DNA of 47,532 nt. Source: Muribaculaceae bacterium (GTDB lineage: Bacteria; Bacteroidota; Bacteroidia; Bacteroidales; Muribaculaceae). Positions 1-47,532 of this stretch are shown piece by piece. Under the pieces are notes generated by a model. That model made no database searches. It had not been told where the DNA came from and was given only the letters and a program-made list of their open reading frames with translations. Where the stretch lies: positions 1 to 47,532 of the forward strand of contig JAFLTX010000009.1 in the NCBI GenBank assembly GCA_022509145.1, written 5' to 3'. Within the stretch, counting starts at the first letter, position 1, and the number at the start of each line of letters is the position of its first letter. A program made the translations under genes and the position numbers.

Positions 1-1430
1 TAGAGTTTGAAAACGGTGTCAAAGGTGTGGCGCTCAACCTCGAGGAAAGCAACGTCGGGGTGGTGCTTCTCAACAATATTAATTCCGTCACTGAAAACAT
101 GTCAGTGCACCGCACGGGTGAAATCGCATCTATCCCGGTAGGCGAAGGCCTCCTCGGACGTGTGATCAATATCCTGGGCGAACCTATCGACGGCAAAGGG
201 CCCATCGAGGGCGACCTGATCCGCCTCCCTCTCGAGCGCAAGGCTCCGGGCGTTATCTTCCGTCAGCCTGTAAACCAGCCGCTTCAGACCGGCCTCAAGG
301 CTGTCGACTCGATGATTCCTATCGGCCGCGGACAGCGTGAGCTTATCATCGGCGACCGCCAGGTAGGTAAATCGGCCATCGCCATCGATACAATCATCAA
401 CCAACGCCAGAATTATCTCGACGGCAAGCCGGTTTACTGTATCTACGTGGCCATCGGTCAGAAGGGTTCTACGGTAGCCGCTCTGGTGAACACTCTGGAG
501 AAATACGGTGCGCTTGAATACACCACAGTGGTGGCCGCAACCGCATCCGACTCGGCTTCAATGCGTTACTACGCTCCGTTTGCAGGTGTAGCCATCGGTG
601 AATATTTCCGCGACACCGGCCGCGACGCCCTCATCGTATATGATGATCTCTCGAAGCAGGCAGTGGCTTATCGCGAGATATCTCTCGTGCTGAAGCGACC
701 CTCGGGCCGCGAGGCTTACCCGGGCGATATCTTCTATCTGCACTCACGTCTTTTGGAGAGAGCTGCGAAGATCATCGGCGACCAGGAAGTGGCTTCAAAG
801 ATGAACGACCTTCCGGAGGTTCTCAAACCGATGGTGAAGGGTGGAGGCTCGCTCACGGCGCTTCCCATCATCGAGACTCAGGGAGGCGACGTGTCGGCTT
901 ACATCCCCACCAACGTGATCTCGATTACCGACGGCCAGATCTTCCTCGAGACATCCCTCTTCAACCAGGGTATCCGTCCGGCCATCAACGTAGGTATCTC
1001 GGTATCGCGTGTGGGTGGTAACGCTCAGATCAAGCCGATGAAGAAGGTAGCCGGTACGCTGAAGATCGCGCAGGCACAGTTCCGCGAACTCGAGTCGTTC
1101 ACGAAATTCGGTGGCGACATCGACCCCGTGACCGCTCGTGTGATCGACACCGGCCGCAAGAACCAGCAGCTTCTCATCCAGCCCCAGTACGATCCGTGGC
1201 CTGTAGAGAACCAGGTAGCCGTAATCTATTGCGGTATCAACGGTCTGCTCCAGGATGTGCCCGTAGACAAGGTGCAGGAATTTGAAGAGCTTTTCATTCA
1301 GCTTGTAAAGGCTAAATATCAGAAAGAAGTGCTCGACGAGATAAAGGCCGGCAATCTTACTCCCGACATCGAGGAGAAGATACGCCAGTGTGCATCGGAA
1401 ATCGCATCAAGATACGCAACCGCTAAGTAA
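1..1430 (+). CDS. atpA: ATP synthase F1 subunit alpha (5' end missing)
   Basis: This is the alpha subunit of the cytoplasmic F1 head of ATP synthase, the non-catalytic nucleotide-binding partner of beta. The reading frame is open from base 3 (E-F-E-N-G-V-K-G before the first GTG at 27), so the gene starts outside the window. About 475 residues are present against the usual 510-530, so only some 50 N-terminal residues are missing. The Walker A loop GDRQVGKS lies at 351-374, where many homologues have GDRQTGKT; the change keeps the GxxxxGK[ST] pattern. The arginine-finger region [16 protein letters not shown] is intact near 1000-1045. The stop is four bases before atpG, so the two genes are surely co-transcribed. 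Identity is very secure. Confidence 0.98.
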
Positions 1431-1434
1431 ATAG

Positions 1435-2331
1435 ATGGCAACATTAAGGGAACTGAAGACGAGGATAGGCTCCGTGTCGTCGAGTGAGAAAATCACCGGC
1501 GCCATGAAGATGATATCGTCGGCCAAGGTGCATAAGAACGAGCAGGAACTGCGCAAGCTGCAGCCGTTTAGAGCGCAGCTTCAGCACATCATGGGCCATA
1601 TCCTTGCCTCCGACGCTACGTTTGAGTCTCCTCTTATCGAGAGCAAGGAGGTAAGGAAGATTGCAGTGGTGGTCTTCGGCAGCGACGACGGTCTCTGCGG
1701 CGCCTACAACATGAACGTCTTCAAGAAACTCCTCGAGGAGCTCAACAGGCTTCACGAGACCTTCGGCAACGATGTGGATATCACCGTGATCCCGGTGGGC
1801 CGCAAGATTGCCGGAGCCGTCTCCCACATCGTGTCAGACTCGATCAAATCGAAACCCGTGGCAGGTGTAGATTCGAAAATGGCGCCCGAAAAGGTTGATG
1901 CCTTCACCATGAGCCTCAAAGACGGCTTCACGGGAGACGAGTATGATTATGTGGAGGTGGTCTACATGCATTTCCATTCGATCAGCCGTCAAAGGGCCAC
2001 TGTCGAGACCCTTTTTCCGGTTAAGCCCGAGATTCTGCTCGGCAATCAAGACGCCGCAGGAAAGAAGGAGAGTGGAAGAATGTATCTCTTCGAGCCGGAT
2101 GCCAACAGCATCTTCAACGAGGTGCTCCCGATGTTTGTGCTGTCAACCATGCAAGACATCACCATCGAAAACCGCGCCTCCGAGCAGGCTGCAAGGGTGA
2201 TGGCCATGCAGGCGGCCAACGACAACGCCAAGAAACTCAACGAAGAGCTCCGTCTTGAATATAATAAACTTAGACAACAATCTATAACAACTGAATTGCT
2301 TGACATCCTTGGAGGTCAAGTAGAAAGATAA
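1435..2331 (+). CDS. atpG: ATP synthase F1 subunit gamma
   Basis: This 298-residue protein is the central rotating shaft of F1 ATP synthase, coupling proton flow through Fo to the catalytic sites. The N-terminal helix begins MATLRELKTRIGSVSSSEKI and the C-terminal helix ends with TTELLDILGGQVER. These are the two halves of the gamma coiled coil and match the family in sequence and length. It starts four bases after atpA. Its TAA stop shares one base with the ATG of nuoI (TAATG at 2329-2333). In Bacteroidetes atpG is usually the last atp gene, so this junction directly joins the ATP synthase and complex I operons. Confidence 0.98.
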   Translation: MATLRELKTRIGSVSSSEKITGAMKMISSAKVHKNEQELRKLQPFRAQLQHIMGHILASDATFESPLIESKEVRKIAVVVFGSDDGLCGAYNMNVFKKLLEELNRLHETFGNDVDITVIPVGRKIAGAVSHIVSDSIKSKPVAGVDSKMAPEKVDAFTMSLKDGFTGDEYDYVEVVYMHFHSISRQRATVETLFPVKPEILLGNQDAAGKKESGRMYLFEPDANSIFNEVLPMFVLSTMQDITIENRASEQAARVMAMQAANDNAKKLNEELRLEYNKLRQQSITTELLDILGGQVER

Positions 2332-3107
2332 TGGGTAATATAAAAGATTATTTTGTTTCGGTAGGGAAGGGCTTGAGCAGCCTGGTGAAAGGCATGGCCG
2401 TAACCGGGAAAGAGTTCGTCACTCCCAAGGTAACTGAATGCTATCCGGAAAATCGCGCTACTTTGAAGATTGCAGACCGCTTCCGGGCTGAACTGACGCT
2501 CATCTACGACGAGAACGGCAGGCATAAGTGTATCGGCTGCGGTATATGCCAGATGAACTGCCCGAACGGCACCATTCAGCTTACCACGAAGATGGTAGAC
2601 CTTCCCGACGGGAAGAAGAAGCGCATGCTCGACAAGTATATGTACGACCTGGGAAGCTGCACTTTCTGCATGCTTTGCGTAACCACTTGCCCGCAAGACG
2701 CCCTCGAGTTTACCAATGATTTCGAACAGGCGGTCTTCACTCGCGACAAGCTTGTGAAGCAGCTCAACTATAAGCCCGAGCCGGCTCCTGAGGCACTTCA
2801 GGCAGCTCCCGCACACGCGGCAGCTGGCGCCGATGCTGAAAGACTGGCCAAAATCAAGGCTGAGGCTTTGGCCAAGGCAGCCAAGATAAAGGCCGAAAGG
2901 GAAGCTGCCGCCAAGGCTAAAGCCGCCGCAGAAGCATCGGTAGCTCCGAAGGCTGAGGTTAAGGCTGAAGTTAAGGCTGAAGTTAAGGTTGAGGTTAAGG
3001 CTGAGGAAGCTCCCAAGGCTGAAGAGGCCCCCAAAGCTGAAGCTCCGAAGGAAGAGCCCAACGCTGAGAAGGCTGAAGAGAAAACTGAAAACGAAAAATC
3101 TGAATAA
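2331..3107 (+). CDS. nuoI: NADH-quinone oxidoreductase subunit I, with long charged tail
   Basis: NuoI carries clusters N6a and N6b, which pass electrons along the peripheral arm of complex I towards quinone. Two 4Fe-4S motifs are visible: Cys67-Cys70-Cys73-Cys77 (CIGCGICQMNC) and Cys110-Cys113-Cys116-Cys120 (CTFCMLCVTTC). The family usually stops near 150-180 residues. This protein goes on to 258, with about 110 residues made almost only of Lys, Glu, Ala, Val and Pro, encoded by imperfect tandem AEVK and EEAPKA units. The start codon overlaps the atpG stop by one base, so translation is probably coupled. nuoJ follows after 11 bases. No nuoA-H genes lie between atpG and nuoI. The function of the core is secure; the role of the tail is unknown. 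Confidence 0.95.
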   Translation: MGNIKDYFVSVGKGLSSLVKGMAVTGKEFVTPKVTECYPENRATLKIADRFRAELTLIYDENGRHKCIGCGICQMNCPNGTIQLTTKMVDLPDGKKKRMLDKYMYDLGSCTFCMLCVTTCPQDALEFTNDFEQAVFTRDKLVKQLNYKPEPAPEALQAAPAHAAAGADAERLAKIKAEALAKAAKIKAEREAAAKAKAAAEASVAPKAEVKAEVKAEVKVEVKAEEAPKAEEAPKAEAPKEEPNAEKAEEKTENEKSE

Positions 3108-3118
3108 AAATTCCAAGA

Positions 3119-3646
3119 ATGGATTCAATTAGCAATATCGTTCTTTATTTCGTTGTCGCCATCTCCATAGTGGTGTTTTCCATTATGGCTGTGACGGCAA
3201 GGAGAATACTTAGAGCGGCCACTTATCTGCTGTTTGTCTTGATCGGCACGGCCGTCTTCTACTTCCAGCTGGGATATCAGTTCCTGGGAGCGGTGCAGAT
3301 AGCCGTCTATGCAGGCGGTATCATGGTGCTCTTCGTGTTCTGTATCATTCTTACGCAGAAACCTCACGAGAAGACCCAGGTTCTGGCATCTCATCGCCGC
3401 GTGCTGGGAATCGGTGTGGCTGTCTGCGGCGTTGTTCTGCTGGCTTGGGCCCTCTTCACGATGCCCCTCTTCAGCGGAATGTCGCTCACACAGGCGCTCT
3501 CATCCGGTGCTCCCGTGACAATGCACATGATCGGCGAGGCCTTCACCGGCACGGGCCGCATGCAATATCTGCTCCCCTTCGAGGCGATAAGCGTGCTGCT
3601 GCTGGCGTGTATAATTGGTGGTGTAACCGTAGCTCGAAAAGGTTAA
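3119..3646 (+). CDS. nuoJ: NADH-quinone oxidoreductase subunit J
   Basis: NuoJ is a small membrane subunit of complex I that lies next to NuoK and helps link quinone reduction to the proton channels. The 175-residue product has about five hydrophobic helices. The conserved stretch YQFLGAVQIAVYAGGIMVLF corresponds to the broken helix TM3 of the family. Length fits the usual 165-200. It is the second gene of the nuoI-N block, 11 bases after nuoI and 13 bases before nuoK. The C terminus IGGVTVARKG is typical of Bacteroidetes NuoJ. Confidence 0.95.
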   Translation: MDSISNIVLYFVVAISIVVFSIMAVTARRILRAATYLLFVLIGTAVFYFQLGYQFLGAVQIAVYAGGIMVLFVFCIILTQKPHEKTQVLASHRRVLGIGVAVCGVVLLAWALFTMPLFSGMSLTQALSSGAPVTMHMIGEAFTGTGRMQYLLPFEAISVLLLACIIGGVTVARKG

Positions 3647-3659
3647 AGGATATAAGACT

Positions 3660-3971
3660 ATGGATTTAAGTATATTGTGGTATCTGATTCCCAGCGTGCT
3701 GATGTTTGCATGCGGGGTCTATGGTTTCATAACCAGAAAGAATATGATTGCGATGCTCATTTCGATAGAACTTATATTGAATTCGAGCGACCTCAATTTC
3801 GTGATATTTAACCGGTATCTCTTCCCGGGATCGATGGAGGGAATGGTGTTCACACTCTTTGCAGTGGCGATAGCTGCGGCAGAAACGGCCGTGGCCATAG
3901 CCATCATCATCAACATCTTCCGCAAGATAGGGAACACGGATATTAGTGAAGCAAAAAAAATGAAGTATTAA
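3660..3971 (+). CDS. nuoK: NADH-quinone oxidoreductase subunit K
   Basis: NuoK is an MrpC-like membrane subunit forming part of a proton path in complex I. The product has 103 residues, the normal size, with three hydrophobic helices. The two membrane glutamates needed for proton movement in the family are present: Glu37 in SIELILNS and Glu75 in AAAETAVA. The loop after the first glutamate reads NSSDLNFV where many homologues have NSVNLNFV. It lies 13 bases after nuoJ and its stop is three bases before the ATG of nuoL. Confidence 0.96.
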   Translation: MDLSILWYLIPSVLMFACGVYGFITRKNMIAMLISIELILNSSDLNFVIFNRYLFPGSMEGMVFTLFAVAIAAAETAVAIAIIINIFRKIGNTDISEAKKMKY

Positions 3972-3974
3972 GAT

Positions 3975-5927
3975 ATGGGCGTAACACTTCCTATACTTAT
4001 TCTCTCCATACCGCTGTTTATGTTTCTGCTGCTCGGCCTCGGCGGAGTGAAAATGAGCAGAAAAGCCGCCGGTATCTGCGGCATCACCGGTATGGGGACA
4101 ACGATGGTGCTTGCCTACATTGTGGCTTGTACCTACTATTTCAGTGGCGACATTGCTTTCATCATCGACGGCATAAGGCAGCAGTATCAGGTGTTTGACG
4201 TCACCTGGCTCGCCTTCACCGAGAAACTGGTGGTCAACATCGGTTTCCTGCTTGACCCGATTTCGGCGTTGATGCTCATCGTCATCACTACGATTTCGTT
4301 TATGGTCCACCTCTACAGCTGGGGATATATGGAGCATGAACCGGGATTCCAGCGTTACTATGCGTTTCTGTCGCTCTTCAGCTTCTCGATGTTGGGCCTG
4401 GTCGTGGCCACCAACATCTTCCAGATGTATATCTTCTGGGAGCTCGTGGGCGTATCGTCATATCTGCTGATCGGATTCTTCTATAAGCTTCCGAGCGCAG
4501 TTTCGGCCTCCAAGAAGGCATTCATCGTAACCCGTTTTGCCGACCTCGGTTTCCTCATCGGTATCCTGGTGCTGTCGTTCTACACCGACACCTTCAACTT
4601 CGTCACGATGACCGACAACCCGTTTGAGGTGCTTGCTCAGACTCACGGCGCAACCTTCATGGGTGCATCGGTACTCACTTGGGCGATGGTTCTCATCTTT
4701 GTCGGCGGTATGGGTAAGTCGGCCATGATGCCTCTGCACATCTGGCTCCCCGACGCCATGGAAGGTCCGACGCCGGTATCGGCTCTTATCCACGCCGCTA
4801 CGATGGTTGTGGCCGGTGTTTACCTGGTGGCCAGGATGTTCCCGGTATATTGCGTGGTAGACACGGCATTGACATTCGTGGCGATAGTAGGCGCAATCAC
4901 GGCTTTCTATGCAGCGGTTGTGGCCTGTACGCAAATCGACATCAAGAGGGTGCTTGCCTTCTCCACAATATCTCAGATCGCATTCATGATGACCTCTCTC
5001 GCTTGCTCGAGAATGGGTCTGGTGCCCGAAGGCCATCATGAAGCCTACAGCGGTCTGGGCTACATGGCAGGTATGTTCCACCTCTTCACCCACGCCATGT
5101 TCAAGGCGTTGCTCTTCCTCGGAGCCGGCGCTCTTATCCATGCGGTTCACTCCAACGACTATACCAAGATGGGTGGCCTGCGCAAGTATATGCCCATCAC
5201 CCATTGGACATTCCTCATCGGCTGTCTCGCCATCGCAGGTATATGGCCGTTTGCCGGCTTCTTCTCGAAAGACGAGATGCTTGCCGCCATGTTCAACCAG
5301 CATTGGTTCTACGGCGCATGGATGACGATGGTTGCAGGTCTCACGGCGTTCTATATGTTCCGCCTCTACTATAGGATTTTCTGGTGGGAAGAGAATGCCG
5401 AATATCAGCATCACAAGCCTCACGACGGCCCGTGGCAGATGTCGCTGCCGTTGCTGATCCTCGCCGCCATCTCATGTGTGGCAGGCTGGATTCCGTTCGG
5501 TGAATTCGTCACCTGGAATGGTCAGGAATATCATATCCACATCGAGGCACCCGTGGCCGCCACTTCGCTCATCGTTGCAGTTCTGGCAATAGCTCTGGCT
5601 ACTCTGATGTATGCAAAGAAGAATCCGTGGCCCACGAGAGTCAAGAATATGGTGCCCGGTCTTTGGGAAGCTGCCCACAGAAGATTCTACTGGGACGAGA
5701 TCTATCAGTTCATCACCCATAAGATTATCTTCGGCATGATCTCGAAGGGTATAGCATGGTTCGACCGTCACGTGATCGACGCAACGATGGACGGCTTCGC
5801 CAAGATTACCCAGCGTACCTCCGTGGCTATCAAGGGAATGCAGAGCGGAAGCACTCAGGCTTACGTAATCTGGTATTTCGTGGGTGCACTCCTGGTAGCC
5901 GCAATTACATGGATTTGTCTAATTTGA
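3975..5927 (+). CDS. nuoL: NADH-quinone oxidoreductase subunit L
   Basis: NuoL is the distal antiporter-like proton pump of complex I, with a long lateral helix at its C terminus. The 650-residue product is full length. Conserved blocks are visible: FWELVGVSSYLLIGF with the key helix-5 glutamate, and GGMGKSAMMPLHIWLPDAM followed by EGPTPVSALIHAATMVVAGV with the helix-7 lysine. HAMFKALLFLGAGALIHAVH carries the conserved lysine and histidine. The last helix, near SGSTQAYVIWYFVGALLVAA, anchors the lateral helix. It is three bases after nuoK and 24 before nuoM. Confidence 0.97.
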   Translation: MGVTLPILILSIPLFMFLLLGLGGVKMSRKAAGICGITGMGTTMVLAYIVACTYYFSGDIAFIIDGIRQQYQVFDVTWLAFTEKLVVNIGFLLDPISALMLIVITTISFMVHLYSWGYMEHEPGFQRYYAFLSLFSFSMLGLVVATNIFQMYIFWELVGVSSYLLIGFFYKLPSAVSASKKAFIVTRFADLGFLIGILVLSFYTDTFNFVTMTDNPFEVLAQTHGATFMGASVLTWAMVLIFVGGMGKSAMMPLHIWLPDAMEGPTPVSALIHAATMVVAGVYLVARMFPVYCVVDTALTFVAIVGAITAFYAAVVACTQIDIKRVLAFSTISQIAFMMTSLACSRMGLVPEGHHEAYSGLGYMAGMFHLFTHAMFKALLFLGAGALIHAVHSNDYTKMGGLRKYMPITHWTFLIGCLAIAGIWPFAGFFSKDEMLAAMFNQHWFYGAWMTMVAGLTAFYMFRLYYRIFWWEENAEYQHHKPHDGPWQMSLPLLILAAISCVAGWIPFGEFVTWNGQEYHIHIEAPVAATSLIVAVLAIALATLMYAKKNPWPTRVKNMVPGLWEAAHRRFYWDEIYQFITHKIIFGMISKGIAWFDRHVIDATMDGFAKITQRTSVAIKGMQSGSTQAYVIWYFVGALLVAAITWICLI

Positions 5928-5951
5928 AAACCCGGATTGAATATTTAGGTT

Positions 5952-7478
5952 ATGTTTGACAATATATTAATATGGTTTGTTGTAATCCCGGTCATCATGA
6001 TGATCGGCCTGGGAATATGCAGAAATAAAAACATAGATGCCATTCGGGCGGTGATGGTTGTGGGCAGCACGGCTCTGCTTGCGCTCTCGATCGTTCTCTG
6101 CCTCGTCTTCCTGGCATTGCGCAAAGGGGGAGACACTTCAGAGATGCTCTTCATGGGGTCCTGGATGTGGTACGCACCGCTCAATATCCACCTGGCAGTG
6201 GGTGTAGACGGTATCTCGGTATTGATGCTCCTTCTTTCGGCCATCATCGTGTTTGCCGGCACTTTCGCTTCGTGGAAGATAGATCCGCTGCCGAAGAACT
6301 TCTTCCTTTGGTTCTGCCTCCTCTCGACCGGTGTATTCGGGTTCTTCATCTCGATCGACATGTTTACCATGTTTATGTTCTACGAGGTGGCTCTTATCCC
6401 GATGTACCTGCTGATCGGCGTATGGGGCACAGGCCGCAAGGAGTATTCGGCCATGAAGCTCACCCTTATGCTCATGGGTGGCTCGGCCTTCCTCATGCTC
6501 GGTCTGCTCGGCATCTACTGGCACAGCACTCCGGAGGGTATGGAGAAGACATGGAACATCCTCGAGATTGCGCAATATGCCAACATTGAACATGGATGGC
6601 AAAACTTCCTCTTCTGCCTTACCTTCGTAGGTTTCGGCGTTCTGGGAGCCATGTTCCCGTTCCACACTTGGAGCCCCGACGGTCACGCATCGGCGCCCAC
6701 GGCAGTTTCTATGCTCCACGCCGGCGTACTGATGAAGCTCGGCGGTTACGGCTGCTTCAGAATCGCCATCTATCTGCTCCCGCAGGCTGCCAACGAACTG
6801 GCATGGATATTCATCATCCTCACGGGTATCAGCATCGTCTACGGTGCCTTCTCGGCATGCGTTCAGACCGACCTCAAGTATATCAACGCATATTCATCGG
6901 TGTCTCACTGCGGCATGGTGCTCTTCGCCCTGCTTATGCTCAACACCACCGCTATGACGGGCGGTATCCTTCAGATGCTCAGCCACGGCTTGATGACGGC
7001 TCTCTTCTTTGCCCTAATCGGTATGATTTACGGCCGCACCCACACCCGCGACGTTCGCCAAATGGGCGGTTTGATGAGGATAATGCCTTACCTGGCCGTA
7101 TGCTACATGATAGCAGGTTTCGCTTCGTTGGGCTTGCCGGGTCTCTCGGGATTCGTGGCTGAAATGACGATTTTCTTCGGCTCGTTCCAAGACTCCGACA
7201 TCTTCCACCGCATATTCGTGATTGCTGCCACTACGGCTATCGTGATAACCGCGGTTTACATCCTTCGAGTGGTTGGCAAGCTGCTGCTCGGCCCGGTACA
7301 AGACGACCATCACCTCAAGCTCACCGACGCTTCGTGGTTTGAGAGATTGGCCACAGTTTCGCTCATAGTGTGCATCGCCGGCATCGGTCTCTTCCCGAAT
7401 TGGATCAACGAAACCATCCAGGAAAGCTTCGCACCGATAGTAAACGCAATTCAAGGAGCGGCAACGCCCGGAATTTAA
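5952..7478 (+). CDS. nuoM: NADH-quinone oxidoreductase subunit M
   Basis: NuoM is the middle antiporter-like subunit of complex I. The 508-residue protein has about fourteen hydrophobic helices. It shows the conserved FYEVALIPMYLLIGVWG block with the helix-5 glutamate and the FPFHTWSPDGHASAPTAVSM block. LHAGVLMKLGGYG contains the helix-7 lysine, and YSSVSHCGMVLFALLMLN and LSHGLMTALFFALIG carry the later charged residues. Length is standard. The ATG at 5952 lies 24 bases after nuoL, and nuoN follows after 35 bases. Confidence 0.97.
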   Translation: MFDNILIWFVVIPVIMMIGLGICRNKNIDAIRAVMVVGSTALLALSIVLCLVFLALRKGGDTSEMLFMGSWMWYAPLNIHLAVGVDGISVLMLLLSAIIVFAGTFASWKIDPLPKNFFLWFCLLSTGVFGFFISIDMFTMFMFYEVALIPMYLLIGVWGTGRKEYSAMKLTLMLMGGSAFLMLGLLGIYWHSTPEGMEKTWNILEIAQYANIEHGWQNFLFCLTFVGFGVLGAMFPFHTWSPDGHASAPTAVSMLHAGVLMKLGGYGCFRIAIYLLPQAANELAWIFIILTGISIVYGAFSACVQTDLKYINAYSSVSHCGMVLFALLMLNTTAMTGGILQMLSHGLMTALFFALIGMIYGRTHTRDVRQMGGLMRIMPYLAVCYMIAGFASLGLPGLSGFVAEMTIFFGSFQDSDIFHRIFVIAATTAIVITAVYILRVVGKLLLGPVQDDHHLKLTDASWFERLATVSLIVCIAGIGLFPNWINETIQESFAPIVNAIQGAATPGI

Positions 7479-7513
7479 TAACACGGAATCTAACATCATT
7501 CTTTATATAAAAG

Positions 7514-9025
7514 ATGGATTATTCGCAATTTGGGGCAATGGTGCCCGAACTGATAATATTAGGTATATTCCTTGTAATATTCCTCTTTGATACGTTTGGA
7601 GGCGACAGCTGCAAGAAGCTGCTGTCACCGCTCACGGTAGTGCTCTTCACGCTCGCCACCGTGGCCATCTGGGTCGTGCCTTCGTGCAACGAGATGGTGT
7701 TCGGCGGGATGTATGTGAATTCCACCGCCTGCAACGCCATCAAATGCATCCTTAACGTGGGTGTGCTGGTGGTGCTCCTCCAGAGCATGAAGTGGGCCGA
7801 CTCCGACGAAGGGTTTATCCGCAAGGGAGAATTCTACGAACTGCTGATGGTGACTCTCTTCGGAATGTATCTGATGATATCGTCGCGCCATTTCCTGCTC
7901 TTCATCATAGGTCTGGAAAGTGCGTCGCTGCCGATGGCAGCCTTGATCGCCTACAACAAGAAACGCCATGAGAGCGCCGAGGCAGCGGTAAAATATATCC
8001 TTACCGCGGTATTCTCTTCAGGTATCCTTCTGATGGGCCTCTCGTTTGTATACGCTTTCAGCGGCGGTTCGCTATATTTCTCCGACATTGCCGCTTCAGT
8101 CAATACATACGTAGCCGGTACTGAGGGTGCCACCCAATTCAACGGCCTCCTCGTAGTAGCCCTGGCATTCGTCATCGCAGGTCTTGGTTTCAAGCTTTCG
8201 CTCGTGCCGTTCCATCTATGGACAGCCGACGTTTACCAAGGCGCTCCCACAGCGATTACCAGCTATCTTTCGGTAGTTTCCAAAGGTGCCGCTGCATTCG
8301 CGTTCTTCGTGATCTTCGTTCAATGTTTCGGCGCGGCTTATCCCGAAGCATGGGAATGGATGATGTATGGCCTGATTATCCTTACCATCACCGTGGGTAA
8401 CCTCTTTGCAATCCGCCAAAAGAACATGAAACGATTCATGGCCTTCTCGTCGATCTCGCAGGCTGGTTATCTGATGCTCGGCGTAATGGCAGCCGACTCT
8501 CTCGGCCTGGCCTCGATGCTCTTCTACATCTTCGTTTACGTAGTGAGCAACCTCGGCGCCTTCGGTGTGATCTCCTCGATAGAGAACAAAACAGGGAAAG
8601 TTGGTATGGACGACTACAACGGCCTCCAAAAGACAAATCCCTGGCTGGCATTCATCATGACACTGGCTATGTTCTCGCTCGCCGGTATCCCTCCGTTTGC
8701 CGGATTCTTCAGCAAATTCCTCATCTTTACCTCTGTTACGGGAACAGGCTCGGTTGCGCTTTACATCCTCGTGCTTGTAGCGTTGATCAACACCATCGTG
8801 TCGCTCTATTACTATCTGCTCGTGGTGAAGGCCATGTGGATCAGCCCGGAAGAACCTGTTATCGAGCGTTACCAGTCAGCCTTGAGCGAACGTGCAGCTC
8901 TCTGGCTTTGCACCGCTGGCATCGTCTTCTTCGGCCTCGTGCCCTACATCTACCAATACTGCGTAAACGCAGTGGGCGATGCCGACGGATTCCTCGCTCA
9001 GTTCATGCGCCTCCCGCTGAATTAA
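7514..9025 (+). CDS. nuoN: NADH-quinone oxidoreductase subunit N
   Basis: NuoN is the antiporter-like subunit closest to NuoK in the complex I membrane arm. The product has 503 residues and many hydrophobic helices. It shows GLESASLPMAALIAY (helix-5 glutamate), FKLSLVPFHLWTADVYQGAP with TAITSYLSVVSKGAAAF (helix-7 lysine), and AFSSISQAGYLMLGV. SLAGIPPFAGFFSKFLIF is the conserved helix-12 block. It is the last gene of the nuo block and is followed by a strong hairpin at 9093-9136, which supports this as the operon end. Confidence 0.97.
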   Translation: MDYSQFGAMVPELIILGIFLVIFLFDTFGGDSCKKLLSPLTVVLFTLATVAIWVVPSCNEMVFGGMYVNSTACNAIKCILNVGVLVVLLQSMKWADSDEGFIRKGEFYELLMVTLFGMYLMISSRHFLLFIIGLESASLPMAALIAYNKKRHESAEAAVKYILTAVFSSGILLMGLSFVYAFSGGSLYFSDIAASVNTYVAGTEGATQFNGLLVVALAFVIAGLGFKLSLVPFHLWTADVYQGAPTAITSYLSVVSKGAAAFAFFVIFVQCFGAAYPEAWEWMMYGLIILTITVGNLFAIRQKNMKRFMAFSSISQAGYLMLGVMAADSLGLASMLFYIFVYVVSNLGAFGVISSIENKTGKVGMDDYNGLQKTNPWLAFIMTLAMFSLAGIPPFAGFFSKFLIFTSVTGTGSVALYILVLVALINTIVSLYYYLLVVKAMWISPEEPVIERYQSALSERAALWLCTAGIVFFGLVPYIYQYCVNAVGDADGFLAQFMRLPLN

Positions 9026-9092
9026 GAGAAACCACATCAGCTAAACGAAGTGAGCCTTCGACTGGCTGAAAGTAAGATAAGAGTTACATAAT

Positions 9093-9136
9093 AAAATCAA
9101 ACGGCGACCGAACGAAAGCGGGCGCCGTTTGATTTT
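9093..9136. terminator. Strong hairpin ending the atp-nuo operon
   Basis: A perfect 14-base inverted repeat has its left arm AAAATCAAACGGCG at 9093-9106, a 16-base loop, and its right arm at 9123-9136. The A-run at the left and T-run at the right make it suitable as a terminator in both directions. It lies 67 bases after the nuoN stop. Confidence 0.85.
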
Positions 9137-9143
9137 GTGTATT

Positions 9144-9180
9144 TTCTTTGTAGATCTGCTCTGTTCCTTCCGGAATATTA
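9144..9180. repeat. Direct repeat copy 1 (37 nt)
   Basis: This is the first of two adjacent near-identical copies beginning TTCTTTGTAGATCTGCTCTG and ending in TTCCGGAATATTA. The second copy at 9188-9225 differs by one substitution and one extra A. The repeat period is 44 bases. It lies in the gap between the nuo terminator and the patatin gene, with no reading frame. Confidence 0.8.
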
Positions 9181-9187
9181 GTTTTAC

Positions 9188-9225
9188 TTCTTTGTAGATC
9201 TGCTCTGTTGCTTCCGGAAATATTA
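9188..9225. repeat. Direct repeat copy 2 (38 nt)
   Basis: This is the second copy of the repeat at 9144-9180, 44 bases downstream, with C changed to G after CTGTT and one added A in TTCCGGAAATATTA. Each copy holds the small palindrome TTCCGGAA or TTCCGGAAA. Two copies without spacers of equal size or cas genes do not suggest CRISPR. Confidence 0.8.
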
Positions 9226-9262
9226 GAAGTTATCCGATGATTTTCGGTTCTTGCGGTAAGGA

Positions 9263-11617
9263 TTATCTTATGAGTTTGGGTGCCGGGAAATAGAGGCCGA
9301 GGTTAAGGCCGAAATTCCAGTTGCGTGCAGGGGAGGTTAGATAATTGCAATAAAGCGAGAGGCTTGCAAACTTAAAGTTGTAGACAGCCGCAATTTCTCC
9401 GATAAATTCAGCGCGGGGGAACCATCCGTCGTAGGCGCAGGTTGTAGCCGAGGTAGCCACAAGATTGCGCACCGGCACATACACATAGATGTCACCTCTG
9501 AACTGAAGCTTCTGGAACGGATTCCAGATCGGCATCACGCCGGCGGCAAGGTAATTGTCGGAGCGGAAACCTTCGTTGAAGTAATTCTTAGTTGCAAGGG
9601 TAGGTGCGAAAGCGGCCGAATGGATTAGCGTGGCCGTGAGACTCTGATAAGGCTTGTAGAGAGAGAGCAGACCTTCAGCCATACCTCCCACCACGAAATT
9701 CTTATGCACCGGGAAATAATGCTTCCAAGTGGCCTCCACAGAGAGGGAAAGATGGTTGCTGTAGCCGGTTGAGGTGAACTTGTTCTCGTCGGTCCTCTGG
9801 CTGAGCTTTGAGCGGTCCATCACACCCATCACGTCGGCTTTCAGATAGCGTCCGCTCATGGGATACATAAGATTGCTGAGAGTATTGGCCTCGTAGCCGA
9901 GCTCAACCACGCCGGTGAGATAATCGATGCGGTCTCTGCGCGATATGGCGTCGACGACTGTTCCGGTGAGATACTCGTCGCGGATGTGTCCGTAACCTCC
10001 ACGCACGTACCATTTGGCCGGACGTCCGGCTGCCGTGCTGTATTCAACGCTTACAAACTGCTGGTTCTCGTTATAGAAACCGGGATTGGTGTTGTGGAAA
10101 AACATCAGTTCGTTTTCATAATACTTCTGACGAGAGGCCACACCGTATATCCACAGTGACGACGGATTGCGCGTGGCAAACGAGAAGCGGGCCGAGAGCA
10201 TGGCGGCATAGTAAGACTGGCCGAGCCAACCGCTCACGTCGATATCCATAGACTTGCGTCCGAGAGTGTGATATCCGAACGAAAGGAACAATTGAGAATG
10301 GACAGAGGTGGTGATCCATCCGCCTACCCCCAGATTCCAAGGCTGCTTTACCGTGGCTTTGAGAGTCAGCTGCGGGTCGAACTCCTCGTTGAATTTCGCC
10401 TGGGGAAGCAAGTCGATCAGCTTGCCGTCGGTTACCGCGCGATAATATCCGCGCTTCACCTGCTCCATGTCGATGGGAGTATGTTTCCCTTCGGTGAAGA
10501 GGGTCTCGAGGAATTTATCCTGCGCCTTGTTGCCCCCCTCGGCCACTACCGTATCAAACTTGATTACGGGAGTGGAGAGCTTGAACGTGTCGCGGCGCGC
10601 GGCCACTTCTTCGGCGGGGCGGCGTGCACCGCAGCGGGCCTTGATGCTGTCTACCATGCTGAGGCCCGTCTTGTAGCCGATATTATAGATGGTCTCCGCT
10701 TCCGACCAGTCGAGCACACCGAACTGAAGTACAGGCACCTGAATCTTCACGCCCCACTCCTCTGGGAGGTCATAATCGTTGTTTTGGATTATCATATCCT
10801 CGAGCTGCGAATAGACGTTCCCGGGCTCCGGTTTTCCGTCAGGGCCACTTACAGAGACGCCGATCATGAAGTCGGGGGCAAAGTCGTCGTGCATCACATC
10901 GATAGGGAAGTTGTCGTAGATGCCGCCGTCGTAGACCAGCACGCCGTCCATCTCTATCGGCTTGAAAACCAGAGGGAAACTCATCGAAGCCCTTACAGCG
11001 TCGCTGAGCGAGCCCCCTTTGCAGACGATTTTATGCTTGTGGTAGATGTCGGAGCAGACTGTGCGCAGAGGCACGAAAAGATTGTCGAAATCCTCGCGGC
11101 ATTGCGCGGAGTAGGGTGTGTAGAGGCGAAGGAATTCGAGATTCATCGGTATGGGCGAGATGAGGTGGGTAGGAATCACCTGCGACGCCCAGTTTTCCTG
11201 ATCCGGGGTCTTCTTCCCGATGTTCAATCCCACGTCGAGCCATTCGGGGAGTGGATACGGGCGCATCTCGTAGTATACGTCGGCCTGGTCGATGGTGCCG
11301 GAGCTCCAGTACTTGAAACTGTCGGAAGTGAAGAGAGCGAGAATCTCGTCGGGGCTCCATCCGCACGCGTAGAGCGAGCCGACTATGGCACCGGCAGAGG
11401 TTCCAGCCACGCAGTCGATGGGGATATCGTTCTCCTCCAGGGCCTTGATTACGCCTATATGGGCTATCCCTTTGGCACCGCCGCCGCTCAATACGAGCCC
11501 TACGCGGTAAGGCTGTGAAGGTTCGGCTGCCATAGCCCTGGCGCCAAATAAAGATATTGAGAGAATACATAAAGTCAGTATTCTCTCAATATTTAAACAA
11601 TTATGAAAAATCTTCAT
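9263..11617 (-). CDS. Patatin-like phospholipase with C-terminal outer-membrane barrel
   Basis: This is a secreted or outer-membrane lipid acyl hydrolase of the patatin family fused to a surface-antigen (BamA/Omp85-like) barrel, as in PlpD-type proteins. The 784-residue product starts with a signal peptide (about residues 1-30, ending ARAMA). The oxyanion loop GGGAKG is at 45-50, the nucleophile box GTSAG at 72-76 (Ser74), and the catalytic Asp-Gly-Gly at 230-232. These are all the residues expected for an active Ser-Asp dyad. From about residue 420 to the end the sequence has alternating beta strands and ends in [18 protein letters not shown]. It is the last gene of a minus-strand run, 52 bases after the DUF349 gene. 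The physiological lipid substrate is not known. Confidence 0.9.
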
Positions 11618-11669
11618 TAAACTGATGTTAGCATTAATTCAATGGGGCTTTTCAAAAAGGGTGTCAGAA

Positions 11670-13718
11670 TCAATTCTCCGCAGGATTGTCGAGCATCTTG
11701 ATTTTCTCTTCGATCTCGGCGATCTCGTCCTTGATTTTTGCAATCTTTCTTTCGAGTTCCTGCATCATGGCGTTGCCGGCGGAAGACTTAACGTTGAAGA
11801 AGCCCATGTTGTTTTCATAGGTTGCGAGGTCGGCTTTCTTACGCTCGATTGCATTGAGGAGTTTCTCGCGTTCGGAGAGCTCCCGGCCTTTGTCGCCACG
11901 CAGGCTGCGGATACGCTCCTGATAGTCGTTCATCCTCTGGCGGGTGCGGGCTGAATCGAGCGAGTTGTAGACGTCGTCGCAAGCCTTGCGGTACTCGGTG
12001 TAGAGCGAAGATTTCAGCTTGTAGGGCACGTGGCCGATCTGCTGCCATTCCATCTGAAGCTCGCGGATTGCGGGGAGGATCTCGCCGCGGTCGCCGTCAA
12101 GCGGGATGGCCTTGATTTTCTCGATCACCTGTTTCTTGGCCTCGAGGTTGGCGTTCTCCTCTTCGCGACGGTCGTTGCGGCGGCTGCGGAGGTCTTCGTA
12201 GAAGGCGTTGCAGGCTGCCGTGAAGCGGTTCCAGATGGGATCGCTGAGGCGACGCTCCACCGGGCCGACGGTCTTCCATTCCGCCTGAAGTGCCTTGATC
12301 TTTTCAGCCGAACCGGCAGTATCAACCTCCTTGAGAAGTTCTTCAGCGCGCACGCAGAGGGCCTCCTTGCGGGCATAGTTCTCACGATGCTCGTTTTTGA
12401 TGCGTTTGTAGTATTCCGACTTCTTCTCGAAGAATTTGTCGCAAGCCTCGCGGAAGCGGGCAAAGAGTTGGTTGTTCACCTTGCGGGGTGCGGGGCCGAG
12501 CTCTTTCCAGCGGGCCTGGAGGGCCTTGATCTCTTCGGTAAGTTTCTCCCATCCCGAGAAGCCGCGTATGTTCTCGATGTCGATAGCCTCGGCTTCTTCG
12601 CAAATCTTGATCTTCTCAGCCTCAAACTCCTGCTCTTTGGCGCGGCGGTTGTCGAAGAACTCCTGGTGGCGCTTGTTGACCACTGTTGATGCTTCCTTGA
12701 ACTCGTTCCAAAGATCTTCGCGCAGCTCCTTGGCCACGGGGCCGGTCTCGCGCCATTCGTTGTGGAGAATCTGAAGCTTCCTGCCGGCTTCGATCACGTC
12801 TTCGAGCTCGGCAAGCTCGCGGGCCTGCTCGATGAGCTTCTTCTTGATCTCGAGGTTTTTCTTGAAGTCGAGGTCGCGCAGCTCGCGGTTGAGCTTCAGA
12901 AGATCGTAGAAGTATTCTTCCTGCTGTTTATATTGCTTCCACACTTCGTTTTCGGCCTGAGGCGGAATATCCTTGATTGCCTTGAACTCTGTCTGGAGCT
13001 CTACGAATTTGGGATAGTTGCGGTTGATGTTGTCCACGTCTTCCATAAGAGCTTTCAGAGCGTCAATCACCTGAAGCTTCTTTGCAAGGTTTTCCTGGCG
13101 GCGGTTCTCCTCGGCCTCGAGGAAGGCTGCGCGCTTCTCCTTGAAGTCGTCGTAGAGCTCGCGGAATTCAGTCTCGAGGGCGCAGGGGAGGGCGCTGAAC
13201 GCAGCCGCTTCGTTGCCGGCATCGAGAAATTTGTTGAGCTCTTCTTCCGTCTCTTTCTGACGGATGGCAAACATTGCCTGCTTGATGAGCGAAACCTCTT
13301 TGTGGGCGTTGAGGCGCGATTCGGCAAGGATGGAACGCATCGCTTTCACGAGCCCTTCCTTATCCATTTCGTGATAATTCACGGCCGCAGCCTCTTCCTG
13401 TGCTTCCGTTTCAGCAGCTTTCACTTCTTCTTCGGTTTCATTCTGCGGAGCTGCTTCTGCCTCAGGAGCTGCATCAGCCTCCGGAGCTTTCTCTGCCTCG
13501 GGAGTCTCCTCCACTGCCGGAGCTTCTGCCGGAGCTGCGGGAACTTCTGCCTGCGGAGCCTCAGCTTCTGCCGGTTCCGATTTCTCTTCCTTTACGGGAG
13601 CTTCTTCCATTACGGGAGCTTCTTCTGCCTTTGAGGGTTCTTCTTTCACTACTTCTTCGTTAACCGTTTTCTCTTCGAGATTTTCTGCCGATACGGTTGG
13701 GTTGTCTGTTTCGCTCAT
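11670..13718 (-). CDS. DUF349 repeat protein with acidic low-complexity N terminus
   Basis: The 682-residue product is cytoplasmic, highly charged and mostly helical. About the first 110 residues are a low-complexity run of Glu, Ala, Pro, Val and Lys. From about residue 200 several DUF349 units repeat, each with a Trp-rich helix signature: LWNEFKEAS, IKALQARWKELGPAPRK, LFARFREACDKFFEKK, IKALQAEWKTVGPVERR and IWNRFTAACNAFYEDL. A C-terminal coiled coil (about 600-680) follows. DUF349 proteins of this size are common in Bacteroidetes and their role is not settled. The start ATG at 13718 is unambiguous. It sits between the cyclophilin gene (40-base gap) and the patatin gene in one transcription direction. 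Confidence 0.88.
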   Translation of the reverse strand: MSETDNPTVSAENLEEKTVNEEVVKEEPSKAEEAPVMEEAPVKEEKSEPAEAEAPQAEVPAAPAEAPAVEETPEAEKAPEADAAPEAEAAPQNETEEEVKAAETEAQEEAAAVNYHEMDKEGLVKAMRSILAESRLNAHKEVSLIKQAMFAIRQKETEEELNKFLDAGNEAAAFSALPCALETEFRELYDDFKEKRAAFLEAEENRRQENLAKKLQVIDALKALMEDVDNINRNYPKFVELQTEFKAIKDIPPQAENEVWKQYKQQEEYFYDLLKLNRELRDLDFKKNLEIKKKLIEQARELAELEDVIEAGRKLQILHNEWRETGPVAKELREDLWNEFKEASTVVNKRHQEFFDNRRAKEQEFEAEKIKICEEAEAIDIENIRGFSGWEKLTEEIKALQARWKELGPAPRKVNNQLFARFREACDKFFEKKSEYYKRIKNEHRENYARKEALCVRAEELLKEVDTAGSAEKIKALQAEWKTVGPVERRLSDPIWNRFTAACNAFYEDLRSRRNDRREEENANLEAKKQVIEKIKAIPLDGDRGEILPAIRELQMEWQQIGHVPYKLKSSLYTEYRKACDDVYNSLDSARTRQRMNDYQERIRSLRGDKGRELSEREKLLNAIERKKADLATYENNMGFFNVKSSAGNAMMQELERKIAKIKDEIAEIEEKIKMLDNPAEN

Positions 13719-13758
13719 AACTAATTGTGTTTAAAAGGGTCAAAAACTTACCTGGGTG

Positions 13759-14634
13759 TCACTTTTTCAAGAGTTTCACTGATAGGATCTTAATATCTTC
13801 AAGGGGACGGTCGTTGCCGTCGGTCTCTGCATTCTGGATTTTCTCCACCACATCCATACCGCTTATCACTTCGCCGAAAACGGTGTATTGGCCGTCAAGG
13901 TTGGGAGTGCCGCCGATGGTGGTGTAGTCGGAAGCTATCCGCTCGTCGAGGGGAGCGGCAGGTATTTCAGCCTCCACACGTGCGATGAGCTCGTCGCGCA
14001 ACTTGTCGAGGCCGGCCTGGTCGCCTTCTGTCTGCATCTTGTGGATTTCATCCATGCGTTCGGAAGCGAGCTTGTTGAAAAGGTTTTGACGGCTGGCCAT
14101 CACGCTTTGCTGGGCGATGCCGTCGAGCTGCGACTGGGCGTATTTGCGACCCGTCACGATATAGAACTGGGAGCCGGAGGAGCGGCGTTCGGGGTTTACC
14201 ATATCGCCCGTTCTCGCCGCTGCCAGAGCGCCGTATTTGTGGTAATGCTTGGGATAATCTATCTCGGCCTCGATGGTATAGCCGGGATTCCCCGCGCCAA
14301 GCTGAGCGCCCTTAGCGGCACCTTTGGAGTCGGGATCGCCGGCCTGCACCATAAACTGGTTGATCACGCGATGGAAAAGCACTCCTTCATAAAAGCCGTC
14401 GGAGACGAGCTTCAGGAAGTTGTCGCGATGGAGGGGAGTGTCGTCGTAGAGTTTCACCACGATATCGCCCATGGTGGTCTTGATCTCCACTTCGGGTCCG
14501 GGTATATCTTTAGTTTCTTTGTTCACGGCTGGTTGGGGTGTTTCTGAATTATTGGCGGTTTCGCTCTTGCCGCAGGAATAGATCTCGGCGGTGAAGAGCA
14601 CGGCCAGTATGGCAAAAGTTAAAAATTTCTTCAT
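13759..14634 (-). CDS. Cyclophilin-type peptidyl-prolyl isomerase, predicted lipoprotein
   Basis: This is a cis-trans prolyl isomerase predicted to help fold proteins in the periplasm. An in-frame TTG lies two codons upstream, but the ATG at 14634 gives MKKFLTFAILAVLFTAEIYSC, a lipoprotein-like signal ending at Cys21, so it is preferred. Cyclophilin blocks are clear: VEIKTTMGDIVVKLY, FYEGVLFHRVINQFMVQAGDP, SSGSQFYIVTG and DGQYTVFGEVISGMDVV. Between the last two, about 70 helical charged residues are inserted; similar insertions occur in other Bacteroidales cyclophilins. The ATG is two bases from the stop of the upstream small gene, so the two are coupled. Confidence 0.92.
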   Translation of the reverse strand: MKKFLTFAILAVLFTAEIYSCGKSETANNSETPQPAVNKETKDIPGPEVEIKTTMGDIVVKLYDDTPLHRDNFLKLVSDGFYEGVLFHRVINQFMVQAGDPDSKGAAKGAQLGAGNPGYTIEAEIDYPKHYHKYGALAAARTGDMVNPERRSSGSQFYIVTGRKYAQSQLDGIAQQSVMASRQNLFNKLASERMDEIHKMQTEGDQAGLDKLRDELIARVEAEIPAAPLDERIASDYTTIGGTPNLDGQYTVFGEVISGMDVVEKIQNAETDGNDRPLEDIKILSVKLLKK

Positions 14635-14636
14635 TC

Positions 14637-15011
14637 TCAATGGTTTGGCTGGTGCTGATAAATGCGCTTGAATATTCTGCGGAAGTTGTCGTCTTCCTTT
14701 TTGAGGGTTTCGGCCCTTTCCATATAGCCTGTACCCCAGATCGATTCAAGCAGGGTGCCGATGTAGCGGCGTTCCCGGTCTCGCTCGATGGCCCCCTCGA
14801 TCAGGCGGTAGATCCATGGTCTGAAGGTTTCGGCGTCGATCGAGTTGAGAAAACGCGCCGAGCTGGCAAGGAATTGGCCGTTGGTGTCTGTGCGCAGAAG
14901 ATTCTCGGTAAGATAGTCCATTTCAACCACGCAATCCGGCACATGGTTTACGATATAATCGTAAGTGGCCATGCCGTCGGTATCGTGAGAGAGGTCTTTC
15001 AATTCTATCAT
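14637..15011 (-). CDS. Small conserved-looking protein of unknown function
   Basis: I do not recognise this protein. From the ATG at 15011 it has 124 residues. A longer version from a TTG at 15038 adds nine residues with no support. It begins MIELKDLSHDTDGMATYDYI and has no signal peptide or membrane helix. It is acidic in the first part and basic at the end (RRIFKRIYQHQPNH), with likely helical content throughout. It is the first gene of the minus-strand run leading to the cyclophilin lipoprotein, DUF349 and patatin genes, with only two bases to the cyclophilin ATG. Its long intact frame and tight spacing argue that it is real. Confidence 0.75.
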   Translation of the reverse strand: MIELKDLSHDTDGMATYDYIVNHVPDCVVEMDYLTENLLRTDTNGQFLASSARFLNSIDAETFRPWIYRLIEGAIERDRERRYIGTLLESIWGTGYMERAETLKKEDDNFRRIFKRIYQHQPNH

Positions 15012-15133
15012 ATATATCCGTATTGATAAATGATACAAAAGCGAAATTAGTAAAAAAATTCAAATTGCGAAATATAATGGGGAAATAACGGTCAAAATTA
15101 TACTTATTCACAGATAATATAGGTTTTATTTAT

Positions 15134-15141
15134 TAAATTTG
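15134..15141 (+). promoter_or_regulatory. Bacteroidetes -7 element before the cytidylate kinase-like gene
   Basis: TAAATTTG matches the Bacteroidetes -7 consensus TAnnTTTG. No TTTG is found 19-21 bases upstream. The element ends only ten bases before the ATG at 15151, so transcription from it would give an almost leaderless message. Confidence 0.4.
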
Positions 15142-15150
15142 CGCCGAAAT

Positions 15151-15810
15151 ATGGGAAAGGAACATACAATCATAGTGATCGGGCGCAGCTTCGGCGCCGG
15201 AGGGAAATCGATAGGGAAAGTACTTTCGGAGAAACTGGGGATACCCATCTACGACAACACTCTGCTCAACGAGTCGGCTAAAGAGTTCGGGTTCAGCCGC
15301 GACATCTTCTGCCGTGTTGACGAGAAACGTCCCTCGAGGTTCAAGCGTTTCGTTACGCAAAGCTACGGTGTGCAGGAATCGTATATCTACGACGCCATAA
15401 GCAACGAGACCCTTTATCAGGCGCAGAGCAGGGTGATACGTGCCATCGCCGAGCGCGGGCCGTGCATCATCGTGGGCCGCACGTCGGATTACGTGTTGCG
15501 TGATTTCCCTGGCCTCGTAAGCGTTTTCGTGCATGCGCCGCTGGCGTATCGGGCCCAGAAGATTGTGGAGAGGGGAGACGCCACCACTCCCGAGGAGGCC
15601 ATAGAGCTGGCGAAGAGGAAGGATAAGAGCCGCGAGAAGTATTACAACTACTTTACCGGAAGATATTGGGGCGTGGCCTCGAATTACGACCTCTGCCTCG
15701 ACTCGTCGCTGCTTCCCGTTGGCGACAGCGCCGAAGTGATAGCCGGGTTTGTAAGGCGCCTTGAGGCTGCAAACCGGAGCTTCGGAGAGAAAATTGAAAA
15801 AAATTTTTAA
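15151..15810 (+). CDS. Cytidylate kinase-like family protein
   Basis: This is a P-loop kinase of the Cytidylate_kin2 family. The canonical reaction of relatives is ATP-dependent phosphorylation of CMP/dCMP, but many members are unproven. The ATG at 15151 gives MGKEHTIIVIGRSFGAGGKS, with the nucleotide-binding loop at residues 11-20 and LSEKLGIPIYDNTLL just after. The longer frame from a TTG at 15139 would add four residues that overlap the predicted promoter. The lid/base region RGPCIIVGRTSDYVLRDFPG and the helical KRKDKSREKYYNYFTG are typical. The 219-residue length fits. It is probably distinct from the main cmk gene, which belongs to another subfamily, so no symbol is given. Confidence 0.85.
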   Translation: MGKEHTIIVIGRSFGAGGKSIGKVLSEKLGIPIYDNTLLNESAKEFGFSRDIFCRVDEKRPSRFKRFVTQSYGVQESYIYDAISNETLYQAQSRVIRAIAERGPCIIVGRTSDYVLRDFPGLVSVFVHAPLAYRAQKIVERGDATTPEEAIELAKRKDKSREKYYNYFTGRYWGVASNYDLCLDSSLLPVGDSAEVIAGFVRRLEAANRSFGEKIEKNF

Positions 15811-15887
15811 AAATTTAAACTATTTAACCCTTTTCAGTTTTATAATAATGAAAGGTTAATGAATGTTTAATTAAAAAATTTGATATT

Positions 15888-16478
15888 ATGAAAAAATCGG
15901 CTTCATTGATCACCTATCTGTCCGCATTGGTAATAGGTATCATACTATTGGCTCTCCACGAGCAGGTAAACTTGCTCAAAGGAATCGTGATCGCTATCGG
16001 CGTGCTCATCACAGTGCCGAGTGCAATAATGTTTCTCAGCCCGTTCTTCAGCAGGAAGAATTCAGAAGGCCTCGGCTATGCTTCCTGGCTCACGGTGCTT
16101 GTAGCCGCCGCAGGACTGGTGCTTGGCATCTGGATGCTGGTGATGCCTTCGTTCTTCGAAACGGCGATGATCTACACACTGGGCGTGATATTGATCCTCG
16201 TGGGCGCCGCTCAGGTGGTGTTCATCTTCAATGCCTCCCGTCCCTACGGAGCCAACCCGCTCTGGTATTGCGTTCCGGTATTGGTGATCGCAGGCGGTTT
16301 CATCGTTCTCTTCATAGGTCCTAAAGGCGTCAACTCTTGGGCTACGATAACCACCGGTATCCTGCTCATCGTTTATTCCGCCAACGGCCTCAGCGCCCTG
16401 GGCAGAGAATGCAAGGTAGACCGCGAGAGGAAGCAGCTCGGCGAGAGCGACTCTGACACAGGCGAGTTGTCAGACTGA
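15888..16478 (+). CDS. DUF308/HdeD-like membrane protein
   Basis: This 196-residue inner-membrane protein has six hydrophobic helices arranged as three pairs, separated by short loops (for example SPFFSRKNSEGLGYASW and NASRPYGANPLW). The helix pattern and the LGVILILVGAAQVVFIFNA block resemble the DUF308 (HdeD) family, linked to acid resistance in Escherichia coli but without a known biochemical role. The tail after residue 170 is charged and cytoplasmic (RECKVDRERKQLGESDSDTG). It lies 77 bases after the kinase gene in an A+T-rich gap and 20 bases before rnpB. Co-transcription with either neighbour is possible. Confidence 0.75.
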   Translation: MKKSASLITYLSALVIGIILLALHEQVNLLKGIVIAIGVLITVPSAIMFLSPFFSRKNSEGLGYASWLTVLVAAAGLVLGIWMLVMPSFFETAMIYTLGVILILVGAAQVVFIFNASRPYGANPLWYCVPVLVIAGGFIVLFIGPKGVNSWATITTGILLIVYSANGLSALGRECKVDRERKQLGESDSDTGELSD

Positions 16479-16498
16479 AAAGAAATCTAAAAAGCTTA

Positions 16499-16879
16499 AT
16501 GCAGAAGTGTGGACGGTCGCCGGCCGCCGGGAGCGGCCGGAGGAAAGTCCGGGCAACACAGAGCATCATACTTTCTAACGGAAAGCGGGTGGCGACATTC
16601 GGAAGATGTGACAGAAAATAACCGCCTCCTCGGAGGTAAGGGTGAAAAGGCGGGGTAAGAGCCCACCGGCTTCCGGGGCGACCCGGAAGGCCGCACATCC
16701 TATGAGTTGCAAGGCCAAATATACCGACACAAGGGAGTGGCTCGCTCCCGTCGGGGGGTAGGCTGCTAAAGGATGCAGGCAACTGCAGTTCCGAAGATAA
16801 ATGACCGTAAGGAGGAAGGTGCCGACGTTCCGACGACGACACCTTCGCCTACAAAACCCGGCTTACAGCATTTCTGCAT
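16499..16879 (+). ncRNA. rnpB: RNase P RNA, class A
   Basis: This is the catalytic RNA of RNase P, which removes the 5' leader from tRNA precursors. The ends are set by helix P1: ATGCAGAA at 16499-16506 pairs with TTCTGCAT at 16872-16879. Universally conserved blocks are all present: GGAGGAAAGTCCGGGCA (P4 5' side, about 16539-16555), GGTAAGAGCCCACCG (about 16655), AGATAAATGACCG (about 16795) and ACAAAACCCGGCTTACAG (about 16851, P4 3' side). The total of about 380 nt is normal. A run of T follows P1, so P1 plus the T-run may end transcription. The next coding start lies only eight bases later. Confidence 0.96.
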
Positions 16880-16887
16880 TTTTTTAT

Positions 16888-18267
16888 ATGGAAAAGACGA
16901 AGAAGGATAAAAAGGGAATCTTCTCCAACATCGGAGGCAAACTTTCATCGGCGTGGAAGTTTGCCTCGTCGGGTGTCTGGTCCTCGCCTAAAAACACCTT
17001 CGGCGTGAGGATGGTGAAGACGCTCAACCTCACGGTGACTTCCTTCTTCGACCGCGATCTGCAGACACGCGCCGCATCGCTGACGTTCAATACGTTGCTG
17101 GCGCTCGTGCCTGCTCTTGCGCTTATATTCGCCATCGGGCGCGGCTTCGGGCTGCAAGATCTGCTGCGCGACCAGCTTTTCACCTATTTCCCGGCCCAGA
17201 AGGAGGCAATCGAAACCTCCGTGACGTTTGTGGACTCCTACCTCGACCAGAGCAGCCAGGGAATATTCGTCGGAGTGGGTATCGTTGTGCTCCTTTACAC
17301 CCTCATATCGCTGCTCGACTGCATCGAGGAGTCGTTCAACCAGATATGGGGTATAAAGAAAGACCGGTCGATCTATCAGAAATTCACCGATTATATCGCC
17401 ATCTGTCTGCTCATCCCGATTCTGATGATATGCTCGGCGGGCGTGTCGATCTTTCTCTCGACGGTGTTTCAGACAAACGTCCATATCCCTTTCCTCACCC
17501 CGATAATCAACGTACTGCTGGAGCTCTTCCCGCTGATTCTTGTCTGGCTGGCGTTCTCGCTGTCGTTCCTTCTCATCCCCAACACGAAGGTTACGTTTAA
17601 ATACGCTGCTATTTCGGGAGCCGTCTCGGCAGTGGCGTTCCAGATTCTCGAGCTCCTCTTTCTCAACGGGCAGATCTACGTGACGAAATACAACGCCATC
17701 TACGGATCGTTTGCCTTCCTCCCGCTCTTGCTTGTATGGCTGCAGTTCTCGTGGCTGATACTGCTGGCCGGGGGCACCCTGACGTATTCGTTGCAAAACG
17801 TCTTCGCCTACAATTATATGGCCAACCCATCGCAGGTGAGCACACAGTATATGCGCAAGGTGTCCGTGATTGTTTCGGCTATAGTGGTGGGAAGATTTGT
17901 GAGAGATGAAAAGCCGCTGACCTGCAACCAGTTGGCGCGTCTGTACAATCTGCCGATGCGACTCGTGAGCAGCATCGCCGACGAGCTACATTCTCTCGGC
18001 ATCTTCAATTATGTGAAACTCGACGACGATAACGAGGGTATCGCGCCGGCCTACGACGTCTCCCATCTTTCAGCAGGCACATTGCTCAAGAAACTCGATA
18101 CTTACGGCGATTCAGGGTTCATACCCTCTTTCGTCACCAACTACTCCGAAATCTCCGATCTCATCGACGACTGGGAGAAGTCGGAATGGACGGCAGCCGA
18201 CGCCGTTTTGCTCAAAGATCTCGTGATTCCTCTCCCTGCTCCCGCAGAAGAAAACGAGAAGAAGTAG
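16888..18267 (+). CDS. YihY/UPF0761 family inner-membrane protein
   Basis: This membrane protein of the YihY family was once annotated as RNase BN, a name now known to be wrong; its function is unknown. The frame is open back into rnpB (to 16801), but the ATG at 16888, just after the rnpB 3' end, gives MEKTKKDKKGIFSNIGGKLS and a normal 459-residue protein. The family block DRDLQTRAASLTFNTLLALV begins the membrane part, which has about six helices. LLDCIEESFNQIWGIKKDRS is the conserved cytoplasmic loop, and LLVWLQFSWLILLAGGTLTY is near the last helix. The last 120 residues form a soluble domain resembling a winged helix (LTCNQLARLYNLPMRLVSSI). Confidence 0.9.
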   Translation: MEKTKKDKKGIFSNIGGKLSSAWKFASSGVWSSPKNTFGVRMVKTLNLTVTSFFDRDLQTRAASLTFNTLLALVPALALIFAIGRGFGLQDLLRDQLFTYFPAQKEAIETSVTFVDSYLDQSSQGIFVGVGIVVLLYTLISLLDCIEESFNQIWGIKKDRSIYQKFTDYIAICLLIPILMICSAGVSIFLSTVFQTNVHIPFLTPIINVLLELFPLILVWLAFSLSFLLIPNTKVTFKYAAISGAVSAVAFQILELLFLNGQIYVTKYNAIYGSFAFLPLLLVWLQFSWLILLAGGTLTYSLQNVFAYNYMANPSQVSTQYMRKVSVIVSAIVVGRFVRDEKPLTCNQLARLYNLPMRLVSSIADELHSLGIFNYVKLDDDNEGIAPAYDVSHLSAGTLLKKLDTYGDSGFIPSFVTNYSEISDLIDDWEKSEWTAADAVLLKDLVIPLPAPAEENEKK

Positions 18268-18351
18268 AGGCTGAAAAAGAAGGCGAGAAGAGACTGAGAA
18301 AGGGAGGGATGAAAGGAAAGTAAGAGAGAAGAAAAATTGATTGGCTGAGGG

Positions 18352-18383
18352 GTTGCAGAAGTGAAAGATTTTATGTAAATTTG
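18352..18383 (+). promoter_or_regulatory. Promoter of the glycogen operon
   Basis: A GTTG at 18352-18355 is separated by 20 bases from TAAATTTG at 18376-18383. This fits the Bacteroidetes housekeeping pattern TTTG-N19-21-TAnnTTTG, with one mismatch in the -33 box. Transcription would begin near 18390 and leave about 78 bases of leader before the debranching enzyme. Confidence 0.7.
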
Positions 18384-18467
18384 CCAATATACAAATATCG
18401 CTCCTCGAGAGCGACCAGAAGGAAGAAAGAGCTTGCAAATCAGACTATATAGATTAAGAGAAAAGAT

Positions 18468-20417
18468 ATGAGCTATCTCAATTTCGACAAAAACCTAATG
18501 ATAAACTTAGAGCAGTCTCTTCCGAAGGAGATGCTCCGCACCAACAAGTCGGGCGCTTACCATTGCACAACCATCGTGGGCTGCAACACGCGCAAGCAGC
18601 ACGGTCTGCTGGTGATCCCGATTCCGGATATGGACGACAAGGCCCACATCCTGCTGTCGAGCCTCGACGAAACCGTTATCCAGCACGGAGTGCCCTTCAA
18701 TCTCGGGCTCCACGAATATGAAGGGAACGTGTTCAGCCCCAACGGGCATAAATATATCAGGGAATTCTCTTGCGAGACAGTCCCGTCGATGACATTCCGC
18801 GTGGGCGGCGTGATCCTGAAGAAAGAGAAGGTGTTCATCTCCCACGAAAACCGTATCCTAATCCGTTACACGCTCCTTGACGCCCATTCGGAGACGACGC
18901 TGCGGTTCACTCCGTTTCTGGCGTTCCGCAACGCCAACGACCTCTGCGTGGAGAACGACGCCATCAACAAGGAGACACGCCCTGTGGCCAACGGCATCGC
19001 CACCTGCCTCTACCACGGCTATCCCGAGCTCTTCATGCAGCTAAGCAGCGAGCCGAAATGGGTGGGCGAAGGTAACTGGTACAAAAACATCGTTTACAAC
19101 AAAGACCGCGACCGCGGAATCCCTTACAAAGAAGACCTTTGGGTGCCCGGCTATTTCGAAGTGCCTATCCACAAGGGCGAATCGATAATCTTCTCGGCTT
19201 CTACAAAAGAGGAGGACCCGAAGGAGTTTCAGAAGGTGTATGAAGACGAGCTCCTCTCGCGCACGTCGCGTACCAGTTTCTACAACTCGCTGAAAAACTC
19301 GGCCAAGCAATTCTACCTCAAGAAGCCCGACGGCCTCTACCTGATGGCCGGCTACCCGTGGTATAACGTGCGTGCCCGCGATGAGCTCATGGCTCTGCCG
19401 GGTTGCACCCTCGCCATAGACCATAAGGAAGACTTCGAGGCTATGGTGGCCACCTTCGAGCAGGCTTTGAAGCGCTATATCGAGACCGGCGAGAAGGATA
19501 AGACGATAGGCGAGATCGACCTGCCCGACATTCCTCTCTGGCTGATTTGGACAATCCAGCAGTATCGCCGCAACTATGGGAATGCCGAGTGCAAGAAGCG
19601 TTACGGCACGCTCATAAAATACCTGATCGAGGCGATTCGCGACGGAAAGATAACCAATCTGACCCTGCATGGCAACGGGCTGATTTATTCGTTCGGGAAG
19701 AACACTCCGGTTACGTGGCTCTCCGCTTCGATAGACGGTCGCCCCGTGATACCGCGTACCGGTTACATCGTGGAATTCAACGCATTGTGGTATAACGCCC
19801 TCTGCTTCTATCTCTCGCTTTATGAGAACGACAAGCGCAAATACGTAGCCGAGCTCAGGGAATTGGCCGAGAAGGTGAAAGAGAGTTTCACGGCCACCTT
19901 CCTCAACCCGCACGGGTATCTTTATGACTATGTCGACGGGAATTACACCGACCTTGAGGTGCGCCCCAACATGGTGATAGCCATCGGGCTCGAATATTCT
20001 CCGCTAGACCGCAGGGAGCGAAAGAGAGTACTTGATCTCGCCACCCGCGAGCTTCTCACTCCCAAAGGGTTGCGCTCGCTCAGCCCCAAGAGTTACGCCT
20101 ACAGGCCGGTTTACGTCGGCAATCCCTACGAGAGGGAGCTCGCCGTGCATCAGGGGCCTGCAAGACCTTGGCTCTTCGGTTTTTACGCCGACGCTTATCT
20201 GAAGATCTTCGGAATGTCCGGCACGGGGTTCATCGAAAGGATGCTTATCGGGTATGAGGAAGAGATGACGGAAGGGTGTATCGGCTCACTCTCCGAGCTG
20301 TATGACGCAAATCCGCCCTACACGGGCCGCGGAGCCGTCTCCACCGCCAAGAATGTGGGCGAGATCCTGCGCACCATTCGCATAGTAAAAGAGTATAACA
20401 AACTTCAAAATTCATAG
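18468..20417 (+). CDS. Glycogen debranching enzyme (amylo-alpha-1,6-glucosidase type)
   Basis: This cytoplasmic enzyme is predicted to remove alpha-1,6 branches from glycogen. The 649-residue protein has a bacterial/archaeal GDE N-terminal beta-sandwich domain (about residues 1-230; NKSGAYHCTTIVGCNTRKQHG is the conserved entry). A C-terminal six-hairpin glycosidase domain (about 270-640) follows, with GYPWYNVRARDELMALPG, GEIDLPDIPLWLIWTIQQY and QGPARPWLFGFYADAYL. A strong promoter lies 85 bases upstream. The stop is two bases from the next ATG. In Bacteroides the same three-gene order (debranching enzyme, glycosyltransferase, GH57) is found, which supports a glycogen role. Confidence 0.92.
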   Translation: MSYLNFDKNLMINLEQSLPKEMLRTNKSGAYHCTTIVGCNTRKQHGLLVIPIPDMDDKAHILLSSLDETVIQHGVPFNLGLHEYEGNVFSPNGHKYIREFSCETVPSMTFRVGGVILKKEKVFISHENRILIRYTLLDAHSETTLRFTPFLAFRNANDLCVENDAINKETRPVANGIATCLYHGYPELFMQLSSEPKWVGEGNWYKNIVYNKDRDRGIPYKEDLWVPGYFEVPIHKGESIIFSASTKEEDPKEFQKVYEDELLSRTSRTSFYNSLKNSAKQFYLKKPDGLYLMAGYPWYNVRARDELMALPGCTLAIDHKEDFEAMVATFEQALKRYIETGEKDKTIGEIDLPDIPLWLIWTIQQYRRNYGNAECKKRYGTLIKYLIEAIRDGKITNLTLHGNGLIYSFGKNTPVTWLSASIDGRPVIPRTGYIVEFNALWYNALCFYLSLYENDKRKYVAELRELAEKVKESFTATFLNPHGYLYDYVDGNYTDLEVRPNMVIAIGLEYSPLDRRERKRVLDLATRELLTPKGLRSLSPKSYAYRPVYVGNPYERELAVHQGPARPWLFGFYADAYLKIFGMSGTGFIERMLIGYEEEMTEGCIGSLSELYDANPPYTGRGAVSTAKNVGEILRTIRIVKEYNKLQNS

Positions 20418-20419
20418 AG

Positions 20420-21673
20420 ATGAAAGCATTGATGTTTGGATGGGAATTTCCTCCGCATATCCTCGGAGGACTCGGCACAGCCTCCTACGGCCTCACCAAA
20501 GGGATGCACGCCAACGGAGACATGGACATCACATTCGTGATTCCGAAGCCCTGGGGAGATGAGGAGAAAGGATTCGCGCAGATCATAGGAGCATGCAACA
20601 CTCCCGTGGCCTGGCGCGACGTCAGCTGGGATTATGTGGAGTCACGCATAGGAAAATACATGGATCCGCGCATTTATTTCGAGCTGCGCGACCATATCTA
20701 TGCCGACTTCAACTATATGCGACTCAACGACCTCGGATGCATCGAATTCTCAGGCCGTTATCCCGACAATCTGATAGAAGAGATCAACAACTATTCCATC
20801 GTAGCCGGTGTGATTGCAAGGACGGTGCCGTGCGATGTGATCCATTCGCACGACTGGCTCACGTATCCCGCCGGAATCCACGCCAAGAACATCACCGGGA
20901 AGCCGCTGGTGATCCACGTGCACGCAACCGACTTCGACCGCTCGCGCGGCAACGTGAATCCCACCGTCTTTGCCATCGAGAAAGACGGCATGGAGAACGC
21001 CGACCATATCATCACCGTTTCGAATCTTACGCGCAAGACGGTGATCGAGAAATACGGCATCAATCCCGCCAAGGTGACAACGGTGCACAACGCCGTGATT
21101 CCGCTTGACAAGGAGTTGCTTGAGATTCCACGCTCGCAGAGGAAGGAGAAGGTGATCACTTTCCTCGGCCGCATCACAATGCAGAAAGGGCCGGAATATT
21201 TCGTGGAGGCCGCCGTGAAGGTGCTTCAGAAGACCAAAAACGTGCGCTTCGTGATGGCCGGAAACGGCGACATGATGGACAAGATGATTCGCCTTGTGGC
21301 CAAACGCAACATTGCCGACAGGTTCCACTTCACGGGGTTCCTCAAAGGGAAGCAGGTTTACGAGATGCTGGCCGAAAGCGACGTGTACGTAATGCCGAGT
21401 GTCTCCGAGCCCTTCGGTATCTCTCCGCTCGAGGCCATGGAGATGGGCGTACCCAGCATCATTTCCAAGCAGAGCGGTTGCGCCGAAATCCTCAGCAACG
21501 TGATAAAGGTGGACTACTGGGATATCGACGCGATGGCCGACGCCATGCATTCCATAGTGACCAACAAGGCTCTCTTTGAGACCCTTCGCGACGAGGGTAT
21601 AAAGGAGATCCACGAAATCACCTGGGAGAAGGCCGGCAAAAAGGTGATCGATATCTACAAAAACGTGATATGA
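20420..21673 (+). CDS. GT4-fold glycosyltransferase, probable glycogen synthase
   Basis: This is a GT-B fold sugar transferase, probably elongating alpha-1,4-glucan with a nucleotide sugar. The 417-residue product starts MKALMFGWEFPPHILGGLG, with a glycine-rich loop like that of glycogen synthases. IHSHDWLTYPAGI and VIHVHATDFDRSRGN are in the N-terminal domain. VITFLGRITMQKGPEYFVEA begins the C-terminal domain, and SEPFGISPLEAMEMGVPSII holds the donor-binding E-x7-E motif. It has no signal peptide or membrane segment. It lies two bases after the debranching gene and 56 bases before the GH57 gene. Its position between two glycogen enzymes is the main reason for the glycogen assignment; another alpha-glucan acceptor is possible. 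Confidence 0.88.
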   Translation: MKALMFGWEFPPHILGGLGTASYGLTKGMHANGDMDITFVIPKPWGDEEKGFAQIIGACNTPVAWRDVSWDYVESRIGKYMDPRIYFELRDHIYADFNYMRLNDLGCIEFSGRYPDNLIEEINNYSIVAGVIARTVPCDVIHSHDWLTYPAGIHAKNITGKPLVIHVHATDFDRSRGNVNPTVFAIEKDGMENADHIITVSNLTRKTVIEKYGINPAKVTTVHNAVIPLDKELLEIPRSQRKEKVITFLGRITMQKGPEYFVEAAVKVLQKTKNVRFVMAGNGDMMDKMIRLVAKRNIADRFHFTGFLKGKQVYEMLAESDVYVMPSVSEPFGISPLEAMEMGVPSIISKQSGCAEILSNVIKVDYWDIDAMADAMHSIVTNKALFETLRDEGIKEIHEITWEKAGKKVIDIYKNVI

Positions 21674-21729
21674 CCTCGGCCCACAACCTGACAATGCAAC
21701 TGTTAAACCGGAAAATAAAATTATAAGAT

Positions 21730-23205
21730 ATGAAGTCTCTGAGTTTCTGCTTTAAAATTCATCAGCCGTTCAGGCTCAAAAGATATCGCTTCTTCGACAT
21801 CGGCAACGACCATTACTACTACGATGACTTTGCCGACGATGAAATCATCTCGCGCGTAGCCGCCAGCAGCTACATCCCGATGGCAAAGGTGCTCCTCGAG
21901 ATGATCGAGAAGAGCAACAAGAAGTTTAAGTTTGCCGTAATGATCTCGGGCACAGCCATCGAGCAGTTCCAGCTCTATGTGCCTGAGGTGATCGACCTCT
22001 TCAAGCAGCTCGCCGACACCGGCTGTATGGAGATTCTTAGCGGCACGTATTCCCACTCTCTGGCATCGCTCGAGAATGTGGAGGAATTTGTGCGCGACGT
22101 CAAACTGCATGACGAGACCATCTACCGCGTGTTCGGTCTGAAACCGAAAACGTTTGCCAATACCGAGCTTATTTACGACGACGATATAGCTCTCATAATC
22201 AAGAGTATGGGGTTTGAGTCGGCCATCACAGAGGGAGCCAAGCACATCCTTGGTTGGAAATCGCCCAATTATCTCTACTCGGCTTCATCGGTGCCCTCGC
22301 TCAAGCTGCTATTCACCAACAGCAAGCTGAGCCGCGACATCACCCGCAACTTCAACAACCCCCACTGGCACGAATATCCTCTCACCGCCGACAAGTATAT
22401 GAGTTGGATTGCCGCCCTTCCGAAAGAGGAGCAGGTAGTGAATCTCTGCATGTCGCTCGATACTTTCGGCACCTTCCTGCCGGAGAGCTGCGGCATCTTC
22501 GAGTTTATGAAGGCGCTGCCGCATTTCGCCAAGGAGATGAACGTGGAGTTTGCCACGCCTTCCGAGATCTCCAAGAAACTCAAACCGGTAGGGGAGATGG
22601 TGGTGATGCACCCGATCTCAGGCGTAGACGAAGCCCGCGACGTGTCGGCCTGGATGGGTAACGAGCTGCAGAAAGAAGCCCTCCGCAAGCTCTACGATCT
22701 CTCGGAGCGTGTGAACCTCTGCCACGACCGTCGTCTGAAGCAAGACTGGGAATATCTGCAGAGCAGCGACCACTTCTATTATATGAGCACCAAGAATCTT
22801 GACGACGGTGCTTCCCATGCCGCCTTCAGCCCCTATGATTCTCCGTATTCGGCTTTCACCAACTACATGAACGTGCTCGCGGATTTCACGGTGAGAGTCG
22901 ACGGCCAGTTCCCCCAGGAGATCGGCAACGAAGAGCTCAACTCGCTGCTGCTCACTATCAAAAACCAGGCCTCGGAAATCGAGGAGCTCAACAAGAAGAT
23001 GGCTTCCCTGCGAACAAACATCCTCAACGCCGACGACACCGTCTACTCCAAAGTAGAGGCTGAACCGAAAGAAACAGCCCCGGCAGCCAAAACAGTAGCC
23101 CCGGCTCCAAAGAAAAGCGCCTCCAAGAAGGCAGCTTCTGCAACCAAGAAAGCCGCCCCTTCAGCTAGAAAGCCTGCTCCTGCCAAAAAGGCGCCCAAAA
23201 AGTAA
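21730..23205 (+). CDS. GH57 alpha-glucan hydrolase or branching enzyme, Lys/Ala/Pro-rich tail
   Basis: This cytoplasmic GH57 family enzyme acts on alpha-glucans; members are amylases, 4-alpha-glucanotransferases or branching enzymes. The 491-residue product shows GH57 motif 1 (HQP at 11-13), motif 2 (SGTAIEQF at 73-80), the nucleophile region with Glu146 in NTELIY, and a later Asp in CMSLDTFGTF (about 244). From about residue 435 the protein becomes a low-complexity tail of Lys, Ala, Pro and Ser (for example KKSASKKAASATKKAAPSAR), probably disordered and basic. It ends the glycogen operon. The choice between hydrolase and branching activity cannot be made from these motifs. Confidence 0.88.
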   Translation: MKSLSFCFKIHQPFRLKRYRFFDIGNDHYYYDDFADDEIISRVAASSYIPMAKVLLEMIEKSNKKFKFAVMISGTAIEQFQLYVPEVIDLFKQLADTGCMEILSGTYSHSLASLENVEEFVRDVKLHDETIYRVFGLKPKTFANTELIYDDDIALIIKSMGFESAITEGAKHILGWKSPNYLYSASSVPSLKLLFTNSKLSRDITRNFNNPHWHEYPLTADKYMSWIAALPKEEQVVNLCMSLDTFGTFLPESCGIFEFMKALPHFAKEMNVEFATPSEISKKLKPVGEMVVMHPISGVDEARDVSAWMGNELQKEALRKLYDLSERVNLCHDRRLKQDWEYLQSSDHFYYMSTKNLDDGASHAAFSPYDSPYSAFTNYMNVLADFTVRVDGQFPQEIGNEELNSLLLTIKNQASEIEELNKKMASLRTNILNADDTVYSKVEAEPKETAPAAKTVAPAPKKSASKKAASATKKAAPSARKPAPAKKAPKK

Positions 23206-23222
23206 TTGAAGCAAGCATCCCT

Positions 23223-23260
23223 CCAAAGAAGGCTGTCGCGCCAAGCGGCAGCCTTCTCGA
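23223..23260. repeat. Dispersed 38-nt stem-loop repeat, copy 1
   Basis: This 38-base element contains the arms GAAGGCTGTCGC (23228-23239) and GCGGCAGCCTTC (23245-23256) around a five-base loop, with one G-U pair. A second copy at 33221-33258 differs only at one loop base. No T-run follows it, so it may be a REP-like element rather than a plain terminator. It lies 17 bases after the GH57 stop. Confidence 0.8.
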
Positions 23261-23314
23261 ATAAATATAGCTATCGCCCAAGAGGCAAAGAGCAAAACAT
23301 GAATCAGGACTTAA

Positions 23315-23333
23315 AAAAATCTATCCGATTTTT
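23315..23333. terminator. Weak A+T hairpin after the SusC/D operon
   Basis: AAAAATC (23315-23321) and GATTTTT (23327-23333) form a seven-pair stem with a five-base loop. It lies 28 bases past the susD stop on the minus strand and may end that transcript. The stem is A+T-rich and not strong. Confidence 0.35.
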
Positions 23334-23360
23334 CAACGACCGCGAAGTGCGCGCTGCCCC

Positions 23361-24776
23361 TTAATAATTCTGCGTTAGAGAAGGATTGTGGCGTGTTGCA
23401 CTGGCCGGGAACGGCAGAATCCAGAGAGGAGATTCGGGATCAAGAGTGTACGTGCCGTAGTCTTTGAGATTGCGCTTAATCGTAGTCTTGTATTTTTCTT
23501 CAGAATTCCAACGTTTGGTGTCGAAGAAATTCTCGTATGTACCTATACATTCAATCCATTTTGAGGTGCGCAAGAGAGTCATAGCCGTCTCCTCATTAAG
23601 AGGGAACATATCAAAGGTGCGGGTATATGGAGTATAATTTTCAACCCTGTAGCTTCTTACCTTGTCGATAAGAGCCAGCCCGTCCCTTATGCTTCCTGTG
23701 CGGATGAGACACTCAGCCAGATCGTAATACACATGGTCGGAGGTAATTCCGTAAGGATTATTACAAGTGTTCCAACCCATATACATTCTTACTCCTTCGA
23801 GGCCACTGTACATTTTTCCGTAGCCATAGTCCCAGCCAGAAGAACCGCAATATTTCAACACATAATCGTTTTTCTCAAATTTAGAATCGGTCTCTAAAGA
23901 GATGCATACCGTTGTAGGAGACACTCGGATGCCATACCCAATCCAGACATAATAATTAGTGGCATTGCGGCTTATCTTCCATTCCTGATCATCCTTTATA
24001 TAGCGGCGGTCTTCAATTACTCCGTTTATGTCAAGGGCCTCCTGAAGATATGGAAGGGCCTCCTGATATCTTTTCATTTGCAAGAGCACCTTTCCCCTAA
24101 CAGCGTTGCCGAAAGCCCGGTCAGGGTTAACTACATCGTCATTTTCAATAGGGAGCGCCGCTATTACATCATCTGCGCAGTCAGCGAGAATTTTCTGATA
24201 ACTCTCTTCAAGTGTCAATTTTTTCTTCTGCCGATTGTTGTCGACATCTTCCACATAGGCGATACCGCCAAGTTCAGAAGCTGTGTTTTCGTCATATTGT
24301 GCCGCATGGATATTGATACAAAGCCAATGCAGATAAGCTCGCATTATCCGTGCTTTTGCTTTTATCTCAACCTTACGATATTCTTCACCTTGCACTTTGT
24401 CGATTTTGTCAAGTATCGTATTCATGTAATAAACGTACTTATAGATGGCCGAATACCTTGAACTGTTTTGGCTAAGCATAGCTCTATCTACAGATTCGTC
24501 ATAGGTCAAGTATGCGTAGTTGAGTGTATTGGGCGAAGCTATCACTTCAGGGATTGTAACAAACATTCCTAATGATTCATTACAGATCATTGAAATGTCG
24601 GTAGCTGGAGCCTCTTCGAGAGAATATTCCTGGTTAAGGAGCAATTCAAGATCGTCAAGATTGTCAAGAACAGTCTCTCCCTTCGGCACAATGTCAAGTT
24701 TGCTGTCGCAGGAACAGATAACGACACCGACTAAAAGCAGACAGATTGCTGACAAATATTTATAAATATTTTGCAT
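23361..24776 (-). CDS. SusD/RagB-type outer-membrane nutrient-binding lipoprotein
   Basis: This is the surface lipoprotein partner of the SusC-like porin encoded just upstream; together they capture and import a nutrient. The 471-residue product has a lipoprotein signal ending at Cys23 (VGVVICSC). N-terminal helices of the SusD type follow, with tetratricopeptide-like repeats near NAVRGKVLLQMKRYQEALPY. The C-terminal part has the usual pattern LIRTGSIRDGLALIDKVRSY, then LLRTSKWIECIGTYENFFDTKRW and LPFPASATRHNPSLTQNY. It is shorter than many polysaccharide-binding SusD proteins. It starts 19 bases after the SusC stop. The ligand is not identifiable; no carbohydrate-active enzyme lies in this operon. 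Confidence 0.9.
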   Translation of the reverse strand: MQNIYKYLSAICLLLVGVVICSCDSKLDIVPKGETVLDNLDDLELLLNQEYSLEEAPATDISMICNESLGMFVTIPEVIASPNTLNYAYLTYDESVDRAMLSQNSSRYSAIYKYVYYMNTILDKIDKVQGEEYRKVEIKAKARIMRAYLHWLCINIHAAQYDENTASELGGIAYVEDVDNNRQKKKLTLEESYQKILADCADDVIAALPIENDDVVNPDRAFGNAVRGKVLLQMKRYQEALPYLQEALDINGVIEDRRYIKDDQEWKISRNATNYYVWIGYGIRVSPTTVCISLETDSKFEKNDYVLKYCGSSGWDYGYGKMYSGLEGVRMYMGWNTCNNPYGITSDHVYYDLAECLIRTGSIRDGLALIDKVRSYRVENYTPYTRTFDMFPLNEETAMTLLRTSKWIECIGTYENFFDTKRWNSEEKYKTTIKRNLKDYGTYTLDPESPLWILPFPASATRHNPSLTQNY

Positions 24777-24795
24777 GAATAATTTTCTTTAAGAA

Positions 24796-27700
24796 TTAGA
24801 AACTGAAATAGAGACTGAAAGTATAACTACGGGGAGTCTTTAGAGAGCGTGTTCCGTAAATTGGATTGTTGGCTTCAGGATCAATTCCCAGATCATTGCG
24901 TGCCCAGGTGCAGACATTATTTACCTGGAATCTAAGTCGCAGATCGTCAAGACGCAGTTTCTTGCAAATGGTTTCAGAAAACTGATATGAGAGTACTATG
25001 TTCCTTATTTTCATAAAGTCGGCACTTACCACATTGGTATTCATATATTGGCCATAGCCTACTACGTTTGAACCTCCGGCATATCCGTTGGCCGGATAAA
25101 GGGTAGGATCCCCTGATTTCCAATAATTGAGATAGGCAGAAGGAACCGCGTCGATTTCAGACAGTCCGTTGTAGCCGTAAATCGCGCCTTCCGACGTATA
25201 CCAGTCAGTGTTGGCCCTCATGACGTGGCCGGTATACCATGCCAGCATTATTGAAAGGTCAAATCTCTGCCAACTTAAGCGGGGTGTGAAACTGCCCATC
25301 ACCTTGGGATCCAGCGACCCGCAATACACGATATCTTCCGGAGTGAAGAAATCAGTGTCGATGTTGGCTGTCTGCACATTACCCTCGTGGTCTCTCCAGG
25401 AATAGTATTGCATATTCCCCTCCGAGACCATTCCCGCGAAATCGTAACTGAATATTGAGTTTGCGGGATAACCCTTATGCAAAGTGTTGCTTGACAAGGC
25501 TTCCAGACCAGTAGCCGGAAGATGGTCAACTTTTGTCACCTTATTATGATTATATGCAATGTTGAAGCTAAGGTCAAGTCCGAATTCCGAAGGAGATGAT
25601 GTAGTGATGATTGGTGAATTCAACTGCAGCTCAAAACCGGTGTTTACCATCTTGCCGTTATTGATTGTCAATTGCGACCATCCCGAAGTTGGGTCCATGT
25701 CGGTTGTAGAAAGGAGATCAGAACTGTTCTTTCTGTAAAAATCTATAGAACCGGATAATTTAGAACCCCAGAAAGAGAAATCTACACCAACATTCCATGT
25801 CCCAGTCTTCTCCCATCTCAGCTGATCGTTGGGAGGCGTATTGAGGAAGGCATATTTATAGCCATAAATATCATTGAGGCCGATGGAAGCAGTAAGCAAT
25901 GACGAGATGTTTTGGGCAATGTTTCCGGTCAGACCATACGAAGCTCTCAGCTTCAGAACACTCACCCAGTCCAGCTCTCTCATGAAGTTTTCATTCTGGA
26001 TATTCCAGCTAAGACCGACACTCCATAACGGGCGCCCTCTAAATTTAGGATCGGCGCCGAAAAGGTCTGTTTTATCAAGACGGCAGCTAAGCGACGCAGC
26101 ATAACGCGTGTCGTAGATATAGTTCGCCACTCCATAGACAGAATAAAAGCGGTGAAGAATGTGAGTGGTCGCGAAGTTGTCGCTGTCTGGAGCGCCAAAC
26201 ATCGCATTATCAGCACCAAGCACACCCGCTGAGCCCTGCATATCCTTAATCAGCCCCCAGTTCATCATATAGTTGCTGTTGGTCTGGGTTTGGTCGTCGT
26301 ATCCCATAAGCACATTCCCGTAAGTTTTCTCTTTCTGTTCGCGATATTCAAAACCTATCGCCGCCGAGATGTCATGCTTTTCCGCGATTATATTGTTGTA
26401 ATCGCTCTGGATGCGGAAAGTATAGAAAGAACCCTCGGACGTTGCCGTGTTGAGCATTCCGCCCTCCGGAATATAATGCGTGACAGCTCCCGTAGTCTTG
26501 TTTTGAGACGTATACAGGTTGTATAAAGACCGCATCGAATATGAGTTTTTATCCCACATTTGGTCGGATTTGTAATAGATATCCTCATATTGAAACATAG
26601 CATTGGCAGTCCAGCCATCGAGAATATTGACTTGAGCATTGACCCAGGGACGGATGTTGGTACGCCGGGTGATCATGGTATTTAAACCGAGTTCCTGCAC
26701 CTGGTTGTAACTTCCACTCTTCAGCCCGTAGACGGGATTTGAAAAAGCGGCGTTTTCCAGTCCGAAAGCAGCCTGCATCTGATTGAGAGAACCATCCGGG
26801 TTATACATGCTGAGATATGGATTAAAAGCGGTAATCTGCCCCCATTCGCTATCGAAAAGGTAGGATTGCACCCTCTCGCTCACGAGATTGAGACCCATGG
26901 AAAGATCGAGTATCTTGCCCACCTTTAGCGAGCCTCGATAGTTGAGCATAAAGTTGTTGGCTGAGGAGCCTACCGTACCCATATTATTGTTTTCATAGTT
27001 TAGCACCAGGCTGTTCGACATTGCCTTACCGTTGTATCGGATTGCAAGATTGTATTGCTGCTGCACACCCGTTCGTTCCATTACCCTTTGCCATTCCCTT
27101 CGATAGTTGTTGGATGCAAGGGTGTTTAGACTCTGAGAAAGAGTGGCATCATCAATCTCTCCCAGGGAGTGACGGAGCATAAGCAAAGTTGCCGGCGAAA
27201 TGGAGTAGTCGCGGCCCGAACGGTGATAATTCAGAAGAGAATTGAAGGCCGTGCGGTCGGCCAGACCATTGATATAATTGAAATTATATTGTTCCAGTTC
27301 GATGAGTTCGGCAGCTGATGCCCAGCCCATATAATTGTAATCGTTTTTCTCACTTATTGTAACATCTGCGTTAATCTCAACCTGAAGTTTGTCTTCAAGC
27401 GCCCGCTTTGTGGTGATTACTATAACGCCGTTGGACGCTCTTGCACCATATATCGCTGCGGCGGCAGCATCCTTAAGAACAGTGATGTTTGATATTTCGT
27501 AGGGGTTTACACTCTCTAATCCACCCTCTATCGGCAGACCGTCTACCACTATAAGGGGCTGTGTGTTTGCCTGAAACGAGCCTGTGCCTCGAATGGATAT
27601 CTCCTTGCCGTTGCCGTTGTCATAGGTCACAAGACCAGGCACCTGGCCTTCCAGATTGGAAGAGATATCCCCGGTATAACGTCTACTCAGTTCTGAGGCC

Positions 27701-28329
27701 GAGATGTTCTGATATGCACCCGTGGCATTTTCCCTTTTGAGAGTCTGGTAACCGGTCACAACCACCTCGCTCATCATTTGAGGTTCAGTCTCCAGACTTA
27801 CCATCACCATCTTCTCGTTCGGACTGACCTTGATTGTTTTGGTCTTCATGCCTACATAGGAGAAACGCAGGGTGTTTTTCCCTTTCTCCATCGGTACGGA
27901 GAAATGACCGTCAAGGTCAGTGGAGGCTCCAGAAGTAGTGCCTTCTACAAAGACAGAAACCCCGACAAGCGGTTCTCCTTCTTCGTCTGTAACTACCCCG
28001 GTAACTATTTTCTTGAAATAAGGCGCGTCTGACGATGCTTTCGAAAGCACAATTGTTTTGTCGATAATTTCATATTTCACTTCCAGTTCGTCACAGAAAC
28101 GGTTGAGAACTTGTTCCAGTGAGGCGTTCTTAAGTGTGAGTGTTACCGTTGCCCCCTGTGTGATCAAATTCTTTTGATATACGAATTCGTAGCCCGACTG
28201 CTTCTGGATTTCAGCCATAGCCTGTTCTACCGGAGTGGCACGAAACTGCACGTTAAGGTCTTTAGCCATAACGAAAGCCGGCAATAAAACAGCCAAGGTT
28301 AGCAATAAAATTCTTAATTTAAATCTCAT
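24796..28329 (-). CDS. SusC/RagA TonB-dependent receptor with STN signalling domain
   Basis: This is an outer-membrane TonB-dependent importer that can also signal. The upstream TTG at 28338 is in frame, but the ATG at 28329 gives MRFKLRILLLTLAVLLPAFV and a signal peptide ending VMA. The mature N terminus is a secretin/TonB short N-terminal (STN) domain (about residues 24-95). A carboxypeptidase-regulatory-like domain (about 110-195, GVVTDEEGEPLVGVSVFVEG) comes next, then the SusC plug (EVVVTGYQTLKRENATGAYQ to ASNGVIVITTKRA), then a 22-strand barrel to residue 1177. STN domains in such receptors contact FecR-type anti-sigma factors, and a fecR gene lies 20 bases upstream. The substrate is unknown. 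Confidence 0.93.
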   Translation of the reverse strand: MRFKLRILLLTLAVLLPAFVMAKDLNVQFRATPVEQAMAEIQKQSGYEFVYQKNLITQGATVTLTLKNASLEQVLNRFCDELEVKYEIIDKTIVLSKASSDAPYFKKIVTGVVTDEEGEPLVGVSVFVEGTTSGASTDLDGHFSVPMEKGKNTLRFSYVGMKTKTIKVSPNEKMVMVSLETEPQMMSEVVVTGYQTLKRENATGAYQNISASELSRRYTGDISSNLEGQVPGLVTYDNGNGKEISIRGTGSFQANTQPLIVVDGLPIEGGLESVNPYEISNITVLKDAAAAAIYGARASNGVIVITTKRALEDKLQVEINADVTISEKNDYNYMGWASAAELIELEQYNFNYINGLADRTAFNSLLNYHRSGRDYSISPATLLMLRHSLGEIDDATLSQSLNTLASNNYRREWQRVMERTGVQQQYNLAIRYNGKAMSNSLVLNYENNNMGTVGSSANNFMLNYRGSLKVGKILDLSMGLNLVSERVQSYLFDSEWGQITAFNPYLSMYNPDGSLNQMQAAFGLENAAFSNPVYGLKSGSYNQVQELGLNTMITRRTNIRPWVNAQVNILDGWTANAMFQYEDIYYKSDQMWDKNSYSMRSLYNLYTSQNKTTGAVTHYIPEGGMLNTATSEGSFYTFRIQSDYNNIIAEKHDISAAIGFEYREQKEKTYGNVLMGYDDQTQTNSNYMMNWGLIKDMQGSAGVLGADNAMFGAPDSDNFATTHILHRFYSVYGVANYIYDTRYAASLSCRLDKTDLFGADPKFRGRPLWSVGLSWNIQNENFMRELDWVSVLKLRASYGLTGNIAQNISSLLTASIGLNDIYGYKYAFLNTPPNDQLRWEKTGTWNVGVDFSFWGSKLSGSIDFYRKNSSDLLSTTDMDPTSGWSQLTINNGKMVNTGFELQLNSPIITTSSPSEFGLDLSFNIAYNHNKVTKVDHLPATGLEALSSNTLHKGYPANSIFSYDFAGMVSEGNMQYYSWRDHEGNVQTANIDTDFFTPEDIVYCGSLDPKVMGSFTPRLSWQRFDLSIMLAWYTGHVMRANTDWYTSEGAIYGYNGLSEIDAVPSAYLNYWKSGDPTLYPANGYAGGSNVVGYGQYMNTNVVSADFMKIRNIVLSYQFSETICKKLRLDDLRLRFQVNNVCTWARNDLGIDPEANNPIYGTRSLKTPRSYTFSLYFSF

Positions 28330-28349
28330 ATGTTTCAATATTCGCAGTA

Positions 28350-29522
28350 TTATGGATGCTTGTGATCAACTATAATCTTATTTCCTATTGTCTTGAAGGA
28401 TACGTCGCCCGATTTCTCAAGAATTAGCATTGCAGTGGTGAAATCGGCATAACGGGGTATACTTCCCATGAAAATCATTTCTTTAAGTTTGGGGTCTTTG
28501 AACTCAAATTCAAAATCATACCATCTTCCAAGGTCGTTCATTATCTGAAGGAGAGTCTGGTCTTCAAAAACGAATCTTCCATGGCGCCAACCCGTTACAG
28601 TCTCAATGTTTACATTCCTTACTTTTGCAGACAAGGATTTTTTGTTGAATACTGACTGAGTGCCCGGAGAAATGAACAATTCTCCGCCTTCGCCGTCAGC
28701 CCTTCTTACAGAAATCGAGCCTTTTGCAAGGGAAGTGACCACAGCTTCATCTTCAGGGTATGAACGAATGTTGAACTCTGTGCCGTAAACCTTGATTTCC
28801 TGACTGTCGCATTCCACAAAAAAAGGATTATGTTTTACATCTTTTGTCACGGCGAAATATGCCTCTCCGGTCACCTTCACACGTCTCGATGTAGAGGAAA
28901 AGTTGTCCGGGTAAGTCAACGTTGAAGATGAGTTGAGCCATACTTTGGTGCTGTCGTCGAGCATAACCATGAATTCACCACCACGAGGCACCACGAGCAC
29001 CACAGGATCGGTACCATGCTTTGATTTCTTGAGTTCAGAAATCGCTATTCCGTTGACGTTATCAACCTTCCCGACAGGTATGCGTCTGCCGTCTGAGACT
29101 ACATAAGCCATAGTTTCCCCAGGATCAAGACTGTCGATTGAGAATGCATCGGTTTGTGCTATAGCGTCTGCAGAGGGCTCAGGTGTCACTGCAGTTTTCC
29201 GCAGAGTGGGCGCCACAATAAGAATAAGAGCTATGATAGCGGCAACAGCCAGGGCTGACAGATATGCATATCGTGCCGCAGGTTTGCGTGAATTCATCTC
29301 TATTCTTCTCCTCATCTCGTTGCGCGCCTTATCGGGATTGACCAGCATTCGTTTCCGATAATTGTCGGCGAGGCTCTCCCGGTCGGATAGCCGGGAGAGC
29401 AGCTCTCGATTGGTGGGTGACTGGTCTGCCCATCCTTCAAGCTCTTCACGCTCTGCGTCGCTAAGAGTTTCGAGTAGATACTTATAAATGAGGTTGATTA
29501 TACGTTCAGAATTGTCGGCCAT
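28350..29522 (-). CDS. FecR-type anti-sigma factor
   Basis: This inner-membrane regulator receives the signal from the STN domain of the adjacent SusC and controls an ECF sigma factor. The 390-residue protein has a cytoplasmic N-terminal anti-sigma part (about 1-80, MADNSERIINLIYKYLLETL). One membrane helix lies near residues 86-106. The periplasmic FecR domain covers about 170-285 (LDDSTKVWLNSSSTLTYP, KVTGEAYFAVTKD, VYGTEFNIRSY), and a DUF4974 domain about 320-388 (DLGRWYDFEFEF). It lies between the TlpA gene (15-base gap) and susC (20-base gap). No sigma gene is directly upstream, which is unusual; the likely partner is at 32602-33168. Confidence 0.93.
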   Translation of the reverse strand: MADNSERIINLIYKYLLETLSDAEREELEGWADQSPTNRELLSRLSDRESLADNYRKRMLVNPDKARNEMRRRIEMNSRKPAARYAYLSALAVAAIIALILIVAPTLRKTAVTPEPSADAIAQTDAFSIDSLDPGETMAYVVSDGRRIPVGKVDNVNGIAISELKKSKHGTDPVVLVVPRGGEFMVMLDDSTKVWLNSSSTLTYPDNFSSTSRRVKVTGEAYFAVTKDVKHNPFFVECDSQEIKVYGTEFNIRSYPEDEAVVTSLAKGSISVRRADGEGGELFISPGTQSVFNKKSLSAKVRNVNIETVTGWRHGRFVFEDQTLLQIMNDLGRWYDFEFEFKDPKLKEMIFMGSIPRYADFTTAMLILEKSGDVSFKTIGNKIIVDHKHP

Positions 29523-29537
29523 TTGTAGCGGTCTATA

Positions 29538-30941
29538 TTATTTTACAAAAGAAAGGATCTGCGATTCAACTTCTGCCTCAGAGGGGCGGATGGCATCAGC
29601 GTTTGCAATAGAACCGTCGGCATTCAGAATGATGAAGCGCGGGATACCGTTGATATTCATGGCTGTAAAGAATTTCTCTGCGTCCTCCCCGTCGAGCAAA
29701 TACTGCGGCCATGATGGATTGTCTCTCTTCAGTTTTTCGAGCCAAGCGTTACGATCGACATCAGAAGAGATGCTTACGAAAGCAACGTCGGGATTCCCTT
29801 TCATTTTTTCCACAAGTTTCTCGAGATAAGGAATCTGTTTCACGCAGGGGCCGCACCAAGTAGCCCAAAAATCGATATAGGTAACCTTCCCCTTGAGGTC
29901 GGAAAGTTTTTTCCGTTCACCTTCCGGGGTGATGATAACGGGGTCGTAAGGCAACGGATCGCCTGAAGCAATCTCTTTTATTGAGTTAGCCTTGAGATTG
30001 TATTTTTCAATCATTTCCGGATAATCGGCGGCTATTTTTGCATACTCCTGCATATACGCCTGAGCTTGCTCAAGAGAGGGCTGTCCATAAGCGAAAAACA
30101 TATAGGGAAGTTGGTTGAACATCACTCTCTTTGTGTTTTGGTTTGTTATCTGTTTGTCTATGATTCGGAGTTGTTCCAATCCATGCGCAAGGGGGTCTTC
30201 TGCCTGGATGCTCTTGGTCTGGAGATTGAGCCACGGGAATATAAGGGTGCACTCCAGACTCATGTCGTCGTTGGGGTCGATGGTATTTACGAGTTCCACA
30301 TATCCCGGAACCTCAGCTTCTGTAATCCCATCCTCATAAGCCTTGTCCATGAGGATGCGAAGTTTGGTCCAGGTGTACATGCGGTCGCGCATCTTTTCAT
30401 AAAATTCTCGTTTCTTCTTATCTTTTATTATGGAAGCATTAGGAATCTTTGCCGTTTCGCTTTCAAGAACGGTGAGGAAAAAATCTGCATTTTTCCCTTC
30501 CTCATCATCAGGGCTGAAATATTTCATAGAGTCGAAAGCTTGGCAGAGCGCGTTGTAGTAAGTGTTGATGTCGGTGTTGTCTCCCTTATAAGTGATTTGC
30601 AGTTTGCCGTCGTCACCGCGTGAAATTGTAGCTTCAACGCTTTTCCCTTTTTCAAGGTACAGACCGAAATAATCGTTGTCTACAAGAATCTGCGTTCTAA
30701 GTCCCTCATCGGTCAAAAGAGAATCTGGGAAAAAGAATCGGCCGGCTGAATCCGGAATTATTTCGATGGTTCGCACATTCACCAAATCATGATCCGGGGC
30801 ATAATTGAATGCCATGTCGGAGAATTCGGAATCAGTTATTGTGCCTGTAAAAACGGGCTTCTGCTCTGCGGCTGCGCATGATTGAAAGCTTAGCAAACAT
30901 GCGGCCAAAAGAGTCTTGATTGAAAAATTTCTAAGGTTCAT
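29538..30941 (-). CDS. TlpA/ResA-like thioredoxin-fold protein with long N-terminal domain
   Basis: This is a secreted or lipid-anchored thiol-disulfide reductase. The first 22 residues form a signal with a Cys at 22 (LLSFQSC); the residue at -3 is Phe, so lipid attachment is uncertain. Residues 28-320 form a domain like those preceding TlpA in Bacteroidetes (beta-rich first, then helical). The C-terminal thioredoxin domain has the active site WCGPC at 362-366 (DFWATWCGPCVKQIPYLEKL) and the cis-Pro region NINGIPRFIIL. It is the first gene of the minus-strand operon with fecR, susC and susD, in the place where an ECF sigma gene often stands. It may keep imported or surface proteins reduced; this is inference. 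Confidence 0.9.
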   Translation of the reverse strand: MNLRNFSIKTLLAACLLSFQSCAAAEQKPVFTGTITDSEFSDMAFNYAPDHDLVNVRTIEIIPDSAGRFFFPDSLLTDEGLRTQILVDNDYFGLYLEKGKSVEATISRGDDGKLQITYKGDNTDINTYYNALCQAFDSMKYFSPDDEEGKNADFFLTVLESETAKIPNASIIKDKKKREFYEKMRDRMYTWTKLRILMDKAYEDGITEAEVPGYVELVNTIDPNDDMSLECTLIFPWLNLQTKSIQAEDPLAHGLEQLRIIDKQITNQNTKRVMFNQLPYMFFAYGQPSLEQAQAYMQEYAKIAADYPEMIEKYNLKANSIKEIASGDPLPYDPVIITPEGERKKLSDLKGKVTYIDFWATWCGPCVKQIPYLEKLVEKMKGNPDVAFVSISSDVDRNAWLEKLKRDNPSWPQYLLDGEDAEKFFTAMNINGIPRFIILNADGSIANADAIRPSEAEVESQILSFVK

Positions 30942-31002
30942 ACTTATTATATAGTTGTTATTCTCTTTTCGTCTTTTATCTGAGAATCCCTTTTCCCAGG
31001 TG

Positions 31003-31030
31003 TTTATATTAAATACGCAACTGATGTCAA
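31003..31030 (-). promoter_or_regulatory. Candidate promoter of the TlpA-FecR-SusC-SusD operon
   Basis: On the minus strand TTGACA (31025-31030) is followed after 16 bases by TATAAA (31003-31008). That resembles the Escherichia coli sigma-70 consensus, not the Bacteroidetes TTTG/TAnnTTTG pattern, which I do not find before the TlpA gene. It lies 62 bases upstream of the start codon. It may be a site for an alternative factor or a chance match in A+T-rich DNA. Confidence 0.3.
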
Positions 31031-31134
31031 AAAGTATACAGAGAACGAAATTTGAAATTATGTGAAAAAAATTAAAAAATATGATATACTAATTTCTGAT
31101 GTTTGCGTATTTTTTAAAAACTAATTTTTTAAAT

Positions 31135-32472
31135 ATGAAGAAAAATTTACTTTGCATGATGCTCTTAACGAGCGCTTCGGCATTTGCAGCCGCCCCTCAG
31201 ACGGGTTTTTATCTGTCGGGAATCAATGGTGAAACCTCAGCTACGGCAAACAACACTCTGACTTATGTTGCCGGAGATGCTGAAGATGAAGAGGAAGGCA
31301 TTTACCGTTTTATCAATGAGGAGATGACGGTCAATTCCTGCGAAAGCGGATTTGTAGCAATCGGCATTGAAGGTATGAAACTGGGATATGATGCCCAAAA
31401 TATCATAAGTGCTGAAAATATGATTAACGACTATGCCACAATAGGCTATCTTACTGAAGGCGGCCCTGCTTACAACTGCCAGCTGACCCCCGGCACTTAC
31501 AAAGTGATACTTGCCAGCTATCAGGAAGATGAAACAGTGCCTATGACTTGGAGCATTATGTTCACTTCCTTATCTTCCGGCGACAATGTTCAAAGCTATT
31601 ATCTCCTTGGTTTTAACAACGAAGATGAACCTAGCCAATCAAATATGTTTATAAGGGAAGAGGAAGAAGATGAAGAGGGGGGAGAACCGATCATTATGTA
31701 CACTTTCCCAAAATTCTATATAAGCGAGACTTCCGGTTTCTGGGTTGCCGATAAGAACTTCAAGGAAGTATTTGGTGCGATGGGCGGAGATCCCATCTCG
31801 GATGAAATGCCTTTCGCAATCATGGTCCCCGACGGCGCTCCTGTAGCCTCTAATCTTACTCCTGGATACTATACAGTGAATTTCTCACCTATGGGTGCTA
31901 TGGGTATGATATCATTCTTATTATGTGAAGATCAAACCCCGGCAGATCAGTGCACTTATTATCTCACTGGTTTCGGCGGCGATCCTGTAAAGTTTGAGAG
32001 AATTGTGGAGAAATCAGAATATGTAGATGAAGAGACAGGAGAAACCATTACTTCAGAGTCGATTAATTACGTAATTGAGAAAGTCCATCTTACATCATGT
32101 CCCGACGGGTTCCTGATCGAAAGCGAGGGCGACCAGTTGTTCACATTCGGCCTCAACTTAGATATGGCAGCATTTTTTGGTGACACTGTAAGCGAGGAAA
32201 ATAGTGGTATCGGTTTCCTTGGCATCTATGGAAATCCCATCAAGTGGAACATGGCAGAAAACGACTACACCGTGACTTTCTTTACAAGTGGCACACTGGG
32301 TAATGTAACGTTTACAGTTTATGGAACCGATAATGATTCCGTAGAGGGGATAGAAGCTGAAGATACAACTGTTCCGGTTTATTACAACCTTCAGGGTCAA
32401 AAAGTAGTAAATCCCGACAAGGGCATCTTTATCCGTGTCACTGGCAATAAAGTTGAAAAAATTGTGAAATAA
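31135..32472 (+). CDS. Secreted acidic protein with three tandem repeats and C-terminal YYxLQG tail
   Basis: I do not recognise a named family. The frame opens at 31099, but the ATG at 31135 gives MKKNLLCMMLLTSASAFAAA, a clear signal peptide. The 445-residue protein has three related units: about 24-148, 154-265 and 274-398. Each starts with a strand such as FYLSGINGE, YYLLGFNNE or YYLTGFGGD, has a middle block with SxxSGFxx/SCPDGFLI, and ends in a beta-rich segment (TPGTYKVIL, TPGYYTVNF, NDYTVTFF). It is strongly acidic, with runs of Glu and Asp. The tail VYYNLQGQKVVNPDKGIFIR resembles a C-terminal signature of secreted Bacteroidales proteins and recurs in the M6 protease of this window. It is divergent from the TlpA operon and ends in a terminator. 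Confidence 0.75.
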   Translation: MKKNLLCMMLLTSASAFAAAPQTGFYLSGINGETSATANNTLTYVAGDAEDEEEGIYRFINEEMTVNSCESGFVAIGIEGMKLGYDAQNIISAENMINDYATIGYLTEGGPAYNCQLTPGTYKVILASYQEDETVPMTWSIMFTSLSSGDNVQSYYLLGFNNEDEPSQSNMFIREEEEDEEGGEPIIMYTFPKFYISETSGFWVADKNFKEVFGAMGGDPISDEMPFAIMVPDGAPVASNLTPGYYTVNFSPMGAMGMISFLLCEDQTPADQCTYYLTGFGGDPVKFERIVEKSEYVDEETGETITSESINYVIEKVHLTSCPDGFLIESEGDQLFTFGLNLDMAAFFGDTVSEENSGIGFLGIYGNPIKWNMAENDYTVTFFTSGTLGNVTFTVYGTDNDSVEGIEAEDTTVPVYYNLQGQKVVNPDKGIFIRVTGNKVEKIVK

Positions 32473-32507
32473 GAGGATAACAGGTAAAAAACATTAAATA
32501 ATTCTAC

Positions 32508-32546
32508 AAAAAGGCGCGTTCTAACCCCAAAGACGCGTCCTTTTTT
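32508..32546 (+). terminator. Intrinsic terminator after the three-repeat secreted protein
   Basis: AAAAAGGCGCGT (32508-32519) pairs with ACGCGTCCTTTTT (from 32533) with one mismatch around a 13-base loop, and ends in a run of six T. It begins 36 bases after the stop codon. Confidence 0.75.
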
Positions 32547-32601
32547 CTTATATTTCAAAATTTTTGTAATTTTATGCGGAATTTAATAACGATGTTAATA
32601 A

Positions 32602-33168
32602 TTGACGTTATCAGAATCCATATTCGAAGATTTTCAGAGAGGGAAGATTGAAAGTTTCTATACTTATATTTATCCCGACCTGCTCGTTTATGCCACAAAT
32701 CTCCTTCGCGGAGATTCGGCCATCCGGGCTGAAGACTGCGTGCAAGATGCTGTAGAAGTTTCGTATGTGAGGCGCATGGAGTTCGTTTCGGGTAGGCAAT
32801 GGATGTCATTTATTATCACCTGCATCAGAAACCGCGCAATATCCATCCTTCGGCATGAGGATGCTCAAAATAAATATCTGACCCATTTGGAAATGGAGCT
32901 GACAAATTTCAAGGATGCGTATCATGACTATATTGAATTGGAGACAAAGTCAAGATTATACAACGCCATCGCTTCGCTCCCGGAAGATCTTAAACAGATA
33001 TTCAACCTCAGTTTTGAGCAAGGATTGCGAAATCCTCAGATAGCGGCTCAGTTGGGTGTGGCGGAAATAACGGTAAAGAAGAGGAAGGCCAAGTTGATTA
33101 ATCGCCTACGCATCCTTCTCAACGATGATAACTCCACACTGATGTTATTCTTCCTCTTGGCAGCTTAG
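32602..33168 (+). CDS. ECF-type RNA polymerase sigma factor
   Basis: This alternative sigma factor is probably held by the FecR protein encoded at 28350-29522. The 188-residue product has a sigma region 2 (about 25-85: LVYATNLLRGDSAIRAEDCV, QWMSFIITCIRNRAISILRH). A region 4 helix-turn-helix (about 118-175: IASLPEDLKQIFNLSFEQG, LRNPQIAAQLGVAEITVKKR) follows. An in-frame stop sits directly before the TTG at 32602 and no ATG occurs until well inside region 2, so TTG is the likely start. A nearby ATG at 32592 is in another frame and soon hits a stop. It is transcribed in the opposite direction to the FecR operon, with one gene between, and is followed by a copy of the 38-nt stem-loop. Confidence 0.88.
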   Translation: MTLSESIFEDFQRGKIESFYTYIYPDLLVYATNLLRGDSAIRAEDCVQDAVEVSYVRRMEFVSGRQWMSFIITCIRNRAISILRHEDAQNKYLTHLEMELTNFKDAYHDYIELETKSRLYNAIASLPEDLKQIFNLSFEQGLRNPQIAAQLGVAEITVKKRKAKLINRLRILLNDDNSTLMLFFLLAA

Positions 33169-33220
33169 GATATCTCCACGAGAGGTGTAGATTTTTATTG
33201 ATTTGAAAACTAAAATTCCC

Positions 33221-33258
33221 CCAAAGAAGGCTGTCGCCCCAAGCGGCAGCCTTCTCGA
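33221..33258. repeat. Dispersed 38-nt stem-loop repeat, copy 2
   Basis: This is the second copy of the element at 23223-23260, identical except for one loop base. The arms are 33226-33237 and 33243-33254. It lies 52 bases after the sigma-factor stop. Its right end coincides with the start of the gene remnant at 33258. Confidence 0.8.
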
Positions 33259-33401
33259 TTGATGGCCGCCAATTACTGGCGCTGGCTGAAAAGGAAATTG
33301 ACCGGGGCCGCATTCAACCCATGAGTGCTACTCACGAGTTCAAATTCAAAGCCCCGGATGGAAAAATGCTCAAAGCCGACGTGTTGTCTGCTGATGAGTA
33401 A
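33258..33401 (+). pseudogene. C-terminal remnant of an unidentified gene
   Basis: An open frame runs from the edge of the stem-loop repeat to a TAA at 33399-33401, encoding 47 residues that begin I-D-G-R-Q-L-L-A-L-A-E-K-E-I. It contains MSATHEFKFKAPDGKMLKAD near its end. The composition looks like real protein rather than random translation, but there is no suitable start except an internal ATG at 33321, which would leave 26 residues. The stop is followed at once by the stranded apbE tail in the opposite orientation, as expected for the 3' end of a former convergent neighbour of apbE. I do not recognise the protein. Confidence 0.4.
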
Positions 33402-33473
33402 TTCGGGGGGAGGTTAGATGTTTTTGGAGATGACGGTGTAGTCGGAGAGGATGAGGAGGTAACCGAGGAGGAG
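33400..33473 (-). repeat. Stranded apbE 3' end (left copy of direct repeat)
   Basis: Bases 33412-33461 are identical over 50 bp to 35298-35347, and the likeness extends to about 70 bp with a few differences. Read on the minus strand, it encodes the last 19 residues of ApbE (ending YLLILSDYTVISKNI) and the stop codon, but nothing upstream of it belongs to apbE. With the right copy it brackets the AbiE pair, like the left attachment site of an island inserted at a gene end. Confidence 0.85.
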
Positions 33474-33496
33474 AAAATAAAATAATTTGCAATGAG

Positions 33497-33544
33497 TTTG
33501 CGATTCTAATCAAAAAATGATTAACTTTGCAAACATATTGCAAA
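33497..33544 (+). promoter_or_regulatory. abiE promoter with overlapping inverted-repeat operator
   Basis: TTTG (33497-33500), 21 bases, then TAACTTTG (33522-33529) is a full match to the Bacteroidetes promoter pattern. An inverted repeat TTTGCAA (33526-33532) and TTGCAAA (33538-33544) with a five-base spacer overlaps the -7 box and the expected start point. A further direct TTTGCAA occurs at 33486-33492. AbiEi antitoxins are known to repress their own promoter by binding inverted repeats, so this is a likely AbiEi operator. Confidence 0.75.
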
Positions 33545-33564
33545 TTAAACCCACTCTAATCTGA

Positions 33565-34377
33565 ATGGCAAAAGAATCAATATTTAACTGGGTTGAACAG
33601 CGAAAGTTGCGCGGGTATTATCTCTTCGGTTATGAGGAAGTGAAAAATGCTTTTGCTTCAAAATCAGAGCAATACGTTTCGACGTCGCTTACAAGACTCA
33701 TAGCACAGAAGAGAATAATAAATCCTGCAAAAGGTTTTTATGTTATCATTCCCACGGAGTATGCTCTTACAGGGATTGTACCGGCCACATTTTATATCAA
33801 CGGAATGATGAACCATTTAAAAAGAGATTATTATGTAGCGCTTCTTAGCGCAGCCTCTTTTTATGGAGCGGCCCATCAGAGACCTCAGTCATTTTATGTT
33901 ATTAATAATCAAACCACAATAAGAAGTGGAGAGAGGGCTGGTGTCAACTTTTTGTTTATCAGAATCAAAAATATTTACGATAATTATATAATCCCTCATA
34001 AAGGGAAACTTGGAGACATCAATGTATCGTCACCAGAATTGACAGCAATCGATTTAGTTGCATATCAAGGCAAAATAGGTGGCCTTAACCGTGTAAGCAC
34101 AGTTTTGAGTGAATTGGTTGATAATTTGAACTTTAGTAAGGTAGATAGAGAGTTCTTTAAAATCCACAAGTTACCAGTTTACCAACGATTGGGTTATATT
34201 TTAGAGGACGTGTTGGAGGAATATGAAATAGCGGAAACTCTTTACAAGAAAATGCTTGAGTATGGATTTACAAAACTCAGAGGCATACCATTTAAAATTG
34301 GAAAACCGACGAGCGGTTGTATGCAAAATACAAAGTGGAAAGTAATTGTTAACCAGGAAATTGCAATTGACGAATGA
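33565..34377 (+). CDS. AbiEi-family antitoxin of a type IV toxin-antitoxin pair
   Basis: In AbiE systems this protein represses the operon and neutralises the nucleotidyltransferase toxin; the pair acts against phage by abortive infection. The 270-residue product has an N-terminal helical winged-helix part (about 1-70: NWVEQRKLRGYYLFGYEEVK, STSLTRLIAQKRIINPAKGF). The AbiEi body follows, with YYVALLSAASFYGAAHQRPQ, GVNFLFIRIKN and VSSPELTAIDLVAYQGKIGG, all typical of the family. Its stop overlaps the toxin start in an ATGA, so they are translationally coupled. The gene is much richer in A+T than the core genes, a sign of transfer. Identity is secure at family level. Confidence 0.92.
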   Translation: MAKESIFNWVEQRKLRGYYLFGYEEVKNAFASKSEQYVSTSLTRLIAQKRIINPAKGFYVIIPTEYALTGIVPATFYINGMMNHLKRDYYVALLSAASFYGAAHQRPQSFYVINNQTTIRSGERAGVNFLFIRIKNIYDNYIIPHKGKLGDINVSSPELTAIDLVAYQGKIGGLNRVSTVLSELVDNLNFSKVDREFFKIHKLPVYQRLGYILEDVLEEYEIAETLYKKMLEYGFTKLRGIPFKIGKPTSGCMQNTKWKVIVNQEIAIDE

Positions 34378-35174
34378 TACCTGAATTGGCAATACAAGAG
34401 TGGCAGGAACACGCTCCCTGGCCGGAAGTAGAACAAGTGGAACAAGATCTACTTATTTGTAGGGCATTAGTAGAAATCTATTCCGATCCTTTTCTTGCAA
34501 AAAATCTCTCTTTTCGCGGAGGAACTGCATTACATAAATTGTTCTTAAGTCCACAACCGCGTTACAGTGAGGATATAGATCTGGTGCAAGTCAAGGCCGC
34601 CCCTATCAAGGAAACTATTATGCACTTACAGGAGGCATTATCATTTCTAGGAGATGCATATATAAAGCAGAAACGCAATAACAATACTCTTTTGTATCGA
34701 ATAGAATCAGAGGTTGAGCCAAGAAAACCAATCCGCATCAAGGTAGAAATAAATTGTAAGGAACATTTCAGTGTGTTCCCTATGATTAAAGTTCCCTTTA
34801 TTGTTGAGAATAAATGGTTTAACGGCCAATGTGAAATACTTACTTATCAGATTGATGAGCTGCTTGGCACTAAACTACGCGCTTTATATCAACGACGCAA
34901 AGGGCGTGACATGTTTGACCTTTACAAGGCCTTAACAACTGTTGAAATAAATGAGGATAAGGTATTGGAATGTTACAGAAAATACATGGATTTTGTTGTA
35001 GATCATATCCCCACGTATAAAGAGTACATACTCAATATGGAAGATAAGATGCAAGACGATGAGTTCCTGGGAGATACAGTAGGCATTATAAGAAGCGGAG
35101 AGAACTATGACGCTAAAGATTGCTATGCCTTAGTTAAGTCAAGACTGCTTGACAGGATGAATCTTAATAAATAG
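34374..35174 (+). CDS. AbiEii-family nucleotidyltransferase toxin
   Basis: This is the toxin half of the AbiE pair, a DNA-polymerase-beta-like nucleotidyltransferase; studied relatives add nucleotides to tRNA and stop growth. The 266-residue protein has the family motif FRGGTALHKLF (Gly49-Gly50-Thr51) followed by YSEDIDLV with metal-binding Asp67 and Asp69. A third region, QIDELLGTKLRALYQRRKGR followed by DMFDLYKAL, is also conserved, so the active site looks intact. It begins inside the antitoxin stop (ATGA, 34374-34377). After it come 114 bases without a gene and then the right-hand apbE repeat. Confidence 0.93.
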   Translation: MIPELAIQEWQEHAPWPEVEQVEQDLLICRALVEIYSDPFLAKNLSFRGGTALHKLFLSPQPRYSEDIDLVQVKAAPIKETIMHLQEALSFLGDAYIKQKRNNNTLLYRIESEVEPRKPIRIKVEINCKEHFSVFPMIKVPFIVENKWFNGQCEILTYQIDELLGTKLRALYQRRKGRDMFDLYKALTTVEINEDKVLECYRKYMDFVVDHIPTYKEYILNMEDKMQDDEFLGDTVGIIRSGENYDAKDCYALVKSRLLDRMNLNK

Positions 35175-35210
35175 AATTAAATCCGGTCTAAAGAAACGAA
35201 AATTGCCTTA

Positions 35211-35220
35211 TTACCGGTAA
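35211..35220. other. Ten-base palindrome in the gap after abiEii
   Basis: TTACCGGTAA is a perfect palindrome in the 114-base stretch between the toxin stop and the right copy of the apbE repeat. The rest of this gap shows no gene and no strong terminator. Confidence 0.4.
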
Positions 35221-35288
35221 GAAAATCAACCGAAAATAGTAAATCTATGGCTGACTCCTTCCGTTAACTATACTTAGTGAATAAAGTC

Positions 35289-35359
35289 AATCGGGGGGGT
35301 TAGATGTTTTTGGAGATGACGGTGTAGTCGGAGAGGATGAGGAGGTAGCCGAGGCGGAG
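35289..35359 (-). repeat. apbE 3' end, right copy of direct repeat
   Basis: This copy includes the 50-bp block (35298-35347) shared exactly with 33412-33461 and is part of the intact apbE gene. It contains the apbE stop (35300-35302) and a run of seven G just after it; the left copy has six G plus AGG. The few differences between copies suggest that one tail came with the inserted DNA. Confidence 0.85.
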
Positions 35360-36268
35360 GCTGTCGCAGAGGGCGACGGCTTTCTCTTTCCCCAAGGCCA
35401 TGCAGCTGGTGGCGATGGCGTCGGCTTCCACGCATGTCGGGGCCATGATGGTAGCGCTCAATACGTCGGTGGTGACGGGACGACCGGTGGTGGCCGATAT
35501 GGTATGCCCGAATCTTTGGCCGTCAACTTCGTGGAAGTTGCGGTAGTTTCCCGAGGTGGCAAGAGCGGCGTCGGTGAGCGTCACGACACACTGGATGTCG
35601 CCGTCGGAGTCAGGGTCGGGTTGGTCTATCCCGATTCGCCACACCTCGCCGTTGGGATTCTTCCCCTTGGCCCTGATCTCGCCGCCGATTTCCACCAGGT
35701 AATCCTTCACGCCGTTTCGCTCGAGCATGTCGGCAACGCAATCCACGCCGTAGCCCTTGGCGAGAGCCGAGAAGTTGAATTCGATCGAGGGATTCTCTTT
35801 GACGAGCCGGTTTCCCTGCAGCGCCGTTTTGTCAATGCCTACAAGCTGCAACAGGCTGTCGAGCCGCAATGTGTCGGACGAAACCTCATGGCCCTGGCCA
35901 AAGCCCCAGGCGCGGATCAGTGGCGCCAGCGTGGGGTCGAAGGCACCGCCGGTGAGCCGGGATATCTCGCGGCTCTTGGTATAGACAGCGATGAAATGGC
36001 CGTCGACACTGTCGGTGCGGTTTTCGTTGAGCGCCGTCATCCGCGACGACGGATTGAAAGGGGAGAGGGAGAGGTCGATCTCGTTGATCACCGCAATGAT
36101 TGAATCGGCAAGACTCTCCGAAGAGCGATACGTAACGTGATAAACCGTGTTCCAGGCTATCCCTTCTTCGTGGATATATTCGCTTCCGGCCGGGCGGCTG
36201 CACGAGGCGAGCGCAAGCAGGAGCGCTGCCGGGAGAAGAAGGGTTTTCTGTTTTAGTATTGCTCTCAT
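35300..36268 (-). CDS. apbE: FAD:protein FMN transferase (ApbE), lipoprotein
   Basis: ApbE attaches FMN from FAD covalently to Ser/Thr residues of target flavoproteins such as NqrB/C and RnfG/D, outside the cytoplasmic membrane. The 322-residue product has a lipoprotein signal ending at Cys23 (LLLALASC). Family motifs are present: YLVEIGGEIRAKGKNPNG, the metal/flavin region FGHTISATTGRPVT and ADAIATSCMALG near the C terminus. It lies ten bases after the M6 protease gene on the minus strand and is probably co-transcribed with it. Its last codons form the right-hand copy of the repeat bounding the AbiE island, so its 3' end appears to have served as an insertion point without loss of function. 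Confidence 0.93.
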   Translation of the reverse strand: MRAILKQKTLLLPAALLLALASCSRPAGSEYIHEEGIAWNTVYHVTYRSSESLADSIIAVINEIDLSLSPFNPSSRMTALNENRTDSVDGHFIAVYTKSREISRLTGGAFDPTLAPLIRAWGFGQGHEVSSDTLRLDSLLQLVGIDKTALQGNRLVKENPSIEFNFSALAKGYGVDCVADMLERNGVKDYLVEIGGEIRAKGKNPNGEVWRIGIDQPDPDSDGDIQCVVTLTDAALATSGNYRNFHEVDGQRFGHTISATTGRPVTTDVLSATIMAPTCVEADAIATSCMALGKEKAVALCDSLRLGYLLILSDYTVISKNI

Positions 36269-36278
36269 CTGGTGCGGG

Positions 36279-37979
36279 TTATCTGAAGATAAGCTTGCGC
36301 ACGGAGTTCCCTTTTCTTTCGATCACGATGGTGCCCGGCGCAGGCTCGGCGATACGGATTCCTTGCATAGTGTAGTATTCCGGCTCTGCGTCTTCCTCGT
36401 CGATTATCTCTTTCACGGCCGTGGGGGTAAACATCTCGCCGCCGCCTTTGACGTCGAACGTAATCACGCCGTCTGTTTCAGTTATGTTGGTGATGGGCAC
36501 GTCGATTTTCAGCCCGGCCCAGGTCTTGAGAGCAGGGGTTGTCTCAGAAGTGAAAGAAGTTTTCCCCGTGGTGCCCGGGAAGGTGTAATCTTTCTGGAAG
36601 TAGTAACCGGCCTCGCCGTTGGCCTCTACGAGATCAACAAGCTGATGTTTCTCAACGTTGTTCACTTCATTTTCTTCGAAGACATCCTTGTCATAATCGA
36701 TGTGCCAGATCAGCAAGCCATGGTTGGGAATGTAGGTGTCCCATCCGGTCTGTTGACGGTTTTCAAGAAGGAAAAACTCAGTGTTTTTCCCGGTGGGAAT
36801 CAGGGCAAACCCGCCTTGCGAGATATCGTTGAGGGTTACGCTGCACGGCTCCCTGAGCACCAGCGGCTCGGCCCAACCCAGGGCGTTGCGCTCGAATGCG
36901 GAGTAGTTGCAGGGAGTGCGTTGGTCGTTGTTATAAGGCGCGAGGTCGAGCACCGAATATTCCAACGGGGTGTAGTATGCGTAGCTGCTGACGGTGTTGT
37001 ATAGGTCCGGGAGGCCCATCACGTGGGAGAACTCGTGAATGAACGTTCCTACGCCTTCGGGTTTGTTTTTTGCCCATTCGTTGGAGCAGGCGTAATGGCT
37101 GAGGAGCTTCCCGTCATACTTCTTGGTTACACCGGCTTCCTGCACGTCCCAAGAGTGGGGCCAGATGGTGTTGGCGCCGCCGAAGTCGGCCTCGCCCAGG
37201 CCCGCGTAGAAGACGTAGACATTGTCAATCACGCCGTCGCCGTTGGTATCGTAGACGCTGAAGTCAACCGTAGGATCCAAAATGTCCATCGCATCGATCA
37301 CCATAAGGTGCGGGTTGCGGTCGAAACCGTCCCGGTCGTTGGCGCCGTAAGTGGCCATGTTGCGGGGGAGTGTCACGGGGCCCAGCACGTCGAAACGTGG
37401 CGAAAACTGCCAGTGGCTCTGTTCGATGAAATAACGGCGTGCACTGCCCGTACCGCCGAACTGCGTGAAGTCGTCGCCGTTGATCATATCGCGGTGGTAG
37501 TCCACCGGGTCGTATCCTTCCGTCTTGTTGAATTTCACATCCTTAAACTCTGCAAGGATAACGAGCGCTCGGGGCGAACCCATAACAGGATAGTTGGTCT
37601 CAACAAGGCCGTAATTATATTGGGAGGCGCGTGTGGGCTGCCGGCGCATGTTTCTGCGAGCTGTCACCTTCTTGAGGTCTTTGGCAGTCAGAGCCTTGTC
37701 AGCGGCTTCGGGGGCATCGGGATGGATGTCGGTGGCTACGATTGCCCCGTCGTCGGCAATCGTTGCAAGGCGGTAGAAACCGTCGCTGTCTTCCTGCAGC
37801 AGGCGCCCGTCTTCCGTGGTGGTATAATGGAAGAATTCGTCGCCGTGCACAATTATGTTGATCGTTGAGCCGTCGGGTTGGGTCACAGTCCTTACCCCTG
37901 GTCGAGCCGGTATCGCCATCGCTGCGGCGGCATAAGCCAAAGAGAGGGCTACGGCAATATATTTTCTCATTCCGTTCAT
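36279..37979 (-). CDS. Secreted M6-family (InhA-like) metalloprotease
   Basis: This zinc-dependent protease is predicted to be exported. The frame reaches a TTG at 37985; the ATG at 37979 gives MNGMRKYIAVALSLAYAAAA and a signal peptide ending AMA. The 566-residue protein shows ALVILAEFKDVKF at the start of the catalytic domain and a calcium-loop-like DTNGDGVID (about 244-252). The zinc site HEFSHVMGLPD (HExxHxxGxxD; His315, Glu316, His319) follows. The C-terminal tail EYYTMQGIRIAEPAPG matches in pattern the tail of the three-repeat secreted protein at 31135-32472. It lies ten bases before apbE. The natural substrate is unknown. Confidence 0.9.
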   Translation of the reverse strand: MNGMRKYIAVALSLAYAAAAMAIPARPGVRTVTQPDGSTINIIVHGDEFFHYTTTEDGRLLQEDSDGFYRLATIADDGAIVATDIHPDAPEAADKALTAKDLKKVTARRNMRRQPTRASQYNYGLVETNYPVMGSPRALVILAEFKDVKFNKTEGYDPVDYHRDMINGDDFTQFGGTGSARRYFIEQSHWQFSPRFDVLGPVTLPRNMATYGANDRDGFDRNPHLMVIDAMDILDPTVDFSVYDTNGDGVIDNVYVFYAGLGEADFGGANTIWPHSWDVQEAGVTKKYDGKLLSHYACSNEWAKNKPEGVGTFIHEFSHVMGLPDLYNTVSSYAYYTPLEYSVLDLAPYNNDQRTPCNYSAFERNALGWAEPLVLREPCSVTLNDISQGGFALIPTGKNTEFFLLENRQQTGWDTYIPNHGLLIWHIDYDKDVFEENEVNNVEKHQLVDLVEANGEAGYYFQKDYTFPGTTGKTSFTSETTPALKTWAGLKIDVPITNITETDGVITFDVKGGGEMFTPTAVKEIIDEEDAEPEYYTMQGIRIAEPAPGTIVIERKGNSVRKLIFR

Positions 37980-38001
37980 TTTCAAAAATCTTTAACGACT
38001 A

Positions 38002-38009
38002 CAAATTTA
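38002..38009 (-). promoter_or_regulatory. -7 element before the M6 protease gene
   Basis: On the minus strand the sequence reads TAAATTTG, matching TAnnTTTG, 22 bases before the protease ATG. No good TTTG lies at the expected -33 distance, so this is only a partial match. Confidence 0.35.
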
Positions 38010-38079
38010 CAAAAAATATGCCATACAGGCTACATAATAAATGTTAAGACTCCTTTCAATGCATTGTTGGTCTGGTGCT

Positions 38080-38772
38080 TCAGAATTCGAGGCGGAAGCC
38101 ACGCTGCTTCAGCTCGGCATACTTTTCAAGGTTGAATCTGAAGAGGTTGGCCTCGCGTTTTGGGGTAGGCCAGACGGTCTCGTCGAGACGCGTGAGGATG
38201 CCGAGATGGAGCATCTTCTTGGCGAAGTTGCGGCGGTCGAAATGAGTTCCGAGCACGGCCTCGTAAAGATTCTGCAATTCCTTCAAGGTGAATTTCTCAG
38301 GGAGGAGTTCGTAGCCTACGGGATGAAAATGGATGCGTTCGCGAAGCCGGGCGACGGCGTCGCGCAGAATCACGTCATGGTCGAAGGCCAGCTGCGGAAT
38401 TTTGTCGACCGGAAACCAATCGGCCTCGGCGGCATCGTCACCGCCTTTCACCTCGCCGATCCTCACCAAGGCCAGATAGGCTATCGAGATAACCCGTTCG
38501 CGCGGGTCGCGCCCAGGAGCTGAATAAGTATGAAACTGCTCGATAAAATCGGCTACAAACCCCGTCTCCTCCTTAAGCTCGCGCAACGCACCCTCTTCGG
38601 CCGATTCATCAGGATTGAGAAATCCACCCGGGAACGCCCAGCGGTCTTTGTAGGGCTCGCGTCCTCTCTTGATGAGCAATACTTTGAGGCTGCTCCCGTC
38701 GAAGCCGAAAATCACGCAGTCGGTAGTCACCGCCGGGTGTGGATATTTGTAGCAAAATCTCTTCTCTTCCAT
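38080..38772 (-). CDS. NUDIX hydrolase with C-terminal winged helix (NrtR/AraR-like regulator)
   Basis: Proteins of this build either hydrolyse ADP-ribose-type substrates, act as repressors, or both; the Bacteroides arabinose regulator AraR belongs to the same group. A GTG at 38799 is in frame, but the ATG at 38772 gives MEEKRFCYKYPHPAVTTDCV, the normal family start, and 230 residues. The Nudix box is complete (Gly50, Glu56, then REL-K-EE-TGF at 64-72), so hydrolase activity may be kept. The last 75 residues (KFTLKELQNLYEAVLGTHFD, RRNFAKKMLHLGIL) form the winged helix. Its promoter is flanked by two palindromes, suggesting autoregulation. Its target pathway is unclear; neighbouring transport genes are candidates. 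Confidence 0.88.
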   Translation of the reverse strand: MEEKRFCYKYPHPAVTTDCVIFGFDGSSLKVLLIKRGREPYKDRWAFPGGFLNPDESAEEGALRELKEETGFVADFIEQFHTYSAPGRDPRERVISIAYLALVRIGEVKGGDDAAEADWFPVDKIPQLAFDHDVILRDAVARLRERIHFHPVGYELLPEKFTLKELQNLYEAVLGTHFDRRNFAKKMLHLGILTRLDETVWPTPKREANLFRFNLEKYAELKQRGFRLEF

Positions 38773-38884
38773 CTTTCTTACTCTGGTTATTTCAATCACT
38801 TCCCATGCGGGCTTCCGACAATGTCTCCGATTATAGCCCCTAACATGCTGTAAATGTTAAAAATATAAACGTCGTAATATACCT

Positions 38885-38899
38885 GTGTAAAATTTACAC
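38885..38899. promoter_or_regulatory. Palindromic operator 1 (over the expected start point)
   Basis: GTGTAAAATTTACAC has seven-base arms around one central base. It lies three bases downstream of the -7 box of the minus-strand promoter at 38902-38933, where transcription should begin. A near copy lies at 38940-38954. Confidence 0.7.
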
Positions 38900-38901
38900 T
38901 G

Positions 38902-38933
38902 CAAAATTAGCGCAAATATTCCAAGCTGCCAAA
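38902..38933 (-). promoter_or_regulatory. Promoter of the NUDIX regulator gene
   Basis: Read on the minus strand, TTTG (38930-38933), 20 bases, TAATTTTG (38902-38909) is a full match to the Bacteroidetes promoter pattern. It points to the NUDIX gene 130 bases away and is flanked on both sides by copies of the GTGTAAAATTTAC palindrome. Confidence 0.8.
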
Positions 38934-38939
38934 CATTTT

Positions 38940-38954
38940 GTGTAAAATTTACCC
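38940..38954. promoter_or_regulatory. Palindromic operator 2 (upstream of -33)
   Basis: GTGTAAAATTTACCC is identical to operator 1 except for one base in the right arm. It begins six bases upstream of the -33 box; the two sites are 55 bases apart start to start. Confidence 0.65.
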
Positions 38955-38973
38955 AAGAAAAAGCAATAAATAA

Positions 38974-38997
38974 GGAGCGCAACTCGCAACGCGCTCC
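38974..38997 (-). terminator. Terminator of the second SusC/SusD operon
   Basis: GGAGCGC (38974-38980) and GCGCTCC (38991-38997) form a seven-pair stem with a ten-base loop. On the minus strand the stem is followed by TTATTTATTG, a T-rich stretch. It lies 57 bases after the susD stop. Confidence 0.65.
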
Positions 38998-39054
38998 CTC
39001 AGAGTAGTTTATATGTTTTTAAGCTAATTAAAGACGGTCTGGAAGACCCTTCTT

Positions 39055-40788
39055 CTACCAGCCTTCATTCTGTACGAGATTGCGGTTGCGATCCATCTCC
39101 ACCAGCGGGATGGGCCATTTTTCGTGACGGGGTTGGTAAGCGCGTTGATACATGAGATCTCCGAAAATATCGGTGGCATCTTTTACGGATTCTCCGAGGA
39201 TGCCCCATCTCCGCAAATCCCAATACCGTTGCCCTTCGCCCAACAGTTCGAAAGCCCTTTCCCGGCGTATCCGTTCCGTCATCTCATCCTTGCCGCCAAC
39301 AGCAAGCCAGGGACTGCCTGAATTGAGCAACGGCATCCCGACGCGTTGACGTATCTTATTCACTTCATCAACGGCTTTCGACGTCTGGCCCGTCTCGTTG
39401 TAGGCTTCGGCAAGCATCAAAATCACATCGCCAAGGCGGATGAGAGGAAATTCGTATGGTGTACGGGTATATTCCCCCCAATAGCCGTCGAGGTTGCCGG
39501 TCGGTATCCATTTGCGCCAGAAATAGGAGTTCCAACCCTCTGAATTGCGGATGAAAGCGGCAGCTTCCATCGGCGAGCCTCCTTTAGACGGATCGGCCAA
39601 AACGAATTGTTTATCCATCGGATTCGAACCCGCGTCCGTCCCGAGATAATGTGAATAAGGCGTGATGACGTTCCAGCAAAGTCTGGGGTCTCTCTTCTCA
39701 TACACACTCTTCACTTTATCGACATCGCAATTCAGAAAATCTGTGATTTGGGTGCTTTCGTCATTGATGGCCACGCATAGAAGGTTTCTGCGGAATTGAG
39801 AGTCGCCGTCGTTGAAGCCGGGGTAAACGTCGTCCCAATTAAACGGACTGCCGTCAAGATTCTCATACATGTCCACGATGGTTGTGGAGGGTACGATGCG
39901 GTTGCTCGCAATCAATCTCATCGTGGCCTTGTTGCCGAAATAGGAGACGATATCAAGCGCATATCCCGCCGTATTGCCGTCGATCGACTGTATGGAAAAT
40001 ATCATTTCATCGCTTGTGCGTCCGTTGTAAAGCCTGAAAAGGTCGTCATAGTCGGGATGCAGGGAATAACCGTAATTGTCATTCTTATTATATACAATCT
40101 CCTCAAAATCAGCGATTGCCTCATCCCATTGGCGATTGTAAAGATAAACTTTACCTCTCAGCGCGTATGCGGCGCCCTTCGTAGCCCGGCCGCGGTTATC
40201 CGCGCTCCATGCAACGGGAAGCTTCTCTATGGCTTCGTTCAGGTCTGCGAGGATATGGTTTCTCAATTCATCTTCCGAACATCGAGGGGAGTCCAGGCTG
40301 GCAAACTGCTCGTTTATGTCGCAGGTTTCGTCATAATAAGGCACACCGCCCCAGCAATTCAGCATACGGAAATAAGCCATGGCACGCAAAAACTTAGCCT
40401 CACCGGTCACCCTCTCTATCGTCTCCCCGCTAATCGGCATGTCGGCCACATTGCGTATCACAGTGTTGGCACGATGCACCAACTCATACAGGTTTTGCCA
40501 ATGATTCTGCACACCGGTACTGTTGGAGGTGAAGGAAGTGCCTCTCGAGACGTCGGACCACGGACTTGTGCCGTCGGCGAGGTCGGTGCACATGTCGAAG
40601 GTAAACTCCATGCCGAAACACCACGGCTGCCGCATGGCGTTGTAGAGCCCCACTGCGGCCTGCCGGGCATGATCTTCGGTTTGCCAAAAAGTGCTTCCCG
40701 AGAGTTGGTCGCCGGGGATATAATCGAGCTTTTCGCATGACGCCAGCAGCATGGCAACTGCCGCCAAACCTATATATTTGATTTTCAT
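39055..40788 (-). CDS. SusD/RagB-type nutrient-binding lipoprotein (second pair)
   Basis: This surface lipoprotein partners the SusC encoded immediately upstream. The 577-residue product has a lipoprotein signal ending at Cys18 (AAVAMLLASC). The family entry reads GDQLSGSTFWQTEDHARQAA; then come helical repeats (WQNLYELVHRANTVIRNVAD, AKFLRAMAYFRMLNCWGGVP) and the C-terminal pattern EYTRTPYEFPLIRLGDVILM, YNETGQTSKAVDEVNKIRQR and RRERAFELLGEGQRYWDLRR. This is the standard length for glycan-binding SusD. One base separates it from the susC stop. A terminator hairpin follows. The nearby GH32 gene suggests a fructan ligand, but this is only inference. Confidence 0.94.
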   Translation of the reverse strand: MKIKYIGLAAVAMLLASCEKLDYIPGDQLSGSTFWQTEDHARQAAVGLYNAMRQPWCFGMEFTFDMCTDLADGTSPWSDVSRGTSFTSNSTGVQNHWQNLYELVHRANTVIRNVADMPISGETIERVTGEAKFLRAMAYFRMLNCWGGVPYYDETCDINEQFASLDSPRCSEDELRNHILADLNEAIEKLPVAWSADNRGRATKGAAYALRGKVYLYNRQWDEAIADFEEIVYNKNDNYGYSLHPDYDDLFRLYNGRTSDEMIFSIQSIDGNTAGYALDIVSYFGNKATMRLIASNRIVPSTTIVDMYENLDGSPFNWDDVYPGFNDGDSQFRRNLLCVAINDESTQITDFLNCDVDKVKSVYEKRDPRLCWNVITPYSHYLGTDAGSNPMDKQFVLADPSKGGSPMEAAAFIRNSEGWNSYFWRKWIPTGNLDGYWGEYTRTPYEFPLIRLGDVILMLAEAYNETGQTSKAVDEVNKIRQRVGMPLLNSGSPWLAVGGKDEMTERIRRERAFELLGEGQRYWDLRRWGILGESVKDATDIFGDLMYQRAYQPRHEKWPIPLVEMDRNRNLVQNEGW

Positions 40789-40789
40789 T

Positions 40790-43700
40790 TTATATCGAAA
40801 TGTCTAAACCAATGGAATATTGTTTCACTGCGGGATAACCCACGGTCGCTCCCACTTCCGGGTCGAGGCCCGGGAATTTCGTGATGGTAAACAGATTGTC
40901 CACGCTGAAATACACCTTCAGTCTGCTCACGGCAAATTTGGTAGTTATATTTCTGGGGATGGTGTATCCAATCTGCAGATTCTTGCAACGGAAATAGGCG
41001 CCATTGTGCACGAAGGCATCGCTCGCCACGTTGTTTTTCGCGTTGGCATTGTTTCTGAGGATGGGGTATTTGGAATTATAGGGATTCTCCGGCGTCCAGG
41101 CATTGTCGGTGATGTCTTTATTGAGCGATTGCCCCATCACGGTTACAAATCTGAAAGCCTGATTGTTGTAATACACCTTATAATCTCCCACCCCTTGGAA
41201 CATTGCGCTGAAATTGAAGTCGCGCCAAGTCACTCCTATGTTTATGCCGTAAGTAAAAGCAGGCAGGTTTCCGTGTCCGATCTCCACCCGGTCGTCGGCA
41301 TCGAGATTACCATCTCCGTTGGCATCCCTGTAAAGGAAGTCTCCGAGTTCCGGACGCTGATAAGTGGCGAAATAGTTGGGGTTTGCGTCAACCAGACTCT
41401 GAACATATTCCATGTCTGCTTGGTCGCGTATGATACGGTCTACTTCCAGCACATATATCTGGTTTATCGGATGTCCTTCCTGAATCTTGTAAACTCCGCT
41501 TATCGAGGAGACCTCACCTTGGAATTTGGTAACAACATTGCGGACGTAGCCCATATTGAACCCGACATTGTACGTTACGTTTCCGATGCGGTCGCTCCAA
41601 TTGATGTCGAATTCAAAACCGCGGTTGCGCACCTGGCCGGCATTTTGGTTCGGGACGGTGCTCGTGCCGTGTTCCAACGGTGCCGGCAGCGAAATCAGGA
41701 TGCCGTCGGTCAGTTTGTTATACCAGTCAAACGAACCGAAAAGGCGCCCGTTGAGCAAAGTGTAGTCAAACCCGAAATCCAACATGTTCGTGCGCTCCCA
41801 AGTCAAGTCGGGATTGGCAAGGATTGTCTGGGCGAAACCGCTTGCAATGTTTCCGTTAAGCACCGAGTTGGCCGAAGCGTAGAGCGACTGGTACATATAG
41901 AAGCTCGTGGTGGCGTTGTTGCCCAGAGAGCCGTAAGATGCTCTGATCTTGAGCTGAGTGAGCCAACCGCGTGCCGCTTCCATAAACTTCTCCTCGCTCA
42001 GGCGCCAGCCGGCAGAAACCGAGGGGAAATACCCCCATCGCTTGGAGGGAGAGAAGCGTGATGAGCCGTCGGCCCTGATATTCGCCTGGAGAAGATATTT
42101 GTCGTCCCAGTTGAGATTGATTCGTCCGAAATATGAACGCATGGCCCATTCGGTATAATTGCCGGTTATCTCGCCTACTGTAGTTGCCCCGTCGAGCGAC
42201 GTCATTGAATCGTCGATCAAGTCATATTTGCGGAAGTAGTCGGCGTCGTATTTGTTATATTCCTGACTCATACCCAGCAGCACGGTGGAGCTAAGTTTTG
42301 AGACGGTAAAGTCGTAACTGGCAGTAAGTTCCGAGCTGCGGAAGATATTTTCGTAGCCGTACCTGCGGATATAGGTTCTTACCGTTCCCTCCCGCAGCAA
42401 AATCGGGCCGTCAAGTGTGAAACGATACAGGTCCTTATCCATCAGTTGTTCTTCCCGCTTGCGTTGCCAGTAGTTATACGAGAAAGAGCCTTGAATTGTA
42501 AGCCCTTTGACAGGTCTCACCACGGCATACGTCTTGGCCACCCCTCTCCAGGTGCGGATAGGGAACTCACTCTTGTAAAACCACATCCTGCGATAGGGGT
42601 TGAAGTTGCTGACATTCTCTTCCTCGGGATTCTGAATGCCGCCGTAAAGGCCTGTGGCCGGGTCGTAAAGCGTCATGCCGGGCACGGTGTTGAAGGCACC
42701 TGAGCCCCAGATTACGTCGCCGCCGTCGGCAGCCACATCCGAGGAGGGGTCGTTGGTGTCGTAATAGCCGAACACGCTTAAGCCGACTGTCAACCAGTGT
42801 TTTATATCGGCTTCAGTACTCGTCCTGAGTTGATATCGGCGATAATTGGTATGATAAATCATACCGGGATTGTCGATGAAACCCAGCGAGAAATTATATC
42901 TGACTGTTTTCGAGCCGCCAGTCACCGTCAAATTATGATTCTGCACCACCGAAGGATTTCGATAAATGTGATCCTGCCAGTCGGTGTTGGGATAGACGGT
43001 CGGATTCTTCCCTCCGTCGTTTCTCCATTCGTTGATTTTACCCTCCGAAAATCGGGGCGCCTGGCCGTTGGCTATCAACCCGGAGTTTTGTATCTCCATA
43101 AAGTCGGCGTAATCAGTCACCAGATTAAGCCGTTTGGCCACCGTCTCGAAAGACACATTCCCGTTGTAAGTGATTCTCGGCGCCCGCTCCCGTCCTGTTC
43201 TCGTGGTCACCAGAATGACACCGTTGGCCGCTCTTGAGCCGTAGATGGAGGCCGAGGCCGCATCTTTCAATATGGAGATATTGTCGATATCCTTTGGGTT
43301 TATGTCGCTCAAAGCGATTCCCGTCATTCCGTCAACCACCACCAGAGGAGCGGCATCGTTGAGGGTTCCCTGACCGCGCACTCTGATTGTCTGCTCTTCA
43401 AAACCGGGGGTGTTACCTCCGCTGTTGGTTACCGTCAGGCCGGGCGCCAGGCCTGCAAGCGCGTCCGTGACATTTGTAATCGGCCGGTCGTTCAGCTTGC
43501 GTCTTCCAATTGAGGAAACCGACCCCGTGAGATCGGTCTTCTTCTGGGTGCCGTAACCTACCACCACCACCTCCTGTATTTCGGATGAAACCGGAGTGAG
43601 CGTCACCGGATAAAAAGATACGTCGGGCACCACCTCGATGCTTTCTGGAGAGTAGCCTATATATGAGACCGTAAGCACACAACTGTCGGGCACATCGGTT

Positions 43701-43915
43701 AGCGAAAAATGTCCGTCGATATCGGTAACTGTCGTAATGGAATGGTTTGCATTGTCTTGGACGAGAGCTCCGATTACGGACTCGCCGTCGCGGTCATAGA
43801 CACTCCCGGTGATGGTTCGGGTGCTCTGAGCTGTAGGCTCAGAAGCAGAAACCTTATTGCTGAAAACAATACTGATAAGCAGTATCGGAAGAAATGGTTT
43901 TATATAATTTTTCAT
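40790..43915 (-). CDS. SusC/RagA-type TonB-dependent transporter (second pair)
   Basis: This outer-membrane importer is energised by TonB. A TTG at 43942 is in frame, but the ATG at 43915 gives MKNYIKPFLPILLISIVFSN and a signal peptide ending VSA. The 1041-residue protein has a carboxypeptidase-regulatory-like domain (GSVYDRDGESVIGALVQD). The SusC plug reads EVVVVGYGTQKKTDLTGSVS, LVVVDGMTGIALSDINPKDI and ASASIYGSRAANGVILVTTR, and the barrel ends YPAVKQYSIGLDISI. Unlike the first SusC in this window it has no STN domain, so direct sigma/anti-sigma signalling is not expected. No SusR, HTCS or other sensor lies next to it. Confidence 0.95.
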   Translation of the reverse strand: MKNYIKPFLPILLISIVFSNKVSASEPTAQSTRTITGSVYDRDGESVIGALVQDNANHSITTVTDIDGHFSLTDVPDSCVLTVSYIGYSPESIEVVPDVSFYPVTLTPVSSEIQEVVVVGYGTQKKTDLTGSVSSIGRRKLNDRPITNVTDALAGLAPGLTVTNSGGNTPGFEEQTIRVRGQGTLNDAAPLVVVDGMTGIALSDINPKDIDNISILKDAASASIYGSRAANGVILVTTRTGRERAPRITYNGNVSFETVAKRLNLVTDYADFMEIQNSGLIANGQAPRFSEGKINEWRNDGGKNPTVYPNTDWQDHIYRNPSVVQNHNLTVTGGSKTVRYNFSLGFIDNPGMIYHTNYRRYQLRTSTEADIKHWLTVGLSVFGYYDTNDPSSDVAADGGDVIWGSGAFNTVPGMTLYDPATGLYGGIQNPEEENVSNFNPYRRMWFYKSEFPIRTWRGVAKTYAVVRPVKGLTIQGSFSYNYWQRKREEQLMDKDLYRFTLDGPILLREGTVRTYIRRYGYENIFRSSELTASYDFTVSKLSSTVLLGMSQEYNKYDADYFRKYDLIDDSMTSLDGATTVGEITGNYTEWAMRSYFGRINLNWDDKYLLQANIRADGSSRFSPSKRWGYFPSVSAGWRLSEEKFMEAARGWLTQLKIRASYGSLGNNATTSFYMYQSLYASANSVLNGNIASGFAQTILANPDLTWERTNMLDFGFDYTLLNGRLFGSFDWYNKLTDGILISLPAPLEHGTSTVPNQNAGQVRNRGFEFDINWSDRIGNVTYNVGFNMGYVRNVVTKFQGEVSSISGVYKIQEGHPINQIYVLEVDRIIRDQADMEYVQSLVDANPNYFATYQRPELGDFLYRDANGDGNLDADDRVEIGHGNLPAFTYGINIGVTWRDFNFSAMFQGVGDYKVYYNNQAFRFVTVMGQSLNKDITDNAWTPENPYNSKYPILRNNANAKNNVASDAFVHNGAYFRCKNLQIGYTIPRNITTKFAVSRLKVYFSVDNLFTITKFPGLDPEVGATVGYPAVKQYSIGLDISI

Positions 43916-44245
43916 TAAACAAAAAATATCTGGCGGTAGCAATTTTTGCCAAAATCAGACTACGCGCCAGGAAAATTTATTGCAAAATTAGCAATTATTT
44001 CTCAAAATATTTGCCGGACTCCGTGCATACAATAACTATGTACTGCAATTTTAAACTTTTTTAAATTATTTTAATACATTTCTTTCCGAGCAATAGAAAT
44101 TCTTCCGGCCACGCAAAAGAGCAAGATTAAGGCTTCCCGCCACACAATTCCTGAGCACTTTTTATGAAATGGGAAAATATTCTGAAATAAACCAACAAAT
44201 AAGATTTTTGTTATTAGAATATAATCGTTGATAAAGAAATTTATT
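43916..44245. other. Divergent gap between susC and flavin reductase
   Basis: This 330-base, A+T-rich stretch holds no credible gene. On the minus strand TAATTTTG (43983-43990) fits the -7 consensus and would start the susC transcript about 60 bases upstream of its ATG, but no TTTG lies 19-21 bases further up. I see no clear promoter for the plus-strand flavin reductase and no strong hairpin. Confidence 0.5.
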
Positions 44246-44776
44246 ATGGATAAATCATTTGTTTCTATCAGTCCCAAGGATATAAAAGAGAATCCCATAA
44301 AGCTGTTTGGCGATGACTGGGCCGTCGTCGCAGCGGGGACACCTGAAGATTTTAACGAACTGACAGTCTCGTGGGGCGCACTGGGAGACGCTTGGTGGGA
44401 TAATATGCCCATCGCGATAATTTTTGTCAGCGCCACTCGCTACACTCAAAAGTACCTGGAGAGAAACGAGACATTCTCCATCAACATATTCCCGGATGGA
44501 TACAAAAGAGCGCTCGCCTATATCGGATCCCATTCCGGGAGGGATGAAGATAAGGTTGCTGCAACAGGTTTAAAGGTGGAATTTACCGAAAATAACACAC
44601 CGATATTCCCGGAATCTAAATTGATACTGGAGTGCCGGAAAGTTTACGCGCACGACCTTGACCGAAGCAAATTTTCAGAATCCCTCATCGGCAACTACGC
44701 CCAAAAGAAATTTCAAGGCGTCATCCCCCACACCGTCTACTTCGGTGAGATAATAAACTGCTGGCAAAAAGAATAG
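44246..44776 (+). CDS. Flavin reductase-like FMN-binding protein
   Basis: This is a split-barrel FMN-binding protein of the flavin reductase/flavoredoxin family. The frame opens with a TTG at 44228, but the ATG at 44246 gives MDKSFVSISPKDIKENPIKL and 176 residues. Typical blocks are FGDDWAVVAAGTPEDFNELT with VSWGALGDAW, RYTQKYLERNETFSINIFPD, and GSHSGRDEDKVAATGLKVEF. A reductase role with NAD(P)H or an electron transfer role are both possible; the partner is unknown. It is a single plus-strand gene between minus-strand genes, so it has its own promoter. Confidence 0.87.
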   Translation: MDKSFVSISPKDIKENPIKLFGDDWAVVAAGTPEDFNELTVSWGALGDAWWDNMPIAIIFVSATRYTQKYLERNETFSINIFPDGYKRALAYIGSHSGRDEDKVAATGLKVEFTENNTPIFPESKLILECRKVYAHDLDRSKFSESLIGNYAQKKFQGVIPHTVYFGEIINCWQKE

Positions 44777-44829
44777 GCACCTAAAGCAACCTAAAGAGGG
44801 GAAGAGATTCTATTCAACTACCGACAGAT

Positions 44830-45699
44830 TTATTTTATGAGAGGGAGATCGGCCAGCATCTTTTTCAGCCTGATGGCTATTCTCGGCATCGGCTCCGCAA
44901 CTGTCAGGGAAACCAGCTCAAATTCGTTGGCAATCTTATTGATAATCCTTACCACATCCTGAAGTTTCAATCCCCCGGGAGTGGTATCGGCTACAGCTGC
45001 AACAATATCAGCAGGGTCGAGTACATCCATATCGAAATGAACAAGAACTTTCTTCTTCCCGGTGCTCTTTATCCAATTTAACAATTGGTTGGAGTCCTCA
45101 GAAAGGTCCTTGTCGGTAAATCTGGCCAAGCCGAGTTTTTCTACTCTTTCTTCTATAAACGGGAATTCGTAATCTCTGATTCCTGCAAGGCAAACGTTCT
45201 TTGGTGAAATCTTTGACGGCAACAACCCTGTAATATCCTTGTCGCCCATACCCATACAAGCTGTCAGAGCCATTGCATGATATCCGGTGTATTCATCCGT
45301 TGGCAATGTAACGTCGGGATGTTGGTCAAACCACACAACGGCTACATCATCAGCGTGCTTCTTGTTTAACCATGTGAAGACAGGCACACTGACAGAACAC
45401 TCGCCACCGAGAGTGACAATCTTGTCCGCATCTGCTACATCGAGAATATCCAGTGCAGCCTTGGTCTGCCTGATAATAATATCCTTGTCGAGGATGCCGT
45501 CGGTCACTTTTCTTTCGTGATACTCGGTTGAAACCGGAACTGTGAAAGTTCTCATTTCGGTTTCGGGTGCAAGAAAGTCAAGGAGCATGGCTCCGAGATA
45601 ATAACCGCGTGAGGAATCTTCCGCCGGTATCTTAGGTATCCAAGAGGCGATGTTGCCACCTTGCCATTGGGGATATATAAGTCTTATGGTCTTATTCAT
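44830..45699 (-). CDS. Arginase/agmatinase-family protein with altered metal site
   Basis: This 289-residue ureohydrolase-fold protein keeps most metal-binding motifs: WFDQHPD (Asp125, His127, Asp129) and HFDMDVLDP (Asp223, Asp225, Asp228). The usual GGDHS motif is GGECS (98-102), so the first metal-binding His is Cys101. Other arginase-family proteins with GGECS exist, but their substrates are poorly known, so arginase or agmatinase activity should not be assumed. The gene starts 25 bases after the stop of the GH32 gene on the same strand, so the two are probably co-transcribed, an odd pairing. No signal peptide is present, so it acts in the cytoplasm. Confidence 0.85.
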   Translation of the reverse strand: MNKTIRLIYPQWQGGNIASWIPKIPAEDSSRGYYLGAMLLDFLAPETEMRTFTVPVSTEYHERKVTDGILDKDIIIRQTKAALDILDVADADKIVTLGGECSVSVPVFTWLNKKHADDVAVVWFDQHPDVTLPTDEYTGYHAMALTACMGMGDKDITGLLPSKISPKNVCLAGIRDYEFPFIEERVEKLGLARFTDKDLSEDSNQLLNWIKSTGKKKVLVHFDMDVLDPADIVAAVADTTPGGLKLQDVVRIINKIANEFELVSLTVAEPMPRIAIRLKKMLADLPLIK

Positions 45700-45724
45700 T
45701 ATTTCTTCAGTTTTTAATTGTTAT

Positions 45725-47200
45725 TTAATCCCTGTTCCAAATCGATTTTAATTTCCAGGCATTGAGTTTCACTGCATTGGAATCTCCTGCACTGAAAATG
45801 GAGACCCCGTTCTGATTGTCGCCTGGATAAGTAAGAGCCGTCATCACTGAGGCACCGTTGTCGGCAAAAATCTCTATGGTAGATTTGTCAACGAAGATAT
45901 TCAGCAGCAGTTTGCCGTTTTGAAGCGGAACCTTACAGAAGGCCATTCTGTCAAATTTCGGTATGTCCGTGTCTGCAACATTGGTGCGGTCTAAAGTAAG
46001 GTTTTGCGAGAGAGGATCGTAAGAAAGCACCAGTCTTCGTCCTTCTCCCTCACAGAGATTGAACCCGAATGGCTGGTTCCCTTTAACGTCAAACTCGGCC
46101 TCGATTTCATAAGTGTTCTCCATTTCCGAGATCTGCTTCAGCTCCTTCACTCCCGGCTTGAGGGCCTTGGAGTATGAGAACTGTTTCCCTCGGAGCTGAG
46201 TCAATGCGGGCAATGGCGTCTGGAAGAGACGAACGCCGTCGTCGGTGGTCTTGAGGGTATATTCCCGCGGAATCGACCAGATTCCTTTACCCCATTCCGA
46301 AGGCTGCTGTTGGGCATAATCCCATGTACACACCCATCCCAAGGTATACACCGGAGCATCTGTATTGTCATAATCTTGGAACACTCTTGAGGCATAGTAG
46401 TCGAGGCCTTGGTCTATATAAAGCGGATATTGGTCAGGCTCGTCGGCTATGAATTTCTCTCCGTCAAACTCGCCGATGAAGTATTGCTCTCGCGCCCAGT
46501 TTACAGAAACAACGAGAATCCATTTCATATTGTTTAGGTCGCCGTTGACCGGCAACCGGAAGATATCCGGGCATTCCCAGGAACGGTCCTGGTCACCAAG
46601 AGGTCCAAAATCGCTAAGCCACTCCCAGCTTTTAAGGTCTCTGGACCCGTAGAAAGCCACTTTTTTCTCCAATGCTTTAGCCACGACCATCACCCAACGG
46701 CCGGCCTTCTCGTCATAAATCACAGTAGGATCCCGAAATTCAGTGCTCCAGATGTCGAGCACCGGATTGCGGTCATAATAGTGATAAGTCTTCCCTCCGT
46801 CAACACTGAAGGCGATGTCTTGAGCCTGTTTTTTGGAATCTTGGTGAAATCCCGTGAAGATTGCAACCATTGCTTCTGGGCCGTAGCCTGCAGTATTCCA
46901 TTTGTCTACTACCGTGCTCCCGGTGAAAGTGGATCTTCCTTCGGGAACATCAAGAATTGCATGATTGTTGATTTCATTCCAATAAATAAGGTCATCAGAT
47001 TCCGATGCTCCCCAGTTGTATGCCATATATTTCCCCTTATATTTGATAAGACCCGACGGATCTCCCATCCAGCGGTGAGCCGGTGTGTAATGAAACTGAG
47101 GCCGATATTTTTCCTTGTAAGTTGCAGAGTCAGAAGATTCCTGTGCCGATAATGCTCCAACTGAAAAGAATAAGAAATAGAATAAAAGTACCTTTTTCAT
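45725..47200 (-). CDS. Secreted GH32 fructan hydrolase (levanase/inulinase/invertase-like)
   Basis: This glycosidase cleaves beta-fructofuranosyl bonds in fructans or sucrose-like sugars. The frame reaches an ATG at 47281, but the ATG at 47200 gives MKKVLLFYFLFFSVGALSAQ, a clear signal peptide, and 491 residues. The five-bladed propeller carries the nucleophile Asp47 in WMGDPSG (44-50), the RDP motif at 156-158 and the acid/base Glu209 in WECPDIF. A C-terminal beta-sandwich follows (FDRMAFCKVPLQNGKLLLNI, DKSTIEIFADNG). The first motif is usually WMNDPNG; both Asn are changed here. It is followed by the arginase-like gene and may supply sugars to the SusC/D pair at 39055-43915. Confidence 0.92.
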   Translation of the reverse strand: MKKVLLFYFLFFSVGALSAQESSDSATYKEKYRPQFHYTPAHRWMGDPSGLIKYKGKYMAYNWGASESDDLIYWNEINNHAILDVPEGRSTFTGSTVVDKWNTAGYGPEAMVAIFTGFHQDSKKQAQDIAFSVDGGKTYHYYDRNPVLDIWSTEFRDPTVIYDEKAGRWVMVVAKALEKKVAFYGSRDLKSWEWLSDFGPLGDQDRSWECPDIFRLPVNGDLNNMKWILVVSVNWAREQYFIGEFDGEKFIADEPDQYPLYIDQGLDYYASRVFQDYDNTDAPVYTLGWVCTWDYAQQQPSEWGKGIWSIPREYTLKTTDDGVRLFQTPLPALTQLRGKQFSYSKALKPGVKELKQISEMENTYEIEAEFDVKGNQPFGFNLCEGEGRRLVLSYDPLSQNLTLDRTNVADTDIPKFDRMAFCKVPLQNGKLLLNIFVDKSTIEIFADNGASVMTALTYPGDNQNGVSIFSAGDSNAVKLNAWKLKSIWNRD

Positions 47201-47364
47201 GCCTGAATCATAATAATTTTTCACAAAATTAATAAAATCTAAAGACAATTTTGCGTATGATTCCGAATGATTCTTCTTCATTTACCACAATTGATGAAGA
47301 AAACCGCTTTATCAATAATCATCCCATAATTCATATAAAAATTCAGACAGGGAGATAATTTATT

Positions 47365-47394
47365 TTTGTGGAGTCGGAATTTTTTATAACTTTG
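47365..47394 (+). promoter_or_regulatory. Promoter of the TetR-family gene
   Basis: TTTG (47365-47368) and TAACTTTG (47387-47394) are 18 bases apart, one short of the usual 19-21. The -7 box matches TAnnTTTG. It points to the ATG at 47444. Confidence 0.6.
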
Positions 47395-47396
47395 CG

Positions 47397-47412
47397 CTAA
47401 CAAAATTGTTAG
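47397..47412. promoter_or_regulatory. Palindromic site over the TetR gene start point
   Basis: CTAACAAAATTGTTAG has perfect seven-base arms around AA. It begins three bases after the -7 box, where transcription should start. This is the usual position of an autoregulatory TetR operator. Confidence 0.65.
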
Positions 47413-47443
47413 TCAGTTTTGGCGGTGCAAAATTAAATGTCAA

Positions 47444-47532
47444 ATGAAACAAGAAAATTCAAACCATAATATTGAGCAAAACACTGAGCAGAAGATAATT
47501 GAAGCTGCGCAGGAGGAGTTTATGCTGAAAGG
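47444..47532 (+). CDS. TetR/AcrR-family transcriptional regulator (3' end missing)
   Basis: Only the first 29 codons are in the window. From the ATG at 47444 the protein begins M-K-Q-E-N-S-N-H-N-I and reaches EQKIIEAAQEEFMLKG, which matches the first helix of the TetR DNA-binding domain (IIEAAxxxFxxxG). The promoter and palindrome just upstream fit an autoregulated repressor. The regulated genes, often an efflux system, would lie beyond the window. Confidence 0.8.
   Translation, partial: MKQENSNHNIEQNTEQKIIEAAQEEFMLK

Follow-up and report, generated by a model that had tools for sequence, protein, structure and literature searches.

Restriction-modification (RM) genes are inserted with long target duplications, variable in length and of the order of 100 bp, as described in three papers (PMC3874152, PMC3031569, PMC1643837). 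In these papers, the long target duplication is credited to Nobusato et al. 2000 and Furuta et al. 2010. The AbiE locus described here resembles the RM units in being a small addictive unit without a known mobile element, flanked by repeats of variable length, and RM units are, as here, often found beside rearrangements. A long direct repeat (67–77 bp) also flanks the insert here, whose cargo is AbiE rather than an RM system. Unlike the RM case, the cargo consists of a type IV toxin-antitoxin (TA) pair and single-gene defence candidates, the hosts are Bacteroidota, the duplicated blocks are mostly gene ends, and arrays of 3–4 copies occur. A second comparison is with the accretion of CIMEs in Streptococcus and elsewhere. 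As described in PMC5704250, these are integrase-less segments with gene-end repeats on both sides, arranged in tandem, as is also seen here. However, the cassettes described here contain one or two genes each, show no integrase or transfer remnants in the tested genes, and have targets that vary by locus. Integron arrays likewise have small cassettes in a row, with repeats of about 60–80 bp between them as in the clearest of our arrays, but here each locus has its own separator, copied from the gene end at that site, and no integron integrase was noticed. Finally, AbiE stabilises an integrative conjugative element of Streptococcus suis, according to PMC11062541. The same TA family is thus on a mobile element there, but it is carried by a large element, whereas here the pair is the whole insert. 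We found no paper in the open-access literature in which AbiEii is joined with a target site duplication. The loci bear on the question of how small TA and defence genes that lack a recombinase move between genomes.

The window, by which we mean the whole 47,532-nucleotide stretch that was analysed, contains a direct repeat of 67 bp at 33407–33473 and 35293–35359. The copies differ at three positions (33411, 33462, and 33469; 96% identity) and contain a perfect block of 50 bp, confirming the original prediction of a 50-bp perfect and about 70-bp near-perfect repeat around AbiE. A gapped alignment extends to 77 columns at 92% identity (33397–33473 and 35285–35359); when 151 bases were searched against the window, the E value was 7e-27. 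A 181-base query over the left copy found only two sites in the draft genome of 113 contigs, and these are the two repeat copies. The right copy (35285–35359, reverse strand) is the present 3' end of apbE, comprising the stop and the last 19 codons. The apbE gene (35300–36268, reverse strand) encodes 322 amino acids and is intact (PF02424, E = 6e-77). The left copy (33397–33473, reverse strand) is an orphan apbE tail, also with the stop and 19 codons, that is joined to no gene. It has two coding differences and one amino-acid change, LLLGY for LRLGY. The expectation that the right copy completes apbE and that the left copy is an orphan is therefore correct, but the count of two changes given with it is not, since there are three differences, two of them coding. 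An insertion at the gene end that leaves the gene whole, as had been proposed, is supported.

The AbiE cassette (33474–35284, forward strand) lies between the two copies. It contains an inverted repeat (33483–33547) that has 30-nt arms, 80% complementary, and is located just before AbiEi. In AbiE systems, promoter inverted repeats are bound by AbiEi, and we take this one to be the likely, putative AbiEi operator. The AbiEi antitoxin gene (33565–34377, forward strand; 270 aa; PF09407, E = 4e-24; PADLOC AbiEi, E = 4e-88) is upstream of the gene for the AbiEii nucleotidyltransferase toxin (34374–35174, forward strand; 266 aa; PF08843, E = 4e-33; PADLOC AbiEii, E = 5e-113), and the ORFs overlap by 4 bases, which is the gene order of an AbiE type IV TA system. 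Both frames are open, both proteins score above the Pfam cut-offs, and they are the sole family-matched ORFs between the repeat copies. The idea of a minimal cargo without an integrase is supported. Its presumed candidate-defence character agrees with the PADLOC scores of AbiE; of five tested proteins that come from neighbouring cassettes or resemble them, four score as PADLOC phage-defence candidates. The segment is also A+T-rich, as stated originally, with a G+C content of 36.7% for 33474–35292 compared with 59.1% for apbE and 49.8% for the window. However, every 1-kb interval from 23 to 35 kb has a G+C content of 0.38–0.49, so the A+T richness reaches beyond the cassette and low G+C alone does not delimit the insert. 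All plasmid matches to the window AbiEii are below 60% identity, and one phage record covers 32% of the AbiE segment at 66.5%.

Immediately to the left of the orphan apbE tail, a PADLOC PDC-S04-type gene, presumably BRO-N/Fic, persists as a frameshifted remnant (33252–33401, forward strand). It has homologues in 16 of 111 genus genomes, its own genome included, and an intact homologue at another locus (L041; loci are given L numbers here) scores as PADLOC PDC-S04. The 12-kb A+T-rich zone (23000–35300) also holds, to the left of the cassette, a SusC/SusD-type pair, FecR, a thioredoxin-like gene, and an ECF-type sigma gene. There are no tRNA genes in the window, and no recombinase, transposase, or transfer family was matched by any of 15 proteins tested between 21.7 and 45.7 kb of the window. 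The homologue of the gene that usually faces apbE, which we take to encode an outer-membrane-like product, is at 9263–11617, about 24 kb from apbE. Thus, apbE is separated from its usual neighbour, as it would be after a rearrangement, and this putative rearrangement has an end near the apbE 3' end.

Is the 3' end of apbE a hotspot for defence genes, as the original prediction had it? An apbE match was found in 88 of 101 genus genomes, including the window's own, the nearest other ApbE being 62% identical. The other 87 loci were searched for tail duplications with 12-base exact seeds. The sequence covered behind apbE was at most 9 kb and averaged 7.2 kb, some contigs stopping within a few hundred bases. 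None of them has a duplicated apbE tail, only seeds of 12–14 bases being found, and none has an AbiE match, with the window AbiE proteins among the queries. AbiEii of the window kind is present in 3 of 111 genus genomes. Together, the absence of duplicated tails from all 87 loci and the rarity of AbiEii lead us to reject apbE as a hotspot. We also looked for relatives that lack AbiE and keep both tail copies, which would have spoken against the proposed insertion, and saw none in these 87 loci; nor is there an empty apbE site from a close relative among them, the nearest ApbE being as distant as given above. The first window-gene homologue behind apbE is of the 9263–11617 type, in convergent orientation, in 43 of the 87 loci, and a second common gene, presumably rmuC-like, takes this place in 25. 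The ORFs behind apbE were read in 14 of the loci. Two of these, L094 and L101, have two lipoprotein-like genes in common. L101 (genome G045) also has an AAA ATPase gene (PF13304/PF13175) behind apbE, without a repeat, and the gene after it is presumably DUF4435-like. At 2.3–3.9 kb behind apbE in this locus (G045:C3), we take these genes to be a PARIS-like pair, again without a repeat.

The AbiE loci themselves gave a different result. They were collected from the family (12 of 397 genomes), from viral contigs (6), from the order (42 of 393 genomes), and from one genome each of 84,980 species (the best 80 of 548 confirmed matches). The order search gave 43 places, of which 39 were added; the window's own, one already counted, and two partial matches were left out. 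Removal of 5 duplicate loci left 133, and 12 with less than 100 bp of flank were dropped to give 121. Flanks of 600 bp were compared, with 305 gene-bounded intervals in the same loci as controls. A flanking direct repeat with E < 0.01 was found at 22 of 121 AbiE loci compared with 8 of 305 controls (Fisher p = 1.5e-7), and at E < 1e-6 the numbers are 17 and 4 (Fisher p = 4e-7). Among the control positives, those in L255 and L280 belong to cassette rows, and that in L198 is in a locus with nested repeats. A blind scan for repeats of 30–140 bp, 0.6–4.5 kb apart, found a qualifying pair in 19 of 132 AbiE loci compared with 3 of 87 apbE loci (p = 0.006), and in 16 of the 19 the pair brackets AbiE, where 3.2 would be expected if the pairs were slid. 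Because the loci are related by descent, all of these p values are indicative. Thus, the signature follows the cassette, not apbE, and the observation made in the window is confirmed and is more general than could be seen there. The interpretation first placed on it is partly supported. The remaining 99 of 121 AbiE loci have no flanking repeat, which may be the result of decay. AbiE is not clearly enriched at 3' ends or in convergent orientation, with a convergent right neighbour in 41 of 123 cases (controls, 73 of 277) and a co-directional left neighbour in 65 of 107 (controls, 203 of 277).

About nine of the flagged loci have repeats of other kinds; the nine loci that were set aside in a re-count were picked by eye after the scan. 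Rejected candidates include a multicopy element (L175), gene-family repeats (L200 and L224), tandem or low-complexity sequence (L229 and L281), hairpin or dispersed elements (L194, L215, L230, and L283), and promoter-like repeats (L211, L213, and L248). A 17-bp repeat in L180 was also set aside. Weaker or limited cases are L176, L198, L238, L241, L246, L256, and L280. L198, L239, L246, L256, and L280 are uncertain, and contig ends limit L176 (its right flank is too short for the 121), L238, and L241. In L198 (1686–8087) the repeats are nested: one pair, 71 bp at 97%, encloses two lipoprotein-like genes, and the other, 73 bp at 88%, encloses AbiE together with a putative AAA-like gene.

In the window, L156, L235, L247, L255, and L239, the copied block is a gene or tRNA end. 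The block in L156 is 38 bp, perfect, and starts at the stop codon of a convergent gene, presumably a permease. The L247 block, 119 bp at 91%, comes from the 3' end of a gene for 208 aa, and beyond its left copy lie an MNT gene and a HEPN fragment. The copied gene was found in 7 of 99 genomes, its own included, and the others have 30–38% identity. L239 has the first 20 nt of a gene, which we take to be umuC; this gene-start case (E = 8e-5) is uncertain. Three loci are arrays. In L235 a DegT aminotransferase gene (PF01041) contributes its 3' end in three copies; between them lie AbiE and a truncated gene, PDC-S27 by its PADLOC score (Pfam DUF234 below its cut-off). L220 has three copies beside a GHMP-kinase gene. 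In L255 there are four copies, one cut by the contig end, of the last 9 nt of tRNA-Asn plus the terminator. Between them lie a zeta-toxin-like gene (PF06414) without a PADLOC match, two unassigned genes, and AbiE. A search of 60 genomes for the left-hand gene of L255 gave its own genome alone. Successive copies have one common edge in L235 and nearly so in L220 and L255. The separators are copies of the local gene end and differ between the arrays. Target sequences are unrelated to one another, and some are gene starts (L239 and L288). The specificity for the 50-bp sequence that had been proposed is therefore unsupported, because the clean cases elsewhere use unrelated targets, two of them gene starts.

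Does the same architecture occur with other cargo? A search with the AAA/DUF4143 protein gave 6 places in 5 of 60 genomes, and two repeat-bracketed candidate-defence genes other than AbiE were found. In L285 the AAA gene is flanked on each side by a block made of the final 11 nt of tRNA-Leu and the terminator (70 bp, 87%), the same geometry as in L255. In L288 a Bro-N gene (PF02498), and not the AAA gene, is bracketed by a repeat of the 70 bp with which another gene, presumably wecB, starts. The L285 AAA protein and the L288 Bro-N protein are PDC-S01 and PDC-S13 in PADLOC. L289 has a 232-bp pair at 69%, L287 has no repeat, and L286 and L290 are one tandem duplication. In the latter (G471:C168:354-3315), the two tandem AAA/DUF4143 copies are 1912 bp apart and have at least 991 bp of identical DNA. 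Sister genome G735 lacks the L285 AAA gene and, between the two genes that are also neighbours in L285, has the tRNA block just once, with the tRNA inverted. A folD-anchored search for L285 gave matches in 90 of 99 genomes, and one of 29 other loci (L310) was informative.

The edges of the moving unit were compared in 42 pairs of loci with at least 78% identity and flanks of at least 600 bp on all sides. In 29 of these pairs (27 loci) the module alone is in common, with limits from −300 to +200 and medians of −87 and −11. The closest pairs in unrelated flanks are L179/L181 (96.5%) and L206/L220 (93.0%). AbiE modules in unrelated flanks have little in common beyond the putative operator and the ORFs, although in the less similar pairs the position of the edges may owe something to non-coding DNA drifting faster. 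The DNA common to L206 and L220 starts at −92 from the AbiEi match, which is the end of the left repeat copy of L220, and the left copy in the window likewise ends at −92. With other partners the L220 edge is at −69 to −71, and right edges vary. Since the module edges are variable, no fixed transposon end is seen in these alignments.

We suggest that the AbiE pair with its own putative operator is a minimal mobile cassette that was inserted at the apbE 3' end with a target duplication of about 70 bp, a reading that we consider somewhat probable. It starts from what is directly observed, namely the repeat and its restriction to one pair of sites, the cassette content, the recurrence above controls, the arrays, and the modules in unrelated flanks. 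From these, we infer that insertion itself produced the duplication, without a recombinase acting in cis. Module DNA would be joined to both strands of a stagger or gap of about 20–120 nt near a gene end, and fill-in of this stagger or gap would duplicate the target. The copy beside the gene body would keep apbE whole, and the other copy would be a decaying scar. Afterwards, the TA pair would resist loss. Like insertions would have arisen independently at the ends of unrelated genes in related loci, and repeated insertion at one gene end would give an array in which the separators are copies of that gene end. The unrelated targets, the use of gene starts as well as 3' ends, and the variable lengths of the blocks and ends of the modules favour target duplication, and G735, with a single block and no AAA gene, speaks for it as well. 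Against it stand the lack of an empty apbE site from a close relative, the 99 AbiE loci without a flanking repeat, the flagged loci with other kinds of repeat, the want of a clear preference for 3' ends, and the inverted tRNA of G735.

The main rival is that an integrase drove integration at gene ends and that the elements then decayed or were moved in trans, with the repeats as attL and attR. The AbiE segment would then be a remnant akin to a CIME, or else a mini-island mobilised in trans, and the arrays would be tandem accretions in which each element brought a new gene end. Restoration of the gene 3' end by the right copy would be accounted for, there are two tRNA 3'-end cases (L255 and L285), and successive copies with one common edge, as in L235 and nearly so in L220 and L255, are what site-specific recombination would give. 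ORFs that we take to be integrase-like and Mob-like are found beside AbiE in L136 and L154. Furthermore, accretion is an established process, as described in PMC5704250. However, no recombinase family was found in the 15 window proteins mentioned above or in the tested proteins of the array loci (part of the flanking genes), and a different integrase would be needed for each locus. Gene starts are copied too, only 9–11 nt of the tRNAs are copied, and the module ends vary. Weighing these points, we regard the integrase explanation as unlikely.

One-sided homologous recombination is a poorer explanation than insertion with target duplication, and we think it quite improbable. A donor carrying AbiE next to an apbE allele would have crossed over within apbE on the right. 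On the left, illegitimate joining within the resident tail would have left that older tail behind as the left copy. This would also account for the whole gene, and the copies differ at 3 of 67 sites, as two alleles would; against it, no other genome with AbiE beside apbE was found in the genus (AbiEii in 3 of 111, none in the 87 apbE regions), and it does not readily give 3–4 copies with a common edge. Chance or an assembly artefact, which a draft genome of 113 contigs might suggest, is very hard to believe given E = 7e-27 and the recurrence of the architecture in the independent assemblies of L235, L220, and L247, on contigs of 186–307 kb.

If insertion with target duplication is correct, the gene-end duplications would be a searchable footprint in many genomes, marking the edges of the moving unit, and the stacked copies would record the order of acquisition. 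Comparison of these loci suggests that small TA units may move on their own and sometimes stack in rows. If the mechanism holds, defence genes could collect behind almost any gene, not just in islands that bear an integrase. A wider and more doubtful possibility is that Bacteroidota have an integrase-free cassette system, in which TA pairs and single-gene defence candidates insert at gene ends and copy about 20–120 bp. As part of this same tentative reading, the cargo would comprise AbiE, AAA/DUF4143, AAA/DUF234, Bro-N, and zeta-type genes. Were this so, an integron-like array could start at any gene or tRNA, whose own tail would serve as the separator, and the joining mechanism would be new. 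In G170, the two AbiEii copies, at L151 (C26) and L157 (C9), are 91.6% identical over 817 bp, and both are located at contig ends.
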